Origin: Desulfobacula sp. | GTDB lineage: Bacteria; Desulfobacterota; Desulfobacteria; Desulfobacterales; Desulfobacteraceae | Assembly: GCA_023701135.1 (NCBI GenBank) | Contig: JAMPXP010000024.1 | Span: forward strand, 1-62,434 | Reading direction: 5' to 3' | DNA: 62,434 nt | In this document: positions 1-62,434 of the stretch, in pieces | Numbering within the stretch: the first letter of the stretch is position 1 | Layout of the letters: each line of letters begins with the position of its first letter | Program-made: the position numbers and the translations under genes | The notes under the pieces: generated by a model | Databases searched by the model: none | The model's input: only the letters and a program-made list of their open reading frames with translations | Told to the model about the DNA's origin: nothing

Positions 1-68
1 ACCCTTTGGGAGGAACCGATTTTATTCTTGATTTATACACGAACGAAGTTAAAAAGCTTGTGGGTTAA
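1..68 (+). CDS. C-terminal tail of an unidentified protein (partial)
   Basis: The frame is open from the left edge and ends in TAA at 66-68. It gives about 21 residues ending ...LDLYTNEVKKLVG. The composition looks protein-like, but the piece is too short to assign to a family, and a chance open frame is possible. Confidence 0.25.
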   Translation, partial: PLGGTDFILDLYTNEVKKLVG

Positions 69-240
69 GGGAACTTCAGCAAACAGAAAACATGTTGAAC
101 AAAAAAAGGAACCGGCTTAGCGAATTTACAGAAAAAAAGTTGCATTATCCTTTAAAAAGCTGCGTCGCCTATCTTTGCACATTTTAAGCAGATTATTTGC
201 GGCATTATATTTTATCGAAATAGTTTAATAAAGGAATAGA

Positions 241-408
241 GTGATAGCTGATGGAGGCCTCCAAAAAAAATGGGCCTCGAAAGGGTTCTTTGATAACGCT
301 GATCTTTCAGGCACTTGGAGTCCATGGGGTGTCGACTATGATATTACCAAATTAGGATTGAAGTGTACTAAAAATGAAAATCATCAATATTGGCACAGAG
401 AAGTATGA
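241..408 (+). CDS. Possible small ORF, unknown function
   Basis: This 55-codon frame starts with GTG at 241, five bases after AAGGA at 231-235. It encodes a Trp- and Asp-rich peptide (KGFFDNADLSGTWSPWGVDY in the middle) that I do not recognise. It could be a small gene or the leftover C-terminus of a larger, decayed one. The rest of 69-582 is AT-rich, and I see no other convincing gene there. From about 442 to 582 there is a further short open frame without a good start (contains KTNDRTKRLQGVRNVQFSS), which also looks like gene debris. Confidence 0.25.
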   Translation: MIADGGLQKKWASKGFFDNADLSGTWSPWGVDYDITKLGLKCTKNENHQYWHREV

Positions 409-582
409 TTTGCTTTAGGGTCGATCAAACTAATATTTTATATTTAATCAATATGTTAATGAAGGTGCAAACCATAAAATTATACCTGGCTCTATGAATG
501 AAAAAACCAATGACCGAACCAAGCGCTTGCAAGGTGTGCGCAATGTTCAGTTCAGTTCAATAAGACATAACAGAAGACAATT

Positions 583-780
583 ATGAAACCAAAGTTTACC
601 GCAGTTATAGTAAAGGCACCGGAAGGCGGATTTTGGGCAATCTGCCATGAGGTGCCCGGTGCCAACGGGCAGGGAGAAACGATAGAGGAAGCCGAAACAA
701 ATTTGCGAGATGCCATTGAATTGATTTTAGGTGTTCCCCGGCATAACGAAATCAAAGAGCCATTGGCAAAACAATCCTGA
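583..780 (+). CDS. HicB-like antitoxin family protein, orphan
   Basis: The 65-residue protein has the HicB fold signature: an N-terminal strand (KFTAVIVKAPEGGFWAICHEVPGA), then the G-E-T-x-E-E-A-x-x-N-L-R-D-A-I-E-L helix (about residues 31-47). HicB proteins are usually type II antitoxins that bind the HicA mRNA-degrading toxin. No HicA-like frame (small, with a GSHH-type motif) lies directly upstream or downstream, and the C-terminus has no added DNA-binding domain. It is therefore either an orphan antitoxin or one of the free-standing HicB-like proteins. The family call is good; the function is unproven. Confidence 0.75.
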   Translation: MKPKFTAVIVKAPEGGFWAICHEVPGANGQGETIEEAETNLRDAIELILGVPRHNEIKEPLAKQS

Positions 781-991
781 AAAACTTAAAAGCAGAATAA
801 AAAACCGGCTCCTGCCACAGGTCCGCCAGCCTTTTGGGCAACCTTGTCCGGAGCCTGCGGGGACCACCGTTCCCCGGTATAGCCAAACCCGTGGCGGGAT
901 TTCATTTTCACGGAAAAATCCTCGTGAAAATCATCATGAAAAAACTTTCAGAAATAAAATAATTTTGCTATGGTGTTCCGCTGGTTTTTTT

Positions 992-997
992 TATAAT
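992..997 (+). promoter_or_regulatory. Possible -10 box ahead of potA
   Basis: A perfect TATAAT lies 28 bases before the potA ATG. No good -35 is visible at 16-18 bp (TTGCTA is 21 bp away). AAAGGA at 1005-1010 would lie at the very 5' end of such a transcript. The rest of 781-1025 shows no gene. Confidence 0.3.
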
Positions 998-1025
998 TAA
1001 CAACAAAGGAATATGACAACGGCGT

Positions 1026-2051
1026 ATGAAAGGTTTAAGTCTTCAGGGGATCAACAAGACATTCGGCAAGGTCCATGCCGTGCGGGATGTTTCCAAGGAT
1101 ATTCATTCCGGGGAGTTTTTCACGCTTCTGGGCCCTTCCGGCTGCGGGAAAACTACCCTGCTGCGCATGATCGCCGGGCTGGAACTCCAGGATTCGGGCC
1201 GGATTATTCTGGACGGGGAAGACATCACCGGTCTTCCGGCCATCAAACGCCATATCAATACGGTTTTTCAAAGCTATGCCCTGTTCCCCCACCTGAATAT
1301 CTTTGACAATGTGGCCTTCGGGCTCCGGTCCCGGAAGGTTCCCGGGGCTGAAGTCAACCAAAGGGTGAAAGATACATTGGACATGCTGGAGCTGGGCGAG
1401 ATGACCAAGCGCTTCCCCCACCAGCTTTCCGGGGGGCAGTGCCAGCGGGTGGCCCTGGCCCGGGCCCTGGTCAACGAACCCAAGGTGCTGCTCCTGGACG
1501 AGCCCATGTCGGCCCTGGACGCCAAACTCAGGGCCCAGGTCCAGATCGAATTGCGGCGGCTCCAGCAGAAACTGGGCCAGACCTTTATCCTGGTCACCCA
1601 CGACCAGGACGAGGCCCTCATCGTCTCGGACCGCATTGCCGTGATGAAGGACGGGCAGATCGTCCAGTACGGCACCCCGGCCGAAGTCTATGATTTTCCC
1701 AAGAATCGGTTTGTGGCGGAATTCCTCGGGTCCGCCAACCTTTTTGAGGGAACATACAAGGACGGCCGCTTTCATACCGCCATCGGCATCTTCGAGCTGG
1801 AAAAGCCCCCGCCCTGGGAAAAGGGGCTCATTGCCATCAGGCCGGAATGGATCCGGATCTCCGACACAGAACCGGCCAAAAACGGATTAAGAGCCACGGT
1901 CACGGAAATCATCTACCGGGGAACCAACCTGGATATCTCCCTGAACCCCGGCCCCGTCCGCCTGAGAACCAGCACCTACAGCCGGATCAAAATCGGGGAT
2001 GAACTCTGGCTGGATCTGGCCCCCAAGGAAATAGCGGTGCTGAATGGATAA
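1026..2051 (+). CDS. potA: Spermidine/putrescine ABC transporter ATP-binding protein PotA
   Basis: This is the ATPase of a polyamine importer, 341 aa. Walker [10 protein letters not shown] is at 36-44, Q-loop Gln at 82, signature LSGGQ at 134-138, Walker B LLLDEP at 155-160 and switch His at 192. A C-terminal TOBE-type regulatory domain follows (about 270-341). It is first in potABCD and overlaps potB by 8 bases. The ATG at 1026 is the first in frame (a stop lies at 1014). The only Shine-Dalgarno-like sequence (AAAGGA, 1005-1010) is rather far upstream, so initiation may be weak. Subunit order and the potD neighbour support polyamine over other substrates. Confidence 0.93.
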
Positions 2052-2949
2052 GCTCATCATCTGGTACGGGGAACTCATCTCCGGGCAAAAACTGCTGAAG
2101 CGGGGCCTTTTTTTCCTGGTGCCCGGCATGCTCTGGCTCATTCTCTTCCTGGTCCTGCCAGGACTCATCCTGGTTCTGGTCAGCTTTGCCGGCCGGGGGG
2201 ATTACGGCAACCTGGTATGGGAATTCAGCTTTGACAACTATACCCGGCTCATCGGATACGGACTCTTCGGCTGGACCCTGGATTATGTGTATATCCTTTT
2301 GCGGTCCGTGTGGGTGGCGGTTGTCACCACGGGCTTGTCCGTTCTCCTGTCCTATCCGCTCTGCTTTTATATCGCCAGAAAGCCGCTTCGGACAAGGTAT
2401 CTCTGGCTCACCGTGGTCATTATCCCCTTCTGGACCAATATGGTCATCCGGGCCTATGCCTGGTTTCTCATCCTGGCCCCTGAACTGCCCTTTGCCAAGC
2501 TGGCCGCTTTCCTGAAACTGATACCGCCGGGAGCGCCCCTCTATCCCAGCGCCCTGGCCGTTTACCTGGGCATGATTTCCATGTTTCTTCCCTTTGTGGC
2601 CCTGCCCCTGTTTTCCAGTGTGGAACGCCTGGACTGGACCCTGGTGGAAGCGGCCCAGGACCTCTATGCCTCCAATTTCAGGATCTTCATGCATGCCATC
2701 CTGCCCCAGACCCTTCCGGGACTGTCCGTGGGCATTATTCTGACCATTGTGCCGGCCATGGGCATGTTTGTGGTTCCCGATCTTCTGGGCGGGGCCAAAT
2801 ACATGCTGGTGGGCAATCTCATCCAGCAACAGTTCGGGGCCAGCAGGGATTATGCCTTCGGAGCCGCCATCAGCATGGCGCTGATGATATTGACCCTGTT
2901 CAGCCTGTATATGTACAAACGGAAAAACAAGGGGATTGATCTCATATGA
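2044..2949 (+). CDS. potB: Spermidine/putrescine ABC transporter permease PotB
   Basis: This inner-membrane permease has 301 aa and about six transmembrane segments. The first is near 22-44, with others around 90-112, 130-150 and 175-200, and the last near 270-290. The binding-protein-dependent transport EAA loop lies near 195-215 ([14 protein letters not shown]), which contacts the PotA ATPase. It starts inside the end of potA (8-base overlap) and ends with an ATGA overlap into potC, so translation is probably coupled. Confidence 0.92.
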
Positions 2950-3746
2950 AAAAAATCAATCTGCTGCTCGGCATTTCAGCCTTTTCCACCATGGCCTTTT
3001 TATATCTGCCCCTCATGGCCGTGGCTTTTTTCTCGGTCAACGACAGCAAATACGGCCTGGAATGGAAGGGGTTCACCCTGGACTGGTATACCAAGCTTTT
3101 TGAAAATGAACTCATCCTCCATGCGGCCTGGAACACCCTTGTCCTGGCCCTGGTGTCCACCCTGGTGTCCACCTTCCTCGGGACCATCCTGGCCATCGGC
3201 ATGGACCGTTTTCCCTGGCCCCGGAAAATGAACGCGGCCTTTGATATGATCATGCACCTGCCCGTCATCATCCCGGATATCATCTTTGCCGCCGCCATGG
3301 TGGTGGCCTTCGGTTTTTTGCGAACCCTGGCCCCGGTCTTTGATCCCGGCCTTTTGAACATGATCATCGCCCATATCACCTTTCAGACGGCCTTTGTGGC
3401 CCTAGTGGTCCGGAGCCGGCTGGCCGGCATCGGCAAGGAAATCGAGGAGGCGGCCAGGGATCTCTACGCCGATACCACCTATATGCTGATGAAGGTCACC
3501 CTTCCCCTGCTCACGCCCGGGATTGTGGCCGGGGCCATGCTGGCCTTCACCCTGTCCCTGGACGATTTTGTCATCAGCTTTTTCACGGCTGGGCCGGATT
3601 CCATCACCCTTCCGCTGTATATCTATGCGGCGGTGAGACGGGTGGTCACCCCCCAGATCCACGCCCTTTCCACCCTGGTTCTTCTGGTGACCATCATCCT
3701 TGTCATCTGCATGGAAAGAATCACCCGGAGAGTCAATAAAAAATAG
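2946..3746 (+). CDS. potC: Spermidine/putrescine ABC transporter permease PotC
   Basis: This is the second permease subunit, 266 aa, with six predicted membrane helices. Its EAA loop (EEAARDLYADTTYMLMKVTL) is in the second half. Near the C-terminus the SLDDFVISFFTAGP segment is typical of PotC-class permeases. Its ATG overlaps the potB stop by four bases. A 51-base gap separates it from potD. Confidence 0.92.
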   Translation: MKKINLLLGISAFSTMAFLYLPLMAVAFFSVNDSKYGLEWKGFTLDWYTKLFENELILHAAWNTLVLALVSTLVSTFLGTILAIGMDRFPWPRKMNAAFDMIMHLPVIIPDIIFAAAMVVAFGFLRTLAPVFDPGLLNMIIAHITFQTAFVALVVRSRLAGIGKEIEEAARDLYADTTYMLMKVTLPLLTPGIVAGAMLAFTLSLDDFVISFFTAGPDSITLPLYIYAAVRRVVTPQIHALSTLVLLVTIILVICMERITRRVNKK

Positions 3747-3797
3747 TGAGGCCATAATCACCCAGACAGGATTAATTTAAATTTTAGGAGGAAAAAG

Positions 3798-4859
3798 ATG
3801 AAAAAATTTATGTTGCTCGGCCCGGCGCTTCTCTTTGTCCTGATCTTGTTTACAGGATCAGCCTTTTGCGGCAACGGCGAATTGAAAATCTTCACCTGGT
3901 CCGAATATATGGACGAGGAAAATATGCCCAAGGACTTTGAAAAGGCCACGGGCATCAAAGTAAAGCTCGACATGTACGAATCCAACGAGGAAATGATGGC
4001 CAAACTCCAGGCCGGGGGCCTGGGCCAGTACGATATCATCATCCCCACGGATTTCATCATCACCAGCCTCATCAATCTGAAACTCATCGTCCCCCTGGAT
4101 CATTCCAAGATCCCCAATCTCAAGAACCTCGGGCAAAAATTTTCCACGGCCTCCTTTGATCCGGGCAATAAATATTCCGTGGGCTGGCAGTGGGGCACCG
4201 TGGGGCTCATGTATAACAAGGCCAAACTCAAAGACAGTGATGTGGCCTCCTGGGACATTATCTTTGATCCGAAAAAGAAACCCGGCTCCTTCTATCTCAT
4301 CGATTCCGTCCGGGAAATGATGGGCATCGCCCTGGTCTATCTGGGATATGATTTCAATTCCGTCAATCCCAAGGAATTGAAGGCCGCTTCGGACCTTCTC
4401 ATTGAAACCAAAAAACGCAAGGAATGCCTGGGATTCAAGGGCGGGGTCGGCGGCAAGAACGATGTCATCTCCGGCGTGGCCGACGCCGCCGTGGTCTATA
4501 ACGGGGACTCCATCCAGACGGTGTCCAAGGAACCGGATAAATTCGGATTCATTGTTCCCAAGGAAGGCGGCGAGATCTGGATCGATTCCATGTGCATCCC
4601 GGCCAAGGCCCCCAATATGGAAGCGGCCCACAAATGGATCAACTGGGTCCTGGAGCCCGAAGTCGGGGCCTCCCTGTCCAATTATAACCAGTATGCCACC
4701 CCCAATGATGCGGCCATCCCCTTCCTGAACAAAGAAGATCTTCAGAATCCCGGCATCTGGCCCACGCCTGAAATCATGAAAACCCTCCATTTTGTTAAGG
4801 ACCTGGGCAAGGACAACAAGATTGTCGACCAGGCCTGGACCCGGGTTAAATCCCATTAA
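3798..4859 (+). CDS. potD: Periplasmic spermidine/putrescine-binding protein PotD
   Basis: This is the substrate-binding protein of the importer, 353 aa. It has a cleavable signal peptide (Lys-Lys start, hydrophobic core, probable cleavage after about residue 24, ...GSAFCG). The mature N-terminus LKIFTWSEYMDEENMPKDFE is the classic PotD/PotF start. Conserved aromatic and acidic polyamine contacts follow (YDIIIPTDFII; SVGWQWGTVG). A strong TAGGAGG at 3785-3791 precedes the ATG, so potD is probably translated more than the permeases, as expected for a binding protein. A hairpin follows 13 bases after the stop. Confidence 0.93.
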   Translation: MKKFMLLGPALLFVLILFTGSAFCGNGELKIFTWSEYMDEENMPKDFEKATGIKVKLDMYESNEEMMAKLQAGGLGQYDIIIPTDFIITSLINLKLIVPLDHSKIPNLKNLGQKFSTASFDPGNKYSVGWQWGTVGLMYNKAKLKDSDVASWDIIFDPKKKPGSFYLIDSVREMMGIALVYLGYDFNSVNPKELKAASDLLIETKKRKECLGFKGGVGGKNDVISGVADAAVVYNGDSIQTVSKEPDKFGFIVPKEGGEIWIDSMCIPAKAPNMEAAHKWINWVLEPEVGASLSNYNQYATPNDAAIPFLNKEDLQNPGIWPTPEIMKTLHFVKDLGKDNKIVDQAWTRVKSH

Positions 4860-4872
4860 GAGATGAAACGCC

Positions 4873-4900
4873 GCAGGCCGCCGGAACCCCGGCGGCCTGC
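4873..4900 (+). terminator. 12-bp GC-rich hairpin between potD and agmatine deiminase
   Basis: A perfect 12-bp inverted repeat (GCAGGCCGCCGG, loop AACC, CCGGCGGCCTGC) begins 13 bases after the potD stop. Only TTGAAA follows, so the U-tract is poor. It may be a partial terminator or a 3' mRNA stabiliser that raises potABCD message over the downstream gene. Its position argues against the TTG at 4901 as the next gene's start. Confidence 0.6.
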
Positions 4901-4921
4901 TTGAAACCCGATCAGCAACCC

Positions 4922-6028
4922 ATGAAGCCTGAGATGATCCGGATATTTAACGCCACCCCCCGCGACCACGGGTTTTATATGCCCGGCGAATTCGAGCCCC
5001 ATACCCGGTGCTGGATGCTCTGGCCGGAACGCCGGGACAACTGGCGGAACCAGGCCGGGCCGGCAAAGGAGGCCTTCAGCGCCGTTGCCCGAGCCATTGC
5101 CCGGTTTGAACCCGTGATGATGGGGGTTTCCGGTCGGGAATGGGAAACCGCAAAAAAATTCCTGTCCCCGGATTCCAATATCACCCTGGTGGAAATGGAG
5201 GCCGATGACGCCTGGATGCGGGATGTGGGCCCCACCTTTATCCGGAACCGCCGGGGAGAAATCCGGGCCGTGGACTGGGGCTTTAATGCCTGGGGCGGGC
5301 TCAACGGCGGTTTATATTTTCCCTGGGACCGGGATGAAAAAATCGCTCGGACCGTCATGGAATTCAGCCGGACCGACGGCTATCAGGCCCCCCTCATCCT
5401 TGAGGGCGGCTCCATCCACGCCGACGGGGAAGGCACCCTGTTAACCACGGAACAGTGCCTGCTCCATCCCAACCGGAATCCTTCCCTGTCCAGGGACGAG
5501 ATCGAATCCGTCCTGAAGGCCTACCTGGGCGTTGACAACGTGATCTGGCTGGGACAGGGGGTGGTGATGGATGAAACCGACGGCCATGTGGATAATCTCT
5601 GCTGTTTTGCCCGGCCGGGGGAGGTCCTGCTTCACTGGACCGATGACCCTGCCGACCCCCAGTACGAAATTTCTCTGGATGCCCTGGAACGGCTTTCCCG
5701 GGCAAGGGATGCAAAAGGAAGGCCGCTCACCGTCCACAAGCTTCACCAGCCCGGTCCCCTGTTCATGTCCGAAGAAGAAAGCAACAGCCTGGAAAACCGC
5801 AACCCGGGAATGATCCGGGAAAAGGGAGGGCGCCTTGCCGCTTCCTATGTGAATTTTTATATGGCCAACGGGGGGATTGTCATGCCGGTCTTTGATGATC
5901 CCCGGGATGAGGCCGCCCTGGCCCTGGTTCAGTCGGTTTTCCCGGACAGAACCATCCTTCCTGTGAAAGCCAGGGAAATCCTCCTGGGCGGCGGCAATAT
6001 CCACTGCATCACCCAGCAGGAGCCCTGA
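4922..6028 (+). CDS. aguA: Agmatine deiminase (peptidyl-arginine deiminase family)
   Basis: It hydrolyses agmatine to N-carbamoylputrescine and ammonia. The family is recognised by the N-terminal TPRDHGFYMPGEFEPH and WMLWPERRDNWR, the acidic substrate motif DDAWMRDVGPTF, the GGSIHADGEGTLL segment, the histidine motif DETDGHVDN and the catalytic cysteine in LGGGNIHCITQ at the C-terminus. About 364-368 aa, normal for the family. In-frame starts are TTG 4901 (abuts the hairpin, unlikely), ATG 4922 and ATG 4934; none has a good Shine-Dalgarno. It lies downstream of potABCD on the same strand. The next enzyme, AguB, is not in the window. Confidence 0.92.
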   Translation: MKPEMIRIFNATPRDHGFYMPGEFEPHTRCWMLWPERRDNWRNQAGPAKEAFSAVARAIARFEPVMMGVSGREWETAKKFLSPDSNITLVEMEADDAWMRDVGPTFIRNRRGEIRAVDWGFNAWGGLNGGLYFPWDRDEKIARTVMEFSRTDGYQAPLILEGGSIHADGEGTLLTTEQCLLHPNRNPSLSRDEIESVLKAYLGVDNVIWLGQGVVMDETDGHVDNLCCFARPGEVLLHWTDDPADPQYEISLDALERLSRARDAKGRPLTVHKLHQPGPLFMSEEESNSLENRNPGMIREKGGRLAASYVNFYMANGGIVMPVFDDPRDEAALALVQSVFPDRTILPVKAREILLGGGNIHCITQQEP

Positions 6029-6062
6029 AGCCGATTCTTACAGACAGAACTCAGGCGTCTGA

Positions 6063-6926
6063 TCAGGCGTCTTGTAGTAATTTTTCTGCAAATCCCGGCA
6101 GGACAAAAGAGGCCTGGTGGATTTTCGAATCATAATATTTCAAGCCGGTCTGGATTTGTTTTGGAATGGCCCTGGCCGGTGTTGACGGATCAGCTCCGCC
6201 GGACCCGACGCAGATGCCCACATGCCCGCCCGTAAAGGTCGGGATCAGAGAATAGGCGTATCCGTAACGGGGGAACAGGTCTTTCATATGCCGGACGATT
6301 TTCTGCACCTTGTCCGGATGAAGGAAAAAAGATTCCCCCTGGACCGCCATGAGCCCGTTTTTTCTCAAGGCCCTTTTGCTGTATTCATAAAATTTTTTTT
6401 CAAACAGGATTTCCCCCGGCCCCACCGGGTCCGAAGAATCCACAATGATGACATCATATTCCAGAGAATGATGCCGGACAAATTCACTGCCGTCCCCAAT
6501 ATGAATCCTCACCCTCGGGTCATCAAATCCCATGCTCATGGCGGGTAAAAAATCCTTGGACACCTGGATCACCTTTTCATCTATTTCACAGATATCAATG
6601 GACGAAACCATGTCATGCTTTGCAACCTCCCTTAAGATCCCTCCGTCTCCGCCCCCGATGACCAGGACTTTTTCCGGGCAGGGGTGGGCAAACAAAGGAA
6701 TATGGGCCAGCATTTCCTGGTAGGCGAATTCATCAAAATCCGTGAGCTGGATAATGCCGTCCAGGACCAGCATCCGTCCGTGATGCCGGGTTTCATAAAG
6801 ATCAATCTGTTGAAAACGGCTTTTTTTGGAATACAGAAGCGTTTCTATTTCAATGGAAACTGCAATACCGGGCCACATCTCCGAGGTTTCGGAAAACCAT
6901 CCGTTCATCAGTTTATCAGGGGTCAA
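6063..6926 (-). CDS. speE: Spermidine synthase (polyamine aminopropyltransferase)
   Basis: It transfers an aminopropyl group from decarboxylated S-adenosylmethionine to putrescine. Diagnostic segments are the RMLVLDGIIQLTDFDEFAYQ substrate loop, the nucleotide motif VLVIGGGDGGILREV and the catalytic DVIIVDSSDPVGP. Length is 287 aa from TTG at 6926 (AAAGGA is 11 bases upstream) or 281 aa from the ATG at 6908. It converges on the agmatine deiminase gene with 34 bases between stops. It lies last in a leftward row after aldolase, phosphorylase and the HDOD gene. AdoMet decarboxylase is not in the window. Confidence 0.92.
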   Translation of the reverse strand: MTPDKLMNGWFSETSEMWPGIAVSIEIETLLYSKKSRFQQIDLYETRHHGRMLVLDGIIQLTDFDEFAYQEMLAHIPLFAHPCPEKVLVIGGGDGGILREVAKHDMVSSIDICEIDEKVIQVSKDFLPAMSMGFDDPRVRIHIGDGSEFVRHHSLEYDVIIVDSSDPVGPGEILFEKKFYEYSKRALRKNGLMAVQGESFFLHPDKVQKIVRHMKDLFPRYGYAYSLIPTFTGGHVGICVGSGGADPSTPARAIPKQIQTGLKYYDSKIHQASFVLPGFAEKLLQDA

Positions 6927-7004
6927 TTGTTCCGTTGTCCTTTATTCATTCCGGAAAGATATATTCACAATCCAATACGGTTCAGCCGGAAGCCGGGGGC
7001 GCCG

Positions 7005-8267
7005 TTATTGTTTCAACTGCACTTCGCTCAATTTGTTGGCCCATTCAAGGGCCTGACAATAGGCTTCCTTGACCTTGGCCGTATCCAGGCCAAGCTGGGC
7101 GATCATGGTTTCCGTCTGTTCAAATGCCGCTTCCTCCAGATACCGGGCCAGTTTCAAAAGGGGAACATATTCGTTGTTGGCCTGCATCAATAACGCCCCC
7201 TTGAGTTTGTCGGCCAGGGGAAGGTATTTTAAAATTTCGGCCATGGGCTGGTTCAGCAAGGCATCCAGAAGGGAAAACATTCCCAGAAGAAAAAGCGAAT
7301 CCGGTTCAAAGCCCCAGAAATCATGGGACCGGCCTACCTGTTCAAGGAATTTCCCCCTTTGGGCGGAAAGGAAAACCAGTTCCGAAGCGTTCCTGTTTTC
7401 CGACACCTCGGACAAAAGAACAACCCTGAGCCAGTTTTTCAGATTATGCCACCCCATCATGGTAATGGCATCCTTGATGGAATCAATTTTTCGTCTGAAC
7501 CCAAAGGAGGCTGAATTCAGATAGGCCAGGAGCCGGAAGCTGATGGCCACGTCGGCCTGGATGGCTGTGGCAAGGGCTGAAAAATCAGGGTCGTTCTTTT
7601 CAATGGCCTTCATCAATTCAAATCTGGAAACGGTTCCGGACAGGACCCGTTTAACCGATACATCTTCCTGCTTTTTGAAAAACGACCCCTTGAAAAAAGT
7701 GAACCCGGCCTTGCAGCAGACATCAAAGGCCGCCTTGGTATTGACCCGCTCTGCAAGTATCCCGGCTTTGTATGGCACCGCCTCCTGGCAGACACACAGA
7801 AGCCCCGGCAGAACCATGGCGGAGATATCCAGAGATATCATATCGGCCAGGTCATACACCGCCTTATACGCCTCGTGGTTTTTAACCCAGGGAACCGTCA
7901 CCTGGTAGCCGTCTTTTTTCAGTTTGGCCAATATGGCAAGAAAGGACTCCGGCAGTCCTTCCGGGCTGGAGAGCTTGATTACCGTGCGCCCGGGAGGCAG
8001 GGCATAGGGAAGGTTTTTCATGATATTTTTCCCGGAGAACCGGATCATGATTTTTTTTTCCCTGTCCATGATCTGATCCAGGGCCAGGGCGGTTCCCGAC
8101 ATGAGATCCGGCGTAAGGCCGTCTCCGGTTTCCGGGCAGATGGGTTTATCCTCGCCGGCGGACAGATAGACCAGTTCATAGCCCCAGAGATTTTTTTTAC
8201 CGTCAAATATGGGAAGTCTTGCAAAGGTAACCGGAGTCTGCCGGCTCTCATCTTTTTCGCTGTTCAT
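7005..8267 (-). CDS. EAL-HDOD (YuxH-type) signalling protein, degenerate EAL
   Basis: The 420-residue protein has an N-terminal EAL-like half (about 10-200) and a C-terminal HDOD half (about 215-405). The EAL motif itself is replaced (GYELVYL), and the acidic metal ligands of active c-di-GMP phosphodiesterases are not evident, so it is probably a non-catalytic scaffold or binding protein. HDOD is a non-hydrolytic HD-like domain, seen here in LATAIQADVAISFRLLAYLN and IKDAITMMGWHNLKNWLRVV. An excellent GGAGGA lies just before the ATG at 8267. It follows glgP by 26 bases, so it is likely co-transcribed. Partners are unknown. Confidence 0.85.
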   Translation of the reverse strand: MNSEKDESRQTPVTFARLPIFDGKKNLWGYELVYLSAGEDKPICPETGDGLTPDLMSGTALALDQIMDREKKIMIRFSGKNIMKNLPYALPPGRTVIKLSSPEGLPESFLAILAKLKKDGYQVTVPWVKNHEAYKAVYDLADMISLDISAMVLPGLLCVCQEAVPYKAGILAERVNTKAAFDVCCKAGFTFFKGSFFKKQEDVSVKRVLSGTVSRFELMKAIEKNDPDFSALATAIQADVAISFRLLAYLNSASFGFRRKIDSIKDAITMMGWHNLKNWLRVVLLSEVSENRNASELVFLSAQRGKFLEQVGRSHDFWGFEPDSLFLLGMFSLLDALLNQPMAEILKYLPLADKLKGALLMQANNEYVPLLKLARYLEEAAFEQTETMIAQLGLDTAKVKEAYCQALEWANKLSEVQLKQ

Positions 8268-8293
8268 TCTTCCTCCGCTGAAACTTAGGTTGG

Positions 8294-10768
8294 TTATGGA
8301 ACCGGGGTTGCCCCCCAGATATGGTCTGCGTATTCCTGAACTGCCCGGTCACTGGAAAATTTTCCCATATTGGCGGTATTCAGGATCGACATCCGTGTCC
8401 AAAGGCCTTGGTCCTTATACGTTGCTGCAACCCTTTCCTGGGTTAAGGCATAGCTTTCAAAATCCGCCAGCACCAGGTAATAGTCCCCTCCCTCCAGAAG
8501 GGAATGGACAATGGGCTGAAATAACCGGGGGGTCTCCGGAGAAAAATATCCGGAATCGATCATATCCATAATTTTTCGAATATCCGGGTTGCCTTCATAA
8601 TAATGCCTCGGATTATAACCTTCCCTCTTTTTTTGGACCACCTCATCGGCCGTGAGCCCGAAAATAAAGATATTCTCTTTGCCCACTTCCTCCAGGATTT
8701 CCACATTGGCGCCGTCCAGGGTTCCGACGGTCAGGGCCCCGTTCAGGGCGAATTTCATATTGCCCGTACCCGAGGCTTCCAATCCGGCAGTGGAGATCTG
8801 CTCGGAAACATCGGCGGCAGGGATGAGTTTTTCCGCCTGGGAAATGCAGTAATTGGGCAGAAAAATCACACTGAGTTTTCCCCTCACCAGGGGGTCCTTA
8901 TTAATGGTGTCGGAAACCGAGGTGATGAGTTTGATGATGAGTTTTGCCTGAACATAGGCCGGAGCCGACTTTCCGGCAAAGAAAAAACTGCGGCTGAAAT
9001 CGACGGTCCCCTTGTTTTCCCTTATCCGGTTATACAGATGGATCACATGGAAGATATTCAGCAGTTGACGCTTGTATTCATGCATGCGTTTGGCATGGAT
9101 ATCAAACAGGGCATTGGGGTTGACCCCCTTGCCGGTTTTTCTCAGGGTATACCGGGCCAGGCGTTTTTTATTCTCAAATTTCACCTTTTGCCATTTTTCC
9201 TGAAAAAGAGAATCCTGTGCATGGGGAATGAGGTTTTTCAGAAGAGACAGATCCGATACCCAGTCCGGACCGATGACGGAGGTAATAAGCTCTGAAAGTC
9301 CGGAATTGGACTGGTGCAGCCATCTTCTCGGGGTAATCCCGTTGGTGATGTTTCGAATTTTGCCGGGGTAGATCCGGTGAAACTCTTTAAAAAGGCTGGT
9401 TTTCAGAATATGGGAATGCAGGGCCGCCACCCCGTTGACCGAATGGCTGCCGATAATGGCCAGATGGGCCATCCGTATCCTCTTTGTATCTCCTTCCTGG
9501 ATAATGGACAGCCTTTCGCACAGGTCCGGGTCGCCGGGGTGGTTTTTTTTCAGGTCCTCCAGAAATCGCCGGTTGATTTCATAAATGATGTCCATATGAC
9601 GCGGCAAAAGCCTGCCCAATAAGGATACGGGCCAGGTTTCCAGGGCCTCGGGCAGGACGGTATGATTGGTATAGGCAAAGGTTTTTCCGCAGATGGACCA
9701 GGCCTCATACCAGGAAAGCCCATGCTCGTCCATTAAAAGCCGCATGAGTTCGGGAACGGCAATGGTGGGATGGGTATCGTTCAACTGGATGGCGGCCCAG
9801 TCGGAAAAGGCGTCAAAGGACTGGTATTCCTTCCTGTATTGGAAAATAATATCCTGGAGGGTGGCTGATACGAAAAAATACTGCTGCTTGAGCCTCAGTT
9901 CTTTTCCCTTTTCGCTTTCATCACTGGGGTAAAGCACCTTGGAAATGGACTCGCTCAAGACCTTGTCTTCGGCAGCCCGGATATAGTCGCCGCGGTTAAA
10001 GAAGTCCAGATCGAATTCCCGGCTGGATGTGGCCGTCCAAAGCCGCATATTGGTGACAAATTCATCCCCGATCCCGGGGATCATCATATCACAGGCCAGG
10101 GCCATGACTTCCTGGGTATCCACCAGGCGGAACCGCTGATTTCCCAGGATATCGGTATAGGCCTCGGACCGGCCGTAGAATCCAACCTTGTAAATATTTT
10201 CAAACCGCATGATTTCCCAGGGATTGCCCCGGCGCATCCAATTGTCGCTTTTTTCCTGCTGATACCCGTCTTTCAACACCTGGTAAAAAATACCAAAATC
10301 ATAGCGGATCCCATACCCGTATCCCGGGAGTCTCAACCGGGCAATGGAATCCATATAACAGGAGGCAAGACGCCCAAGGCCGCCGTTGCCGAGCCCCGGG
10401 TCCCATTCCTCTTCTTCAATGGCATCCAGATCAAATCCGAAATCTGAAAGAACCTGACGGGTAACCGCCTCAAGATCCAGGGAAACAATATAATTTTTTA
10501 GAAACCGGCCGGGTAAGAATTCAAGGGAAAGATAAAAAATCCGTTTGGACAGGTTATCCCGGCAGGCTTTCTGGGTTTTGATCCAGCGATTGATCAGCCT
10601 GTTTTTCAGGCTGAAGGCAAGCCCCATATAACAGGTATACCGGTTCATGTCTTCGGGATCAAGGCCGAGGTTGAACCGGATATTATAAAAAATTTCCTGC
10701 TTCAGCCTGTCGGTTTCAGAGCCCGAGCATTCGTTGCTTTCGCCGGGAACATGATTTTGATCCAACAT
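8294..10768 (-). CDS. glgP: Glycogen/starch phosphorylase
   Basis: It releases glucose-1-phosphate from alpha-1,4-glucans. The 824 aa are full length for the bacterial/eukaryotic (GT35) type. The N-terminal RIFYLSLEFLPGRFLKNYI and EEEWDPGLGNGGLGRLASCY are hallmark phosphorylase segments. The pyridoxal-phosphate lysine motif EASGTGNMKFALNGA is in the C-terminal half, and GVAALHSHILK is also conserved. GGAGGG precedes the ATG. It lies 21 bases after the aldolase gene on the same strand, which suggests a glycogen/glycolysis operon with the HDOD gene downstream. Confidence 0.95.
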   Translation of the reverse strand: MLDQNHVPGESNECSGSETDRLKQEIFYNIRFNLGLDPEDMNRYTCYMGLAFSLKNRLINRWIKTQKACRDNLSKRIFYLSLEFLPGRFLKNYIVSLDLEAVTRQVLSDFGFDLDAIEEEEWDPGLGNGGLGRLASCYMDSIARLRLPGYGYGIRYDFGIFYQVLKDGYQQEKSDNWMRRGNPWEIMRFENIYKVGFYGRSEAYTDILGNQRFRLVDTQEVMALACDMMIPGIGDEFVTNMRLWTATSSREFDLDFFNRGDYIRAAEDKVLSESISKVLYPSDESEKGKELRLKQQYFFVSATLQDIIFQYRKEYQSFDAFSDWAAIQLNDTHPTIAVPELMRLLMDEHGLSWYEAWSICGKTFAYTNHTVLPEALETWPVSLLGRLLPRHMDIIYEINRRFLEDLKKNHPGDPDLCERLSIIQEGDTKRIRMAHLAIIGSHSVNGVAALHSHILKTSLFKEFHRIYPGKIRNITNGITPRRWLHQSNSGLSELITSVIGPDWVSDLSLLKNLIPHAQDSLFQEKWQKVKFENKKRLARYTLRKTGKGVNPNALFDIHAKRMHEYKRQLLNIFHVIHLYNRIRENKGTVDFSRSFFFAGKSAPAYVQAKLIIKLITSVSDTINKDPLVRGKLSVIFLPNYCISQAEKLIPAADVSEQISTAGLEASGTGNMKFALNGALTVGTLDGANVEILEEVGKENIFIFGLTADEVVQKKREGYNPRHYYEGNPDIRKIMDMIDSGYFSPETPRLFQPIVHSLLEGGDYYLVLADFESYALTQERVAATYKDQGLWTRMSILNTANMGKFSSDRAVQEYADHIWGATPVP

Positions 10769-10789
10769 AAAACCCTCCAGATTATGGGG

Positions 10790-11782
10790 TTAGGCCTTGC
10801 CGGCCGAGCCCAGGACATGATTGATTTTGTGCATATAAAGCCTTTTCAGGGAATCCCGGGCCGGTCCCAGGTATTTCCTGGGATCAAATTCCCCGGGAGA
10901 TTCAAAAAACACTTTCCGGATGGCCGCCGTCATGGCCAGCCTTCCGTCGGAATCAATATTGATCTTGCCGACGGAAAGGGCCGCCGCTTTTCTGAGCTGA
11001 TCCTCGGGAATGCCGATGGCGTTTTCGAGTTTCCCGCCATATTGATTAATGGTTTCCACCTCTTCCCCGGGAACGGAAGAAGAGCCGTGGAGAACAATAG
11101 GAAATCCTTTCAGGCGCTTTTCAACCTCTTTCAGGATATCAAACCGCAACGGAGGCGGCACCAGTATCCCTTTTTCATTCCGGGTGCACTGTCCGGGGGT
11201 AAATTTATTGGCCCCGTGGGAGGTGCCGATGGATATGGCCAGGGAATCCACCCCGGTCCGTTTGACAAAATCCTCCACCTCCTCGGGTTTTGTATAACTG
11301 GATGTTTCAGAACTGACCTCATCTTCAACCCCGGCCAGAACCCCCAGCTCCCCTTCCACCGTCACATCGTGCCCATGGGCGAATTCAACCACCCGGGCCG
11401 TCAGTTCAATATTGTCTTCATAGGAATGGTGGGAACCGTCAATCATGACCGAAGAAAATCCCATGTCGATACAGTTTTGGCACAGCTCAAAGGTGTCCCC
11501 GTGATCCAGGTGAAGCGCGATGGGGATGTCATAGCCCAGCTCCTTGGCATAGGCCACGGCGCCCTGGGCCATATATCTCAAAAGGGTCTGATTGGCATAT
11601 TTTCTGGCGCCGGAAGACACCTGGAGAATCACCGGGGATTTTGTTTCCACACAGGCCTGGATGATGGCCTGAAGCTGTTCCATATTGTTGAAATTATAAG
11701 CAGGGACTGCATAACCGCCTGTTGCGGCCTTTTGGAGCATGTCACGGGTGTTGACAAGCCCGATATCCTTATAGCTGATCAT
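10790..11782 (-). CDS. fba: Class II fructose-bisphosphate aldolase
   Basis: This zinc-dependent enzyme cleaves fructose-1,6-bisphosphate or condenses the triose phosphates, 330 aa. The class II signature includes AVPAYNFNNMEQ at the start, the metal-binding HLDHGDT, VMIDGSHHSYEDNI, the catalytic acidic run VEGELGVLAGVED and the phosphate-binding VLHGSSSVP. The ATG at 11782 is preceded by AAAGGGG. It is first of the leftward fba-glgP-HDOD row. Upstream, 11783-12067 (285 bases) holds no gene that I can support and probably carries divergent promoters. Confidence 0.95.
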   Translation of the reverse strand: MISYKDIGLVNTRDMLQKAATGGYAVPAYNFNNMEQLQAIIQACVETKSPVILQVSSGARKYANQTLLRYMAQGAVAYAKELGYDIPIALHLDHGDTFELCQNCIDMGFSSVMIDGSHHSYEDNIELTARVVEFAHGHDVTVEGELGVLAGVEDEVSSETSSYTKPEEVEDFVKRTGVDSLAISIGTSHGANKFTPGQCTRNEKGILVPPPLRFDILKEVEKRLKGFPIVLHGSSSVPGEEVETINQYGGKLENAIGIPEDQLRKAAALSVGKINIDSDGRLAMTAAIRKVFFESPGEFDPRKYLGPARDSLKRLYMHKINHVLGSAGKA

Positions 11783-12067
11783 GATTTTTCCCCTTTACTG
11801 AATAATGATGGACCCACGGCTGGTTGATCTTTCTTAAAGCCTCAACCGTCTGATAGTATGATTCACCCAAAGATAGTCGAGTTTACATCATCTGATATTG
11901 CAAAACAATTAAATTTTAGGGAAACCATGGAAATTAAAATCAAGATACAAAAGAAATTTCCTTTGTTGAACAGGATTGAAAATTCGTGGAAAGGTGTTAC
12001 CCTAGTGGCATTGGATTTTATGTGCAGAACCGGATAAAAACCATGCATCCAGACAAAGGAGAAAACC

Positions 12068-12436
12068 ATGGAAGAAAAAAAAGACCTGCTGATCAAAAAT
12101 ATCCCCTTTTCCGCTCCCGTGGATATTGTCGAACTGGTGGACTATGAAGAAGGACGGGTGGTCAGTCGGACCCTTTGTGCAAAACCCCAGGTCAATATCA
12201 CCCTTTTTGCCTTTGATAAAGACGAGGAGGTCAGCGCCCATACCTCTCCCGGAGATGCCATGGTCCAGGTCCTGGACGGAGAGGCCTTGATTAACATAGA
12301 TGGGGAAAAGATCACGGCAAAAAAAGGGCAGGTTGTTGTCATGCCGGCCAATGTGCCCCATTCCGTAACGGCTTCCACCCGGTTTAAGATGCTCCTGACC
12401 GTCGTCAAACAGGCCGTGGGCATCAAAGGACTCTAA
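12068..12436 (+). CDS. Cupin-domain protein
   Basis: This small single-cupin protein has 122 aa. The two cupin motifs are visible (EEVSAHTSPGDAMVQVLDGE; KGQVVVMPANVPHSV). The first motif lacks the full metal-binding His-x-His set (only one His), while the second keeps its His. It may bind metal weakly or act as a ligand-binding cupin. AAAGGAG lies seven bases before the ATG. It is monocistronic, and its last codons overlap the convergent membrane protein gene by 14 bases. No substrate can be inferred. Confidence 0.85.
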   Translation: MEEKKDLLIKNIPFSAPVDIVELVDYEEGRVVSRTLCAKPQVNITLFAFDKDEEVSAHTSPGDAMVQVLDGEALINIDGEKITAKKGQVVVMPANVPHSVTASTRFKMLLTVVKQAVGIKGL

Positions 12437-12689
12437 CCGGATGAACAAAAGGGGAATAATTCTCTTTTTTACCGGATTTCCCGTTAAAACAGAAGCCGGT
12501 CCTTGTTTTTGATGTGAGCTGAACGGTCTGTCTTGCCAATAGAAGACTTGCGGCTGCAAACAAAAGGAGGCCGATCCCGTTGACCCAGGGCATGACATCA
12601 TTATCACTGCCGGAAATCAATAATCCTGCCACCCAGAAGAATGCCTTAATACCGATCCATAATTTTTCACGCCTGTTCATTTGTTGCAT
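12423..12689 (-). CDS. Small two-helix membrane protein, unknown function
   Basis: From the ATG at 12689 the protein has 88 aa with two hydrophobic helices (about 9-28 and 37-55, ISGSDNDVMPWVNG between) and a basic tail. AAAGGA at 12702-12697, seven bases upstream, favours this start over an in-frame ATG 33 bases further up. I do not recognise a family. It shares 14 bases tail-to-tail with the cupin gene. Confidence 0.55.
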   Translation of the reverse strand: MQQMNRREKLWIGIKAFFWVAGLLISGSDNDVMPWVNGIGLLLFAAASLLLARQTVQLTSKTRTGFCFNGKSGKKENYSPFVHPVRVL

Positions 12690-12757
12690 TTTATTTTCCT
12701 TTAATTTTAATAATTTCATCATGTGTTGAAAAAATGAAACAGTAGAATTAAAAAAAA

Positions 12758-13441
12758 CTACCGGTATTCCCGGCAGCTCCAGATGACCTTACCGATTATC
12801 CTGAGTTTTTCAGCCTCTTCCCTTTCTAAAAAAATAGGTTCATAGGCCTTGTTATCGCTGCAAAGCACCAATTTATTCGGATGCTTTTCCAGTCTTTTGA
12901 CCAGGATGGTGTCTTCCACGCCCACAGCATAGATAGCCCCGGCAATAATATTTTTCTGGGACTGATCAATCAGGACCGTATCCCCTTCTTTAATCACCGG
13001 CTCCATGCTCTGGCCGAAAACCTCCATGGCCACCATATGTTCGGCGGATCCCTTGCGGGAAAGCCAACTGGCCTGGAAAGACAGATACTGGGTCACGGTT
13101 TCCCCGCACTCAAAGGACCCGGTTCCGGCGGACAGCCTTGCCGCCACCTTGGGGATATTCCGGAAGGCCGGTTCCCGGTCCGGGTCTGAATGGACAAAAA
13201 CATTGCCTATACCGGTTTCCACCCATCCGGGATTGAGCCCGTATTTCCGGTACAGTTTGACGATCCATTTGTCCGGAATCTTATTGTTGTTCCGGGCATG
13301 GGTGATCCCGGAACGGTTGATCTCAAGCTCCCGGGCAAGCTCTGACGGGGAATCGACCCCCACGGCCTCAAGAATCCGTTTTAAAAAATCATCTATTTTA
13401 TTCAAATTTCCGTTACTCCTTTTTCTTCTATTCTCAACCAT
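12758..13441 (-). CDS. CI/LexA-type repressor with S24 peptidase domain
   Basis: The N-terminal helix-turn-helix (SPSELARELEINRSGITHAR, about 31-50) is of the phage CI type. The C-terminal S24 domain has the catalytic serine in FGQSMEP and the lysine in TILVKRLEK (about residues 145 and 182 from this ATG). An Ala-Gly pair in RLSAGTGSF between the domains fits a RecA-stimulated self-cleavage site. This suggests a damage-responsive repressor, 227 aa. GTG 13450 is an alternative start; neither has a clear Shine-Dalgarno. No phage genes lie nearby, so it is either a domesticated prophage regulator or a cellular stress regulator. Confidence 0.85.
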   Translation of the reverse strand: MVENRRKRSNGNLNKIDDFLKRILEAVGVDSPSELARELEINRSGITHARNNNKIPDKWIVKLYRKYGLNPGWVETGIGNVFVHSDPDREPAFRNIPKVAARLSAGTGSFECGETVTQYLSFQASWLSRKGSAEHMVAMEVFGQSMEPVIKEGDTVLIDQSQKNIIAGAIYAVGVEDTILVKRLEKHPNKLVLCSDNKAYEPIFLEREEAEKLRIIGKVIWSCREYR

Positions 13442-13542
13442 GTTTTTCACAGTTGATGAAAAAAAGCAACAAAAATCTGCAAATAAAATTTATTTAAATT
13501 GAGGCCTGCCCAAACGCCATAAAAAAACAGGCCCCCGGCCCT

Positions 13543-14808
13543 TCACACCCCGAATCCGAAAATGTGCCCCAGCCGGATCAGAGGGAATTTGCCGGGATTT
13601 CTCGTCCGGGAAAGGGTTTTCCAATTATGCTTCATCAGGTTGATATCTTCCTTTTTCCACATGGCTGAAATCAACAGCCCGATGATATCGGCATATTTGC
13701 CGATGGCCTGCCCGCCGATGACCCTGCCGTCCAGGAGGATCACCCTCAGATAATCCTTTCCGTTTTCTTTTTCAATGACCTCTGTTTTTCCCAGGAGGCA
13801 TTCGGTTCCCCGAATGGTTTTTCCAAAGGTAGCGGCATGGGTTGAAAAAAAATGGGCCCGGGCAAAGGCGTGGGCGCCCTGGTAATTTTTATTTTTTCCC
13901 AGGATATTTTCCGCGACGATCCGCCCCTGTTCGATCGCATTGTGTTTCAACTGAAACATGGCGGTCTCGCCCGTACAGGCATCTATGGTTTCCACGCAGT
14001 CACCGCAGGCATATATGCCGGGGACACTGGTTTCCATTCTCCGGTTCACCTGGATGCCGCGGCTGGTATCAATGCCGGCGGTCTTGGCCAGGGCCGTGCC
14101 GGGAACCACTCCGGTGGCCACCACCACGGTGTCACAGGCGATTTCCCGTTTATCGGTGATAACTCCCGTGACCCCATGGGTGCCTTTGATCCGGAGAACC
14201 TTTTCACCGGTGCAGACATGGATTCCGTATTCCCGGAGGGCTTCACCCAGCCGTTGGCCCGTGGGCTCATCAAACAAAGCCGGCAGTATCCAGTTGAGGA
14301 CTTCGATGACATAGACCTCGTATCCTTTTCTCTTCAAGGCTTCCGCCACCTCGATGCCGATGGCGCCGGACCCGATCACCACGGCCCGGGTCCCTTTATG
14401 TGCATGGAGCTTTTCAGCCTCGGGCAATTGCTTGCAACTGAACACCCCGGGATTGTTGATTCCCTCTATGGGCGGAATGAACAGACTGCCGCCGTGGGCC
14501 AGCACCAGTCTGTCATAGCCGATCTCCAGCCCCTTGTCCGTCGTGACGGTCCCGGCCTCGGGATCAATGGAGACCACCCGGTTGTTCAGAACCAGCTCGA
14601 TATTATGCCGGATATAATCTTCCGGCGCCTTTCTGAAAATGTCTTTTTTTTCCGCTTCTCCGCCAAGTAAATAGGGAAGCGAACACGGATCATATTCCGG
14701 CACGCCCTCGGCGGAGATGATGCATATATGAAGGTCCGGGCGTTGCCCTCTCAGGGTAAACGCCACCTGATTTCCCGCGATTCCATTCCCGATAATCACA
14801 ATTTTCAT
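13543..14808 (-). CDS. FAD-dependent pyridine nucleotide oxidoreductase, AorC-like
   Basis: This 421-residue two-dinucleotide-domain flavoprotein has FAD-binding GNGIAGNQVA at the N-terminus, NAD(P)-binding VIGSGAIGIEVAEAL near 147-161, and the second FAD motif in GIYACGDCVE. A conserved Cys in the CSLPY segment corresponds to the redox or peroxidatic Cys position of the NADH oxidase/CoA-disulfide reductase family. It lies 60 bases after a polyferredoxin gene. The pair matches the AorC (FAD, NAD-reducing) and AorA (ferredoxin) partners of tungsten aldehyde oxidoreductases, which I infer from context and size. The catalytic subunit is not adjacent. It could also be a stand-alone NADH:ferredoxin-type reductase. 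Confidence 0.8.
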   Translation of the reverse strand: MKIVIIGNGIAGNQVAFTLRGQRPDLHICIISAEGVPEYDPCSLPYLLGGEAEKKDIFRKAPEDYIRHNIELVLNNRVVSIDPEAGTVTTDKGLEIGYDRLVLAHGGSLFIPPIEGINNPGVFSCKQLPEAEKLHAHKGTRAVVIGSGAIGIEVAEALKRKGYEVYVIEVLNWILPALFDEPTGQRLGEALREYGIHVCTGEKVLRIKGTHGVTGVITDKREIACDTVVVATGVVPGTALAKTAGIDTSRGIQVNRRMETSVPGIYACGDCVETIDACTGETAMFQLKHNAIEQGRIVAENILGKNKNYQGAHAFARAHFFSTHAATFGKTIRGTECLLGKTEVIEKENGKDYLRVILLDGRVIGGQAIGKYADIIGLLISAMWKKEDINLMKHNWKTLSRTRNPGKFPLIRLGHIFGFGV

Positions 14809-14868
14809 GACACCTGCTTATTTGCTAGTGGGTTGTGATCCGTCCCGGCAAAGCCGTCCCGGATCCTG

Positions 14869-15357
14869 TCAAAAACACATCCGTTTAAAGCAAAGGGCCT
14901 GCCGCCTTGCCGTCTCCATCACCAGGGTATCGTTTTGCCACACCGTCAGCGCCCCCTGTGATCCACAAGCATTGACACACCACGGCCCCGACTCATCATC
15001 CTCACACATATCACAGGTCATGGTTCGACCCGTATGGGGATTTTCCGCAGGACTGGCAACGGGGCAGATATACACACAGGCCCTGCACCCGATACAGACC
15101 GCGTCGTCCGTTACAACAGATCCGTTGGCCGTTCTTTTCCGGGCGTTCATGGGGCAGACGTTCATACAGGGGGCGTCTGCACAGGCCATACAGACCACAG
15201 GCATATTCAGGCCCTGCTCCCTGAATTCAAGAATTTTAATTCTGGAAAGCCGGGGGTCGATGCTGCCGTGATGTTTCATGGCGCATGCCAGCGTGCACCG
15301 GTGGCATGCAGTACATTTTTCCGGGTCTATCTTTAATTGTTCGCGCCGTGTTTCCAT
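14869..15357 (-). CDS. Polyferredoxin (four [4Fe-4S]), AorA/HycB-like
   Basis: This 162-residue electron-transfer subunit has four cysteine groups: CTACHRCTLAC near the start, CMACADAPCMNVCP, CIGCRACVYICP and CDMCEDDESGPWCVNAC. The pattern is that of DmsB/HycB/AorA-type small subunits, which shuttle electrons between a large catalytic subunit and a flavoprotein or quinone enzyme. It has no signal peptide, so it is cytoplasmic. It is first of a two-gene leftward operon with the FAD oxidoreductase. Paralogues of the same layout occur at 22548-23036 and 26621-27130. Confidence 0.88.
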   Translation of the reverse strand: METRREQLKIDPEKCTACHRCTLACAMKHHGSIDPRLSRIKILEFREQGLNMPVVCMACADAPCMNVCPMNARKRTANGSVVTDDAVCIGCRACVYICPVASPAENPHTGRTMTCDMCEDDESGPWCVNACGSQGALTVWQNDTLVMETARRQALCFKRMCF

Positions 15358-15395
15358 AGTGACCTACCCTTATCATTCATTCTCAGCCAAAATAA

Positions 15396-15409
15396 TTCAT
15401 CATACTGAA
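15396..15409. promoter_or_regulatory. Possible IclR-type operator copy upstream of the polyferredoxin gene
   Basis: TTCATCATACTGAA matches 11 of 14 bases of the palindrome TTCACTATAGTGAA found upstream of the AOR operon (24275-24288). It lies 39-52 bases ahead of the polyferredoxin start. The match is imperfect. Confidence 0.3.
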
Positions 15410-15443
15410 TTTTTCAGTTTTTACATATAGCTAAAATTTTCCG

Positions 15444-15457
15444 TTGAGTCAACTCAA
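15444..15457. promoter_or_regulatory. Inverted repeat TTGAGT-CA-ACTCAA
   Basis: Perfect 6-bp arms with a 2-bp spacer lie in the 343-base gap between the polyferredoxin and MoaD-like genes. Size and symmetry fit an operator for a dimeric regulator, but no regulator is assigned. The rest of 15358-15700 is AT-rich and holds only a possible 33-codon ORF. Confidence 0.35.
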
Positions 15458-15461
15458 TATT

Positions 15462-15563
15462 TCAAACTCGGCCATTAGCGTTTAAAAGATCGGCCATGGG
15501 AGGGCTGTCCATGCGTTGGAAGATGCTCTTTAAATGTTCATCATAATGAACCGATTTGACCAT
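15462..15563 (-). CDS. Possible 33-residue ORF (leader or gene remnant)
   Basis: The ATG at 15563 has GTGGAG ten bases upstream. The frame encodes MVKSVHYDEHLKSIFQRMDS and thirteen more residues, then stops. The composition looks coding, but no family is recognised. It precedes the polyferredoxin gene by 104 bases on the same strand and may be a leader peptide or a truncated gene. Confidence 0.27.
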   Translation of the reverse strand: MVKSVHYDEHLKSIFQRMDSPPMADLLNANGRV

Positions 15564-15700
15564 AAAATTCCATCTCCACTCCCTTTTTTAACAAAAAGCA
15601 TTGTGTTCGGGATAAAAATGCTTTAGGTAAAAACATGGGGAGACCCTGTTAACACATAAAAAAAACCGGCAACAATAAAAATTGATTCGGAACTAAGCAA

Positions 15701-15973
15701 ATGAGCGTTAATTTACATATCCACATGACCCACCGCCAGCATACCAATGGACTGAAAACCGTGGAGGCCGAGGGGAAAACCATCGGCGAAGCATTGATCC
15801 ATCTGGCTGCCCAATATCCGGGAATGAAAAAGGAGCTGTTCGATAAAAAAGGAGAACTGCGCCATTATATTGAAATTTACCTGAACAATGTCAGCGCCTT
15901 TCCGGAGGAATTGAAAAAACCGGTCAAAGACGGGGATGAGATCCAGATTATCACCTTTCTGGCCGGCGGCTGA
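15701..15973 (+). CDS. MoaD/ThiS-family sulfur-carrier protein
   Basis: This 90-residue ubiquitin-like protein ends in Gly-Gly (ITFLAGG), the site that is adenylated and thiocarboxylated when sulfur is delivered to molybdopterin or thiamine. EIYLNNVSAF and VKDGDEIQII are typical of tungsten/archaeal-type MoaD. Its position beside the AorA/AorC-like genes suggests tungstopterin synthesis for an aldehyde oxidoreductase. It is divergent from those genes and monocistronic. Confidence 0.85.
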   Translation: MSVNLHIHMTHRQHTNGLKTVEAEGKTIGEALIHLAAQYPGMKKELFDKKGELRHYIEIYLNNVSAFPEELKKPVKDGDEIQIITFLAGG

Positions 15974-16043
15974 TTTTTGTCCGGCCCTTTGACCGGGGCC
16001 TGCCTCCGGAAACCCGGGATAACCGTTATCAGCACAGCCATTG

Positions 16044-16384
16044 TCACGCCAGCCGTGTATGCTGCTACCAGGCGATGGTGGTGCCCTTGCAATTTCCGGT
16101 GTGTCCCAGGGAGTCGGTTGAATAAATCCGTGATGGGCCCCCGCCTCTCTAAGATATCAAAAATGCCAGGGGAATTTTGGCTTCAGATCCCGGATCATTT
16201 TAATGGTATCCAGGTTCATTTGACGGCTTTATCACCCACCGTTCCCATGAATCCTTTGTCCTTTGCCACATCACAGAAGCTGCATCCCTTCTGGAAGATG
16301 GCCACACTTTTTGGATCTGTCCCATCTTTAAGATCTGCAGGATAATCTATCTGTATTTTTCTTTCTTTTGCCGTATGGGATAAG
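16044..16384 (-). pseudogene. Decayed, internally deleted copy of the radical-SAM-like gene at 17084-18490
   Basis: The segment aligns base for base with three separate parts of the downstream gene: about 17084-17125 (GTATGCTGC.ACCAGGCGATG), 17277-17418 (TCCGGTGTGTCCCAGG through GGTATCCAGGTTCATTTGACGG) and 17711-17874 (CCCATGAATCCTTTGTCC through TTTTGCCG). Two internal blocks (about 150 and 290 bp) are missing. The second junction lies at ATTTGACGG, a sequence present at both edges in the intact copy. There are no long open frames. The 5' third of the gene is absent and is replaced by the toxin-antitoxin pair. Confidence 0.85.
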
Positions 16385-16389
16385 ATGCA

Positions 16390-16746
16390 CTAATCCCGCA
16401 GAAGTTCAACAGGAATATCCATGGCAGCCGCCAGCTTTTCAAGGGTGGCGGACCTGTTCGGGTTCTCTGCCCGCTCCATCTGGGACAGGGCGGCCTGGGT
16501 TATCCCGGCTTTTTTTGCAACTTCTCTTTGCTTTTTGCCCAGATAAATCCGCCATGCTTTAACAAGATTATATCCTTTTTTGATCACAAGCCCCACAACT
16601 TCATGGGGAACAGCATCGTCCTCTTTATACTCCGGGAAGGCTGACAGAAAATCATTGTACGGGATCACGGCAAAAGCAGGAACCCCGTCCTGTTCCAATA
16701 TTTGAACATTAATAGGTGGTTTCATTTCTTTTCTTGACCTCTTCAA
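16390..16746 (-). CDS. XRE-family antitoxin (HigA/RelB-like)
   Basis: This 118-residue protein has a C-terminal Cro/CI helix-turn-helix (GKKQREVAKKAGITQAALSQ, about 68-87) and an N-terminal region that probably wraps the toxin. Its gene overlaps the upstream toxin gene by 38 bases, the toxin-first order of HigBA/RelE-XRE modules. It neutralises the toxin and probably represses the shared promoter. Confidence 0.85.
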   Translation of the reverse strand: MKRSRKEMKPPINVQILEQDGVPAFAVIPYNDFLSAFPEYKEDDAVPHEVVGLVIKKGYNLVKAWRIYLGKKQREVAKKAGITQAALSQMERAENPNRSATLEKLAAAMDIPVELLRD

Positions 16747-16957
16747 TACAAATAATATTTAAATCAGCAGTAAAAAAAACTCTCCAGTTTCCAACCCTCA
16801 ATCTGTACTCTTCTCTATCCACAAGTTTTTTCGCATTCCGGCAATCCGGAAAATGTCTTAAACTATCAACAGCATCGTATATTCTGTTCCGGGTCTGGAT
16901 ATTTTTTATTTTCCTGAGTTGTTTGAGTGCCTTTTTCTGCCACTTGATCTGATTCAT
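16709..16957 (-). CDS. RelE/ParE-family toxin
   Basis: This 82-residue basic protein has the RelE fold pattern: KWQKKALKQLRKIKN helix, then the strand core EEYRLRVGNWRVFFTADLN. Family members are ribosome-dependent mRNA endonucleases or gyrase poisons; the C-terminal catalytic residues cannot be settled by eye. It is first in the toxin-antitoxin pair. The ATG at 16957 has no Shine-Dalgarno and lies inside an inverted repeat. Confidence 0.83.
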   Translation of the reverse strand: MNQIKWQKKALKQLRKIKNIQTRNRIYDAVDSLRHFPDCRNAKKLVDREEYRLRVGNWRVFFTADLNIICIEEVKKRNETTY

Positions 16958-16992
16958 AACTTATAATTATGTTATAAATATAAGCCTGTCAA
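16956..16992 (-). promoter_or_regulatory. Toxin-antitoxin promoter and operator
   Basis: On the minus strand TTGACA (16992-16987) is a consensus -35, followed by AT-rich sequence with CATAAT/TAATTA as -10 candidates. An ATAAC/GTTAT inverted repeat (16956-16960 and 16971-16975) overlaps the -10 and the toxin start, as expected for autoregulation by the antitoxin. Confidence 0.5.
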
Positions 16993-17083
16993 TAGATCAG
17001 ATACTTTTTTAGGCTGATTTTATAAAGACCGTACCGAAATCCATTCACAAAATATTTTTTACAACCTGCCCGGCAATCTCGAG

Positions 17084-18490
17084 TCACACCGGACGGGTAT
17101 GCTGCCACCAGGCGATGGTGGTTCCGAGCCTTTCAAACTGAATGTTTTCCTGTTGTTCGATCTGGCGTATCCAGTCGGCAAGACCGGAGGCATGGTGGAT
17201 AATCAGCGGTGTGCTATGAGGGGGAAGAATATCCATGGCCAGTTGGTACATGGCAATGGTGCGGTCAAGCTCCCTTGCGATATCCGGTGTGTCCCAGGGG
17301 GTTGGATGAATAAATCCGTGATGGGCCCCCTCCTCTTTAAGATATCCGAAGTGAAAGGGGAATTCCGGCTTCAGATCCCGGATCATTTTAATGGTATCCA
17401 GGTTCATTTGACGGGTTACCCCTTTGTTCAGATTTTTCAGGATGGTATCGTCAAAAGATTCAAATCCGATGGAGGCCAAAAGGATCCGGATGTTTTTCTT
17501 TCGGGCGGTTTCAAGGGTGTTCTTTAGGTTTTCCTGTCCCTTCAGAAAATAGTCGGCCCGCAGGGTCAGATTGATCTGGGACAACTCAAGGCTGCACTCT
17601 TCAGCCAGTTCCATGGTACGATCAAGTCTGGGCAGGGGGTTTTCATTGATCAGTTCAAATGCGACCCTGCTACCGTCGGCCTGTCCGGGCAGACAGGCCA
17701 TCTGGGATTTGACGGCTTCTTCACCCACCGCTCCCATGAATCCTTTGTCCTGGGCCACATCACAGAAACTGCAACCCTTCTGGGTGATGGTCACACGTTT
17801 TGGATCTGTCCCATCGGCAAGATCCGCAGGATAATCGATCTGTATTTTTCTCTCTTTTGCCGCATGGGGACATCCGATCTGCTGGAGCACCTGGCAGGAG
17901 GTAACCGGCATCCGGGCAAAGGATGTTCCCTTTAACCGGTAAATATTGGTCCAGTCCACCCGGGACAGCCATTGATCCTCCCATGGGGCAGGACGATTCT
18001 CCTTTATCTGCCCGTCTTTATCCTTAAACAGGACACCGTCAAATTCTGAAATATCACCATCGAGCCCTTTCGCAAGGATGGGCAGGATCGCTTCAGCAGG
18101 TCCCTGCAGGGCAAAGGTAAACCGGTCCGACATTCCCTTAAAGCGATGGTCAAACCGGTCGTGGTCCTTTTCCCCTTTAAAATCGACATTGGCTTGGGGT
18201 CCGGCCAGGATGGTGATGGCACCCTTAGTTTTGAGCTCTCCTGCCAGACCGAACAGGTCCGGTCTTCCGCCAAGGGTTGAAAATCCAATGACCATCCGGG
18301 TTCCCCCAAAATGATGTTCCAGGGCCGCTTTTAGGTCCTTTTTGTCATCTTCATTGGTCACGGCAACGACAATGGCATCATATTCACTGTTTTCGGATAT
18401 AATGGTGGCGGCCATCTGAGGGCCTAAAAGGCCGTAGGACTCCCCTTTAAAATACCCGGTGAGGATGACGAATTTCTTTTTTGAATTCAT
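17084..18490 (-). CDS. Atypical B12-binding/radical-SAM-like protein, unknown function
   Basis: The 468 aa begin with a Rossmann-like segment of the kind that binds cobalamin in B12/radical SAM enzymes ([38 protein letters not shown]). A cysteine set follows: Cys199, Cys207 (GCPH), Cys240 and Cys243 (KGCSFCD). The usual CxxxCxxC is therefore expanded to C-x32-C-x2-C. Downstream, [19 protein letters not shown] and [12 protein letters not shown] resemble the TIM-barrel strands of radical SAM proteins. It is last in a leftward operon and overlaps the J-domain gene by four bases (ATGA). The substrate is unknown. A decayed second copy lies at 16044-16384. Confidence 0.7.
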
Positions 18491-18864
18491 TTCCCCTGAC
18501 TGTCAACCTTTGGAAATGCATTGGGGCCGGTTTTGGGCCGTCTTCTGAAAAGCGTTTCAAAAGCACTGCATTTGCCGCCGTCCATACCGCCGGAACAGTG
18601 ATGCATTCCGCTTTGGCCTGAAGCCCTGGAAGCGGCCCAACTGCCGAACCGGTTAAATCCGGTCATGTCATAGATCCGGCGTTTGCCCTCATCACTCAAA
18701 ACCGCATAGGCTTCCCCGATTAATTTGAACCGGGTTTCAGCCCCCTCGTCGCTGTTTACATCCGGATGAAACTGTCTGGCCAGTTTGCGAAAAGCCTTTT
18801 TTATCTGTTCATCCGTTGCATTGCGGCTGACGCTCAGGGTCTCATAATAATCTTGAGCGCCCAT
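18487..18864 (-). CDS. J-domain (DnaJ-like) protein
   Basis: This 125-residue protein has a J-domain at 5-70, including HPD at 33-35 ([11 protein letters not shown]), which stimulates Hsp70-type ATPases. The remainder is short and rich in Gly, Ser and Cys ([15 protein letters not shown]). It has no zinc-finger or client-binding domains of true DnaJ. The start at 18864 leaves four bases after metF; an upstream in-frame ATG at 18939 would overlap metF by 71 bases. Its operon position next to metF, a EutA-like protein and the radical-SAM-like protein suggests a dedicated co-chaperone for one of them. Confidence 0.85.
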
Positions 18865-18868
18865 GGTC

Positions 18869-19804
18869 TTAATCAACGACCGGCCGGGGCAGAACTTTTG
18901 CCCGTTCTGCAATTTCAGGCACCCTGTGCTCCCATTCAATGGCCATCAGATGGACACCGGCCACACCTTCCATCTCTTTGAATTCCTCGATCTGTTCCAG
19001 CGCAAACTTAATCCCTTCCTCTGCCTGGTCTTTTTTGGGCACGCCTTTAAAACGTTTGATCAAAGGTTCGGGGATATCCATACCCGGAACAAACTTGGAC
19101 ATGAAATTGGCCATCCCGGCGCTTTTCATGGGTGTGACACCGGCCAGGATATAGCACTTTTCGTGGAGCCCCATATCCACGGCTTGTTTCATGAAGATAC
19201 GGAATTTTTCCATATTAAAAATGCATTGTGTCTGGACAAAATCCACACCGGCCTGTATCTTTTTGGCAAGCCTGAACACCCGGTATTCAAAAGGGTCTCC
19301 AAACGGGTTGGATGCGGCCCCGATAAACAGTTTGGGCGGCCCGTCAATGTCCTCGCCATTCAGGAACTTGCCCTCGTCCCGCATTTTCTTCACCATGGCA
19401 ATCAACTGCATGGAATCGATATCATGGACCCCTTTTGCCTCGGGATGATTCCCGAAAGACGTGTGGTCGCCTGACAGACACAGCATATTCCGGATACCCA
19501 TGGCATAGGCCCCTAAAATATCGCTCATCATGGCCAGGCGGTTCCTGTCCCGGCAGACCATCTGGAAATTGGGTTCAAGCCCTTTTTTCATCATCAGAAC
19601 CGAGCCGGCAATGGAAGACATCCGGACCACGGCGGTCTGGTTGTCCGTCATATTCACGGCATCCACGACCCCCACCAGGTGACTTAGTTTTTCATTCAAA
19701 TGGTCGATATTGGCGCCTTTTGGGGGACCGCATTCTCCGGTGAAAGCAAAATGGCCCGCATTCAGCACCTTTTCCAGATTACTGCCTGATTTAAGCTCTT
19801 TCAT
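18869..19804 (-). CDS. metF: Methylenetetrahydrofolate reductase MetF
   Basis: This TIM-barrel flavoprotein of 311 aa reduces 5,10-methylene-THF to methyl-THF, or runs in reverse in the oxidative Wood-Ljungdahl pathway. Family segments are [55 protein letters not shown] and [10 protein letters not shown]. MetV lies two genes upstream in the same operon, the arrangement of the MetFV-type reductase of anaerobes, in which MetV supplies FeS electron transfer. A gap of 98 bases with imperfect repeats of CTGGTCGGTAT separates it from the EutA-like gene. Confidence 0.92.
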
Positions 19805-19902
19805 CGATCGTTTTTCCTTCTTATTTGTCTATTCTGTATCTGGTCGGTATCTGGCCGGTATCCGGCCCATTACAAGGGTGATCTTCGGATACACGGACTG
19901 TT

Positions 19903-21351
19903 TCAAACTTTCCGGGTATCATGGAAAATCAGCGACTTAACGGTCACCGGGAACACCTGGTTTTTCACCAACGGCTCACCAATGTCGATCCAGTCGCCAT
20001 CCTTAAGATCCAACTCATCCAGGGTGAGCAGGTTGGTTTTAAGGCCTGTTTCCCGGCGGATGACATTTCCCACACCACAGGCAATATCGGCCCGAAAAAT
20101 AAGAATAATGGGAATGTGTTTCCCGATTGAATTCACCAGTGCCGACTCAATGGCTTTACCGAACATGACCAGCTTCTGGTAGGAATTGTGGGTGAGACCC
20201 TTAAAATAAAGCGCCACGGTCTCAGCCCCCTCGGACAGATCAAACCGCTTAAAAGACCTTTCAATTTCAGATGTGATATGGTCAAGGCTTAATTTGTCCT
20301 GATTCACGTCAACCCTGAGCACCGGTACGTTCCACATGGGAAACGTAAGCTGGTCGTCCATGAATCCCGAGGAGCCCGATATGGATAATGTATGGGCACC
20401 GGCACCGATGACCGTGGCCCTTATCTTGTTTTCAGGTTCAAAGACCGGTCCGGAAAGCTTTGGGAGCAGCGTCTTGATTTCAGCGGCCAGGTAGGAACCG
20501 ATATCATTGTGCCAAAACCCATTACAGCCGTAGAGCAATTCAGAGACACCGCCTGAAAAGGTGTATTCGTCGATTTTCCTGGAAAAGTCCAGATCGTCGG
20601 TGATCATCAGATCTTTGGCAAGGGCTGAGACAGCCGGACCATTGATGACCTCTATAAGGGTTTGGGCCAGCAGGGCGGTTATTTTTTTAAGCGATTCTTC
20701 AGGGATTACATCGTCCACATCATAGTGCACCCCCAGATGGGCCATGACTTTTTTGGCAGAGTCACTGGTCCGGAGAATTTTTCTTTTGGCATCCAAGGCC
20801 AGGAGCCGCCCGCCCACCGAAATGCTGCTGGTGGATACGACCTCTCCGTTGCAGGAGATGGCCATATTGGATGTACCGCCGCCGATATCACAGGAAAGTA
20901 TGGTTTTAGCGGTTTGCTTTGAGCGGTCGACGGCACCTGACCCCATGGCCGCAATCAGGCTCTCAAAATTGGGTCCCGCAGTTGCGGCGACAAATTTACC
21001 GGCATCGCTGGACAAGGCGGCCGCGATCGCTTCCGCATTCTGCTTTTTGGCTGTTTCCCCGGTGATGATCACAGCCCCGGTTTTGACATCATTCTGCTTT
21101 ATACCCGCACGGATGTACTCCTGTTTGAAAAACCGGGTCAATTGCTCGATATCTATGGTCTGATGGTCCTTTAAGGGAGTATCGATAATCTCTCCCTCAT
21201 AAACGACCTTGCGGTCAACAACATGGAACCGCCGGGTGGGGGATGTTTCGTCTCTTTTGAGCAGCAGGTTTGAAAAAGCCAGATGGCTTGTGGATGATCC
21301 CACATCAATCCCGACACTGAGCAGTTCTATCTCATTAATTTCCATGGACAC
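19903..21351 (-). CDS. EutA-like ASKHA protein (ethanolamine ammonia-lyase reactivase family)
   Basis: The 482 aa match the EutA family: the first phosphate loop VGIDVGSSTSHLAFSN near the N-terminus, VIITGETAKKQNAEAIA, the second phosphate motif LSCDIGGGTSNMAI, FSGGVSELLYG and VIGAGAHTLSISGSSGF. EutA is an actin/Hsp70-fold ATPase that exchanges damaged cobalamin out of ethanolamine ammonia-lyase. No EutB or EutC lies in the window. It is co-transcribed with metV, ferredoxins and metF, so it may instead service a different cobalamin enzyme or an adjacent gene product. Family assignment is strong; client unknown. Confidence 0.85.
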   Translation of the reverse strand: MSMEINEIELLSVGIDVGSSTSHLAFSNLLLKRDETSPTRRFHVVDRKVVYEGEIIDTPLKDHQTIDIEQLTRFFKQEYIRAGIKQNDVKTGAVIITGETAKKQNAEAIAAALSSDAGKFVAATAGPNFESLIAAMGSGAVDRSKQTAKTILSCDIGGGTSNMAISCNGEVVSTSSISVGGRLLALDAKRKILRTSDSAKKVMAHLGVHYDVDDVIPEESLKKITALLAQTLIEVINGPAVSALAKDLMITDDLDFSRKIDEYTFSGGVSELLYGCNGFWHNDIGSYLAAEIKTLLPKLSGPVFEPENKIRATVIGAGAHTLSISGSSGFMDDQLTFPMWNVPVLRVDVNQDKLSLDHITSEIERSFKRFDLSEGAETVALYFKGLTHNSYQKLVMFGKAIESALVNSIGKHIPIILIFRADIACGVGNVIRRETGLKTNLLTLDELDLKDGDWIDIGEPLVKNQVFPVTVKSLIFHDTRKV

Positions 21352-21355
21352 ATCC

Positions 21356-22027
21356 TTAAAGCGGTTTATTAAAAGGCCGGACCAGTTTTCTGGGTCCTGC
21401 GCCTCCGGCCGGCTGCCAGTTTTTCGGTTCCCTGACTTTCATCAGACGGTGGAGCTGACCCGTCTTTTTAAGCTTGTAGTAAATCATGGCCCAGGCGCAG
21501 ACTGTATTTTTATCAACCTCGCAGCTTCCGTTACTGGAACCGCCGCAGGGTCCGTTAAAAAGGGTTTTCGCACATCTTGCAACGGGACATATCCCCCCTG
21601 TATGACCCAGCAGACAGTCCCCGCAGCCCTGGCACATCTCCTGCCAGACACCCGGTTCCACATTCGAGCCCATGAACGTGGTATTGACGGCCGGGATAAC
21701 AGGCAAAGATTCGAAAAAGAAGGCCATGGTCTGCACACCGGCCCCGCAGGCAAGGCTCAGCACTGCATCCGTGTTTTCGGGAATGGTTAAATAGTCTTTC
21801 AGCCAGTCCGGTTCACATTGTCGCTCAATGGTATGGACTGTAAATTTGGGCTTCCCGGTTTTGTAATGCCGGATATGATCCAGCTCCGTTGCCAACTGAT
21901 GGGCCTGTCTGTCTCCTCCGGTGAGACAGACGGAAACGCAGCCGCCGCAGCCCAGAACAAAGATATTTTTATAATCCCCAAGGCTTTCGATAATTTCTTC
22001 CAATGGTTTAAGATTGCCGACAATCAT
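21356..22027 (-). CDS. metV: MetV, zinc/FeS partner of methylenetetrahydrofolate reductase
   Basis: This 223-residue protein corresponds to the MTHFR C-terminal (MetV) family. FVLGCGGCVSVCLTGG is at the N-terminus. The Cys-rich core includes CQGCGDCLLGHTGGICPVARC and GPCGGSSNGSCEV. MetV forms a complex with MetF and passes electrons from ferredoxin-type partners. Its start overlaps the stop of the ferredoxin gene upstream by four bases, and the EutA-like gene starts four bases after it. Confidence 0.88.
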   Translation of the reverse strand: MIVGNLKPLEEIIESLGDYKNIFVLGCGGCVSVCLTGGDRQAHQLATELDHIRHYKTGKPKFTVHTIERQCEPDWLKDYLTIPENTDAVLSLACGAGVQTMAFFFESLPVIPAVNTTFMGSNVEPGVWQEMCQGCGDCLLGHTGGICPVARCAKTLFNGPCGGSSNGSCEVDKNTVCAWAMIYYKLKKTGQLHRLMKVREPKNWQPAGGAGPRKLVRPFNKPL

Positions 22028-22467
22028 ATTGCACCACCTCTCATGTCTGGTCTTACATCGGGTCTTATATCCGGTCTTATATCCGGGGATTTCCTTTTCA
22101 GAAAATGGGCCTTTGCAGCCCGGGTCACCTCATCCCGATGTTTGGAACAGGTAGGCTCACTTTCCTTGCCCAGTTTCTCAGATAATGTCCGCCTGTAATC
22201 CACTGTATATATGGGGACGCCACAAACGCTGCAATAGACCAGTTCAAGTGATTTTACCTCATCCCAGCCGTTCTCGAGCATGAATTGAAATTCGATGGCT
22301 TTCTGGGGACAGATACGATAGCAGTTGCCGCAACGCGCACAGCGTGCCATATTATGGGAAAGCACGCGGTTTGCATCTGAATCCTCCGCGCGCAATGCAT
22401 TTGCCGGGCAGTTCTGGACACAGGCCAGGCACCCGTTACACTGATCGTTTACTTGAAAATAGCGCAT
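22024..22467 (-). CDS. Ferredoxin with two [4Fe-4S] and a zinc-ribbon-like CxxC, repetitive tail
   Basis: The N-terminal half (147 aa in total) carries two ferredoxin motifs (CNGCLACVQNCP and CARCGNCYRICP). Then YCSVCGVPIYTVDYRRTLSEK suggests an additional CxxC metal site, with a later Cys in PTCSKHRDE. The C-terminus ends in a short tandem tail, D-I-R-P repeated, encoded by near-identical 12-base units at about 22039-22086. It is translationally coupled to metV. The likely role is feeding electrons to or from MetFV. The tail looks like recent slippage. Confidence 0.85.
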   Translation of the reverse strand: MRYFQVNDQCNGCLACVQNCPANALRAEDSDANRVLSHNMARCARCGNCYRICPQKAIEFQFMLENGWDEVKSLELVYCSVCGVPIYTVDYRRTLSEKLGKESEPTCSKHRDEVTRAAKAHFLKRKSPDIRPDIRPDVRPDMRGGAI

Positions 22468-22547
22468 GACGTTTGACTCCGTCTGTTCTGTTGTTATTTT
22501 GCCTTAATTTGTATATTGGACCCATCTCTCTGATTTATCTGCCTGAT

Positions 22548-23036
22548 TCATCTCCGCACACCAGCGGTGCGTCTTAATGCGGATGCCCTGGTCTGGTCGT
22601 ATTGAATCATGGCGGAATCCTTTAATGTTAAGGCTCCCGGCTCACAAAAGTGAACGCACAAGGGATCTCCCCCGCAAAGATCACATTTAAACGGCCGCCC
22701 CCGATCCTCATCAAACCCGATGGCACCGAAACTGCATGCGTTAAGACACATTTTACAGCCCACACATTTATTGTAATCAATGACGGTCTGCACCAACGGC
22801 TCATCCATTCTGCTGATGGCCTCCTTGGGACATGCCGCAATGCAGGGTGCATCTTCGCAGTTCTGGCAGACCAGGGGCAGATACCGGCCGCATTCATCCA
22901 TCTGAATCACCCGAATACGGGATTTTTCCGGGTTGCAGACCCCGGCTTTCCGGATGGCGCAGGCCGTCCGGCACATCCTGCAACCGTTGCATTTATTTGG
23001 ATCGGATATCAGTATTTTCATGGTCATTCTCATCAT
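22548..23036 (-). CDS. Polyferredoxin (four [4Fe-4S]), AOR small-subunit type
   Basis: This 162-residue protein is organised like the AOR-linked small subunits at 14869 and 26621: CNGCRMCRTAC, CQNCEDAPCIAACP, CVGCKMCLNAC and CDLCGGDPLCVHFC. It lies 25 bases after the core-less AOR-like gene and 80 bases before the next ferredoxin. The exact start is uncertain: M1, M4 and M6 are all close, with M6 (MKILISDPNKC) the usual family start. It probably partners the AOR-like protein encoded just upstream. Confidence 0.87.
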   Translation of the reverse strand: MMRMTMKILISDPNKCNGCRMCRTACAIRKAGVCNPEKSRIRVIQMDECGRYLPLVCQNCEDAPCIAACPKEAISRMDEPLVQTVIDYNKCVGCKMCLNACSFGAIGFDEDRGRPFKCDLCGGDPLCVHFCEPGALTLKDSAMIQYDQTRASALRRTAGVRR

Positions 23037-23061
23037 TATATATATTAAGCTGTAACGATTC

Positions 23062-24054
23062 CTATTTTAACCGGCTCCACAGATCATCAATCCGAAGCGG
23101 GTCAAACACCTTTGTTTTTTGAACCACAGCCTTTCGGGTCCATCCGTTTGTCCGGTAATTGTCGGCCTGCTGCCCCTGGCTTGTGGCAATCCCTTCCCTT
23201 AAATTATAGATGCGCTCCATGGCGACGCAGCGGTAGGCAATTTGTTTTAATTCATCTTCATCCAGAACAAGTCCGGTATTGAGCAGAATCCTGTCGGCAG
23301 CCGTTTGAAAATTGAGTTCACTATTGCCCGCACCTGTCTTTGTTCCTGACGGCAGCCCGAGGCACTGTACCCCGAGGATCTGCATAAGGGTCTGTTTTAT
23401 TTGAGCCAGATCAACTGATCCTGCCGGACCTTCCATGATTTCCGAATCCTGACCGTTTTGGTCCGGGGTGTTTGGGGCCGGAGAGTCATCAATACTTTCA
23501 AGAAACTTTTTCTCATAGGCAATAATGCCTTCGGGATCTTTTACTTCCAATGCGACTGTGCCGCTGCAAACCATGGCCAAGACATTTTTTGCCGCCAGGA
23601 CATCTTTGCGGAGTATGGCTCGCTGGTCAGATAAATTTTTATCCTTTAAGCCGTGTGCCTCTTTAAATTCAATGCGGCCATCCCGGATCAGCAGGCAGGT
23701 TTCATGTTTAGCCCGTCCTTTCAACACCAGGTGGTCAAAGCCGGCCTGGCGCATCTCAGCAGCAAAAGGACCGTCTACGCACTCTCTGGCCATAAACCCC
23801 GTGGCCGTGGACTTGCTTGTCAACACAGTCGCCCCAAGGGGCGCACTCAACGTACCGCTCAGATATCCCGCACTGACGATGCATATATTATCGGCGGAAC
23901 CCGGGTCGACCATTTTGGGCGCATGCTTGCAAAAAAGGTAGGTGGCAACACCACTACCGCCAAGGAATCTTTGTTCAAGATCCATTGATACCGGAAACGT
24001 TTCCGCCTCACACCGGCCGAGGTCCACCAGTGCAATTCTTCGGTCCGTCGTCAT
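23062..24054 (-). CDS. Core-less paralogue of aldehyde:ferredoxin oxidoreductase
   Basis: The 330 residues match both ends of the AOR encoded at 24650-26590 but not the middle. Residues 1-190 follow AOR domain 1 (RFLGGSGVATYL; SGTLSAPLGATV; AGFDHLVLKGRAK; IAYEKKFLE). About 60 low-similarity residues follow, then the C-terminal AOR end (LLNTGLVLDEDELKQIAYRC, MERIYNLREGI). The CxxCxxxC and later Cys that hold the AOR cluster are missing, as is the GAVMGSKNLKA segment. It is therefore probably non-catalytic. GAGGAGG precedes the ATG. It is first in the leftward operon. Confidence 0.82.
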   Translation of the reverse strand: MTTDRRIALVDLGRCEAETFPVSMDLEQRFLGGSGVATYLFCKHAPKMVDPGSADNICIVSAGYLSGTLSAPLGATVLTSKSTATGFMARECVDGPFAAEMRQAGFDHLVLKGRAKHETCLLIRDGRIEFKEAHGLKDKNLSDQRAILRKDVLAAKNVLAMVCSGTVALEVKDPEGIIAYEKKFLESIDDSPAPNTPDQNGQDSEIMEGPAGSVDLAQIKQTLMQILGVQCLGLPSGTKTGAGNSELNFQTAADRILLNTGLVLDEDELKQIAYRCVAMERIYNLREGIATSQGQQADNYRTNGWTRKAVVQKTKVFDPLRIDDLWSRLK

Positions 24055-24123
24055 ATCCTTTCCTCCTCATTTATCAGGGAAAGCCTTTTTAAATTATCTG
24101 TCAAGCCATCTGAATTTTTAAAC

Positions 24124-24153
24124 TTGACAAAGTCGAATTCTGTTCGCTATATT
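24124..24153 (+). promoter_or_regulatory. Promoter reading toward the zinc-ribbon/AOR operon
   Basis: TTGACA (24124-24129), 18-bp spacer, TATATT (24148-24153). The -10 lies inside an operator-like palindrome (24143-24156). The resulting leader would be about 195 bases and contain two further operator copies. Confidence 0.55.
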
Positions 24154-24156
24154 GAA
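24143..24156. promoter_or_regulatory. Operator copy 1, TTCGCTATATTGAA
   Basis: This is a 14-bp near-palindrome with two differences from TTCACTATAGTGAA at 24275. It covers the rightward -10 and lies just after the leftward promoter, so one bound regulator could block both directions. Confidence 0.5.
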
Positions 24157-24160
24157 TAGC

Positions 24161-24190
24161 AAAATATCAAATAGCCGCCAGAGATGTCAA
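24161..24190 (-). promoter_or_regulatory. Promoter reading toward the core-less AOR/MetFV operon
   Basis: On the minus strand TTGACA (24190-24185) is followed after 18 bp by TATTTT (24166-24161). The leader would run about 100 bases to the ATG at 24054. Confidence 0.45.
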
Positions 24191-24274
24191 GCAAAAAACA
24201 TCAATAATTGGCCGGAAGAGTTTAGTTATTTGATTTTTTAGACAAAAACAACAGGGTCGAAAACCGGAAAAAGA

Positions 24275-24288
24275 TTCACTATAGTGAA
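24275..24288. promoter_or_regulatory. Operator copy 2, perfect palindrome TTCACTATAGTGAA
   Basis: This is a perfect 14-bp palindrome in the divergent intergenic region. Size and symmetry fit a dimeric regulator such as the IclR-type protein encoded at 27254-28018. The regulator assignment is inferred from neighbourhood only. Confidence 0.6.
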
Positions 24289-24306
24289 TAAGTCCAAGAA
24301 ATAAAA

Positions 24307-24320
24307 AACACCATAGTGAA
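24307..24320. promoter_or_regulatory. Operator copy 3, half-conserved (AACACCATAGTGAA)
   Basis: The right half-site ATAGTGAA is exact and the left half is degenerate. It begins 32 bases after copy 2, about three helical turns, which would place both on the same DNA face. Confidence 0.45.
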
Positions 24321-24354
24321 CTTTTTCGAAAACTCAAAAAGGAGATGGGTAACA

Positions 24355-24648
24355 ATGGCAAGGGAAGAGAACCAATTAACCGGCGCGGAAAGTCTGCAGC
24401 AAACCAGGACATTCGGCAAAGTCAGGTGCCACAACCCAAGTTGTATGGAACGTATCGTTCCTGAACCAGGCGCAGACCATGCCAAATGCGCAACCTGCGG
24501 CATGGAGTTTCGTATTTTCTGGGTCAATCCCAAACTACCGAGAATCAGAGGACCGGTCTGGGACGTGAACAGAAAGATCGCACAGGATCGTTTCAAAGAA
24601 GTCACTGAGGCTAAATTAAAAGCGGCTGAAAAAAAGGGGGGCAAATAA
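24355..24648 (+). CDS. Small zinc-ribbon protein upstream of AOR
   Basis: From the ATG at 24355 the protein has 97 aa: two CxxC/CxxxxC-type pairs (KVRCHNPSCMERI and AKCATCGMEFRI, a four-Cys zinc ribbon or rubredoxin-like knuckle) and a basic C-terminal helix. AAGGAG lies 11 bases upstream; an earlier in-frame ATG at 24316 would fall in the operator region. It ends one base before the AOR start, so the two are coupled. I do not know a described function. It could be a metal or maturation factor, or a small subunit. Confidence 0.7.
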   Translation: MAREENQLTGAESLQQTRTFGKVRCHNPSCMERIVPEPGADHAKCATCGMEFRIFWVNPKLPRIRGPVWDVNRKIAQDRFKEVTEAKLKAAEKKGGK

Positions 24649-24649
24649 C

Positions 24650-26590
24650 ATGGCATTAGACAGAAAGATCGCCTATATCAATCTGACCACAGGCGACATT
24701 GAGATAAAGCCCATACCAATGGAAGTCAGGAAAAAATTTCTGGGCGGCAGGGGCCTTGACGCCTACCTGCTTTACAACCATACGAAAAAGGGATGTGATC
24801 CGCTTGGACCTGACAACGCACTGATCATCAGCGGCGGAATTCTGTGTGCCACTTTAGCATCCGCCACCGCCAGAACCCATGTAATGGCAAAATCGCCCCT
24901 CACCGGGCTTCTGGGAAGCTGCAACATGGGTGGTTTTTTTGCACCTGAAATGGCCTGGGCCGGATTCCACCACCTGGTCATCAAAGGCAAAGCCAAAAAA
25001 CCAAGCTATATTTATATCAACAATGGTAACATCGAAATCAGGGATGCTGCCAACATCTGGGGAAAAACCGTTACCGACACCCAGTGGGCCATCCATGATG
25101 AATTGAATGACAAAGAAGTGAAAAGCCTTGTCATCGGACCTGCCGGTGAAAATCTCGTGGCCTTTGCCAACGTGATGACCGGTGTCAAAAATGCCGGCGG
25201 CAGAACCGGTATGGGTGCTGTCATGGGATCCAAAAATTTGAAGGCTGTCTCCTGCCGCGGCACCATGGACGTCAAGATCGCCCATCCTGTGGAAGCGCTG
25301 GAATACAATAAAAAATTCATCGAGCAGATCACCGGTGCTAAAGTCAGCCAGACCCAGGGCACTTTGGGCACACCCTTTATCTGGGGCGCCACCAATTCCT
25401 GGGGCGGTGTCAGGACGGAAAATTTCAGGTACAACCAGTTGGAATATGCCGATGACATCGAACCGGAACGTATTGATGAAATCGCCACTGAAACCATGGG
25501 ACCCTACCATATGGCCGGCTGCTTCGGCTGCCAGGTTCACTGCCGGGCCCAGTATAAAATCCCGTCGGGCAAATACAAGGGTAAATACGACGAAGGTCCG
25601 GAATACACCTCCCAGGGTGCTTTTGGCGCAGAAGTCGGTTGCCGGAGCGCGGAAACGGTTCTGGCGGGCAACCATCTTGTGGATCAGTTCGGTATGGACA
25701 ACCTTGAAACCGGAAGCATCATTTCATGGGCCATGGAATGTTTTGAAGAAGGCCTTATCACCAAAGATCAGACAGACGGCATTGATTTGCGCTTTGGCAA
25801 TGATGAAGCTGTCCTGGAAATGATAGAGCGCATCTGCTACCGCAAGGGATGGCTGGGCGACGTTCTGGCAAAAGGCGGTATCCCGGCCTCTAAGGATATA
25901 GGGAAAAACTCCTTTGATTATCTCATCCAGGTAAAGGGGATGAACAACCTGCACTCTGACGAAAGGGCCACCCCCGCACTTGCACTCAATATCGCCACCT
26001 CATCCAGAGGGTCCGACCACCTGAGAAGCCGGCCGGCCATCGATCTCTACCATCTGCCGGAAAAGGTGCTGCGTAAAATTTACAGCACACCGGTTCCCTA
26101 TGACGGCCCCTTAAGCTCTGAACATACCGAATATGTGGGCAAACCCTGGCAGGTCTTCTGGCAGGAAAACTGCTATATGGCCGTGGACAGTCTGGGTATC
26201 TGCAAATACCACACCACGTTCCTTGGCGCCACCCTGCCCAATTTCGAAAACTGGCCCAAGGTGCTTTACCTGAACACGGGGATTGAGATGACACCCGAGG
26301 AGATCTGGCAAGTCGCAAGAAGAAACAACATGATCGAACGAATGTTTAATCTTAGGGAGGGGGCAACCCGTAATGATCCGGAAAAAGGGGATGTGCTGAA
26401 TCATCGCTATCATGATGAACCTTGTAAGAGGGGAGCCATCGACGTTATCGGAAGATATATCATCAAAGAGAAATTCGATAAAATGGTCGATGAATTCTAT
26501 GAACACAAAGGGCTGGACAAAAACGGTATTCCCAAAAAGAGTACACTGAAAGAACTTGGCCTGGAAAACGAACCCTCACATCTGCTGTAA
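24650..26590 (+). CDS. Tungsten aldehyde:ferredoxin oxidoreductase family protein (AOR/BamB-like)
   Basis: This 646-residue catalytic subunit has domain 1 motifs FLGGRGLDAYLL, GGRTGMGAVMGSKNLKA and FFAPEMAWAGFHHLVIKG. The cluster ligands are CxxCxxxC at 291, 294 and 298 (GCFGCQVHC) plus Cys518 in DSLGICKYHT. It ends with ERMFNLREGATRNDP. Family members oxidise aldehydes to acids with ferredoxin, or (BamB branch) reduce aromatic acyl-CoA rings. The operon has a small zinc-ribbon upstream and a polyferredoxin 30 bases downstream, as in AOR, WOR5 and BamBC pairs. The substrate cannot be read from sequence. Confidence 0.92.
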   Translation: MALDRKIAYINLTTGDIEIKPIPMEVRKKFLGGRGLDAYLLYNHTKKGCDPLGPDNALIISGGILCATLASATARTHVMAKSPLTGLLGSCNMGGFFAPEMAWAGFHHLVIKGKAKKPSYIYINNGNIEIRDAANIWGKTVTDTQWAIHDELNDKEVKSLVIGPAGENLVAFANVMTGVKNAGGRTGMGAVMGSKNLKAVSCRGTMDVKIAHPVEALEYNKKFIEQITGAKVSQTQGTLGTPFIWGATNSWGGVRTENFRYNQLEYADDIEPERIDEIATETMGPYHMAGCFGCQVHCRAQYKIPSGKYKGKYDEGPEYTSQGAFGAEVGCRSAETVLAGNHLVDQFGMDNLETGSIISWAMECFEEGLITKDQTDGIDLRFGNDEAVLEMIERICYRKGWLGDVLAKGGIPASKDIGKNSFDYLIQVKGMNNLHSDERATPALALNIATSSRGSDHLRSRPAIDLYHLPEKVLRKIYSTPVPYDGPLSSEHTEYVGKPWQVFWQENCYMAVDSLGICKYHTTFLGATLPNFENWPKVLYLNTGIEMTPEEIWQVARRNNMIERMFNLREGATRNDPEKGDVLNHRYHDEPCKRGAIDVIGRYIIKEKFDKMVDEFYEHKGLDKNGIPKKSTLKELGLENEPSHLL

Positions 26591-26620
26591 CGGGCAGTTC
26601 GGATAGAAAAGGAGAACACA

Positions 26621-27130
26621 ATGCAATCAAATAGCAAGGTTTTATTGATAAATCATGAAAAATGCACTGGATGCAGGCTTTGTGAACAGGTTTGTGCGGT
26701 AAGGCACCACGGCGCATCCAACCCGAGCCGGAGCCGTATTCGCGTGATGAAGTGGGAGATGGAGGGGCTTTACGTGCCTGTCTCCTGTCAGCAATGCCAG
26801 GACGCGCCCTGTCTGAACGGCTGCCCTGTCAGCGCCATATCCCGCAATGAAGCGCTGAACCGGGTCGAAGTGGATTACGACCTCTGCATCGGCTGCCGGA
26901 CCTGTGTTTCGGTCTGCCCTTTCGGCGCCATGCACTACAATGCCATCGACAGACAGGTTGCCAAATGCGATCTTTGTGAAGGAGACCCCCAGTGCGTCAG
27001 ATTTTGTGATGTAAAGGCCATTGAGTACACGGATGGCGGTGATGTCAGCATTGAGAAAAAAAGAGCGGCTGCGCTTCGCCTGTCAACGGTAAAGAAACAG
27101 GCAATGGCTCTGGAACAACATACTGCTTAA
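26621..27130 (+). CDS. Polyferredoxin subunit of the AOR
   Basis: This 169-residue small subunit has four [4Fe-4S] motifs: CTGCRLCEQVC, CQQCQDAPCLNGCP, CIGCRTCVSVCP and CDLCEGDPQCVRFC. AAAGGAG lies before the ATG. Directly downstream of the catalytic gene, it is the likely electron acceptor that links the AOR to soluble ferredoxin or a flavoprotein such as that at 13543-14808. A terminator follows. Confidence 0.9.
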   Translation: MQSNSKVLLINHEKCTGCRLCEQVCAVRHHGASNPSRSRIRVMKWEMEGLYVPVSCQQCQDAPCLNGCPVSAISRNEALNRVEVDYDLCIGCRTCVSVCPFGAMHYNAIDRQVAKCDLCEGDPQCVRFCDVKAIEYTDGGDVSIEKKRAAALRLSTVKKQAMALEQHTA

Positions 27131-27174
27131 GGACCGGCTCCAGATCAGATTTTTTTTGCGAGCGGTTGAAAAAC

Positions 27175-27216
27175 AAGGGGCCCCATTAGGTTGATTCGAT
27201 TTAATGGGGCCTTTAT
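27175..27216 (+). terminator. Terminator of the AOR operon
   Basis: A perfect 10-bp stem GGCCCCATTA (27179-27188)/TAATGGGGCC (27202-27211) has a 13-base loop and is followed by TTTATA. It overlaps the -35/-10 region of the next gene. Confidence 0.65.
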
Positions 27217-27219
27217 ACT
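27191..27219 (+). promoter_or_regulatory. Promoter of the IclR-type regulator
   Basis: TTGATT (27191-27196), exactly 17 bp, TATACT (27214-27219). It gives a leader of about 28 bases to the ATG at 27254. It is embedded in the preceding terminator hairpin. Confidence 0.5.
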
Positions 27220-27253
27220 TCGGTATCATTTAGAGAACTTATTAGGGTGAACA

Positions 27254-28018
27254 ATGGTAAAAAAATATCAGGCCCCCATTATTAAAAAGGCATTTGTCAT
27301 CCTGGATGTCATATCCAAAAGCACCCAGGGACTGCGGATCAGTGAGATTTCCTCACGTCTTGACATCAGCAAAAGTACGGTTCACGGCATTACGGCCGCC
27401 CTGGAAGATGCGGGTGCTCTCGTGCGGGACTCGGTATCCAAAAGATACACCATCGGTCTTACCCTGATGACGCTGGGCAAAGCCGCCTATGAACGCATCG
27501 ATTTTAAAAACATCGCCCGCCCCATTATGGAAGATCTCATGGAGCAGTGCCAGGAATCGGTTTTCCTGGGGGTCAGAAACGGGGAGAGCGTCACCGTGAT
27601 CGATATTATTGAATCCAGAAAGGATTTTAAAATCACCTCCCCCATCGGCACCACCCTGCCGCTGATGGCAGGGGCTGTGGGTAAATTATTCCTGTCTCAA
27701 ATGGATTCCCACGACCTTAAAAAATATCTGCATGCCAACCCTCTGGTAAGATACACCGCCAACACCATTATTGATTCCGATCTGTATGCAAAAGAACTTG
27801 AGAAGGTCAGACAGTCAGGCATTGCCACGGATGATCAAGAATATCTGTCCGGCGTACGTGCCGTGGCCGCCCCCATCAAAAAATACGGCGCCCACATTCC
27901 GGCCCTCTGGGTCGTCGGTTTCAAGGCATCCATGTCGGACAAAAAAATGCCCGCCATTATCGAGCAGACACGGTCCGCCGCTGAAAAAATCAACAAAAAG
28001 CTGGCCCTCGGGTTCTGA
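27254..28018 (+). CDS. IclR-family transcriptional regulator
   Basis: The 254 aa contain an N-terminal winged helix-turn-helix (LRISEISSRLDISKSTVHGI, about 31-50) and a C-terminal IclR effector domain (ECQESVFLGVRNGESVTVID; IGTTLPLMAGAVGKLFLS; YLSGVRAVAAPI). IclR proteins are dimers that bind small organic acids and recognise short palindromes. It is adjacent to the AOR operon and is the best candidate for the TTCACTATAGTGAA sites at 24.1-24.3 kb. The bases 28019-28139 downstream hold no gene. Confidence 0.9.
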   Translation: MVKKYQAPIIKKAFVILDVISKSTQGLRISEISSRLDISKSTVHGITAALEDAGALVRDSVSKRYTIGLTLMTLGKAAYERIDFKNIARPIMEDLMEQCQESVFLGVRNGESVTVIDIIESRKDFKITSPIGTTLPLMAGAVGKLFLSQMDSHDLKKYLHANPLVRYTANTIIDSDLYAKELEKVRQSGIATDDQEYLSGVRAVAAPIKKYGAHIPALWVVGFKASMSDKKMPAIIEQTRSAAEKINKKLALGF

Positions 28019-28139
28019 TTAACGGACCCCGATGCCATCCAACAGGCCTCCTTGCCGACTGAATCCGCGGCATTGAGGAAAAAGAAGGCCTTAAATTTCA
28101 AAGGGGCGGCACCATCATCGGATGGTGGCAGTTAATCGG

Positions 28140-28790
28140 CTAAAGGGTCATGCTCAGCAGCAAAGCGCCCGAACTGATATATGAATCCGTCTGGAGTTCC
28201 AGTGTCATCCCCTCCAACAAAAGCTTATTGACCATGACATTGCTCAGGCCCAGTTCGATTTCTTTTTTTTCATAATTATAAACGGTCGTGATAAAGGTCT
28301 GATAAAAAAAAGACTCGATTCTAACGGCCTCAATATTCAAATTATCGGCGCTGTGATACCCGATATCCAAGGACAGATTGAGTTCAAAGGCCCGGGGGTC
28401 ATCCGTGAAATTACGAATCTTGCTTTTCAATTCAAACGGGGACTCCGGATTTTTTGATGACCGATCCTCTATCTGAACATGCTTGAAAAAATAAAAGGAA
28501 GCCTGGTCTACGGCTTTGCCGATTTCATGAAAAAGCCCTTTTTTATCGGGATTCCCGGCCGGTATCTCCAATGAATACAAAACCGGAAAACGATTCATTC
28601 CCTCTAAAAGGAATTGGCCTGAATCAGATATCCATTCATGGGGCAGATTGGCGGCAGCCGTCAAAATTCCGGCGGACACCGGCAGGATTTGCGACCGTTC
28701 ATTCTCCATATCCCCGGCCCGGGAAAAGGAAGCATACAACAGCACGGTCAAAAGGACTCCCATCGTTTTCAGGGCGGTTTCTTTTTTCAT
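28140..28790 (-). CDS. Exported protein of unknown function
   Basis: The 216 aa include a signal peptide (KKETALK start, hydrophobic 9-22, probable cleavage after SRA at about 25). The remainder is soluble and beta-rich with no cysteine, and no lipobox. I do not recognise a family. GGGAGA precedes the ATG. It lies 62 bases downstream of the ModE-like regulator on the same strand, so it may be co-regulated with the molybdenum enzyme. Confidence 0.7.
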   Translation of the reverse strand: MKKETALKTMGVLLTVLLYASFSRAGDMENERSQILPVSAGILTAAANLPHEWISDSGQFLLEGMNRFPVLYSLEIPAGNPDKKGLFHEIGKAVDQASFYFFKHVQIEDRSSKNPESPFELKSKIRNFTDDPRAFELNLSLDIGYHSADNLNIEAVRIESFFYQTFITTVYNYEKKEIELGLSNVMVNKLLLEGMTLELQTDSYISSGALLLSMTL

Positions 28791-28852
28791 GGTTTTTGTC
28801 TCCCTTCAGTGGTCAGCGTTTTCGTTCTGAACTGAAAAGAGCAAGAACCGTG

Positions 28853-29200
28853 CTATGAAAAAATGTTAAAACAAATTTTTTCTGCTGTTTCGTGAAGATT
28901 CTGCTGAAGCTGTCTGAATTTTTCCACCATGCGTTTGGCTTCGGGTGTGAGGACGGACTCTCCGCCGGATATCCCTCCCTTTCGCCGGATCAAGAGGGGC
29001 GTTCCGATTCTTTGCTCTATTTTCTTAAGCCTGCCCCACATGGACCTGTATCCCATGCCCAGGGATTTCGCAGCAGCATTGATGGAGCCTTTTTTTTCAA
29101 TGGCTTCCAGGATGGTGATCTGGCCTTCGCCAAACAAGGTTTCTCCTGTTTCGCACTCAAGCCAGATTCTCATGCGGATTTTTAAATTTTGTTTCTCCAT
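28853..29200 (-). CDS. ModE-like winged-helix regulator without molybdate-binding domain
   Basis: This 115-residue protein is the LysR-like winged helix of ModE (FGEGQITILEAIEKKGSINA; AAAKSLGMGYRSMWGRLKKI; GTPLLIRRKGGISGGESVLT). The C-terminal molbindin repeats are absent. It is transcribed divergently from the molybdenum hydroxylase operon and probably controls it. Without molbindin it may sense something else or bind constitutively. Confidence 0.88.
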   Translation of the reverse strand: MEKQNLKIRMRIWLECETGETLFGEGQITILEAIEKKGSINAAAKSLGMGYRSMWGRLKKIEQRIGTPLLIRRKGGISGGESVLTPEAKRMVEKFRQLQQNLHETAEKICFNIFS

Positions 29201-29301
29201 GGCGTCTGCGATCCTATCCTATTTTTAATTTTAAGTCACCCATTTAATCGCATTCAGAATGTGAATTTTTAACATTTTAAATATGAACCTAAGCGATATG
29301 T

Positions 29302-29315
29302 TTGTGTTGACACAA
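29302..29315. promoter_or_regulatory. Inverted repeat TTGTGT-TG-ACACAA over a -35 box
   Basis: The 6-bp arms with 2-bp spacer overlap TTGACA (29307-29312), a -35 candidate reading toward the molybdenum hydroxylase genes. This is a plausible operator for the ModE-like protein. A second small repeat, CATTC-A-GAATG, lies nearby at about 29251-29261. Confidence 0.4.
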
Positions 29316-29382
29316 CCTTTTTTCAATGGTAGCAAAAGAGCTTATCGTATATAGGCATTGACCCAAACCAAGAGAGGAAATT

Positions 29383-30261
29383 ATGCTTTTACCCAAGTTC
29401 GAATTTCACGAGCCCGGCAGCATTAAAGAAGCCTTAGAACTCAAGAAAAAATGGGGTTCAACCGCCAGGTTTCTGGCCGGGGGAACAGATCTTCTGGTTC
29501 ACCTGAAAAAGAAGATCATCACCACAGACCATATTATCAGCCTCCAGAGAATTGAATCCCTGGCCCGGATCACGGCTCATCCGGATTTTGTGGAAATCGG
29601 GGCCTGCGCCACCATGGCGGCGATTTCAGAAACCCCTGTGATCCAGGCAAAATTTTCAGCTTTAAAATCCGGGGTTGACAATATCGGCACCCATCTCATC
29701 CGCAACCGGGCCACCCTGGGCGGGAATGTGTGCAATGCAAGCCCGGCCGGAGATTCCCTGCCTGCCCTGCTCATCTATAAAGCCCTGGTCCTTCTGGAAA
29801 GCCTTGATGGAAAACGGGAAGTCCCCATTGAAGAATTTTTCAAAGGTCCCGGTAAAACGGATATGAAGGCCGATGAAATCCTCACGGGTTTCAGGCTGCC
29901 GAATCCGCCGGTTCACAGCGGCGCCCATTATATCCAACTGGGAAAACGGAAATCCTCTGAAATCAATGTTGTGAATGTGGCTTCTTTTCTTGAATTTGAT
30001 CCGAAAACCAAAAAAATCATCGATGCCCGGATTGCCCTTGGGTCCGTTGCCGCCACGCCCATCCGGTCGTTAAAAGCCGAAGCGCTTCTCAAAGGAAAAA
30101 TTGCCGAAGAAACATCATTCTATGAAGCCGGTGAAAAAGCCCGGTTTGAAGACTGCAAACCCATTGACGATTTCAGGGGCAGCGCCGCCTACCGGCGGGC
30201 CATGGTGGGTGTCCTGACCAAACGCACCCTAACAACCGCCTTTAAACTTGCCGGAAGGTAA
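29383..30261 (+). CDS. Molybdenum hydroxylase FAD subunit (CoxM/XdhB type)
   Basis: This 292-residue FAD-binding medium subunit has ARFLAGGTDLLVHLKKK (first FAD loop) and THLIRNRATLGGNVCNASPA (second FAD loop). It lacks the cysteine insert that carries the extra [4Fe-4S] of 4-hydroxybenzoyl-CoA reductases, which argues against that enzyme. GAGAGGA precedes the ATG. It is first gene of the operon. Confidence 0.92.
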   Translation: MLLPKFEFHEPGSIKEALELKKKWGSTARFLAGGTDLLVHLKKKIITTDHIISLQRIESLARITAHPDFVEIGACATMAAISETPVIQAKFSALKSGVDNIGTHLIRNRATLGGNVCNASPAGDSLPALLIYKALVLLESLDGKREVPIEEFFKGPGKTDMKADEILTGFRLPNPPVHSGAHYIQLGKRKSSEINVVNVASFLEFDPKTKKIIDARIALGSVAATPIRSLKAEALLKGKIAEETSFYEAGEKARFEDCKPIDDFRGSAAYRRAMVGVLTKRTLTTAFKLAGR

Positions 30262-30278
30262 ACGAACAGGAGACATAT

Positions 30279-30737
30279 ATGAAAAAGATAATCCATCTGA
30301 CCATCAATGAACTGGACCATGAAATTGCCGTTGAACCCAATAAAACCCTTGCAGACCTGCTCCGCTACGACCTGAAGCTGACCGGCACCAAAAAAGGCTG
30401 CGACACCGGTGACTGCGGGGCCTGCACCGTTATTATGAATGGAGATCCGGTGAACTCCTGCCTCGTGCTGGCTGTCCAGACCAATGGCTCCCGGATCGAG
30501 ACCGTTGAAGGATTGAGCACGGACGAAGGCATTCATCCGATTCAGAAGGCCTTTGTGGAAAAAGGGGCCATTCAATGCGGGTATTGCACCCCCGGCATGA
30601 TCATGTCCACCAAAAGCCTTCTGGATAAAAACCCGAACCCCAGTGAACAGGAGATCCGAGAAGGCATTTCCGGGAACCTGTGCCGGTGTACGGGATACAC
30701 GAAAATTTTCGAAGCCATCGAATCCCTAAGATCATAA
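30279..30737 (+). CDS. Molybdenum hydroxylase [2Fe-2S] subunit (CoxS/XdhC type)
   Basis: This 152-residue small subunit has two [2Fe-2S] clusters: the plant-type CDTGDCGACTV...C and the C-terminal QCGYCTPGM with LCRCTGY. It carries electrons from the molybdenum site to FAD. AGGAG lies before the ATG. It ends 25 bases before the large subunit start. Confidence 0.94.
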   Translation: MKKIIHLTINELDHEIAVEPNKTLADLLRYDLKLTGTKKGCDTGDCGACTVIMNGDPVNSCLVLAVQTNGSRIETVEGLSTDEGIHPIQKAFVEKGAIQCGYCTPGMIMSTKSLLDKNPNPSEQEIREGISGNLCRCTGYTKIFEAIESLRS

Positions 30738-30762
30738 AAGAGTGCTCATCCAAGGAGGATCC

Positions 30763-33126
30763 ATGAAAGAATTTGATATTATCAGCACCCGGGCAAACCG
30801 CATCGATACGCCGGACAAGGCAACCGGAAGAGCTGTATTTGTAGATGATATTTCAAGACCCGGCATGCTGTACGGGGCCCTGCTGCAAAGTCCCCATGCC
30901 CATGCCAAAATACTTTCCATTGATACGTCAAAGGCTGAAAAGCTCAAAGGGGTCAAAGCCGTTATCACGTCAAAGGACGCGGGCAGCATTAAATACGGCG
31001 TCAGCCCGGCCCGTTACGATGAAACAGTTTTCGCCATTGACAAGGTCCGTTATGTCGGGGATGAAATCGCTGCCGTGGCAGCCGAATCCCTTGATATTGC
31101 CCTGGCTGCCGTGGACCTGATCAAGGTGGAATATGAAATCCTGCCGGCGGTGCTTACCATTGAAGAGGCCATGAAAGACGGGGCACCCCTGCTTCACGAG
31201 GGCTCCCCCAAAAATCTGTGCGCTGAAGTTCACCAGGAATTCGGGAATGTGGAAGAAGGCCTGAAAAACAGTGACATCATCATTACCACCAAGATGAAAA
31301 ACAAACGCCAGGACGGGGCTTTCATCGAAATGCAGGGATGTATTGCCGAATTTGACAATCTGGGTGTCCTGACCCTGACCAGCTCCACCCAGGTGCCTCA
31401 CTATGTTCAGCGCACCGTGGCCATGGTCCTGGGTATGGACATCGGCAAGGTCCGGGTAATCAAACCCTATGTGGGCGCTGGATTCGGCATCAAGGCTTCG
31501 GCCAACCCCATGGAACTGGCCTGCTGCATTCTTGCCCGGAAAACAAAAAAACCCGTAAAAATGAACTATACCCGGGACCAGGTATTCATGCTGGCCAGGG
31601 CCAGACACCAATTCTCCCATACCATCACCACCGGCGCCAAAAAAGACGGCACCCTTATGGCCATCAAACATGAATGCTGGCTGGATGGCGGGGCCTATAC
31701 CAGTTTCGGCATCGCCACGGTTTATTATACCGGCTCTCTCCTGGGCGGACCGTATAAACTGGATAATATGAGCTATGACGGCTACCGGGTATACAACAAC
31801 AAACCGGCCTGCGGGGCCCAGCGGGGCCACGGGGCCGTCATTGCAAGAGCTGCCTTTGAACAGCAATTGGACATGATCGCCGAAAAAATCGGCATGGACC
31901 CCCTGGAACTGCGCATCAAAAACATGATGGAAACCGGGGACACCACCTGCAACGACCTCAACATGAGTTCCTTCGGCATGTCCGAATGTATTGAAGCCGT
32001 CCGGAAAGGCTCGGGCTGGGATCAGAAAAAGGGCAAGATGCCCAAGGGCAAAGGCATCGGCATGGCCTGCGGATTCTTTGTCTCCGGAGCCGGGTATCCC
32101 ATTTACCGGTCCGACACCTGGCACGGCACCGTCATCGTCAAACTGACGGAAGACGGGGGAACGGCCCTGGTGTATACCGCCTCTGCCGAAATCGGCCAGG
32201 GATCGGATACGGCCTTTGCCATGATTGCGGCTGAAACCCTGGGGATTCCCCTGGAAAACGTCCGGCTGGCCTCGGGCGATACCGATATGGGAGTGGACCT
32301 GGGAGCCTATTCCAGCCGCCAGACCCTCATGACGGGCCATGCCACCAAGGATGCGGCCGAGCACGCCAAACGGCAGGTGCTGGAAGTTCTTGCCGAACAA
32401 TTGAAGGCGCCGGTGGAGAATATGGACATCCGTAACGGATTTGTCGAATTCAAGGGCGCGGCCCCGGATTTTTCAGAATTGAGGACCCGGTATATCAAGG
32501 AACACAGGGGCTGGATCGATAACCCGACTTCTGAAAAATTGAGCTTCAAAGAAGCCTCCAGGATTGCCTTTCTTGAACGGGGCTCCATCGTGGGAACCGG
32601 AAAATACAAACCCCACAATCTGGGCGGAAAATTCAAGGGTGCCGCTGTAGGGACCTCCCCGGCCTACGGATGTTCGGCCCAGGTGGCGGAAGTCACCGTG
32701 GACATGGAAACCGGCCAGGTCACCATTGATAAAATCACCGATGCCCATGACTGCGGCAAGGCCATCAACCTGACCTCGGTGGAGGGCCAGATGCAGGGGT
32801 CCGTGTCCATGGGGATCGGCGAGGCCATGCATGAAGAAGTCATTTTCGATAAGCAGGGCCGGGTGCTGAACCATGATCTGGCCGAATATAAAATCGTCAC
32901 CTCCATGGATATGCCCAAGGTGGAAGCCATTGTGGTGGAAAGTGACGAGCCCAACGGACCCTACGGGGCCAAGGAAGTGGGCGAAGGCGCCATCATGCCA
33001 ACCATCCCGGCCATCCTGAATGCCGTATACGACGCCGCCGGGGTCCGGCTCAATGAACTGCCCCTGACACCGGAACGGGTATACAACGCTATCCAGGAAT
33101 ATAAGGAAAAGAACAAGATCAAATAA
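30763..33126 (+). CDS. Molybdenum hydroxylase catalytic subunit (xanthine dehydrogenase family)
   Basis: This 787-residue molybdopterin-binding large subunit has N-terminal TGRAVFVDDISRPGMLYGAL, cofactor contacts VGAGFGIKA, GAQRGHG and IGQGSDTAF, and the catalytic glutamate in KEVGEGAIMP near the C-terminus. The CO-dehydrogenase loop AYxCSFR is absent. The substrate is undetermined; N-heterocycle, purine or aldehyde hydroxylation are all possible. AAGGAGG (30752-30758) marks the ATG at 30763 as start rather than the GTG at 30742. Confidence 0.92.
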   Translation: MKEFDIISTRANRIDTPDKATGRAVFVDDISRPGMLYGALLQSPHAHAKILSIDTSKAEKLKGVKAVITSKDAGSIKYGVSPARYDETVFAIDKVRYVGDEIAAVAAESLDIALAAVDLIKVEYEILPAVLTIEEAMKDGAPLLHEGSPKNLCAEVHQEFGNVEEGLKNSDIIITTKMKNKRQDGAFIEMQGCIAEFDNLGVLTLTSSTQVPHYVQRTVAMVLGMDIGKVRVIKPYVGAGFGIKASANPMELACCILARKTKKPVKMNYTRDQVFMLARARHQFSHTITTGAKKDGTLMAIKHECWLDGGAYTSFGIATVYYTGSLLGGPYKLDNMSYDGYRVYNNKPACGAQRGHGAVIARAAFEQQLDMIAEKIGMDPLELRIKNMMETGDTTCNDLNMSSFGMSECIEAVRKGSGWDQKKGKMPKGKGIGMACGFFVSGAGYPIYRSDTWHGTVIVKLTEDGGTALVYTASAEIGQGSDTAFAMIAAETLGIPLENVRLASGDTDMGVDLGAYSSRQTLMTGHATKDAAEHAKRQVLEVLAEQLKAPVENMDIRNGFVEFKGAAPDFSELRTRYIKEHRGWIDNPTSEKLSFKEASRIAFLERGSIVGTGKYKPHNLGGKFKGAAVGTSPAYGCSAQVAEVTVDMETGQVTIDKITDAHDCGKAINLTSVEGQMQGSVSMGIGEAMHEEVIFDKQGRVLNHDLAEYKIVTSMDMPKVEAIVVESDEPNGPYGAKEVGEGAIMPTIPAILNAVYDAAGVRLNELPLTPERVYNAIQEYKEKNKIK

Positions 33127-33128
33127 GG

Positions 33129-33872
33129 ATGGATGAAAGATACGTCCGGCAGATCATCCTTCCCGAAATAGGCCCCCAAGGTCAGGAACGTCTTGCCCGT
33201 GCAGGCGTCCTGATCGCCGGGGTCGGCGGGCTGGGATCCGTTACCGCCCTTTATCTGGCCGCAGCCGGCATCGGCCATATCAAAATAGCGGACCACGACA
33301 GCCTGGAGCCCAGCAATCTGAACCGCCAGATCATCCATTCCGAAGCCTTTTTAGGCCAACCCAAGGTCATATCCGCAGCCATTCGCATGAAGGCCTTAAA
33401 CCCTACAATTCGGGTCACACCGGTTCAGACCCGGATTAGCTCTGCCAATATCGACGCCTTGCTGGACGGGGTGGATATCATCGTGGACGGTTCGGATAAT
33501 TATGAGACCCGGCAGGTGCTGAACCGGGCTTCCCTCAGGCATGGACTCCCCTTTGTATATGCGGGGGTCCGGGGCTTTGACGCCATGGTCTCCAGCTTTG
33601 TGCCGGGCCGAACGGCCTGCTTTGAATGCATTGTCACCGGAGGGGAGGCCCCATCAGGCAGGGGGCCCGGCATTGTCGGGCCTGCCGCAGGAATGGCCGC
33701 CTCCTTCCAGGCCATGGATACCCTTAAACTCATCCTGGGAATCGGGAAACCCCTTGAAAACAGGATGGTCTGCATATACGGCCTTGACATGAGAATTCAC
33801 TGCGTTAATCTTATTTCAAATCCCCAATGCAAAGCATGCGGGAAACTTTATAACCCTGACAAGAGGATTTGA
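33129..33872 (+). CDS. MoeB/ThiF-family adenylyltransferase
   Basis: This E1-like protein of 247 aa adenylates the C-terminal Gly-Gly of a sulfur carrier: ATP loop VLIAGVGGLGSVTALYL, SNLNRQIIHSE, VDGSDNYETR. Zinc Cys pairs are in CFEC and CKAC. It starts two bases after the Mo-subunit gene. A ThiS-like carrier gene follows three bases later, its probable substrate. Together they would supply sulfur for the cofactor of the adjacent hydroxylase. Confidence 0.9.
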   Translation: MDERYVRQIILPEIGPQGQERLARAGVLIAGVGGLGSVTALYLAAAGIGHIKIADHDSLEPSNLNRQIIHSEAFLGQPKVISAAIRMKALNPTIRVTPVQTRISSANIDALLDGVDIIVDGSDNYETRQVLNRASLRHGLPFVYAGVRGFDAMVSSFVPGRTACFECIVTGGEAPSGRGPGIVGPAAGMAASFQAMDTLKLILGIGKPLENRMVCIYGLDMRIHCVNLISNPQCKACGKLYNPDKRI

Positions 33873-33875
33873 ATC

Positions 33876-34076
33876 ATGAGAATTCAGTTGAACGGCATAA
33901 AGGAAATCATCCCAGAAGAAATGACCATAAAAGCGCTTATTGAATGGGCAAAAGAAGGAGACCCTCATCTTATTGTTGAACAAAACGGAAAATACATCTA
34001 TCCTTCTGCCTATGATGGCCAGGCCGTTTTTGAAAATGATACGATTGAATTTATCAATCCCAATCTGGGCGGATAG
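33876..34076 (+). CDS. ThiS/MoaD-family sulfur carrier
   Basis: This 66-residue ubiquitin-like protein ends in Gly-Gly (INPNLGG), the adenylation/thiocarboxylation site. DTIEFINPN is characteristic. It is sandwiched between the MoeB-like and MoeA-like genes. It is only distantly similar to the carrier at 15701-15973, so the window holds two. Confidence 0.85.
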   Translation: MRIQLNGIKEIIPEEMTIKALIEWAKEGDPHLIVEQNGKYIYPSAYDGQAVFENDTIEFINPNLGG

Positions 34077-34104
34077 AGATTAATGAAAAAGGAAGAGCGC
34101 TGAA

Positions 34105-35145
34105 ATGAAATATTATGAAAAAGATCAGGTCAAGGCTGTGCCGGTTCAGGAAGCCGTCGGCAAAATCTTACTCCACGACATCACCCAGATCCTGCCCGAT
34201 CTTTTCAAGGGGCCCCGGTTCAAAAAGGGCCATATCATCACCCAGGCCGATGTAGAAGCCCTCCTGGATTTGGGAAAACAGCATATTTATGTGGCTGGCC
34301 TCAACGGCGAAATCCATGAAAACGAGGCGGCCCTGAGAATTGCAAGGGCCGCCCTTGGAAACGGGATTTCCCTCAGTGACCCCAAGGAAGGCAAGGTGGG
34401 CTTTAAAGCCCTGGAACAGGGCCTGCTGAAAATCAATGTCGATGGTCTTGAACAATTGAATTCGGTGCCGGATGTGATTTTTGCCTCCCTCCATACCGGC
34501 CAGATGGTGACCAAGGGCCAGGAACTGGCCGGCACCCGGGTGATCCCCCTGACCATTGATGAAAACCGGATCATCGAGGCCGAGGACATTTGCGGCCGGT
34601 ATTTTCCCCTCATCGATATCCGGCCCTTTGCAAAAGTGGATGTGGGCCTTATCGTGACGGGGTCCGAGGTTTACCACGGCCGGATCAAAGACGGATTCGG
34701 GCCCGTGGTCCAGAAAAAATTCGAAGCCCTGGGAAGCCGTATCCTGAAAAAAACCATTGTGTCCGATGATCTGACCATGACCGTTGACGCCATACAATCC
34801 ATGCTGGATGAAGGTGCGGGAATGATTGCTCTTACCGGCGGCATGTCCGTGGACCCGGACGATCTGACCCCCGCCGCCATCAGGGCCGCCGGAGGCCAAA
34901 TCGTTTCCTACGGCGCTCCTGTCCTGCCAGGAGCCATGTTCATGCTGGCCTATATCCATGAGATTCCCGTCATCGGCCTTCCCGGCTGTGTCATGTACCA
35001 CCGGGCCTCCATTTTTGATCTGGTGGTGCCCAGGCTCCTGGCCGGGGAAACCGTGACCAAGGCGGATATCATCCGCATGGGCCACGGGGGATTTTGCTCC
35101 AGTTGCGGCGACTGCCGGTTTCCTTGTTGCAGCTTCGGGAAATAA
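34105..35145 (+). CDS. Molybdopterin-binding MoeA/MogA-like protein with Cys-rich tail
   Basis: The 346 aa carry the molybdopterin-binding (MoCF) domain in the C-terminal half: VGLIVTGSEVYHGRIKDGFG, TVSDDL-type loop (IVSDDLTMTV), ALTGGMSVDPDD and VIGLPGCVMYH. The N-terminal half resembles MoeA domain regions. It ends in an unusual tail with five cysteines, GFCSSCGDCRFPCCSFGK, which could bind metal or FeS. It lies within the hydroxylase operon and probably inserts or modifies the molybdenum cofactor. Confidence 0.88.
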   Translation: MKYYEKDQVKAVPVQEAVGKILLHDITQILPDLFKGPRFKKGHIITQADVEALLDLGKQHIYVAGLNGEIHENEAALRIARAALGNGISLSDPKEGKVGFKALEQGLLKINVDGLEQLNSVPDVIFASLHTGQMVTKGQELAGTRVIPLTIDENRIIEAEDICGRYFPLIDIRPFAKVDVGLIVTGSEVYHGRIKDGFGPVVQKKFEALGSRILKKTIVSDDLTMTVDAIQSMLDEGAGMIALTGGMSVDPDDLTPAAIRAAGGQIVSYGAPVLPGAMFMLAYIHEIPVIGLPGCVMYHRASIFDLVVPRLLAGETVTKADIIRMGHGGFCSSCGDCRFPCCSFGK

Positions 35146-35204
35146 CCAAGAATCGACCCTGGAAACGGCCATTGCCACGACCCGGCAATGGCCATACAAA
35201 CCCT

Positions 35205-35819
35205 ATGAAAATACGCCGCTCATTCAGGCCGGAATCAACTCTTCCGCCGAAAAACCTGTTCAAGGAATATGTTCATGAAGATTCCCTGATCTTTCTGCTG
35301 AGGCACGGCCAAATCCAGGGACACGAGGAAAAACGCTTCATCGGCGCCACCGATGTCCCTCTGGATGATACCGGTCTTTCCCAGGCCGGCTACTGGCAAA
35401 AGGCCTTTTCCGGTTTTCCCTTGGATACCATTTATTCCAGCCGCCTTCAGCGCTGCGAAAAGACGGGCCGTCGCATCGCCGGAAACAGGCTGGTCATCCA
35501 TACCCCTGCCCTGAATGAAATCCATATGGGGGAATGGGACGGCAGGTCCTTTGAGGAAATCAAGGCCTACCGTCCGGAAGAATTTATCAAACGGGGGGAA
35601 GACCTCTGCTCCTATCGCCCATTGGGTGGTGAAAGTTTTCAGGACCTCTCGGACCGGGTCCTGCCCTTTTTCAACCCATTGGCCCGAAAAAAAGAAAAAA
35701 CGTTGGTTATCACCCATGCCGGCGTGATCCGGGTGATTCTCTGCCATGTCCTCAAGCTTCCGCTCAAAGACCTGTTTCAGATCAATCCTGCCTATGGCGA
35801 ACTGTTCATCCTGGGATAG
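35205..35819 (+). CDS. Histidine phosphatase (phosphoglycerate mutase/CobC-like)
   Basis: From the ATG at 35205 (204 aa), the RHG motif is LIFLLRHGQI, with second-histidine region VITHAGVIRVI and IHMGEWDGRSFEEI. These are features of alpha-ribazole phosphatase and related small histidine phosphatases. Earlier in-frame starts would run into the MoeA-like gene. It ends the molybdenum operon. The substrate is unclear; a role in cofactor (cobalamin or molybdopterin) metabolism is suggested only by context. Confidence 0.85.
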   Translation: MKIRRSFRPESTLPPKNLFKEYVHEDSLIFLLRHGQIQGHEEKRFIGATDVPLDDTGLSQAGYWQKAFSGFPLDTIYSSRLQRCEKTGRRIAGNRLVIHTPALNEIHMGEWDGRSFEEIKAYRPEEFIKRGEDLCSYRPLGGESFQDLSDRVLPFFNPLARKKEKTLVITHAGVIRVILCHVLKLPLKDLFQINPAYGELFILG

Positions 35820-35843
35820 CGCCCTCTTGACCCGGAATCAAAA

Positions 35844-36180
35844 TCATTTACCCAGTACCGTTCTCAATTTAACGGCCAGATCCTGCATGGAAAAAGGTTT
35901 ATTGATAAATTGCACATTCTTGTCCAGAACGCCGTGATGGGCGATGACATCGGCGGCATAACCCGACATGAACAGGCATTTGAGGCCGGAGTGTAAGGAG
36001 AGAATCTTTTCAGACAGGTCCCGGCCGTTCATTTCAGGCATAATGACATCCGTCATGAGCAAATGAATCTCCGGGAGAGCCTGTTCTTCAACTATGCGGA
36101 GGGCTTCTCCGGGCGTATGGGCCGCCAATAGGGTATACCCCCTGCCGCTCAAGCATTCTCTTGCTGATTTTCGACAGTTG
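35844..36180 (-). pseudogene. Receiver-domain fragment of a hybrid histidine kinase
   Basis: The open frame keeps the receiver domain from RKSARECLSGRGYTLLAA through the phospho-acceptor aspartate (LLMTDVIMPEMNGRDL), the switch region LFMSGYAADVIAHH and the lysine in FINKPFSM. The first acidic residues and the preceding kinase are missing, and homology stops at about 36180 where AT-rich sequence and insertion debris begin. It is the 3' end of a gene cut off by rearrangement. Confidence 0.8.
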
Positions 36181-36260
36181 ATTTTTGAATATTCTTTTAT
36201 TTCAATAAGATATATAGACAAAAATAAGTCTTGGCACTACTCGGATCACTTTGTAAACGA

Positions 36261-36412
36261 TCAATTCAAAGTTTTGATTGTCGGCGGTAGAGCGACATGT
36301 ACTGATTGAAAAACCTTACTGCCCACCCCCTTGCATTCACTCCTGATGGCAAAGCGCTGGCCATTCTCTTCAATCTCGACTTGTTTTATTAATCCGGCAA
36401 TTAAATAGCCGC
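36261..36412 (-). pseudogene. C-terminal protein fragment at the IS630 edge
   Basis: A frame open from the IS630 boundary ends with TGA at 36261-36263. It contains LIAGLIKQVEIEENGQRFAI and ends VFQSVHVALPPTIKTLN. It is reminiscent of the last strands of large serine recombinases, but this is a weak resemblance. It probably belongs to a gene interrupted by the IS. Confidence 0.35.
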
Positions 36413-37450
36413 CTCCAATTTAGCATAAGCAATTTTCGGATGTCTGAAATATTTCATGACCCTGCCGGGTAGTTTTTGAAGTTTTCTGAGGTGCGATATG
36501 GCTTTGCGTTTTAACTGCTCCTTTGTCCTTGCCGGCACACCAGAATGAACACCAACCTTTAAATCACCATTCAGATATTCATCCGGGTTCAACTCCGGTG
36601 AATAGGCAGGCAGATGAAAAACCTCAATCTGTTCTTTATGCTCTTTCAGCCAATCCGTCACCATGTTGCTGTGATGGACTTTCAGATTATCCAGAATTAA
36701 AAACACTTTCTTATCAGAATCTTTGATCAACCGCTCCATGAATTTAATCAACACCTGGGAGTTCATTTTGTCCTCATAGACCATAAATCGAACTTTCCCC
36801 TGGTTTGTGACGGTGGATATCAAGTTCACCCTTTTGCATTTGGGATGAATTCGGATAGCAGGGGTTTCTCCTCGTGGCGAGTAGCTTCGGCCATGATAAC
36901 TGTCGTTGCAAAGGCCGGTTTCATCCCCCCAGTGAATTTGCGCATTTTCTTTTATCGACCGCCTGGCAATGTCAGGATATTCAGTTTCCAGCCAGGCTTT
37001 AACGGCTTTGGGATTTTGCTTGTATGCTTTACGCAAAGGCCTTTGTGGGGTGAATCCCCATCTCTTTAAATATTCTCCCACCGTACGTATAGGCATCTTG
37101 ATTGACCAAAGCTACTTGATCAATTGCTGGACTGCACCACGTGTCCACAGTGCAAAGGGTAATTTCATTTGATCCGGGCATTTATCGTATATTGCCTTTT
37201 GAATTTGCCTTTCCTGCTCCTGTGTCAATGTGCGGTTACTTCCGGTCGGGCGGCCCCGCTTTTTTATCTTCAGGGCTTTTTTGCCTTCATTTTTGTATAA
37301 TTTCCACCATCCAGAGATTGTCGAGGGATGAATCCCTGTAATCTCGCTGATTTCGAACCGCTTATAGCCCTGTTCTCTTAGGCGGATAACCTGATTCCTA
37401 ATTTCTTGTTGAGCATCTGTGCTCGGTTTGCGTGCGTCTGTTTTTTCCAT
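36401..37450 (-). mobile_element. IS630-family transposase interrupted by one amber codon
   Basis: A single frame of 349 codons, from ATG 37450 to TAA 36401, is broken only by TAG at 37112-37114, between GAVQQLIK and LWSIKMPIRTVGEYL. The N-terminal part has the IS630 helix-turn-helix (RFEISEITGIHPSTISGWW). The C-terminal part has the DDE triad region (HWGDETG; VFLILDNLKVHH; AYSPELNPDEYLN). Homologues usually have Gln or similar here, so a CAG-to-TAG change is likely. Clear terminal inverted repeats were not found by eye. Confidence 0.85.
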
Positions 37451-37506
37451 AAATCACTATAGCAAATTACTACTTCTATGTTACGTATTATTTTGCCGTG
37501 TTAATA

Positions 37507-38524
37507 GATTGATGATTGCTTTATGCGCCGTCATCAGCGGAGCGGATTCATGGAGCCAAGTGGAAGAATACGGGCAATCAAAATTTGACTGGTTTAAACA
37601 ATTCCTTGAACTGCCCAACGGCATCCCCTCACATGATACCTTCGGCCGTCTTTTTGCCAGGATTGATCCCAATGAATTCCAAAACTTCTTCATACGCTGG
37701 GTGGACAATCTTGCTTTGTCTTTGAAGGGCAAAACAGTGGCTATTGATGGTAAAACATTGCGTGGTTCTCATGACAGAACAACGCAAAGCCCTCAGTGCA
37801 TATGATTAGTGCCTGGGCTTCGGGAATTCGTATTGTTCTTGGCCAACTGAAAACCCATGATAAATCCAATGAGATCACTGCCATCCCGGAACTGATCAAA
37901 ACCCTTTCTTTACAGGGAGCTATTGTCACCATTGATGCCATGGGATGTCAGAAGAAAATCACCCAGACCATTATCGAAGAAAAGGCTGATTATGTCATCC
38001 AGGTCAAAGGCGACCAGCATAACCTTCATGAGGACATTGCCCTGTATTTCAAAGACCCTGATAAAAATCACACAGACTTTTTTCAAACCATTGATGGTGA
38101 ACATGGCCGTATCGAAACCCGGAATTACACGACAACCAGCGATATTGACTGGTTCCAGGAAAAAAACCTGTTGGCCGGTCTTAAAACAATCTGCAAGGTC
38201 ACCCGCATTCGAGATGTTAATGGTAAGACCTCCACTGAAGACGCCTATTTCATATCCAGCCTTCAAAATAGTGCTTCGATGATAGGCAATGCTATCCGGG
38301 AACACTGGGGTATTGAAAACAGTCTGCACTGGTGCCTGGATATCTCTTTTCGTGAGGATCACTGCCGGGTTCGAAAAGATCACTCTCCTGAAAATTTTGG
38401 AATACTTCGGCATATGGCCATGAATCTGCTCAAGCAAGAGAAATCACTCAAAGGCGGTATCCAGACCAAGCGCCTCAAAGCTGCTTGGGATCACAGCTAC
38501 CTGCTCAAAATCCTGGCTAAATAA
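37507..38524 (+). mobile_element. ISAs1-family transposase remnant, frameshifted and 5'-truncated
   Basis: Homology begins abruptly at about 37507 (MIALCAVISGADSWSQVEEY), runs through IDGKTLRGSHDRT, then shifts by one base at about 37781 into the second frame (NAKPSVHMISAWASGI), and continues to 38524 (GAIVTIDAMGCQKKI; REHWGIENSLHWCLDISFRE). A one-base loss in the AACAACG run explains the shift. The first 60 or so residues are missing, probably where the IS630 copy lies. Confidence 0.85.
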
Positions 38525-38559
38525 TTTCTACATGCGATTGCCCTGTTTTGGGGGTTCTA

Positions 38560-38588
38560 TTGACTTCATATTGGCATCTATTTATAAT
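38560..38588 (+). promoter_or_regulatory. Strong consensus promoter for the lipoprotein operon
   Basis: TTGACT (38560-38565), 17 bp, TATAAT (38583-38588). Transcription would start near 38595 and reach the lipoprotein ATG at 38631. It lies 36 bases beyond the ISAs1 stop, so it could be an IS-end or a native promoter. Confidence 0.6.
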
Positions 38589-38630
38589 TCTTTGGTTTAT
38601 TTTCCGCATATTTTAACATCGGAGGCATTT

Positions 38631-39206
38631 ATGCTAAGACCGTACGCGATCATTATGATGATTGTATCCATTTCAATCCTCTTTTTTTTTACAGGATGCT
38701 TATCCGAGGATGCTATAGACAAAAGCCGGGTTGTTGCCAAAATAAATGATTTTTCGCTCACTCAGGATGAATTTCAAAGAAAGCTTGTTGCCGAAATGGA
38801 ATACACCAATGTCTATAAAACAACACCGGAAGCAAAAAAAGAGTTTTTACAGACTCTCATAAAAAAAGAACTTCTCATACAAGAAGCAAAAAAACTGGGG
38901 CTTGATAAAAAAAAGGAATTTTTATCTGCTTTAGAGCGATATTGGGAATCCACCTTGATAAAACAACTGATGGAGGAAAAAAACAAAGAAATACTTCAAA
39001 TTGCCTCTGTTTCTGAAAACGAGATCCGGGAAAAATATGAGAAATTGAAATCCGAAAATACCAGCATGCCTCCATTTGAGCAGTTCGAAAAAGAGATTGC
39101 CCAGGATATTCTTGAAATTAAAAAAACGGCACTCGTTGATAAATGGATGAAATCGCTGCATGATAAAGCAGATATAAAAATTGATTCCGAGTTCATAAAC
39201 GACTAG
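38631..39206 (+). CDS. Lipoprotein with SurA N-terminal-like domain
   Basis: From the ATG at 38631 (GGAGG at 38621-38625) the protein has 191 aa. It has a lipoprotein signal with lipobox FFTGC (Cys about residue 24). A SurA_N/PrsA-like chaperone domain follows (VVAKINDFSLTQDEFQRKLV; FLQTLIKKELLIQEAKKLGL). No parvulin domain is present, so it is not itself a prolyl isomerase. Its role is probably as a periplasmic chaperone or assembly factor, perhaps for the secretion block downstream. Confidence 0.8.
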   Translation: MLRPYAIIMMIVSISILFFFTGCLSEDAIDKSRVVAKINDFSLTQDEFQRKLVAEMEYTNVYKTTPEAKKEFLQTLIKKELLIQEAKKLGLDKKKEFLSALERYWESTLIKQLMEEKNKEILQIASVSENEIREKYEKLKSENTSMPPFEQFEKEIAQDILEIKKTALVDKWMKSLHDKADIKIDSEFIND

Positions 39207-39220
39207 ATCGGAGGATTAAA

Positions 39221-39784
39221 ATGATACAGCAACGCCGGGATTATAAGAGAAAAAATTATTTTATCAAAAAAGAGTTCCAGTTCAAATTCATTATTAAATT
39301 CTGCTCCATCCTTCTCTGTGGTATTGTTCTGTCCACCGTGCTTGTTTTTCTCTTTTCCCAGGAAACCCTTACATCCTCCTTTGACAATTCAAGGCTGGTC
39401 ATCAGAAATACAGGGGATGCCATAATGCAGACCCTTTTGATCACAAACCTGATCACCCTTGGGGTTATCACCTTATCCGCCATCGGTGTGACGTTGTTTG
39501 TCTCCCATAGAATTGCGGGCCCGATGTTCCGGTTTGAGCAGGATATTAAAAAAATTGCAAGTGGCGATCTACTGGTGAGAATTCATTTAAGGCAAACAGA
39601 TCAGTTTGCAGAAATGGCAAAGGCCTTCAATGAAATGGCGTCAAGTCTTCATGGGAAACTGTCAAAAATGGATCAGGATCTGGATAAACTGTTAATTTCT
39701 GATAGAGGGTCGAAAACGGCTGAAGAATACAAGAATAATATTTTAGAATTAAAGGAAATCCTCCATAAAAATTTTTCCTTATAA
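39221..39784 (+). CDS. Two-helix HAMP-domain membrane protein
   Basis: The 187 aa comprise a basic N-terminus, membrane helix 1 (about 25-45), a short periplasmic loop, helix 2 (about 72-94) and a HAMP domain (HRIAGPMFRFEQDIKKIASG, DLLVRIHLRQTDQFAEMAKA). It ends in a predicted coiled coil with no kinase, cyclase or methyl-acceptor output domain. It may relay signals by binding a partner. It sits 14 bases after the lipoprotein gene and 13 before the HExxH gene. Confidence 0.8.
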   Translation: MIQQRRDYKRKNYFIKKEFQFKFIIKFCSILLCGIVLSTVLVFLFSQETLTSSFDNSRLVIRNTGDAIMQTLLITNLITLGVITLSAIGVTLFVSHRIAGPMFRFEQDIKKIASGDLLVRIHLRQTDQFAEMAKAFNEMASSLHGKLSKMDQDLDKLLISDRGSKTAEEYKNNILELKEILHKNFSL

Positions 39785-39797
39785 TATCAGGCCCTCC

Positions 39798-40373
39798 ATG
39801 GCTATTTCGCGCAACTATTCAGCAATATTGAGCCTTTTGATCATTTGCTGTGCCTTTGATCTTTCAAGGGCGTTGGCAGATTCTGCATTTGAAGAGCAAC
39901 CCTGGATTGAAATCGAAACGGAATACACGATTATCCGGTATAAATCAGATGACGATTTGACACGCTTCCACGAATCCATAAAATATGGACCGGGCAACCT
40001 GAACAGGACATCAACGTTTTCAAGCCTTCCCCCATCCGAGGTCAGGGAAGCGGTCATCCAGAAAACGGATGCTGTTTTTAATCGTGCCCAGGCAATTCTT
40101 GATATGCGAAAAAAAATTGAAAAGCCGTTCATCAATCTCTATCCGGATTCCGGAGCGCTGAAAGGGGCCTTTACTCTAATTTACAGAGCCCCGTGTAATG
40201 TCCGGGCCTGGTACAGATTCAGGAACAACACCATCTATATTAATGTCAAGGACGTCCATGCCGGCATGCTCGCCCATGAGCTTGCCCATGCAATCATTGA
40301 TCATTTTTTTTCTGTTAAGCCACCCTCGGAGACGGCAGAAATCCTTGCCAGATATGTTGACAATCATCTTTAA
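39798..40373 (+). CDS. Exported HExxH protein, probable zinc metallopeptidase
   Basis: The 191 aa include a signal peptide (cleavage near residue 27, ...SRALADSAF). The zinc-binding motif HELAH is in the C-terminal quarter (GMLAHELAHAIIDHFF), followed by conserved ETAEILARYVDNHL with a candidate third-ligand glutamate. The rest (FNRAQAILDMRKKIEKPFIN; YPDSGALKGAF) resembles small peptidase-MA-like proteins. It lies in the HAMP/lipoprotein operon close to an adhesin secretion system; processing of an envelope protein is possible but unproven. Confidence 0.75.
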   Translation: MAISRNYSAILSLLIICCAFDLSRALADSAFEEQPWIEIETEYTIIRYKSDDDLTRFHESIKYGPGNLNRTSTFSSLPPSEVREAVIQKTDAVFNRAQAILDMRKKIEKPFINLYPDSGALKGAFTLIYRAPCNVRAWYRFRNNTIYINVKDVHAGMLAHELAHAIIDHFFSVKPPSETAEILARYVDNHL

Positions 40374-40386
40374 AAAAACGCTGTTA

Positions 40387-40422
40387 AATTGTGAAGAAAA
40401 TCTTCACAATTAGGATTTTTTT
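40387..40422 (+). terminator. Rho-independent terminator
   Basis: An 11-bp perfect stem AATTGTGAAGA/TCTTCACAATT with a 3-base loop is followed by AGGA and seven T. It ends the operon 14 bases after the HExxH stop. Confidence 0.85.
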
Positions 40423-40607
40423 CCGACATTTATTTCGCAATCCTGTTTGGTGTATCCATCTTTGTTTTGGATCGGTTCGCGTGCAAGCAGTAATACCTGC
40501 TTGATATCAGGATGAACAATAGCAGCCTGGAGAATCTGATGATGATACCGAATATCCCTCACCGGCTTTTCCTCAATATGAGAATTACTGACACAAATTT
40601 TTAACAT
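40410..40607 (-). pseudogene. Transposase N-terminal-region fragment
   Basis: The 65-codon frame contains ILQAAIVHPDIKQVLLLARE and PIQNKDGYTKQDCEINVGKK. It resembles the segment (PQDGxxKQDCE) found near the start of some DDE transposases. It stops early and has no catalytic domain, so it is a remnant. The assignment is from memory of the motif. Confidence 0.5.
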
Positions 40608-40614
40608 CTTCTCA

Positions 40615-42906
40615 TTATTTACTAGTATGTGTAAAAACGCCGTCCCAATCTGGGCCAGGAGGATTTTTTATAAAAAAACCACATCTTTCCTGATAAATTG
40701 TATATAGTCTTTGTTCCGGATAATCGGCTGTCAGATCTTTAAAATATTTTTCTCCTTCAAGAAAAAAACCCTCTCTGTATCGGTTCAGGCCTTTGGTATA
40801 TGCACTAATTTCTTCTTTACGCATCGCCGTATCCGTTTCATCAGATGAATATACGGTAAAGATGCGAACGGGTTTATTTTTTCCCTTAACCCTTACCAGA
40901 TCCAACTCCTGAATTAAAATATCCTTGGCGCAGTCCTTGAGCATGGTTTCACTCACAATCAACTGCACGCCATAAAATTTTGTCAGGCTTTCCAATCTGG
41001 AAGCAAGGTTCACGCTGTCGCCGATAATGGTATAATCAAAAATATCATCGGATCCCATGTTCCCAACCCTGCATCGGCCTGAATGCAAACCGATTCCAAT
41101 GGATAAATGAATACCGAATTTTTCTTTAAATCCCTTATTAAGCTCCGGTAATGATCCGATCATCTCCAAGGCGGCTTTGATGGCATATCGTTCATGATTT
41201 TCCAGATCAAGGGGAGCATTCCAGAAACACATGACGGCATCGCCTATAAACTTGTCATGGGTCCCATGATTGTTGATGATAATTCGCGTCACCGGCGTAA
41301 AATAGTCGTGAAGCAGCAAAGTTACCTGTGAAGGGGAAAGACGCTCGGAAATTGTGGTAAATCCTCGAATATCAGAGAACAGAATACTGATATCTTTTTC
41401 TTCCCCTTCAAGGCTTAATTTTTCTGGATTTTCAGCGAGCTGATCCACCACTGCCTTTGAAACATATTTACTAAAAGCGCTGCGGAAAAATTTCTTCTTT
41501 TTCTCTGAAAACCAGAATTTTTGCATATTCAAAAACGAAAAGTTCAAAATCAATACCATCATTGGGAAAAAAGGGGATACCCAGATATTCAACCGATCAA
41601 GCGCCAACAGACTGCCATAACCCGCTCCGAAGCCCAGCAAAAGCACGATTGGCAATGTCAGAACGGCATTGGCCCATCCGATCAGAAGGGTCGTGATAAG
41701 CCCCCAGATGAGGATACCGGAAAGCTCCAGGCCCGGAATCCAATCGGGTCTGCATATAAAATCATTGCTTAAAATATTATCGACAATGGTTGCATGTACC
41801 TCAACCCCTGGAAAGACCGGGTCCAAAGGAGATGTTCGGATGTCTTTCAGCCCTGCAGCGGAAGTCCCTAAAAAAATGATTTTTCCCTGCAATTGCTGCT
41901 GATTCACTTTGTCTTCCAGTATTTTGCCGGCAGAAATATAGGGAAATGTATGGCTGGGCCCCCGGTAATTTAACAGCATGGCCCCATTGGCCTGCAAAGG
42001 GACGACCGTGTTCCCGATTTTTATGGAGTCTATGCCGCCTCGGGTCACCTTTATGACCGGGTCGGGTATTTTGCCTTTCAACGCAGTCAGTAATGTTGAA
42101 AGAGATAACTGGGGATAGATTTTCTGCTGCCAGGAAATAAACAAGGGCGTCCTTCTTAAAACTCCATCCTTATCTGTTATGGTATTCATAAAGCCGGTGG
42201 GCGTGCCTCCTTTTAAAAGAACCGGAAGGGGAGGGATCATATTTTCAGCCTCAAAAAGATAGCGGAAGGCCTGTTTTGCCCCCTGCCCCCTTATTTCAAC
42301 AGCATTTAAATCCAGTGGCAGGGCTGTCATTGGTTTTGGAAAAGTATTTTGGAAAACAAAGGAATACCCTAAAATATAGGGGCCCTTCTGCAACACATTG
42401 GCCAACAGTTGATCATTGTCAAGAAGCCCTTCCGGCATTCCTGAAAATTGGACATCAATATGAAGATCTTTTTTTAATGCTTGCTGCAAAACAACCGGGG
42501 ATGTCCCATCCGGCTCTGCAAAAAGGATATCGGTACCCACCGCAATCACGCCCGCCACATTAAGTTTTTGCAATAAAAGAGCCACACGGTAGCGGGGCCA
42601 TGGCCATTGGCCGAATTTTTCAAGGCTGTATTCATCAATATCAACGATGGCCACTGAGTCTGTTCTGTCTTTGGAATAAACCTTTTGAAGAAAAGCATCA
42701 TAGAGTTTATATTCCAGAAGGTTCAGATATAGAGGCTTAAAGATATATATTCCAGCGGTCAGTAGTGTAATTGAAATCCCTGCCGCCATAATGGTCCAGT
42801 GGGCATTTTTTACAATCCTCGATATTCTAAGAAAAATCCGTCTCACCCCTCTGCTGCCTGATCCTTTTAGACAATATTGTTCGCAAAGATTATTATATTC
42901 CAACAA
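40615..42906 (-). CDS. CHASE2-domain class III adenylate/guanylate cyclase
   Basis: The 763 aa comprise an N-terminal membrane helix (about 32-55), a large periplasmic CHASE2 sensor domain (about 60-370, with VAIVDIDEYSLEKFGQWPWP and IIFLGTSAAGLKDIRTSPLD), three membrane helices (about 385-460) and a cytoplasmic cyclase domain. The two metal aspartates are in ILFSDIRGF and KFIGDAVMCFW, and the transition-state region is DYTIIGDSVNLASRL. It makes cyclic AMP (or GMP) in response to an unknown periplasmic signal. It is divergent from the secretion operon, 118 bases apart. Confidence 0.92.
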   Translation of the reverse strand: MLEYNNLCEQYCLKGSGSRGVRRIFLRISRIVKNAHWTIMAAGISITLLTAGIYIFKPLYLNLLEYKLYDAFLQKVYSKDRTDSVAIVDIDEYSLEKFGQWPWPRYRVALLLQKLNVAGVIAVGTDILFAEPDGTSPVVLQQALKKDLHIDVQFSGMPEGLLDNDQLLANVLQKGPYILGYSFVFQNTFPKPMTALPLDLNAVEIRGQGAKQAFRYLFEAENMIPPLPVLLKGGTPTGFMNTITDKDGVLRRTPLFISWQQKIYPQLSLSTLLTALKGKIPDPVIKVTRGGIDSIKIGNTVVPLQANGAMLLNYRGPSHTFPYISAGKILEDKVNQQQLQGKIIFLGTSAAGLKDIRTSPLDPVFPGVEVHATIVDNILSNDFICRPDWIPGLELSGILIWGLITTLLIGWANAVLTLPIVLLLGFGAGYGSLLALDRLNIWVSPFFPMMVLILNFSFLNMQKFWFSEKKKKFFRSAFSKYVSKAVVDQLAENPEKLSLEGEEKDISILFSDIRGFTTISERLSPSQVTLLLHDYFTPVTRIIINNHGTHDKFIGDAVMCFWNAPLDLENHERYAIKAALEMIGSLPELNKGFKEKFGIHLSIGIGLHSGRCRVGNMGSDDIFDYTIIGDSVNLASRLESLTKFYGVQLIVSETMLKDCAKDILIQELDLVRVKGKNKPVRIFTVYSSDETDTAMRKEEISAYTKGLNRYREGFFLEGEKYFKDLTADYPEQRLYTIYQERCGFFIKNPPGPDWDGVFTHTSK

Positions 42907-42921
42907 TACAAAAAATATTCC

Positions 42922-42952
42922 TTGACAAACCCTGCATGCTCATATCTATAGT
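42922..42952 (+). promoter_or_regulatory. Promoter of the type I secretion operon
   Basis: TTGACA (42922-42927) is followed by TCTATA after 17 bp or TATAGT after 19 bp. It lies about 70 bases before the TolC-like ATG, between the divergent cyclase and secretion genes. Confidence 0.5.
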
Positions 42953-43024
42953 ATTTCGATCCCTGAGTTATTTCAACTAAAAATCAGTTTTACTTAAATA
43001 ATTTACGATTATGCGAGGGATAAC

Positions 43025-44350
43025 ATGAAAAATTTTTTTCCAAATTATTTAACGTTTTTTTTCCTTATATTTTGTCTGTCAATGGATGCCTATGGGGAGA
43101 CCCCTTCGCAAAACACAAATGCATCCTACCCAACGCTTCGCGGCTGGCTGATAACCGTTCTCAAAAATAACGAAGAAATAAAAAGCTTTGAAAACCAGGT
43201 CGAGCAGGCCAAGGCCCGTTATTCTCAAAGCAAGGGCCTGTATTACCCCACCATGGATCTTCGTGCAGATGGGGGAAGAGAAAAAATAAACAAAGAGTTC
43301 AGCGCTGATACAGAAGAAAACAGATATAATATAACGCTTCGAGCAAATCAACTGATAACGGATTTTGGGAAAACTCAGGATTCGATTGCAAGGTCAGGTG
43401 TTTTGCTGGACCAGGCCAATGCCCGCCTGGAGTCAAAACGCCAACAGGTGTTGCTGCAAGGAATAACTGCATATATCAATATTGTGAAGGCAAGAGAACG
43501 CCTTAGGTTGTCCCGTCAGTCAGAAGAACGCATCAAGGAACTAACCGGTATTGAGAAAACCCTGGTTGAAAAACAAGCAGGGCTCTCTTCGGATGTTCTC
43601 CAGGCAAAATCACAACTCGCAGGCGCCATGGCCCTCCGGGTTCAAGCAGAAGGAGAATTGAGCATCGCGCGGAATAGATTTCAGGTGATCTTTTCCCACG
43701 CCCTTGACACGGTGGAAATAGAACAATTTACAGACATTAAGGCCCCTTTTGAAAAATTGCCGGCGATGCTCGAGGAAGCTGTTTCCACAGCCCAAAAACA
43801 AAACCCGGAACTCATGGTTGCCCTGTTTAACACTCAAATAGCCGAAAAGGATATTGACATAGCAAAGGCTGCCTTTTATCCGCAGCTTAATCTCTACGCC
43901 GAAGCACTCAGAAAAGATAATGAAGACGGTATAAAGGGGTACAGTGATGAATTGTCCGCCGGTATGGAATTTCGATACAATCTTTTCAATGGCGGTATGG
44001 ACAGGGCAGCATTAAAATCTGCATTGGCAAATAAAAATGCGTCATCCTACAATGCCGAGCATGCTCAAAAAATTATCCGGGAGCAGGTCAACAACAGTTG
44101 GGAACAATTGTCCATTCTCAAGCAGAGAAGCGATCTTTTAGAACAGCAGGCGGAAATCGTTGAAAACTTTTTAATACTAGCCAAAAAAGAGCGAAAAATG
44201 GGAACCCGGTCCCTTTTAGATGTTTTAAATGGCGAGATCAATTTTATCAATGCCGTTGCAAGTTCTATTGCAACTCGTCAGGATACAAAAATTGCAGCGT
44301 ACAATCTTTTTTTTGCAATGGGCAACATTAATTTGGAGCTTTTTGAGTAG
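43025..44350 (+). CDS. TolC-family outer-membrane protein of type I secretion
   Basis: The 441 aa include a signal peptide (cleavage about residue 24, ...MDAYGETPS) and two homologous halves of TolC-type helices (ENQVEQAKARYSQSKGLYYP; LFNTQIAEKDIDIAKAAFYP). It forms the trimeric outer-membrane channel of the exporter encoded next. GAGGGA precedes the ATG. A gap of 18 bases leads to the ABC gene. Confidence 0.9.
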   Translation: MKNFFPNYLTFFFLIFCLSMDAYGETPSQNTNASYPTLRGWLITVLKNNEEIKSFENQVEQAKARYSQSKGLYYPTMDLRADGGREKINKEFSADTEENRYNITLRANQLITDFGKTQDSIARSGVLLDQANARLESKRQQVLLQGITAYINIVKARERLRLSRQSEERIKELTGIEKTLVEKQAGLSSDVLQAKSQLAGAMALRVQAEGELSIARNRFQVIFSHALDTVEIEQFTDIKAPFEKLPAMLEEAVSTAQKQNPELMVALFNTQIAEKDIDIAKAAFYPQLNLYAEALRKDNEDGIKGYSDELSAGMEFRYNLFNGGMDRAALKSALANKNASSYNAEHAQKIIREQVNNSWEQLSILKQRSDLLEQQAEIVENFLILAKKERKMGTRSLLDVLNGEINFINAVASSIATRQDTKIAAYNLFFAMGNINLELFE

Positions 44351-44368
44351 TGGTATATTAATTTTCCC

Positions 44369-46039
44369 ATGAAAGAATTTATTCATCGCCTTCTCAAAAA
44401 CCCTGCGCTTGCAATCGAAATTATCATTGCTACGTTATTGATCACCATTTTATCACTTGCGCTGCCGCTCTATACCATACAGATATTAAACCGATATGTC
44501 AGCTATGGGTTCCATGGGACGCTGATTACCCTGACCATGGGGATGCTGATTGCAATTCTGCTCCAGCTCGGGTTCAGAATACTTCGAACAAAGATGGCCT
44601 GTGCAGTGAACCAGGGACCCAATGACCAGTTATCCCTGGAGGTCCTGACCATTATCACCCAGGCAAAGTCAGAACCCCTTGATCAGTTTTCAAAGCCGAG
44701 AATCCAGGAGGCACTCAACAGTGTCCAGACCATTCAGAACAGTTATGATGCTCAAAACCTGAACGCCCTTATGGATGCGCCTTTTTCCCTGCTGTTTATC
44801 GCTGCGACCTATCTGCTGAGTCCTCTGCTGGCAGGGGTTGCACTGGTCAGCATTCTGATCGGGCTGTTCACCGGATGGCTAAGCATCAGAAAATCCCAGC
44901 AGAATTCGGAACAGCTCTTGATGGAAAGCTCAAAACACCGCAATCTGAACTATTCAGCCGTCAATGCCCTTGACACTGTCCGCGCCTTCAGTGCGTCCAT
45001 ATTCCTTCATCATCTCTGGCAGGATCAGCTTTTGAAAATCAGTACATTACAGAAAAAATTGACGGTTACAAAAGAACTGTCACAGACCCTTACATTGTCC
45101 GGCAGCTCCTTGACAAACGTTTTACTGTATGCAGTTGGCGCATCCCTTGTGGTTAAGGGAGATTTAACGGTGGGTGCCCTGATCGGCGCCAATATCCTTG
45201 CCGGAAGGGCCTCCCAGAATATAACCCGCCTGGTTTCGACAGGCTACCTGCTGAGCAAGGCAAAAAACGCATTTAAAGAGATTGCCCTGATGAGACGGCT
45301 GCCTTTGGAACCGTCTGCCGGCTCGTCCGTCAGAGTCTATAAAGGACAGATTGAATTCCAGGATGTCGGGTTTGCCTATCCCAACACAGCCCATCCGGTT
45401 TTTGAATCCGTCACCCTTAACATCCAGCCTGGGAAAGCCATGGCAGTCTATGGACGAAACGGAACAGGCAAAACAACATTGGCAAAACTGCTTGTCGGTC
45501 TTTTAGAACCAAGAAGAGGGAGCATCCTGGCCGACAACGTCAACCTCCAGCAGCTTGCATGGCCCTGGTGGAGAAAGCAGGTCATCTATATGCCCCAGGA
45601 GCCCACCTTTATCAACGGAACCATAAGGGAAAATATTCTTTTCATGAACCCGAACCTGGAGGAAGCCGTATTAAATAATATTCTCCGGGCAACGGATTTA
45701 AAACCATTTCTTGACCAGACCCCCAATGGACTTGAGACCCCCATAACAGACAACGGCAGAAATCTGCCCTTGGGCATCAGACGGCGTTTGTCCCTGGCCC
45801 GGGGTCTTGTAACCAATGGTCAGTTGGTGGTATTGGATGAGCCCACCGATGCTATGGACGAAACAGGCATCAAGGCTGTCTATCAAATAATGAATGACCT
45901 GATGAAAGCCAATAAAACCATTATTGTGTTATCAAATGACCCCAAAATATTAAGGGGTGCGTCCTTGATTCTGAATCTGAATGTTAAACCCAAGCCGGAG
46001 CTGACATATCCGTCAATACCGGCACCAAACGGAGGTTGA
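44369..46039 (+). CDS. Type I secretion ABC exporter with degenerate ATPase motifs
   Basis: The 556 aa have about six membrane helices in 15-290 and no N-terminal C39-like domain. The nucleotide-binding domain follows: Walker A GRNGTGKTT, Q-loop YMPQEPTF, Walker B VVLDEPTDAMDE. The signature LSGGQ is replaced by LPLGI (NGRNLPLGIRRRLSLARG), and the switch histidine is replaced (VLSNDPK). A homodimer would thus lack two conserved ATPase motifs. It is flanked by TolC and HlyD partners and a giant RTX substrate, so the role in LapB-type secretion is clear from context. The catalytic mode is unclear. Confidence 0.88.
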   Translation: MKEFIHRLLKNPALAIEIIIATLLITILSLALPLYTIQILNRYVSYGFHGTLITLTMGMLIAILLQLGFRILRTKMACAVNQGPNDQLSLEVLTIITQAKSEPLDQFSKPRIQEALNSVQTIQNSYDAQNLNALMDAPFSLLFIAATYLLSPLLAGVALVSILIGLFTGWLSIRKSQQNSEQLLMESSKHRNLNYSAVNALDTVRAFSASIFLHHLWQDQLLKISTLQKKLTVTKELSQTLTLSGSSLTNVLLYAVGASLVVKGDLTVGALIGANILAGRASQNITRLVSTGYLLSKAKNAFKEIALMRRLPLEPSAGSSVRVYKGQIEFQDVGFAYPNTAHPVFESVTLNIQPGKAMAVYGRNGTGKTTLAKLLVGLLEPRRGSILADNVNLQQLAWPWWRKQVIYMPQEPTFINGTIRENILFMNPNLEEAVLNNILRATDLKPFLDQTPNGLETPITDNGRNLPLGIRRRLSLARGLVTNGQLVVLDEPTDAMDETGIKAVYQIMNDLMKANKTIIVLSNDPKILRGASLILNLNVKPKPELTYPSIPAPNGG

Positions 46040-46044
46040 TATTC

Positions 46045-47328
46045 GTGCAATTTTCGACAGACAGCGATCTGAGCCGGACCTCACACTTTTTATTTATCCT
46101 GATTGTCCTGATGTTCATCAGCTTTACCTATTGGGCGTATCACGGGGAACTGGACATTGTCAGCGTTGCTGACGGACAGGTGGTCCCGAGTGGAAAAATA
46201 AAGCATATCCAGCATTTTGAAGGCGGTATCATTCAGGATATCAAAATCAATGAGGGTGACGAGGTCGAAAAAGACCAGCCCCTCATCGAACTTGAACAAC
46301 TCAGAAGCGGGGCCAGCCTTGATGAGATACAGATGAGAATTGATGCCCTGACGATTGATATCATCCGTTATACTGCGGCAATTCAAAACAAGGAAACCGT
46401 CACCTTCCCCCCGGACATTGAACAGAAACATCCCCAGTTGGTCAAAGATGCCTGCAGCCTGTTTCTGGCCCATAAAAACAGTGTGGAAAGCAAAATTGAA
46501 AAACTGACCCAAATTGTGGACCAAAAAAAACAGAGAATTAAAACCATTGAGTCTAATCTGGACAACAAAAAACAACGACTCCCAATGCTGGAAGAACAAT
46601 TGTCGTTATCAAAGGACCTTCTGGAAGACAATTTGACGACACGATACAAGCATATTGAAATCATGCAGAATGCCAAGGAAATTGAAGGCAGTATTAAAAA
46701 CGATATGTCTGCCTTGATAGAGGCCAACCATGCCCTGAAAGAAACCCAGGCAAACCTTCAGGAAGTGGTCTACTCCTTTAAGGAAGAAACAACGGAAAAG
46801 CTTAAAGAGGCAAAACAGGAGCTGAATGAATTTTCCGTGCGATTGAAAAAATTTGAAGACAGCCTGGAAAAAACAGTCATTCGTTCACCCATCAACGGAG
46901 TCATAAAAAAATTATACCTGGTGACCAGAGGAGGGGTGATCAAACCGGGAGATATCATTGCCGACATTGTCCCCTCGGAAGAAAAGCTCATTATCGAAGC
47001 CCACCTGCCCATATCCGACATCGGCTATGTTCAGAAAAATCAAACCGCATTGTTACAGTTGCCGACTTCAGATGCCCGTAAATATGACAAACTCATCGGA
47101 AAAGTGATCACCATCAGCCCTGATACCTTTACCGACCAGAACAAACGGACATTCTATAACGTCCTTATCGAGTCCGAACAAAATTTTTTTCAATCGGGTG
47201 AGCAAAAGCATAAATTATATCCTGGAATGGTTTTGCTCGCCTATATCCATATCGGCAAACGAACGGTTCTGGATTATATTCTTGACCCTTTAATGAACAC
47301 CCTCAGTTTTTCAATGCAGGAGCGCTAA
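46045..47328 (+). CDS. HlyD-family membrane fusion protein
   Basis: The 427 aa from GTG 46045 have GGAGG at 46031-46035, nine bases upstream; TTG 46036 overlaps that site and is unlikely. One N-terminal membrane helix (about 14-32) is followed by the biotinyl-lipoyl-like half (VADGQVVPSGKIKHIQHFEG; GGIIQDIKINEGDEVEKDQP), long coiled coils (150-285) and the beta-barrel end (VIRSPINGVIKKLYLVTRGG). It bridges the inner-membrane exporter and the TolC channel. Confidence 0.9.
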   Translation: MQFSTDSDLSRTSHFLFILIVLMFISFTYWAYHGELDIVSVADGQVVPSGKIKHIQHFEGGIIQDIKINEGDEVEKDQPLIELEQLRSGASLDEIQMRIDALTIDIIRYTAAIQNKETVTFPPDIEQKHPQLVKDACSLFLAHKNSVESKIEKLTQIVDQKKQRIKTIESNLDNKKQRLPMLEEQLSLSKDLLEDNLTTRYKHIEIMQNAKEIEGSIKNDMSALIEANHALKETQANLQEVVYSFKEETTEKLKEAKQELNEFSVRLKKFEDSLEKTVIRSPINGVIKKLYLVTRGGVIKPGDIIADIVPSEEKLIIEAHLPISDIGYVQKNQTALLQLPTSDARKYDKLIGKVITISPDTFTDQNKRTFYNVLIESEQNFFQSGEQKHKLYPGMVLLAYIHIGKRTVLDYILDPLMNTLSFSMQER

Positions 47329-47330
47329 TC

Positions 47331-48551
47331 ATGAACATCATCTTTATTCATACCGATTTTCCCGGCCAGTTTCGATTGCTTGCCGAAATATCAGGCAAAG
47401 ACAAGAACAATAAAATCATCTTTATCACTTCTGAAAATACAGACCGTCACATACCCGGGGTGCAAAAAATTGTTTATTCGGAAAAATCTTCCGGAGAAAA
47501 TAAGGAGGGCCCATCAAAACAGCCTCCCGGGCTGTCTGTGGTGAATGTCCTGGTTGAGCTGAAAAAAAAGAATTTTGTTCCTGATCTGATTGTCGGCCAT
47601 TCCGGACCCGGCACATCCTTCTATGTGAAAGACGTGTTTCCGGACACCCCCTTCTTATGCTTTTTCCAATGGTTCCACACCCCGGACATGATCCGGAACG
47701 AGTTTAACTCAGCCGCCGAAGGCCCTGAGCTTAAAATCCGGATGAACTTGAGAAACCGGAACCTTTCCATTTTAGCAGACCTGTGTGCCTGCGATTACGG
47801 GATCTGCCCCACCGACTGGCAAAAAAGCAGGTTCCCAACGGAATTTCAATCAAAGCTGAGCGTCGTGCATGAAGGAATCGATACAAACGCATTCCAACCC
47901 TCAGAAGACCGGAAATTTAAAACAGCGCATTTAGACCTGTCTTCTGTAAAACAGCTTGTCACCTATACGGCGAATGTTCTGGCTCCCTACGCGGGATTTC
48001 AGCAGTTTATGGAAGCATTACCCACAGTCCTGGAACAAAAACCCGATGCCCGGGTTGTGATTGCGGGTGCGGATCGGGTTTCCTTTGCAGACGCCTCAGG
48101 CAATAAAAAATCATATAAATCACTGATTCTTGAAAAGGTGAAACTGGATACGGAGCGGGTTCACTTTATTGAGGGCCTGACCTTTAATGACTATAAACAA
48201 CTCCTCCAGGCATCCTCTGTCCATGTTTATCTGGACTCCCCCCTGATGGTATCCAGATCCTTACTGGAGGCCATGTCCTGTGAATGCCTCGTGATTGCAC
48301 CGGATATCCAGCCGGTTAAGGAAGTGATCAAAGACGGAAACAACGGCATTATTGCAGACTTTTCCACACCTGAAAAAATTGCTGAAAAGCTGGTTGCCTG
48401 TCTTGACTACCCCTCCTTCATGATAGAGGTCAAACGAAAAGCAAGGCAGACCATCGTGGATCAGTATAGCCTTGAAAAAATTCTTCCCCGGCTTTTAAAT
48501 CTGGTTCAGAAAATGGCCATGGAAAACCACCCATCAACCCTTTTTGGCTGA
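47331..48551 (+). CDS. Glycosyltransferase, GT4 type
   Basis: This 406-residue GT-B enzyme has N-terminal IIFIHTDFPGQFRLLAEISG, matching the Glyco_trans_4 N-terminal family, and a C-terminal Rossmann domain with VVIAGADRV, VHFIEGLTFNDYKQLLQASS and the nucleotide-sugar EAMSCECLVIAPD region. It starts two bases after the HlyD stop, so it is co-transcribed with the exporter. It might glycosylate the adhesin before export or serve polysaccharide synthesis; neither is shown by sequence. It converges with the adhesin gene, with 57 bases between stops. Confidence 0.88.
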   Translation: MNIIFIHTDFPGQFRLLAEISGKDKNNKIIFITSENTDRHIPGVQKIVYSEKSSGENKEGPSKQPPGLSVVNVLVELKKKNFVPDLIVGHSGPGTSFYVKDVFPDTPFLCFFQWFHTPDMIRNEFNSAAEGPELKIRMNLRNRNLSILADLCACDYGICPTDWQKSRFPTEFQSKLSVVHEGIDTNAFQPSEDRKFKTAHLDLSSVKQLVTYTANVLAPYAGFQQFMEALPTVLEQKPDARVVIAGADRVSFADASGNKKSYKSLILEKVKLDTERVHFIEGLTFNDYKQLLQASSVHVYLDSPLMVSRSLLEAMSCECLVIAPDIQPVKEVIKDGNNGIIADFSTPEKIAEKLVACLDYPSFMIEVKRKARQTIVDQYSLEKILPRLLNLVQKMAMENHPSTLFG

Positions 48552-48608
48552 TGCAGTTCCAGGTTTTCCGCCCTGCCCTTTGTTGCAATGATGATTGAAA
48601 ATAAAGGA

Positions 48609-51600
48609 CTATCCAAACTGAAAATGGCCCTCACCCAGGGCTGAAATATCAGTCAGGCCTTCCAACGTGATAAAATGCCTTAATTCACTATCATCAACAC
48701 GGCCATTGTCCACGATATCCCCTTCCCAGATATAAACCCTGGCATCTGTGCCATTACCGGCAACAAAATAGGTCCCGTCATTGGTCCCGTCACCCAGACC
48801 GGCATTGACCGATACGTTCAGAACATCCGCTGTATTTGACCAGTCTCCGATAATATCGGTCACACCGATTATTTTATAAGCCGTCGGGTCGGCCGGGTTC
48901 AGCGAATCGGCAGAAATATATTCATGGGTTCCCTTGGCATAAAAATCATTGGCCCAGGATTCATCAAATCTCAGCACATCATTTTCCGCACCGCCTGCCT
49001 TAAAATCCGTCACCGTGTCAATGCCGATGGAAGACGTAAACCTGAAAACATCATCGCCGCCATTACCGGTAAGTCTGTCATCCCCTGCCTCACCGGCAAA
49101 CCAGTTGGCCAATTCGTTGCCCAGGAAAGTATCATCGAACCTTGTGCCCCAGACCTCTTCAACCTCTGATACGTTATCGGAAAACATATGATTTCCATCT
49201 GAATCATAACCGTAAACCGCCGCGTCATCCAGAAACACACTGATCCCGTCAAAATTGCCAGTCCCGTCCAGCCAGCCGTAAACGACCCAGTCATATCCGT
49301 CACCACCAAAAATAGAATCATTGCCAAAGGAACCGTAAAAACCATTATCCCCGGAAGAGCCGATGAGCTGGTCATTCCCATGATTCGAGCCGCTCACCAT
49401 CCGGATATTCGTCAGGGTATCCGTACCGCCCCAGCCGTCATAGGCAATGCCGGTTGATAAATCAATATTAACATCACCCGGATCATCAAAATACATGGCA
49501 TCAACCCGCTCGCCGGCAGTACCGGTTATGGTATCGTTGCCGCCCTGGCCCCATATGCGCCAAAATGTTTCGTCCGTATTGCCCGGGTCATCAATATCAA
49601 TGAAAAAGGTATCATCGAAATTTGACCCTTTTATCCTGGCAATATTGATCAATGTGTCGGTATTCTCCCATCCGTCAATGACATATGAGCCGCTAAAGGG
49701 ATCTGAGCCGGACGGATCATAATGTATGATAGCAGTAATGCCTCCGGGATCATACACATACGAAGCAGTATTTTGAGGGGATCTGCCGTTAAATACAGCC
49801 CCTTCAATCCTATCATTGCCCTGGCCGCCGATCAAGGTGTCATAACCTCCCCCACCGAAGATCTCGTCATTTCCATCATAACCCCACAGCCAGTTATCTC
49901 CTGAATTTCCCCGTATGGTATCTGAAAAAACAGAACCTTCGGCTTCTTCAATATTGTTCAACACGTCATGGAACAGGGCATTTCCGCCTGAATCAAACCC
50001 CTGGGCAATATGGATGCCAAGATCAATGTCGACGCCCCTGAAATCGCCGTCACCATCCAGCCAGCTATAGGACACCCAGTCCCAGTCACCCAGGCCGTCA
50101 ATGGTGTCATTGCCAAGGGTGCCGGCAAAACCATTTCTTCCATCAGATCCCAATAGCGTATCAATATAGTCAGAACCGCTGACCATTTCAATATTGCTCA
50201 GGGTATCAGTATTTCCCCAGCCGTCTGTTGCTGTTCCATTGGTCAGATTGACAGTGACACCGAACCCGTCCGAATTTGCATCCGGATCATCTAAATACAT
50301 GACCCTGACCCGCTCACCAAGAGTGCCGGTTATGACATCTGCACCGTCCATTCCCCATACATACCACCTGACGTCTGAAAGTTTGGTGGGATCATTCACT
50401 GTTATGGTAATGGCGTCATTAAAGGCAGACCCCTTGATTCGGGAAATATTGATGAGTGTATCCGTATCCCCCCATCCGTCAACAACCGTTGAACCGGCAA
50501 AAGGATTTGAGTCGGACGGATCATAATGAATGACCGCCTCTATCCCATTCCAGCCGCCAACAGCATTTTCCGGGTCATTCTGGTAATCGGCATAATTTCG
50601 GGGGCGATTGCTATTAAAATCACCACCGTCAAGGATATCATTTCCCGCATTGCCCACAAGGGTATCCCCATCCCCCCGACCATTCAAATAATTATCCTGA
50701 TCATCTCCCATCAGGATGTCCCAGTAATCTGAACCCACAACATTCTTGATGTGGGTCAGGGTATCTTGTCCTCCCCATCCGTCATGGGCATATCCGTTTT
50801 CAACCGCTACCGTATGGGGATTATCACCGGAAAGATGGACTTCGACACCACCGGGATCACTGTCATAGTATACCGTTGTCGGTGCATTGGGATCACCCGC
50901 CAGGGTGTCATTTCCGGCCCAGCCTTTCAGGAACCATTCTCCGGTATATGACCCGTCACTGCTGACGGTGAGGGTATCATCATGCACAGAGCCGACCAGA
51001 AGATTGATATTGATCAGGGTGTCTGTATATTTCCAGCCGTCAATGGCGGTTCCGCCTACCCCGCCACCGACATTGGCGCTAAGGGTTGCCGTCACCGCGT
51101 CTGGATCAAAGACATAGATTGCCGCATTTCCTGCGCCCTGGCCGACGGTATGGTTGAACACGCCGCCATCAAAGGTGTCTGCGCCATTGTTTCCCGCAAA
51201 CCGGTTGAATGCATAGTCTTTTCCAACCAGCGAATCCTGCCCAACTGAACCAAAAATAGAAGAAACATTTACCAGGGTGTCCTCATCACCCCAGCCGTCA
51301 ATGATGTTAATCGGATCAGCACTGTTGAGATTGACATCAAGCCCGGCACCGTTTATGGTGAAGGGGTCATACCAATATGAAACAGTACCGTTCTCAAAAT
51401 AATCACTACCCTGCCTTCCATGAAAGTTCATGGACCTTCCGTCGCCGATAAAAGAATCCTTGTGCATGCTGCCGTGAACACCTTCAATCCCGGTCAAGGT
51501 GTCGAATGAGCCGTATCCGTCTGAAATCAACACACCACCATTAACCACGGCCAAAGAAATGGGTCCTGGAGAATTAACATATTTTGCAACATCAAACATT

Positions 51601-54600
51601 CCCTCGCCACCGATCAGGGTGTCATTGCCCCCGCCTCCTTCAAGGACGTCGTCGCCCTCACCGCCGTCAAGAACGTCATTTCCCCAGCCGCCGTCAAGGA
51701 TGTCATTGCCCTGCCCCCCCCTTAAGGTATCATGATCGTCCTCTCCAAGCAGGACATCATTGCCTCCCATGCCTTCAAGTACATCATCCCCGTCATCGCC
51801 TTCCAACCGGTTGTATTGATCGTTTCCGAAAAGGGTATCATGATGGTCGGACCCCACAACATGATTGACGCCATAAAGCAAATCCGTGCCACCCCAGCCG
51901 TCATGGGCAAACCCATTGCCCGGATTGGTATTTCCTTCATCATAAAGGTCCACATAGACCCCGCTGATATCATCCCAATAAAGTGCAGTGACAAATTCAC
52001 CGGCCAGACCGTGTATTTCATCATTTCCACCTCGGCCTTCAAATTCCCAAGACCCGTCAAAGCTTGTTCCGTTTGTTGCAGTATTCTGAACCCAGAATTT
52101 ATCAGCAAATTCTGATCCCGTGATCCCTGTAATGTTGGTCAATGTATCCTGTTTACCCCAGCCATCCGTTACCATGCCGGTGACGCCGGTGAGGTTGCTG
52201 TAGGTCAAAGTCGCCTCAATTCTTAAAGGGTCCCAGATATAAACGGCGTCATTGCCTTTATGATCTGCTCCCAGAATACCGCCATTGATGGAATCAGCCC
52301 CATCACCGCCCATGAACCAGGACTGCTCACCATTTTTACCGACAAAAGTATCATTAAACCGTGTCCCCAGAACCCCGTCAATATTATCGAGATAATCGGT
52401 ATTGCCCCAGCCGTCAACGACCTCTACCATTCCAGCAGCATTGACCATATTCAGATCAAGGCTGATCCCTTCTCCAACCGCGCCGGAGGCATCGGGATCA
52501 TTCCAGAAGGAGACTGCAAAATCCTCGTCGTCATTCGGATCAACCCCGCCATCGAGTTCATCGCTTCCAGCACCGCCCTCAAAAATCATGAACTGGTGTC
52601 CGTTCCCAACAAAAGTATCATTAAAAGCAGTCCCGATAATATATTCAATATCTTCGAGGGTATCCTGTGAACCATATCCGTCTTCGCCGACACTCACCCG
52701 GGTCTTGTAGGAGCTCATATCCGTTGTCATGACGGCATGGATGGCGTCCGGGTTATCTGCATAGGAAACCGTATCCAGAAGTTCTTCATCTTCCCCGTTA
52801 AAATAATTGTTTTGGCCGTTTCCCCGGATAAAATCATCATGATCAGACCCGATAACAGCATTGATGTTGACCAGGGTGTCGGTTCCCCCCCAGCCGTCCT
52901 CAGCAGTTCCGAAAAAGAGGTTGACATTGATCCCTTCAGGGGAATCGCTATATTCGGCTGCCGCCCTTTTCAATCCATCATCACTGCCCGCTCCCACCAA
53001 TCTATCATCACCGCCCCAGCCGTTCAGCATCCAATAGCCGGTATAACCGTCTGCGCTGTTAATGGTCAAAAGATCGTTATATTGAGATCCCACGATCGAA
53101 TTAATATTGGTGAGATTGTCGGTGTCTCCCCAGCCGTCGGACCCGGTTCCCGTTAAGGCGCCGGAGATATCATCATAGGTCAGCGTAACAATGACGCCGT
53201 TAATGGCTTGACCCGGGGCTCTTTCAGGGTCCATGGCATAAATAACGGTATTGCCGTCTTCGCCGGCTGAAAAATCAATGACCCCGCCGTCAATCTGATC
53301 ATCTCCCCGGCCACCGGCAAAGGACTCGTGTCCATGATCTCTTCCCGTCAGATCATCCACTGCTCCCGACCCCCAGATGCCATCAATATTTCTAAGATAA
53401 TCGATATTGCCCCACCCGTCTTCGACCTGAACCTCGCCATTTACATTCACCGCGTTCAGATTAACCGTGACCCCCAGGCCATTGTTGTCGTGCCAATAGG
53501 AAGCCATACCGCCATTCCCGTCTGCATCCGGGCTGCCAAGGATGTAATCGCTTCCGTCACCACCTTCGTATACCATGAACCTGCCATCCCCATAAAACCG
53601 GTCATCATGTCTTGAACCGATGATCCATTCCACATCAACCAGGGAATCGTTATTTCCCCAGCCGTCAATGACGGACACGGAATTGTTCATGAATACGGTT
53701 ATGGCTTCCGGATCATTGGAATATCCGGCAATGTCAAGGATACCTTCGCCCCCGTAGAGAGAATCGCTGCCCTGGCCGCCTTCAAGGGTGTCATCTCCCT
53801 GGCCGCCATTAAGGAGATCATTGCCCTCATCGCCGAAAAGGATATCTCTTCCTTCTTCTCCATTGAGGTTGTCATTTCCAACCTCACCGATCAGGGTATC
53901 GTTGCCGCCCATGCCTATCAGGGTGTCATCGCCGTCCCATCCGGATAGCCAATTGTCAAGACCATCCCCGGTAATTCTGTCTCCCTTGTATGACCCTCCA
54001 AACCACTCAATGTTTGTAAATGTATCTGTAAACAATACAGTATTTAAGGAATCCAACCCCCGGGCCAGGCCAGCTTCCAGATCAATTTCAACCCCATTGA
54101 AATCAAGGGTATCATCCAGGCTGCCGTATGACATAAAGACATAAGAGATTCCATCATATCCGGCCTTCCCATCAATGATATCATTGCCGAAACTGCCGAA
54201 AATCGTGTCGCCCTGGTTGGACCCTTCAATGCTGTCGACATGGTTTGAGCCGCTGACCTTATGGATATTAAAAAGCAGGTCTGTTTTTCCCCAGCCATCC
54301 ATGGCATAACCAGACCCTGGATTGGTGGCCCCTTCAAAAATATCATCAGGGTCATCAAACAAATCAATGGTCACGCCATTGGGGTCATCAAGATACATCG
54401 CACTGATGCTTTCGCCGTCCGTGCCTGTCAGGACGTCATTGCCATTCAACCCCCATAAATACCACTTCAGATCAGAGCTGTTATTCTGATCAATGATACT
54501 GATGGTCATGCTGTCATTAAAGGCAGATCCTTTAAATCTGGTGATATCCTGGATTGAATCAATGGTTCCCCAGCCGTCCCTGACAATTGACCGGGTGGCT

Positions 54601-57600
54601 GGATCAGAACCATCTGCAAAAAATGGATTGATTGCGGATGAATCATATTGGATCGAAGCAAAAATACCATTATTCCATGCCATTGAAACGTCAGGGTTGG
54701 CGTACTCCGGGTCTATCCCATAGTTTGCCGTGGTGCGGGGATGATTATCAGTGATCAGCGCGCCGTTAAGGATATCATTGCCCTGGCCGCCCCAGAGACT
54801 GTCATAGCCATCACCGCCCGTAATGGTGTCATCGCCGTCATGGCCCTGAAGCCAGTTGTCTTCGCTGTTACCGGTGATCGTATCATTAAAAATACTGCCG
54901 TAAACATTTGTGATGTTGATCAGGGTGTCGGTAAACAAAATCTCTGAATTTGACTTTATACCGTTAACAATTCCCGTGGCCAGATCAATGTGAACACCGT
55001 TAAAATCACCCCTGCCATCCAACCCGCCATAATGGACATAATCCCGGTTGCCTCTTCCATCAATCATATCATTCCCCAGGGAACCGAAAAATCCATCATG
55101 CCTGTCCGAACCCAGAAGAATATCATTAAAATCCGAACCGCTGACGCCTTCAATATTGATAAGGGTATCGGTATTTCCCCAGCCGTCCATGGCGGTTCCG
55201 GCCGCCAGATCTATATTGACGCCAAACCCGTCACCATTTAAATCCGGATCTTCAAAATACATGGCCCTGACCGATTCCCCCGGTGTTCCGGTAATAATAT
55301 CATTGCCTGCCATGCCCGCCACATACCATTTGAGATTTGATGTCCCTCCGGCATCCTGAATGGCTATGGTAATGCTGTCATCAAAGGCTGATCCCTTGAT
55401 CCGGTTGATATTTTTCAGACTGTCTGTATCGCCCCATCCGTCAATGACCTGGGAGGAATCAAAAGGATTGACCGGGTTTGCCGTATTGTAATGGATTTCA
55501 GCTTCAATACCATTTCCGGCGCCAACGGCATTCTCGGGATCATCCGAGTAATCGGCCATTTTATTGGGATTATCGCCCTGCATCATACCACCGTCAAGGA
55601 TATCATTTCCCCGGCCACCGATCAGGTGATCATCGCCCAGGCCGCCGAAAAGAATATCATCCCCTGCCTCACCGACAAGCTCGTCGCCTCTATCACTTCC
55701 GATCAGAGTGTCATTAAAATCCGTTCCCCAGGCACCCTCGATATTGACAAGAGAATCCGTAAATAAAACAGCCCCGGTTAAATCCCTTCCCTGTGCTGAT
55801 CCGGAACCCAGATCAATATCAACTCCCCCAAAATTCACCTGACCGCTGAACCATCCATACGAAACCCAGTCCCAGCCACGGGCACCATCAATGCTGTCAT
55901 TGCCGTAGGTACCGATGAAACCGTCATTCTCGTCAGAGCCCATAAGAAGGTCATTGTATTGAGAACCGCTGACGCCTTCAATATTGGTAAGAATATCTGT
56001 ATTTCCCCAGCCGTCCATGGCTGTTCCGGCCGCCAGATTGATATTGACGCCAAACCCGTCACCATTTAAATCCGGATCGTCCAGATACATGGCCCGGATA
56101 TTCTCCCCCGGAGTTCCAATAATTTCATCTGCACCGTCCATTCCGGCGACATACCAATAAAGATCGGATAAGAAATCATTGTCCGTAATATCAATGGTAA
56201 TTTTATCATCAAAGGCTGACCCTCGGAACCGGGTGATATTGTTTATGGTATCAATATCCCCCCAGCCGTCAATAATCTGAGAGGAATCAAAAGGATTGAC
56301 AGGGTTTGCCGTGTTGTAATGGATTTCAGCTTCAATACCATTTCCGCCTCCAACCGCATTCATCGGATCATTCTGATAATCGGCAACGTTTTCCGGGTTA
56401 TTGCCTGTAAACTCACCACCGTCAAGGGCATCATTGCCCTGGCCGCCATCGAGGAGATCAGCGCCGTTCCCGCCGTAAAGACGGTCATTTCCCTCCCCGC
56501 CGTAAAGATGGTCATTTCCCCCCTCGCCCCAAAGATAATCTTCACCCATCTGGCCATGCAGATAGTCATCATCTGAACCACCATAGAGAAAGTCAATTCC
56601 ATCCCCGCCCCACAAATGGTCATCGTCTTCTTCACCATATATCCAGTCACTGCCCCCTAAACCATCAATAGAATCCGCCATGACTGTTCCAAATAGAATA
56701 TCATCACCCGGAGTGCCCAGGATGATCCCATCCGGATTAACGGTCAATACAAATACATCGGAGGCAGTGCCGGTGCCGTCACCGGCCGTCACCTTGACGT
56801 TGATTAAGCCGACATCTCCATTGGCAGGTGTCCCGCTGAACCTCCGGGTAGCTTCATCAAAACTCAGCCAGGTCGGCAGGGCTGAGCCATCCTCAAGAGT
56901 GGCTGTATAGGTCAGGGTGTCGGAGGCATCGACATCGGTAAAGCTGTCTGCAGCAAAAGTAAAACTGAATGCTCCGTTTTCCGTGGCAATCTGGTCGGTA
57001 ATCGCATTGGCGACCGTGGGGGCATCGTTGGTCCCGGTGATGGTAACGGTGATATCATGGGTCGTGCCGTCTGCTGAGGCTACCGTAAAAACCTCATTGA
57101 CAGTTGCACCTGCATCCAGTTGCTGTATGGCGGCCGGGGTGTTGTCTGCGGCATAGGTCCAGTTGCCTGCGGTATCAATGTTCAGATTGCCGTAGATGCC
57201 GTCAACAGTTCCAGCCTGGAATATCGACTCTCCGGCATCCGGGTCGCTGATCGTCAGCACACCACTGGTTTCCAGAAGGGTGTCGCCATCCGGGTCCGCA
57301 TCTTCCGTGACCGAACCGGTATCTGTTCCGCCGATCACGGGAGGATCATCGACAGGACCAACCGTTATGGTAGCCGTGGCTGTGGCTTGTCCGCCATTGC
57401 CGTCACTGACAATATAATCAAAACTGACCTGGCCGCTAAAATCAGAATCCGGCGTATATGAAAATGTACCATCAGGATTCAGGGTAAGACTGCCGTGTAT
57501 CGTATCCGGTTGAATAAAATATATTTCAGAGTCAGATCCATCCCAACCATACCACACCACATCTCCATTGTTATTGATCTGGGGGGCGTAATCACTATAA

Positions 57601-60600
57601 GAATTGTCTGTCAGTTGGATGGTGTTCGTGCCATTATAAAGAAAAACTTCAGCGTCAATTCCATCATGCCTATACCACACGACATGTCCATTGTTATTAA
57701 TCTGAGGGTTGATGTCTTCATAAGAATTAACTGTCAATTGGATAGTGTCTGCGCCGTCATAAAGAAATATTTCATTGTCAGATCCATCAGAACCTTGCCA
57801 TACCACATATCCATTGTTATTGATCCGGGGGGTGTAATCGTTATAAGAATTGTCTGTCAATTGGATTGTGTTCGTGCCGTCATAAAGAAATATTTCATTG
57901 TCAGATCCATCAGACCCTTGCCATACCACATATCCATTGTTATTAATCTGGGGTGGGCTATCATCATAAGAATTGTCTGTCAGTTGGATTGTGTTCGTGC
58001 CGTCATAAAGAAATATTTCATTGTCAGATCCATCAGACCCTTGCCATACCACATATCCATTATCATTGATCTGGCTACTAAAAACATTACCAGAAGTGTC
58101 TGTCAGTTGGATAGTGCTTGCACCGTCATAAAGGTAAATTTCAGGGCCAGATCCATCATCACCCATCCACACCACATACCCATTGTTATTGATCAGGGGG
58201 CCATAATTATTATAAGAATCGTCTGTCAGTTGAATTGTGTTCGTGCCGTCATAAAGAAATATTTCATTATCAGATCCATCAAAACCTTGCCATACCACAT
58301 ATCCATTATCATTGATCTGGAATTGGCTGTCATCAGTAGAATTATCTGTCAGTTGGATAGTGCTCGTGCCGTCATAAAGGTAAATTTCAGAGTCCGAACC
58401 ATCTATACCTTCCCATACCACATATCCATTGTTATTAATCTGGGGTGGGCTATCATCATAAGAATTGTCTGTCAGTTGGATTGGTGTACCATATCCTTGT
58501 CCCCCTGCCGGAGAAAAGATTAATACGTCTCCATCAACATCTGTGGCACTCAAAGTTCCGGTAAGGGTCGTGTCTTCATTGATGTTGAACTGATCAGGTC
58601 CATTTATAACCGGATCATCATTGGTTCCGGTGATGGTGACGGTTACCAGTTGGGTCGTACCGTCGGTTGCTGTATAGGTGATATTGTCGGTAACAACAGC
58701 ACCTTCCTCCAGACCCTGAACCGCTACCTGATCCAGGGTATAGGTCCAGATGCCCGATGACAGCTCAAAGCTGCCAAAATTGTTGTCTCCGGCCGTGGCT
58801 GCCACATCAGCAAAGGATGGCGTATCTCCAGCATCGATATCTGTGATGGCAAGGGTTCCGGTTGCTGTGACCACTGCATCTCCGACATTACCTTCGGTTA
58901 CGTCTCCGGTGAAGGTGCCGCTGACTACGGGAGCATCTTCAGTCCCGGTGATGGTGATGGTGATCATCTGGGCGGTGCCGTCCGCCGTGTAAACCGTCAG
59001 GACGTCATCGACACTTGCGCCTGCATCCAGTTGCTGGATAGCCGCCTGGGTGTTGATGGCGGCATAGGTCCAGTTGCCTGCGGTATCAATGGTCAGGCTG
59101 CCGTAGACGCCGGCGACGGTTGCGGTCTGGAACACAGATTCTCCGGCATCCGGGTCGCTGATGGTCAGAATGCCACTGGTTTCAAGCAGGGTGTCGGTAT
59201 CCGGGTCCACATCTTCCGTGACTGAGCCGGTATCTGTTCCGCCGATTACAGGGGCATCACTGACAGGGTTAACCGATATGGTGACGGTTGCCGTGTCTTC
59301 TCCGCCATGGCCGTCGCTGACCATATAATCAAAACTGGTCTGACCGTTAAAATTCGGATCCGGTGTATATGAGAAGGTACCATCAGGATTAAAAACAAGA
59401 TCTCCAAATATGGATTTGACATAAAATATTTCCCTGTCTGATCCATCAAACCCATGCCAAACCACATCCCCGTTGTCATTGATCTGGGGTAACAGGTCAT
59501 CTGTATCATTATTTGTAAGCTGAATCGTATCCTTTCCATTATAAAGATAAATTTCGTTGTCATGGCCATCAGATCCCTGCCAGACTACATATCCATTATC
59601 ATTGATTTGAGGAGCGGAATTCCCAGTTGAATTATTTGACAGAATCTGTGGCAGACCTGTGCCGTCATAAAGATAAATTTGATTATTGCCCTCCCAGACA
59701 ATTTGCCCATTGTTGTTCATCTGAGGGGTATTTTCAACCATGCTGTTATTTGTCAACTGGATCGGATCAGGATCAATACCATTATAAAGGTAAAGATCAT
59801 AATTGCCTGTTGAACTATTATAATTTTTCCAGAGCACCTCTCCATTGTTATTGATCTTGATGTCGGAAACCCACTGGGTATCATTGATCAGTTGATTTGT
59901 TTGCCCCGTATCGCCATCAAAAAGATAAATTCGAGAATAATTTGAATCAACTATCAATTCCCAGACGACATCTCCATTGTCATTAATCTGGGGATCTACA
60001 ACGGGAACAGCCGTTTGAAAATTATTTGTCAAATTCTGAATCGTACCCGTATCGTCATAAAGATAAATATTGGAATAAGGGCCAATGTTCCCTGACCAAA
60101 CCACCTCTCCACTGCTATTGATCTGGGGGTTATGTTCATCACCACCATCAACTGCAATCTGGTTTGTGGTCTTGTTCGTACCATCATAAAGAAAAATTTT
60201 ACCAAGGTTATTTATGGATTCCAGCCACACGACATCACCATTGTCACTGATCTGGTGCGAATTACTTATATAATTAGTTGCCAGTTGGATCGTGTTAACG
60301 CCGTCATAAAGATAAAGCCCCTTGTTAATACCATCCTGATCCTGCCAGATAATTTGCCCCTTGTTATTGATCCGGGCAACTTGGTCAGAAATGGAATTAT
60401 CTGTCAACTGAATGGGTGTGCTTGAATATCCCTGCCCTGGAGCCAGAGAAAAGGTTAATGCATCTCCGTCAGCATCTGTGGCGATTAGAGTACCGGTAAG
60501 GGTCGTGTCCTCATCAATATTAAATTGGTCAGGTCCATCAATGACGGGCGCATCATTGGTATTGTTAACGGTCAGCTCAAACACATCGGATACAGACTCA

Positions 60601-62434
60601 AGATCGTCGCTGGCCGTCACCTTGACATTGATTAAGCCGACATCGGCGTCGGAAGGAGTCCCGCTGAACGTCCGGGTACTTCCATCAAAGTTCAGCCAGG
60701 CTGGCAAGGCTGAGCCATCCTCAAGGGTGGCGGTATAGGTCAAGGTATCGGAGGCATCAATATCGGCAAAGCTGTCTGCCGCAAAGGTAAAACTGAACGC
60801 TCCGTTTTCCGTGGCAATCTGGTCGGCAATCGCATTAGCGACCGTGGGTGCATCGTTGGTCCCGGTGATGGTGATGGTGATACCATGGATCGTCCCGTCT
60901 GCTGAGGCTACCGTAAAAACGTCATTGACAGTTGCGCCTGCATCCATTTGCTGGATAGCCATTTGGGTGTTGTCTGCTGCATAGGTCCAGTTGCCTGCAA
61001 TATCGATGGTCAGGTTGCCGTAGATGCCGGCGACGGTTGCAGCAACGAACACAGATTCCCCGGCATCCGGGTCGCTGATGGTCAGAATGCCGCTGGTTTC
61101 AAGCAGGGTGTTGCCATCCGGGTCTGCATCTTCCGTTACTGAACCGGTGTCTGTTCCGCCGATCACGGGAGGATTACTGATATTGTTAACCGTGAGGGTA
61201 AATATATCAGAGGCTGTGCTGGTGCCGTCACTGGCTGTGACCTTGACGTTGATTAAGCCGACATCAGCATCGGAAGGGGTTCCGCTGAACGTCCGGGTAC
61301 TTCCATCAAAACTCAGCCAGGTCGGCAGGGCTGATCCATCCTCAAGGGTGGCGGTATAGGTCAAGGTATCGGAGGCATCAATATCCGCAAAACTGTCTGC
61401 CGCAAAGGTAAAACTGAACGCTCCGTTTTCCGTGGCAATCTGGTCGGCAATCGCATTGGCGACCGTGGGTGCATCGTTGGTCCCGGTGATGGTGATGGTG
61501 ACCAGTTGGGAGGTACCGTCTGTTGCCGTATAGGTGATGGTATCAGTGACAATATCCCCTTCATCGAGCGTCTGTACTGCCGCCTGATCAAGACTATAGG
61601 TCCAAATATCCGATGTCAGTTCAAAACTGCCAAAATTGTTATCTCCGGCCGTGGCTGCCACATCGGCAAAGGACGGTGTATCTCCGGCATCAATATCTGT
61701 GATGGCAAGGGTTCCGGTTGCTGTAACTGCAGCATCTCCTACGTTTCCTTCGGTTACATCTCCGGTGAAGGTCCCGGTAACAACAGCAGCGTCTTCGGTC
61801 CCGGTGATGGTGATGGTGATGGTGATATCATGGGTCGTGCCGTCTGATGAAGCTATCGTAAAAACATCTTCGACACTTGCGCCTGCATCCAGTTGCTGGA
61901 TAGCCGCCTGGGTGTTGTCTGCTGCATAAGTCCAGTTGCCTGCGGTATCGATGGTCAGGCTGCCGTAGATGCCGTCAACAGTTCCAGCCTGGAATACGGA
62001 CTCTCCGGCGTCCGGGTCACTGATGGTCAAAATGCCGCTGGCTTCAAGCAGCGTGTCGCCATCCGGATCCACATCCTCCATTACTGAACCGGCAATATCT
62101 CCGGCTACCACGGCACTATCATTGGTTCCAGTGATGGTGACGGTAACTATCTGAGAGGTGCCGTCGGTAGCTGTGTAAGTAATGCTGTCGGTAACAACAG
62201 CCCCTTCCTCCAGATCCTGAACCGCTGCTTGGTCAAGAGTATAGGTCCAGATACCCGATGTCAGCTCGAAGCTCCCAAAATTGTTGTCTCCGGCCGTGGC
62301 TGCCACATCGGCAAAGGACGGAGTATCTCCGGCATCAATATCTGTGATGGCAAGGGTTCCGGTTGCTGTAACCGCTGCATCCCCGATATTGCCTTCGATT
62401 ACGTCTCCGGTGAAAGTACCGCTGACTACGGGAG
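48609..62434 (-). CDS. Giant RTX/cadherin-like repeat adhesin, type I secretion substrate (5' end outside window)
   Basis: The frame is open from the right edge to the stop at 48609, over 4,600 residues, without a start in the window. From N to C in this window: VCBS/cadherin-like repeats of about 100 aa (TGTLAITDIDAGDTPSF; SGILTISDPDAGESVF; ENGAFSFTFAADSF); an eight-repeat array at 60412-59410; more cadherin-like repeats; a second eight-repeat array at 58479-57509; then about 2,560 residues of RTX-type Gly-Asp repeats (GGEGNDRLYGGNGADLLDGG) with recurring DGWGNTDTL units. The C-terminus (FRFTSSIGIDTVTDFKAGG, ...LGEGHFQFG) resembles serralysin-type secretion signals. It is probably a calcium-stabilised cell-surface or released adhesin exported by the adjacent system. 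No frameshift was seen. Confidence 0.9.
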   Translation of the reverse strand, partial: PVVSGTFTGDVIEGNIGDAAVTATGTLAITDIDAGDTPSFADVAATAGDNNFGSFELTSGIWTYTLDQAAVQDLEEGAVVTDSITYTATDGTSQIVTVTITGTNDSAVVAGDIAGSVMEDVDPDGDTLLEASGILTISDPDAGESVFQAGTVDGIYGSLTIDTAGNWTYAADNTQAAIQQLDAGASVEDVFTIASSDGTTHDITITITITGTEDAAVVTGTFTGDVTEGNVGDAAVTATGTLAITDIDAGDTPSFADVAATAGDNNFGSFELTSDIWTYSLDQAAVQTLDEGDIVTDTITYTATDGTSQLVTITITGTNDAPTVANAIADQIATENGAFSFTFAADSFADIDASDTLTYTATLEDGSALPTWLSFDGSTRTFSGTPSDADVGLINVKVTASDGTSTASDIFTLTVNNISNPPVIGGTDTGSVTEDADPDGNTLLETSGILTISDPDAGESVFVAATVAGIYGNLTIDIAGNWTYAADNTQMAIQQMDAGATVNDVFTVASADGTIHGITITITGTNDAPTVANAIADQIATENGAFSFTFAADSFADIDASDTLTYTATLEDGSALPAWLNFDGSTRTFSGTPSDADVGLINVKVTASDDLESVSDVFELTVNNTNDAPVIDGPDQFNIDEDTTLTGTLIATDADGDALTFSLAPGQGYSSTPIQLTDNSISDQVARINNKGQIIWQDQDGINKGLYLYDGVNTIQLATNYISNSHQISDNGDVVWLESINNLGKIFLYDGTNKTTNQIAVDGGDEHNPQINSSGEVVWSGNIGPYSNIYLYDDTGTIQNLTNNFQTAVPVVDPQINDNGDVVWELIVDSNYSRIYLFDGDTGQTNQLINDTQWVSDIKINNNGEVLWKNYNSSTGNYDLYLYNGIDPDPIQLTNNSMVENTPQMNNNGQIVWEGNNQIYLYDGTGLPQILSNNSTGNSAPQINDNGYVVWQGSDGHDNEIYLYNGKDTIQLTNNDTDDLLPQINDNGDVVWHGFDGSDREIFYVKSIFGDLVFNPDGTFSYTPDPNFNGQTSFDYMVSDGHGGEDTATVTISVNPVSDAPVIGGTDTGSVTEDVDPDTDTLLETSGILTISDPDAGESVFQTATVAGVYGSLTIDTAGNWTYAAINTQAAIQQLDAGASVDDVLTVYTADGTAQMITITITGTEDAPVVSGTFTGDVTEGNVGDAVVTATGTLAITDIDAGDTPSFADVAATAGDNNFGSFELSSGIWTYTLDQVAVQGLEEGAVVTDNITYTATDGTTQLVTVTITGTNDDPVINGPDQFNINEDTTLTGTLSATDVDGDVLIFSPAGGQGYGTPIQLTDNSYDDSPPQINNNGYVVWEGIDGSDSEIYLYDGTSTIQLTDNSTDDSQFQINDNGYVVWQGFDGSDNEIFLYDGTNTIQLTDDSYNNYGPLINNNGYVVWMGDDGSGPEIYLYDGASTIQLTDTSGNVFSSQINDNGYVVWQGSDGSDNEIFLYDGTNTIQLTDNSYDDSPPQINNNGYVVWQGSDGSDNEIFLYDGTNTIQLTDNSYNDYTPRINNNGYVVWQGSDGSDNEIFLYDGADTIQLTVNSYEDINPQINNNGHVVWYRHDGIDAEVFLYNGTNTIQLTDNSYSDYAPQINNNGDVVWYGWDGSDSEIYFIQPDTIHGSLTLNPDGTFSYTPDSDFSGQVSFDYIVSDGNGGQATATATITVGPVDDPPVIGGTDTGSVTEDADPDGDTLLETSGVLTISDPDAGESIFQAGTVDGIYGNLNIDTAGNWTYAADNTPAAIQQLDAGATVNEVFTVASADGTTHDITVTITGTNDAPTVANAITDQIATENGAFSFTFAADSFTDVDASDTLTYTATLEDGSALPTWLSFDEATRRFSGTPANGDVGLINVKVTAGDGTGTASDVFVLTVNPDGIILGTPGDDILFGTVMADSIDGLGGSDWIYGEEDDDHLWGGDGIDFLYGGSDDDYLHGQMGEDYLWGEGGNDHLYGGEGNDRLYGGNGADLLDGGQGNDALDGGEFTGNNPENVADYQNDPMNAVGGGNGIEAEIHYNTANPVNPFDSSQIIDGWGDIDTINNITRFRGSAFDDKITIDITDNDFLSDLYWYVAGMDGADEIIGTPGENIRAMYLDDPDLNGDGFGVNINLAAGTAMDGWGNTDILTNIEGVSGSQYNDLLMGSDENDGFIGTYGNDSIDGARGWDWVSYGWFSGQVNFGGVDIDLGSGSAQGRDLTGAVLFTDSLVNIEGAWGTDFNDTLIGSDRGDELVGEAGDDILFGGLGDDHLIGGRGNDILDGGMMQGDNPNKMADYSDDPENAVGAGNGIEAEIHYNTANPVNPFDSSQVIDGWGDTDSLKNINRIKGSAFDDSITIAIQDAGGTSNLKWYVAGMAGNDIITGTPGESVRAMYFEDPDLNGDGFGVNIDLAAGTAMDGWGNTDTLINIEGVSGSDFNDILLGSDRHDGFFGSLGNDMIDGRGNRDYVHYGGLDGRGDFNGVHIDLATGIVNGIKSNSEILFTDTLINITNVYGSIFNDTITGNSEDNWLQGHDGDDTITGGDGYDSLWGGQGNDILNGALITDNHPRTTANYGIDPEYANPDVSMAWNNGIFASIQYDSSAINPFFADGSDPATRSIVRDGWGTIDSIQDITRFKGSAFNDSMTISIIDQNNSSDLKWYLWGLNGNDVLTGTDGESISAMYLDDPNGVTIDLFDDPDDIFEGATNPGSGYAMDGWGKTDLLFNIHKVSGSNHVDSIEGSNQGDTIFGSFGNDIIDGKAGYDGISYVFMSYGSLDDTLDFNGVEIDLEAGLARGLDSLNTVLFTDTFTNIEWFGGSYKGDRITGDGLDNWLSGWDGDDTLIGMGGNDTLIGEVGNDNLNGEEGRDILFGDEGNDLLNGGQGDDTLEGGQGSDSLYGGEGILDIAGYSNDPEAITVFMNNSVSVIDGWGNNDSLVDVEWIIGSRHDDRFYGDGRFMVYEGGDGSDYILGSPDADGNGGMASYWHDNNGLGVTVNLNAVNVNGEVQVEDGWGNIDYLRNIDGIWGSGAVDDLTGRDHGHESFAGGRGDDQIDGGVIDFSAGEDGNTVIYAMDPERAPGQAINGVIVTLTYDDISGALTGTGSDGWGDTDNLTNINSIVGSQYNDLLTINSADGYTGYWMLNGWGGDDRLVGAGSDDGLKRAAAEYSDSPEGINVNLFFGTAEDGWGGTDTLVNINAVIGSDHDDFIRGNGQNNYFNGEDEELLDTVSYADNPDAIHAVMTTDMSSYKTRVSVGEDGYGSQDTLEDIEYIIGTAFNDTFVGNGHQFMIFEGGAGSDELDGGVDPNDDEDFAVSFWNDPDASGAVGEGISLDLNMVNAAGMVEVVDGWGNTDYLDNIDGVLGTRFNDTFVGKNGEQSWFMGGDGADSINGGILGADHKGNDAVYIWDPLRIEATLTYSNLTGVTGMVTDGWGKQDTLTNITGITGSEFADKFWVQNTATNGTSFDGSWEFEGRGGNDEIHGLAGEFVTALYWDDISGVYVDLYDEGNTNPGNGFAHDGWGGTDLLYGVNHVVGSDHHDTLFGNDQYNRLEGDDGDDVLEGMGGNDVLLGEDDHDTLRGGQGNDILDGGWGNDVLDGGEGDDVLEGGGGNDTLIGGEGMFDVAKYVNSPGPISLAVVNGGVLISDGYGSFDTLTGIEGVHGSMHKDSFIGDGRSMNFHGRQGSDYFENGTVSYWYDPFTINGAGLDVNLNSADPINIIDGWGDEDTLVNVSSIFGSVGQDSLVGKDYAFNRFAGNNGADTFDGGVFNHTVGQGAGNAAIYVFDPDAVTATLSANVGGGVGGTAIDGWKYTDTLININLLVGSVHDDTLTVSSDGSYTGEWFLKGWAGNDTLAGDPNAPTTVYYDSDPGGVEVHLSGDNPHTVAVENGYAHDGWGGQDTLTHIKNVVGSDYWDILMGDDQDNYLNGRGDGDTLVGNAGNDILDGGDFNSNRPRNYADYQNDPENAVGGWNGIEAVIHYDPSDSNPFAGSTVVDGWGDTDTLINISRIKGSAFNDAITITVNDPTKLSDVRWYVWGMDGADVITGTLGERVRVMYLDDPDANSDGFGVTVNLTNGTATDGWGNTDTLSNIEMVSGSDYIDTLLGSDGRNGFAGTLGNDTIDGLGDWDWVSYSWLDGDGDFRGVDIDLGIHIAQGFDSGGNALFHDVLNNIEEAEGSVFSDTIRGNSGDNWLWGYDGNDEIFGGGGYDTLIGGQGNDRIEGAVFNGRSPQNTASYVYDPGGITAIIHYDPSGSDPFSGSYVIDGWENTDTLINIARIKGSNFDDTFFIDIDDPGNTDETFWRIWGQGGNDTITGTAGERVDAMYFDDPGDVNIDLSTGIAYDGWGGTDTLTNIRMVSGSNHGNDQLIGSSGDNGFYGSFGNDSIFGGDGYDWVVYGWLDGTGNFDGISVFLDDAAVYGYDSDGNHMFSDNVSEVEEVWGTRFDDTFLGNELANWFAGEAGDDRLTGNGGDDVFRFTSSIGIDTVTDFKAGGAENDVLRFDESWANDFYAKGTHEYISADSLNPADPTAYKIIGVTDIIGDWSNTADVLNVSVNAGLGDGTNDGTYFVAGNGTDARVYIWEGDIVDNGRVDDSELRHFITLEGLTDISALGEGHFQFG
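48990..56700 (-). repeat. RTX-like repeat region with about 250-residue supermodules
   Basis: The supermodules share an order: an AEIHYNTANPVNPF-like start, DGWGDTDTLINI, GSAFDDSITI, a WYVAGMDGADEI-type strand, RAMYLDDPD, then GNDTIDG and a FTDSLVNIEG-type segment. At least five are recognisable, near 56.4, 55.5, 54.7, 50.5 and 49.7 kb, with more divergent versions between. They are interspersed with short GGxGxDxLxGG calcium-binding nonapeptides. Confidence 0.8.
57509..58479 (-). repeat. Eight tandem 41-residue (123-base) repeats, array 2
   Basis: The repeat is QLTDNSYDDSPPQINNNG followed by YVVWQGSDGSDNEIFLYDGT and NTI. Eight copies follow in register; the same DNA segment recurs at 57781, 57904 and 58027, exactly 123 bases apart. 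Central copies are nearly identical at DNA level, and the outer ones have diverged. The pattern (four short strands, Gly/Asp turns, Trp) fits one beta-propeller blade per repeat. Confidence 0.85.
59410..60412 (-). repeat. Eight divergent propeller-like repeats, array 1
   Basis: This is the same family as array 2 (QINDNGYVVWQGSDGHDNEI) but with variable unit length (about 37-47 residues) and much lower identity. It is evidently older or under less homogenisation. Confidence 0.8.

What the first reader, a model, noticed from the sequence alone, without database searches (positions are those of the whole stretch)
16044..28018. Undescribed-looking divergent locus joining AOR, a core-less AOR paralogue, MetFV, a EutA-like protein, a J-protein and an atypical radical-SAM-like protein
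Seen: eight leftward genes, mostly overlapping or tightly spaced, face a zinc-ribbon/AOR/polyferredoxin operon, with an IclR regulator next to it. Known: AOR moves electrons between aldehydes or acids and ferredoxin; MetFV reduces methylene-THF; EutA reactivates a cobalamin enzyme. Inference: the locus couples an aldehyde or acyl oxidation to C1-folate metabolism through dedicated ferredoxins, with a built-in repair team for a cobalamin or radical enzyme. Ethanolamine ammonia-lyase would yield acetaldehyde, an AOR substrate, but EutBC are not here.
Basis: partly seen in the sequence, partly recalled or inferred. Interest (0 to 1): 0.78.

Follow-up and report, generated by a model that had tools for sequence, protein, structure and literature searches.

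The report
Tungsten aldehyde-oxidase regulon with repurposed EutA
A sulfate-reducing bacterium carries a self-contained, apparently jointly controlled set of genes around a tungsten aldehyde-oxidising enzyme, including a repair-type protein normally tied to vitamin-B12 ethanolamine breakdown and a worn-down copy of the enzyme itself; much the same set recurs in many relatives, so it looks like a real but undescribed variant of a known enzyme system.

Summary
The genes are there, and the set is not private to this strain. The EutA-like proteins form a supported clade (29 bacterial rows), apart from EutB-linked EutA; 26 of 28 such genomes lack EutB. The clade tracks one AOR lineage and its zinc ribbon (26 of 28 genomes, against 49 of 361 others). 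A 16-bp palindrome (GTTCATTATAATGAAC-like) precedes AOR, IclR, MetV/EutA, MoaD, AorC and membrane-ferredoxin operons. In this genome the four intergenic exact matches all lie in the window; they add an AorC-ferredoxin operon and a MoaD gene (13543-15973) to the locus. MetV here is a dedicated paralogue, usually without MetF. The core-less AOR ends a series of shrinking pseudo-AORs without the [4Fe-4S] motif. The radical-SAM protein has its first motif cysteine set apart by 29-45 residues. Best reading: an IclR-controlled tungsten AOR with exchangeable electron outlets (AorC; MetV-ferredoxin with or without MetF; membrane ferredoxin), plus EutA-fold ATPase and radical-SAM factors that probably mature or maintain the AOR. 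C1-folate coupling is possible in a subset only. A present cobalamin or ethanolamine role is not supported. New variant of a known kind; biochemistry untested.

The parts
13543..14808 (-). AorC-like FAD/NAD(P)H oxidoreductase (421 aa)
   Evidence: Pyr_redox_2; best PDB match 8c0z_E, the AorC of Aromatoleum AOR, E 8.5e-46, only just ahead of NADH oxidases
14869..15357 (-). AorA-like ferredoxin of the AorC operon
   Evidence: Fer4 domains; 36% to the AOR's own ferredoxin; operator 46 bp upstream
15395..15410 (.). operator ATTCATCATACTGAAT before the ferredoxin-AorC operon
   Evidence: PWM 18.8 bits; exact pattern match
15536..15551 (.). operator GTTCATCATAATGAAC, 157 bp before the MoaD-like gene
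   Evidence: PWM 26.6 bits; exact pattern match
15701..15973 (+). MoaD/ThiS-like protein (tungstopterin sulfur carrier, inferred)
   Evidence: PF02597; MoaD-like gene in 16 of 32 EutA loci and 7 of 19 other AOR loci
17084..18490 (-). atypical radical-SAM-like protein, motif C-X32-C-X2-C
   Evidence: Radical_SAM 25 bits, under the curated 29.5; matched by all 21 members scanned; motif
18487..18864 (-). J-domain protein (125 aa, HPD); start corrected
   Evidence: PF00226 91 bits; start
18869..19804 (-). MetF-type methylene-THF reductase
   Evidence: PF02219 134.9 bits; dN/dS 0.055-0.086 in the four comparisons over 311 codons
19903..21351 (-). EutA-like actin/Hsp70-fold ATPase, AOR-linked clade
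   Evidence: PF06277 443.6 bits; clade 100/99; both phosphate motifs in 29 of 29 clade rows
21356..22027 (-). MetV paralogue of the AOR-linked clade
   Evidence: PF12225; clade; motif cysteines shared with one other MetV of this genome
22024..22467 (-). Fd2: two-cluster ferredoxin with cysteine-containing tail
   Evidence: Fer4_7; next to MetV in relatives
22548..23036 (-). Fd4a: AorA-like ferredoxin paired with the pseudo-AOR
   Evidence: best PDB match 8c0z_C (AorA), E 4.4e-34
23062..24054 (-). AORn: core-less pseudo-AOR (330 aa)
   Evidence: AFOR_N 113 bits plus C-terminal tail; cluster motif deleted; dN/dS 0.23-0.37
24142..24157 (.). operator GTTCGCTATATTGAAT, 96 bp before AORn; contains the -10 of the best promoter-like site (TTGACA at 24124, rightward)
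   Evidence: PWM 13.5, just over the threshold of 13; promoter-like 11/12
24274..24289 (.). operator ATTCACTATAGTGAAT (perfect palindrome) before the zinc-ribbon/AOR operon
   Evidence: PWM 21.4; exact on both strands
24316..24648 (+). zinc-ribbon protein (an in-frame ATG lies at 24355)
   Evidence: no curated family passes its cut-off; present in 68 of the 69 class genomes that have this AOR
24650..26590 (+). tungsten AOR, AorB-like (646 aa)
   Evidence: AFOR_N/AFOR_C; best PDB 9mqx, 1aor; BamB ranks lower
26621..27130 (+). Fd4b: AorA-like ferredoxin of the AOR
   Evidence: 8c0z_C E 1.3e-39
27254..28018 (+). IclR-family regulator, probable operator-binding protein
   Evidence: IclR_C/HTH_IclR; IclR gene in 23 of 32 EutA loci and 17 of 19 other AOR loci, 23 independent operator sites have it as first mapped gene

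Best explanation
The locus is one IclR-controlled regulon built around a tungsten aldehyde oxidoreductase of the Aromatoleum/Pyrococcus AOR type. SHOWN by sequence: (1) the core zinc ribbon-AOR-AorA-like ferredoxin with a neighbouring IclR; (2) a shared 16-bp palindrome before the AOR, MetV/EutA, MoaD, AorC and IclR units; (3) alternative electron-transfer units beside the same AOR in different genomes: a ferredoxin-AorC pair, a (pseudo-AOR)-Fd4a-Fd2-MetV unit with or without MetF, or a membrane ferredoxin protein; this genome has the first two; (4) a EutA clade without EutB that goes with this AOR lineage. INFERRED: the AOR oxidises an aldehyde (or reduces an acid) at its tungstopterin; electrons run through Fd4b to one of the outlets, AorC to NAD or Fd4a/Fd2/MetV to MetF or another acceptor; the pseudo-AOR is a structural docking or capping partner of Fd4a. 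MoaD and the zinc ribbon serve cofactor supply or assembly. The EutA-fold ATPase and the rSAM protein mature, remodel or reactivate the AOR, as EutA remodels ethanolamine ammonia-lyase. IclR binds the palindromes and represses the units until an aldehyde-derived or acid effector binds.
For: Co-occurrence over 389 class genomes: EutA clade 28, zinc ribbon 75, both 26 (p 1.3e-18); rSAM 38, of which 34 with the zinc ribbon (p 1.3e-23). On the AOR tree EutA presence needs 6 changes (4 forced when scored by locus; 6 again when scored by genome), so EutA seems to have come and gone repeatedly beside this AOR. EutA lies in a zinc ribbon-AOR-Fd4b-EutA run in 5 genomes; in MetF-Fd2-MetV-zinc ribbon-AOR-Fd4b-EutA in one outside the class; and behind a paralogous AOR in AOR-Fd4b-MoaD-Fd2-MetV-EutA in 2. 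Operators: 120 sites in 51 loci, 64 in the regions used for training and 56 outside, against 3 to 12 in Markov sequences; 1 in 17 control loci (expected 1.3). Own genome: 5 distinct exact places, 4 intergenic here, the fifth inside an open frame; reversed control 0. AOR-linked MetV is its own clade (100/99) and keeps the motif cysteines. AorC and AorA matches to 8c0z; in that enzyme AorC caps and nucleates the AorA/AorB wire and passes electrons to NAD (PMC10413684, passages).
Against: No activity, substrate, complex or metal is shown, and IclR binding is not shown. The AOR lineage lives without EutA in 47 class genomes, so EutA is not essential to it. One isolated EutA (G072, about 42 kb from its AOR on the same contig) has no operator in the 20 kb held around it, and another (G349) has none in the 436 bp held upstream. 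One EutA-clade genome, G225, has EutB and no other EutA, so a cross-role is possible there. An AOR in a real ethanolamine cluster is known (PMC6436200). AORn evolves faster than the AOR (dN/dS 0.23-0.37 against 0.04-0.08) and is in pieces in L033, so it may be decaying. Both structure models are poor (pLDDT 47.9 and 52.4). A -35 box is not clearly enriched at operator sites (11 of 214 site-strands against 3.0%).
Confidence: 0.55

Rival explanations
1. One reading: the locus physically couples AOR to C1-folate metabolism. Electrons from aldehyde oxidation pass through the dedicated ferredoxins and MetV to MetF, which reduces methylene-THF (or the reverse).
For: MetF directly follows EutA in six loci of the window's genus (the window and 5 relatives) and heads a seven-gene co-directional array with Fd2-MetV-zinc ribbon-AOR-Fd4b-EutA outside the class (G652). 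MetF-MetV enzymes take electrons from reduced ferredoxin (PMC8515935, abstract and passages).
Against: MetF is in only 7 of 32 EutA loci and 0 of 19 other AOR loci, while MetV is in 20 and 7. The genome has five MetV and eight MTHFR-family matches. AOR-linked MetV is a separate clade.
Confidence: 0.22
2. EutA here reactivates a cobalamin enzyme, either the locus's rSAM (if it is a cobalamin-dependent one) or an unlinked mutase or lyase that makes the aldehyde.
For: Family membership. The rSAM's top Foldseek hit is CysS (E 4.4e-3, prob 0.96; that CysS is a cobalamin rSAM methyltransferase is recalled), from a poor model. EutA and rSAM co-occur in 18 genomes (p 6e-14; weaker, p 0.014, among AOR/zinc-ribbon genomes). 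An AOR gene sits in the ethanolamine cluster of Thermacetogenium phaeum (PMC6436200, passages). G225 has EutB and only this EutA.
Against: 10 of 28 EutA-clade genomes lack the rSAM, five of them at least 92% complete by the tool's figure (one of these, G256, has a contig end at the locus), and 20 rSAM genomes lack the EutA. No Pfam cobalamin-binding domain in any of 21 rSAM members at E up to 0.1. No PDB sequence matches the rSAM profile at E up to 1. EutB absent in 26 of 28.
Confidence: 0.18
3. A loose aldehyde-response regulon: genes share a regulator because each is useful on aldehydes, without physical coupling or a special EutA-AOR action.
For: Shared operators with variable gene content and order; EutA and rSAM are often absent.
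Against: Tight operons with overlaps or gaps of a few bases; a dedicated MetV clade and a retained pseudo-AOR with its own AorA-like ferredoxin suggest specific partners.
Confidence: 0.25
4. Chance neighbourhood of unrelated genes.
For: Order is not fixed; EutA of G072 and G349 is unlinked to the AOR in the stretches held.
Against: Co-occurrence p 1e-18, zinc ribbon within the held stretch in 24 of 31 bacterial EutA loci, operators.
Confidence: 0.02

Closest known systems
AorABC of Aromatoleum aromaticum (PDB 8c0z; PMC10413684, passages read)
   Same: AorB-like AOR, AorA-like ferredoxin and an AorC-like flavoprotein are all in the window
   Different: Here AorC has its own second ferredoxin and operator; a second outlet (pseudo-AOR, Fd4a, Fd2, MetV), EutA, rSAM, zinc ribbon and IclR belong to the set
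EutA, ethanolamine ammonia-lyase reactivating factor (role read in PMC5821096, passages)
   Same: Full-length PF06277 match and nucleotide-binding motifs
   Different: Separate clade, no EutBC or microcompartment genes identified beside it, linked to an AOR
Ethanolamine cluster with an AOR in Thermacetogenium phaeum (PMC6436200, passages)
   Same: An AOR gene encoded with ethanolamine genes and expressed on ethanolamine
   Different: That cluster has ethanolamine ammonia-lyase and microcompartment genes; none here. No sequence comparison was made
MetFV-type methylene-THF reductase (PMC8515935, abstract and passages; PMC9430772, passages)
   Same: Both subunit families present with the MetV cysteines
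   Different: Dedicated MetV clade, order MetV-EutA-MetF, usually no MetF, no Hdr genes in the run
Class II benzoyl-CoA reductase BamBC (PDB 4z3w)
   Same: Same AOR superfamily with a ferredoxin subunit
   Different: AOR and its ferredoxin score higher to AOR-type chains than to BamB/BamC
WOR1 complex (PMC12096430, passages)
   Same: AOR-type subunit plus polyferredoxin joined to extra subunits in one operon
   Different: The extra subunits here are MetV/Fd2/pseudo-AOR or AorC; no sequence comparison with WOR1 partners was made

Membership tests
EutA (ethanolamine ammonia-lyase reactivase) | full-length PF06277 match | tested here: met
   residues 9-477 on profile 2-475, 443.6 bits
EutA (ethanolamine ammonia-lyase reactivase) | actin/Hsp70-type nucleotide-binding motifs | tested here: met
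   both phosphate motifs in 29 of 29 clade rows, adenosine motif in 28 (motif definitions recalled)
EutA (ethanolamine ammonia-lyase reactivase) | EutB in the same genome | tested here: not met
   absent in the own genome and in 26 of 28 clade genomes; 2 of 2 positive controls hit
EutA (ethanolamine ammonia-lyase reactivase) | groups with EutB-linked EutA | tested here: not met
   29 bacterial rows apart, 100/99, with a Heimdallarchaeota sister 99/99; the join to the other EutA branches is weak (81/40)
EutA (ethanolamine ammonia-lyase reactivase) | ATP-dependent exchange of damaged cobalamin | not testable with these tools
   needs protein
AOR sensu stricto (AorABC type) | AFOR_N and AFOR_C domains with CxxCxxxC and distal Cys | tested here: met
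   CFGCQVHC and DSLGIC (motif assignment recalled)
AOR sensu stricto (AorABC type) | AorA-like ferredoxin and AorC-like flavoprotein | tested here: met
   the AorC match is only slightly better than to NADH oxidases (E 8.5e-46 against 1.9e-45)
AOR sensu stricto (AorABC type) | tungsten and aldehyde oxidation | not testable with these tools
   needs protein
BamB (class II benzoyl-CoA reductase) | closer to BamB than to AOR | tested here: not met
   1aor 307.7 bits, 4z3w 225.6 bits
MetV of methylene-THF reductase | PF12225 and metal-ligand cysteines | tested here: met
   124.2 bits; cysteines shared with one other MetV of the genome (ligand role recalled)
MetV of methylene-THF reductase | paired with MetF | tested here: inconclusive
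   MetF in the window, but in 7 of 32 and 0 of 19 related loci
MetV of methylene-THF reductase | groups with other MetVs of these genomes | tested here: not met
   separate clade, 100/99, holding 27 AOR-linked and 2 other rows, against 27 sampled others; some long branches are flagged
Radical SAM superfamily | PF04055 match | tested here: inconclusive
   25 bits against 29.5 for the window protein; 21 of 21 members match at E up to 0.1, best 2.8e-9
Radical SAM superfamily | canonical CX3CX2C | tested here: not met
   C-X29-45-C-X2-C in 26 of 27, the 27th with GCGFC; canonical motif recalled
J-domain co-chaperone | J domain with HPD | tested here: met
Ethanolamine-utilisation locus | EutBC and shell genes in the locus | tested here: not met
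   none identified in the annotated run; EutB search of the genome empty

The most novel reading that the evidence does not exclude
EutA-fold ATPases are not only cobalamin-enzyme reactivases: one clade, shared by sulfate reducers and a Heimdallarchaeota MAG, has become an ATP-driven remodelling factor for a tungsten enzyme. It acts together with an unusual radical-SAM maturase (cluster motif split by an insertion of about 30 residues) on an AOR wire that carries exchangeable electron outlets docked by a catalytically dead AOR subunit.
Probability: 0.3. Interest if true: 0.82.

Novelty: new variant of a known kind. Interest (0 to 1): 0.63.

Why it matters
How tungsten enzymes of the AOR family are assembled, kept alive and wired to different acceptors is poorly known; many clades are still purely hypothetical (PMC12096430, passage). 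This regulon offers a testable operator, a defined gene set in relatives of a genus with cultured members (recalled), and three interchangeable outlets on one conserved AOR. If EutA serves the AOR, a protein family named after ethanolamine breakdown would be misnamed in these genomes. If MetV is the outlet, aldehyde oxidation may feed C1-folate chemistry in some sulfate reducers.

Tried and rejected
Ethanolamine degradation by this genome: rejected, no EutB in the assembly.

Benzoyl-CoA reductase (BamB): rejected on PDB scores.

rSAM as EutA's obligatory client: rejected, 10 of 28 EutA-clade genomes lack it.

MetV as simply the general methylene-THF reductase subunit: rejected by the tree, with the caution that some rows have long branches.

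Structure of the rSAM from four sequences (pLDDT 47.9) and of AORn from eleven (pLDDT 52.4): too poor to show whether the three cysteines meet or whether AORn folds. The Foldseek hit to CysS (no hit at E 0.001 or below) is kept only as a weak lead. A PDB profile search with 21 rSAM sequences found nothing at E up to 1.

A general -35 box beside the operators: 11 of 214 site-strands against 3.0% in nearby controls, not convincing.

Rfam (gathering threshold) and tRNA scans of the window: empty.

A wider regulon in the own genome: besides the 4 window places, one search lists 13 distinct places within one mismatch (one of them exact, on C15; count). I read the gene context of 11 (fetched, examined): 10 lie inside an open frame, the exact one among them, and one lies 10 bp before an ATPase-like frame of no evident relation. 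Those on C5 and C24 were not read.

Literature: searches gave zero papers; one search gave 33, of which I saw 10 listed, none on point; one search gave 2, not on point; one search gave 3, of which I read passages of PMC6436200: it reports an AOR in an ethanolamine cluster of an acetogen but, in the passages seen, no MetV or EutA beside an AOR outside such a cluster ('EutA' does not occur in its main text). This covers only the open library. The Desulfobacula toluolica genome paper was not read.


Full report
WHAT IS THERE. The window lies in a genome of 4.8 Mb in 42 contigs. Its nearest named relatives by EutA are a Desulfobacterales MAG at 93% and Desulfobacula MAGs at 90-92%. On the minus strand, from 24054 to 17084, run AORn, Fd4a, Fd2, MetV, EutA, MetF, a J protein and an rSAM-like protein, with gaps of 98 bp or less or 4-bp overlaps. 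Facing them are a zinc ribbon, AOR, Fd4b and IclR. Corrections: the J protein probably starts at 18864; 16044-16389 is a broken rSAM copy and 16390-16957 a toxin-antitoxin-type pair.

CONSERVATION. A search of 389 genomes of the class with the EutA-like protein hit 48; 28 are at 62% identity or more, and I set the other 20 (weaker matches) aside. In the phylum draw of 336 genomes, five carry it at 62% or more, three of them outside the class. A Heimdallarchaeota MAG has it at 53%. The tree of 48 EutA rows puts 29 bacterial rows together (100/99) with the archaeal row as sister (99/99), apart from the other EutA copies, among which L060-L063 and L073 overlap EutB matches. EutB was found in 2 of the 28 clade genomes (G225, G381) and in 2 of 2 controls. 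G381 has a second, distant EutA beside it; G225 has none, which weakens a clean split of roles.

THE CONSTANT PARTNER IS THE AOR. Counting in the same 389 genomes: zinc ribbon 75 (16 weaker rows's 91 dropped; one partial contig-edge hit kept), AOR at 75% or more 69 (12's 81 dropped), rSAM 38 (7 weak rows's 45 dropped, fragments kept). Zinc ribbon and AOR go together in 68 genomes. EutA clade with zinc ribbon: 26 of 28, against 49 of 361. EutA with AOR: 22 of 28, against 47 of 361; among the six misses, G256, G242 and G381 have cut or split contigs there. rSAM with zinc ribbon: 34 of 38, against 41 of 351. Related genomes are not independent, so the p values are too small, but the label scatters over the AOR tree (6 changes). 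In the stretches held around 32 EutA loci, the zinc ribbon is present in 24, IclR 23, MetV 20, Fd2 20, AOR (70% or more) 20, a MoaD-like gene 16, rSAM 11, Fd4a 10, pseudo-AOR 7, MetF 7, membrane ferredoxin 5, J protein 4, AorC 2. In 19 further AOR loci, chosen from the zinc-ribbon hits: MetV 7, rSAM 5, AorC 4, pseudo-AOR 4, MetF 0. Three of those 19 come from genomes with EutA elsewhere. Many contigs end inside the locus, so these counts are lower bounds.

OPERONS. EutA is the fourth gene of a zinc ribbon-AOR-Fd4b-EutA run in L036, L037, L040, L049 and L240. It closes MetF-Fd2-MetV-zinc ribbon-AOR-Fd4b-EutA in L239, outside the class. It closes AOR-Fd4b-MoaD-Fd2-MetV-EutA, with an AOR paralogue of 57-59%, in L047 and L048. 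Elsewhere it follows MetV or IclR, or stands alone in the stretch held.

OPERATOR. A palindrome search of 39 upstream regions of the zinc-ribbon gene found GTTCAT-N4-ATGAAC (one mismatch allowed) in 25, against a maximum of 4 for any palindrome in 10 single-base shuffles. A weight matrix from those regions finds 120 sites in 51 loci: 64 in the training regions and 56 elsewhere. Markov expectation was 3.0 in one run and 4, 6 and 12 in three others. Seventeen control loci (EutA loci of the other branches, and this genome's other MTHFR loci) have 1 against 1.3. The first mapped gene after the 56 independent sites is IclR (23), MoaD (10), a Fd4a-type ferredoxin (7), the membrane ferredoxin (4), EutA (1) or MetF (1); 10 have no mapped gene. 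The operon holding EutA has a site within 450 bp in 22 of 31 bacterial loci; in the window's genus this is the divergent region also used for training. Three more (L047, L048, L056) have sites further up by my reading. L059, L057 and L020 have 224 bp or less of upstream sequence, L045 and L051 have about 500, and none of these five shows a site; L044 is a clear negative, as is the archaeal L038. In the window the four sites precede the ferredoxin-AorC operon, MoaD, the AORn operon and the zinc ribbon; one, the weakest, contains the -10 of the best promoter-like match of the region. In the whole genome the pattern has five distinct exact places; the fifth is inside an open frame. That IclR is the binding protein is inferred from its constant position.

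OUTLETS. Beside the same AOR lineage lie ferredoxin-AorC (window, L033, L204, L206, L211, L216), the Fd2-MetV unit (20 of 32 EutA loci, 7 of 19 others) or a membrane ferredoxin protein (L041-L043, L048, L217, L221), sometimes two of them. The AorC-like protein's best PDB match is AorC itself, though NADH oxidases score almost as well. In the Aromatoleum enzyme, AorC caps and nucleates an AorA wire and passes electrons to NAD (PMC10413684, passages). MetV is a ferredoxin-accepting electron module in MetFV enzymes (PMC8515935, abstract and passages). The AOR-linked MetVs are one clade (100/99) with 27 linked rows and two others, both from EutA-clade genomes whose EutA locus has the membrane outlet; the 27 remaining rows sampled fall outside; several rows have long branches. 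Of 20 EutA loci with MetV, 6 also have MetF. Electron flow to MetF is therefore plausible in Desulfobacula and G652 but cannot be the general function.

PSEUDO-AOR. Relatives show 555, 538, 531, 316-374 and, in the window, 330-aa versions; all nine aligned lack the CxxCxxxC region and keep the first domain and the C-terminal tail. The window copy evolves under weaker constraint (dN/dS 0.23-0.37) than the AOR (0.04-0.08; a paralogue comparison for L032 left out). It may be a docking or capping subunit, or on its way out.

ATYPICAL rSAM. In 26 of 27 proteins the cysteine pattern is C-X29-45-C-X2-C with GCSFC, the 27th having GCGFC, and all 21 members scanned match Radical_SAM at E up to 0.1. Its gene follows Fd4b in several genomes. 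It is absent from 10 EutA-clade genomes, five of them at least 92% complete, so it is not EutA's necessary client.

FUNCTION. The most economical reading is an AOR regulon with exchangeable outlets and two accessory factors. That EutA acts on the AOR is inference from its distribution. An AOR inside the ethanolamine cluster of Thermacetogenium phaeum, expressed on ethanolamine (PMC6436200, passages), suggests how EutA and AOR may first have met; I made no comparison with it. No tool here can show substrate, metal or complex.

LITERATURE. Open-library searches for EutA, IclR or MetV with AOR found no description of this set in what I saw (10 of 33 listed). The D. multivorans proteome paper mentions three AORs without such genes in the passages seen (PMC5109826).

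I corrected the count of other pattern places (13), the distance in G072 (about 42 kb), the number of near-complete genomes without rSAM (five) and the basis for the zinc ribbon, and added the T. phaeum precedent.

Noticed in passing
16044-16389 (-) and 28036-28131 (+): Broken copies of parts of the rSAM gene on both sides of the locus (75-83% and 53% identity), a trace of past rearrangement.
   Followed up: partly
16390-16957 (-): Xre-type antitoxin and ParE-type toxin genes between the intact rSAM gene and its broken copy.
   Followed up: no
29383-33126 (+): Xanthine-dehydrogenase-type molybdenum hydroxylase genes next to the locus; no operator site beside them.
   Followed up: no
48609-62432 (-): A single open frame of about 4607 aa that reaches the window's end.
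   Followed up: no
L038:9233-13347: The Heimdallarchaeota EutA lies between a small GTPase and genes that look like LarC and LarB of nickel-pincer cofactor synthesis (identification recalled from sequence).
   Followed up: no
L217:12834-13019: A remnant of about 62 residues of EutA beside the AOR-linked IclR of G267, whose intact EutA sits with a paralogous AOR elsewhere: apparent transfer within the genome.
   Followed up: partly
L241, L242, L244: Genome G580 has four further EutA-like proteins (34-42%) and G682 one; in the three stretches listed, neighbours look like F420-type biosynthesis, a UbiD-like gene or a pyruvate-carboxylase-like gene (recalled names) rather than EutBC, so the EutA family has other unexplored branches.
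   Followed up: no
own genome, contigs C7, C23 (two), C31: Four further MetV copies, each with an MTHFR-family match within about 112 bp: several parallel methylene-THF reductases in one sulfate reducer.
   Followed up: partly
G225 contig C120:7378-8679: EutB in a genome whose only EutA match is the AOR-linked type.
   Followed up: no
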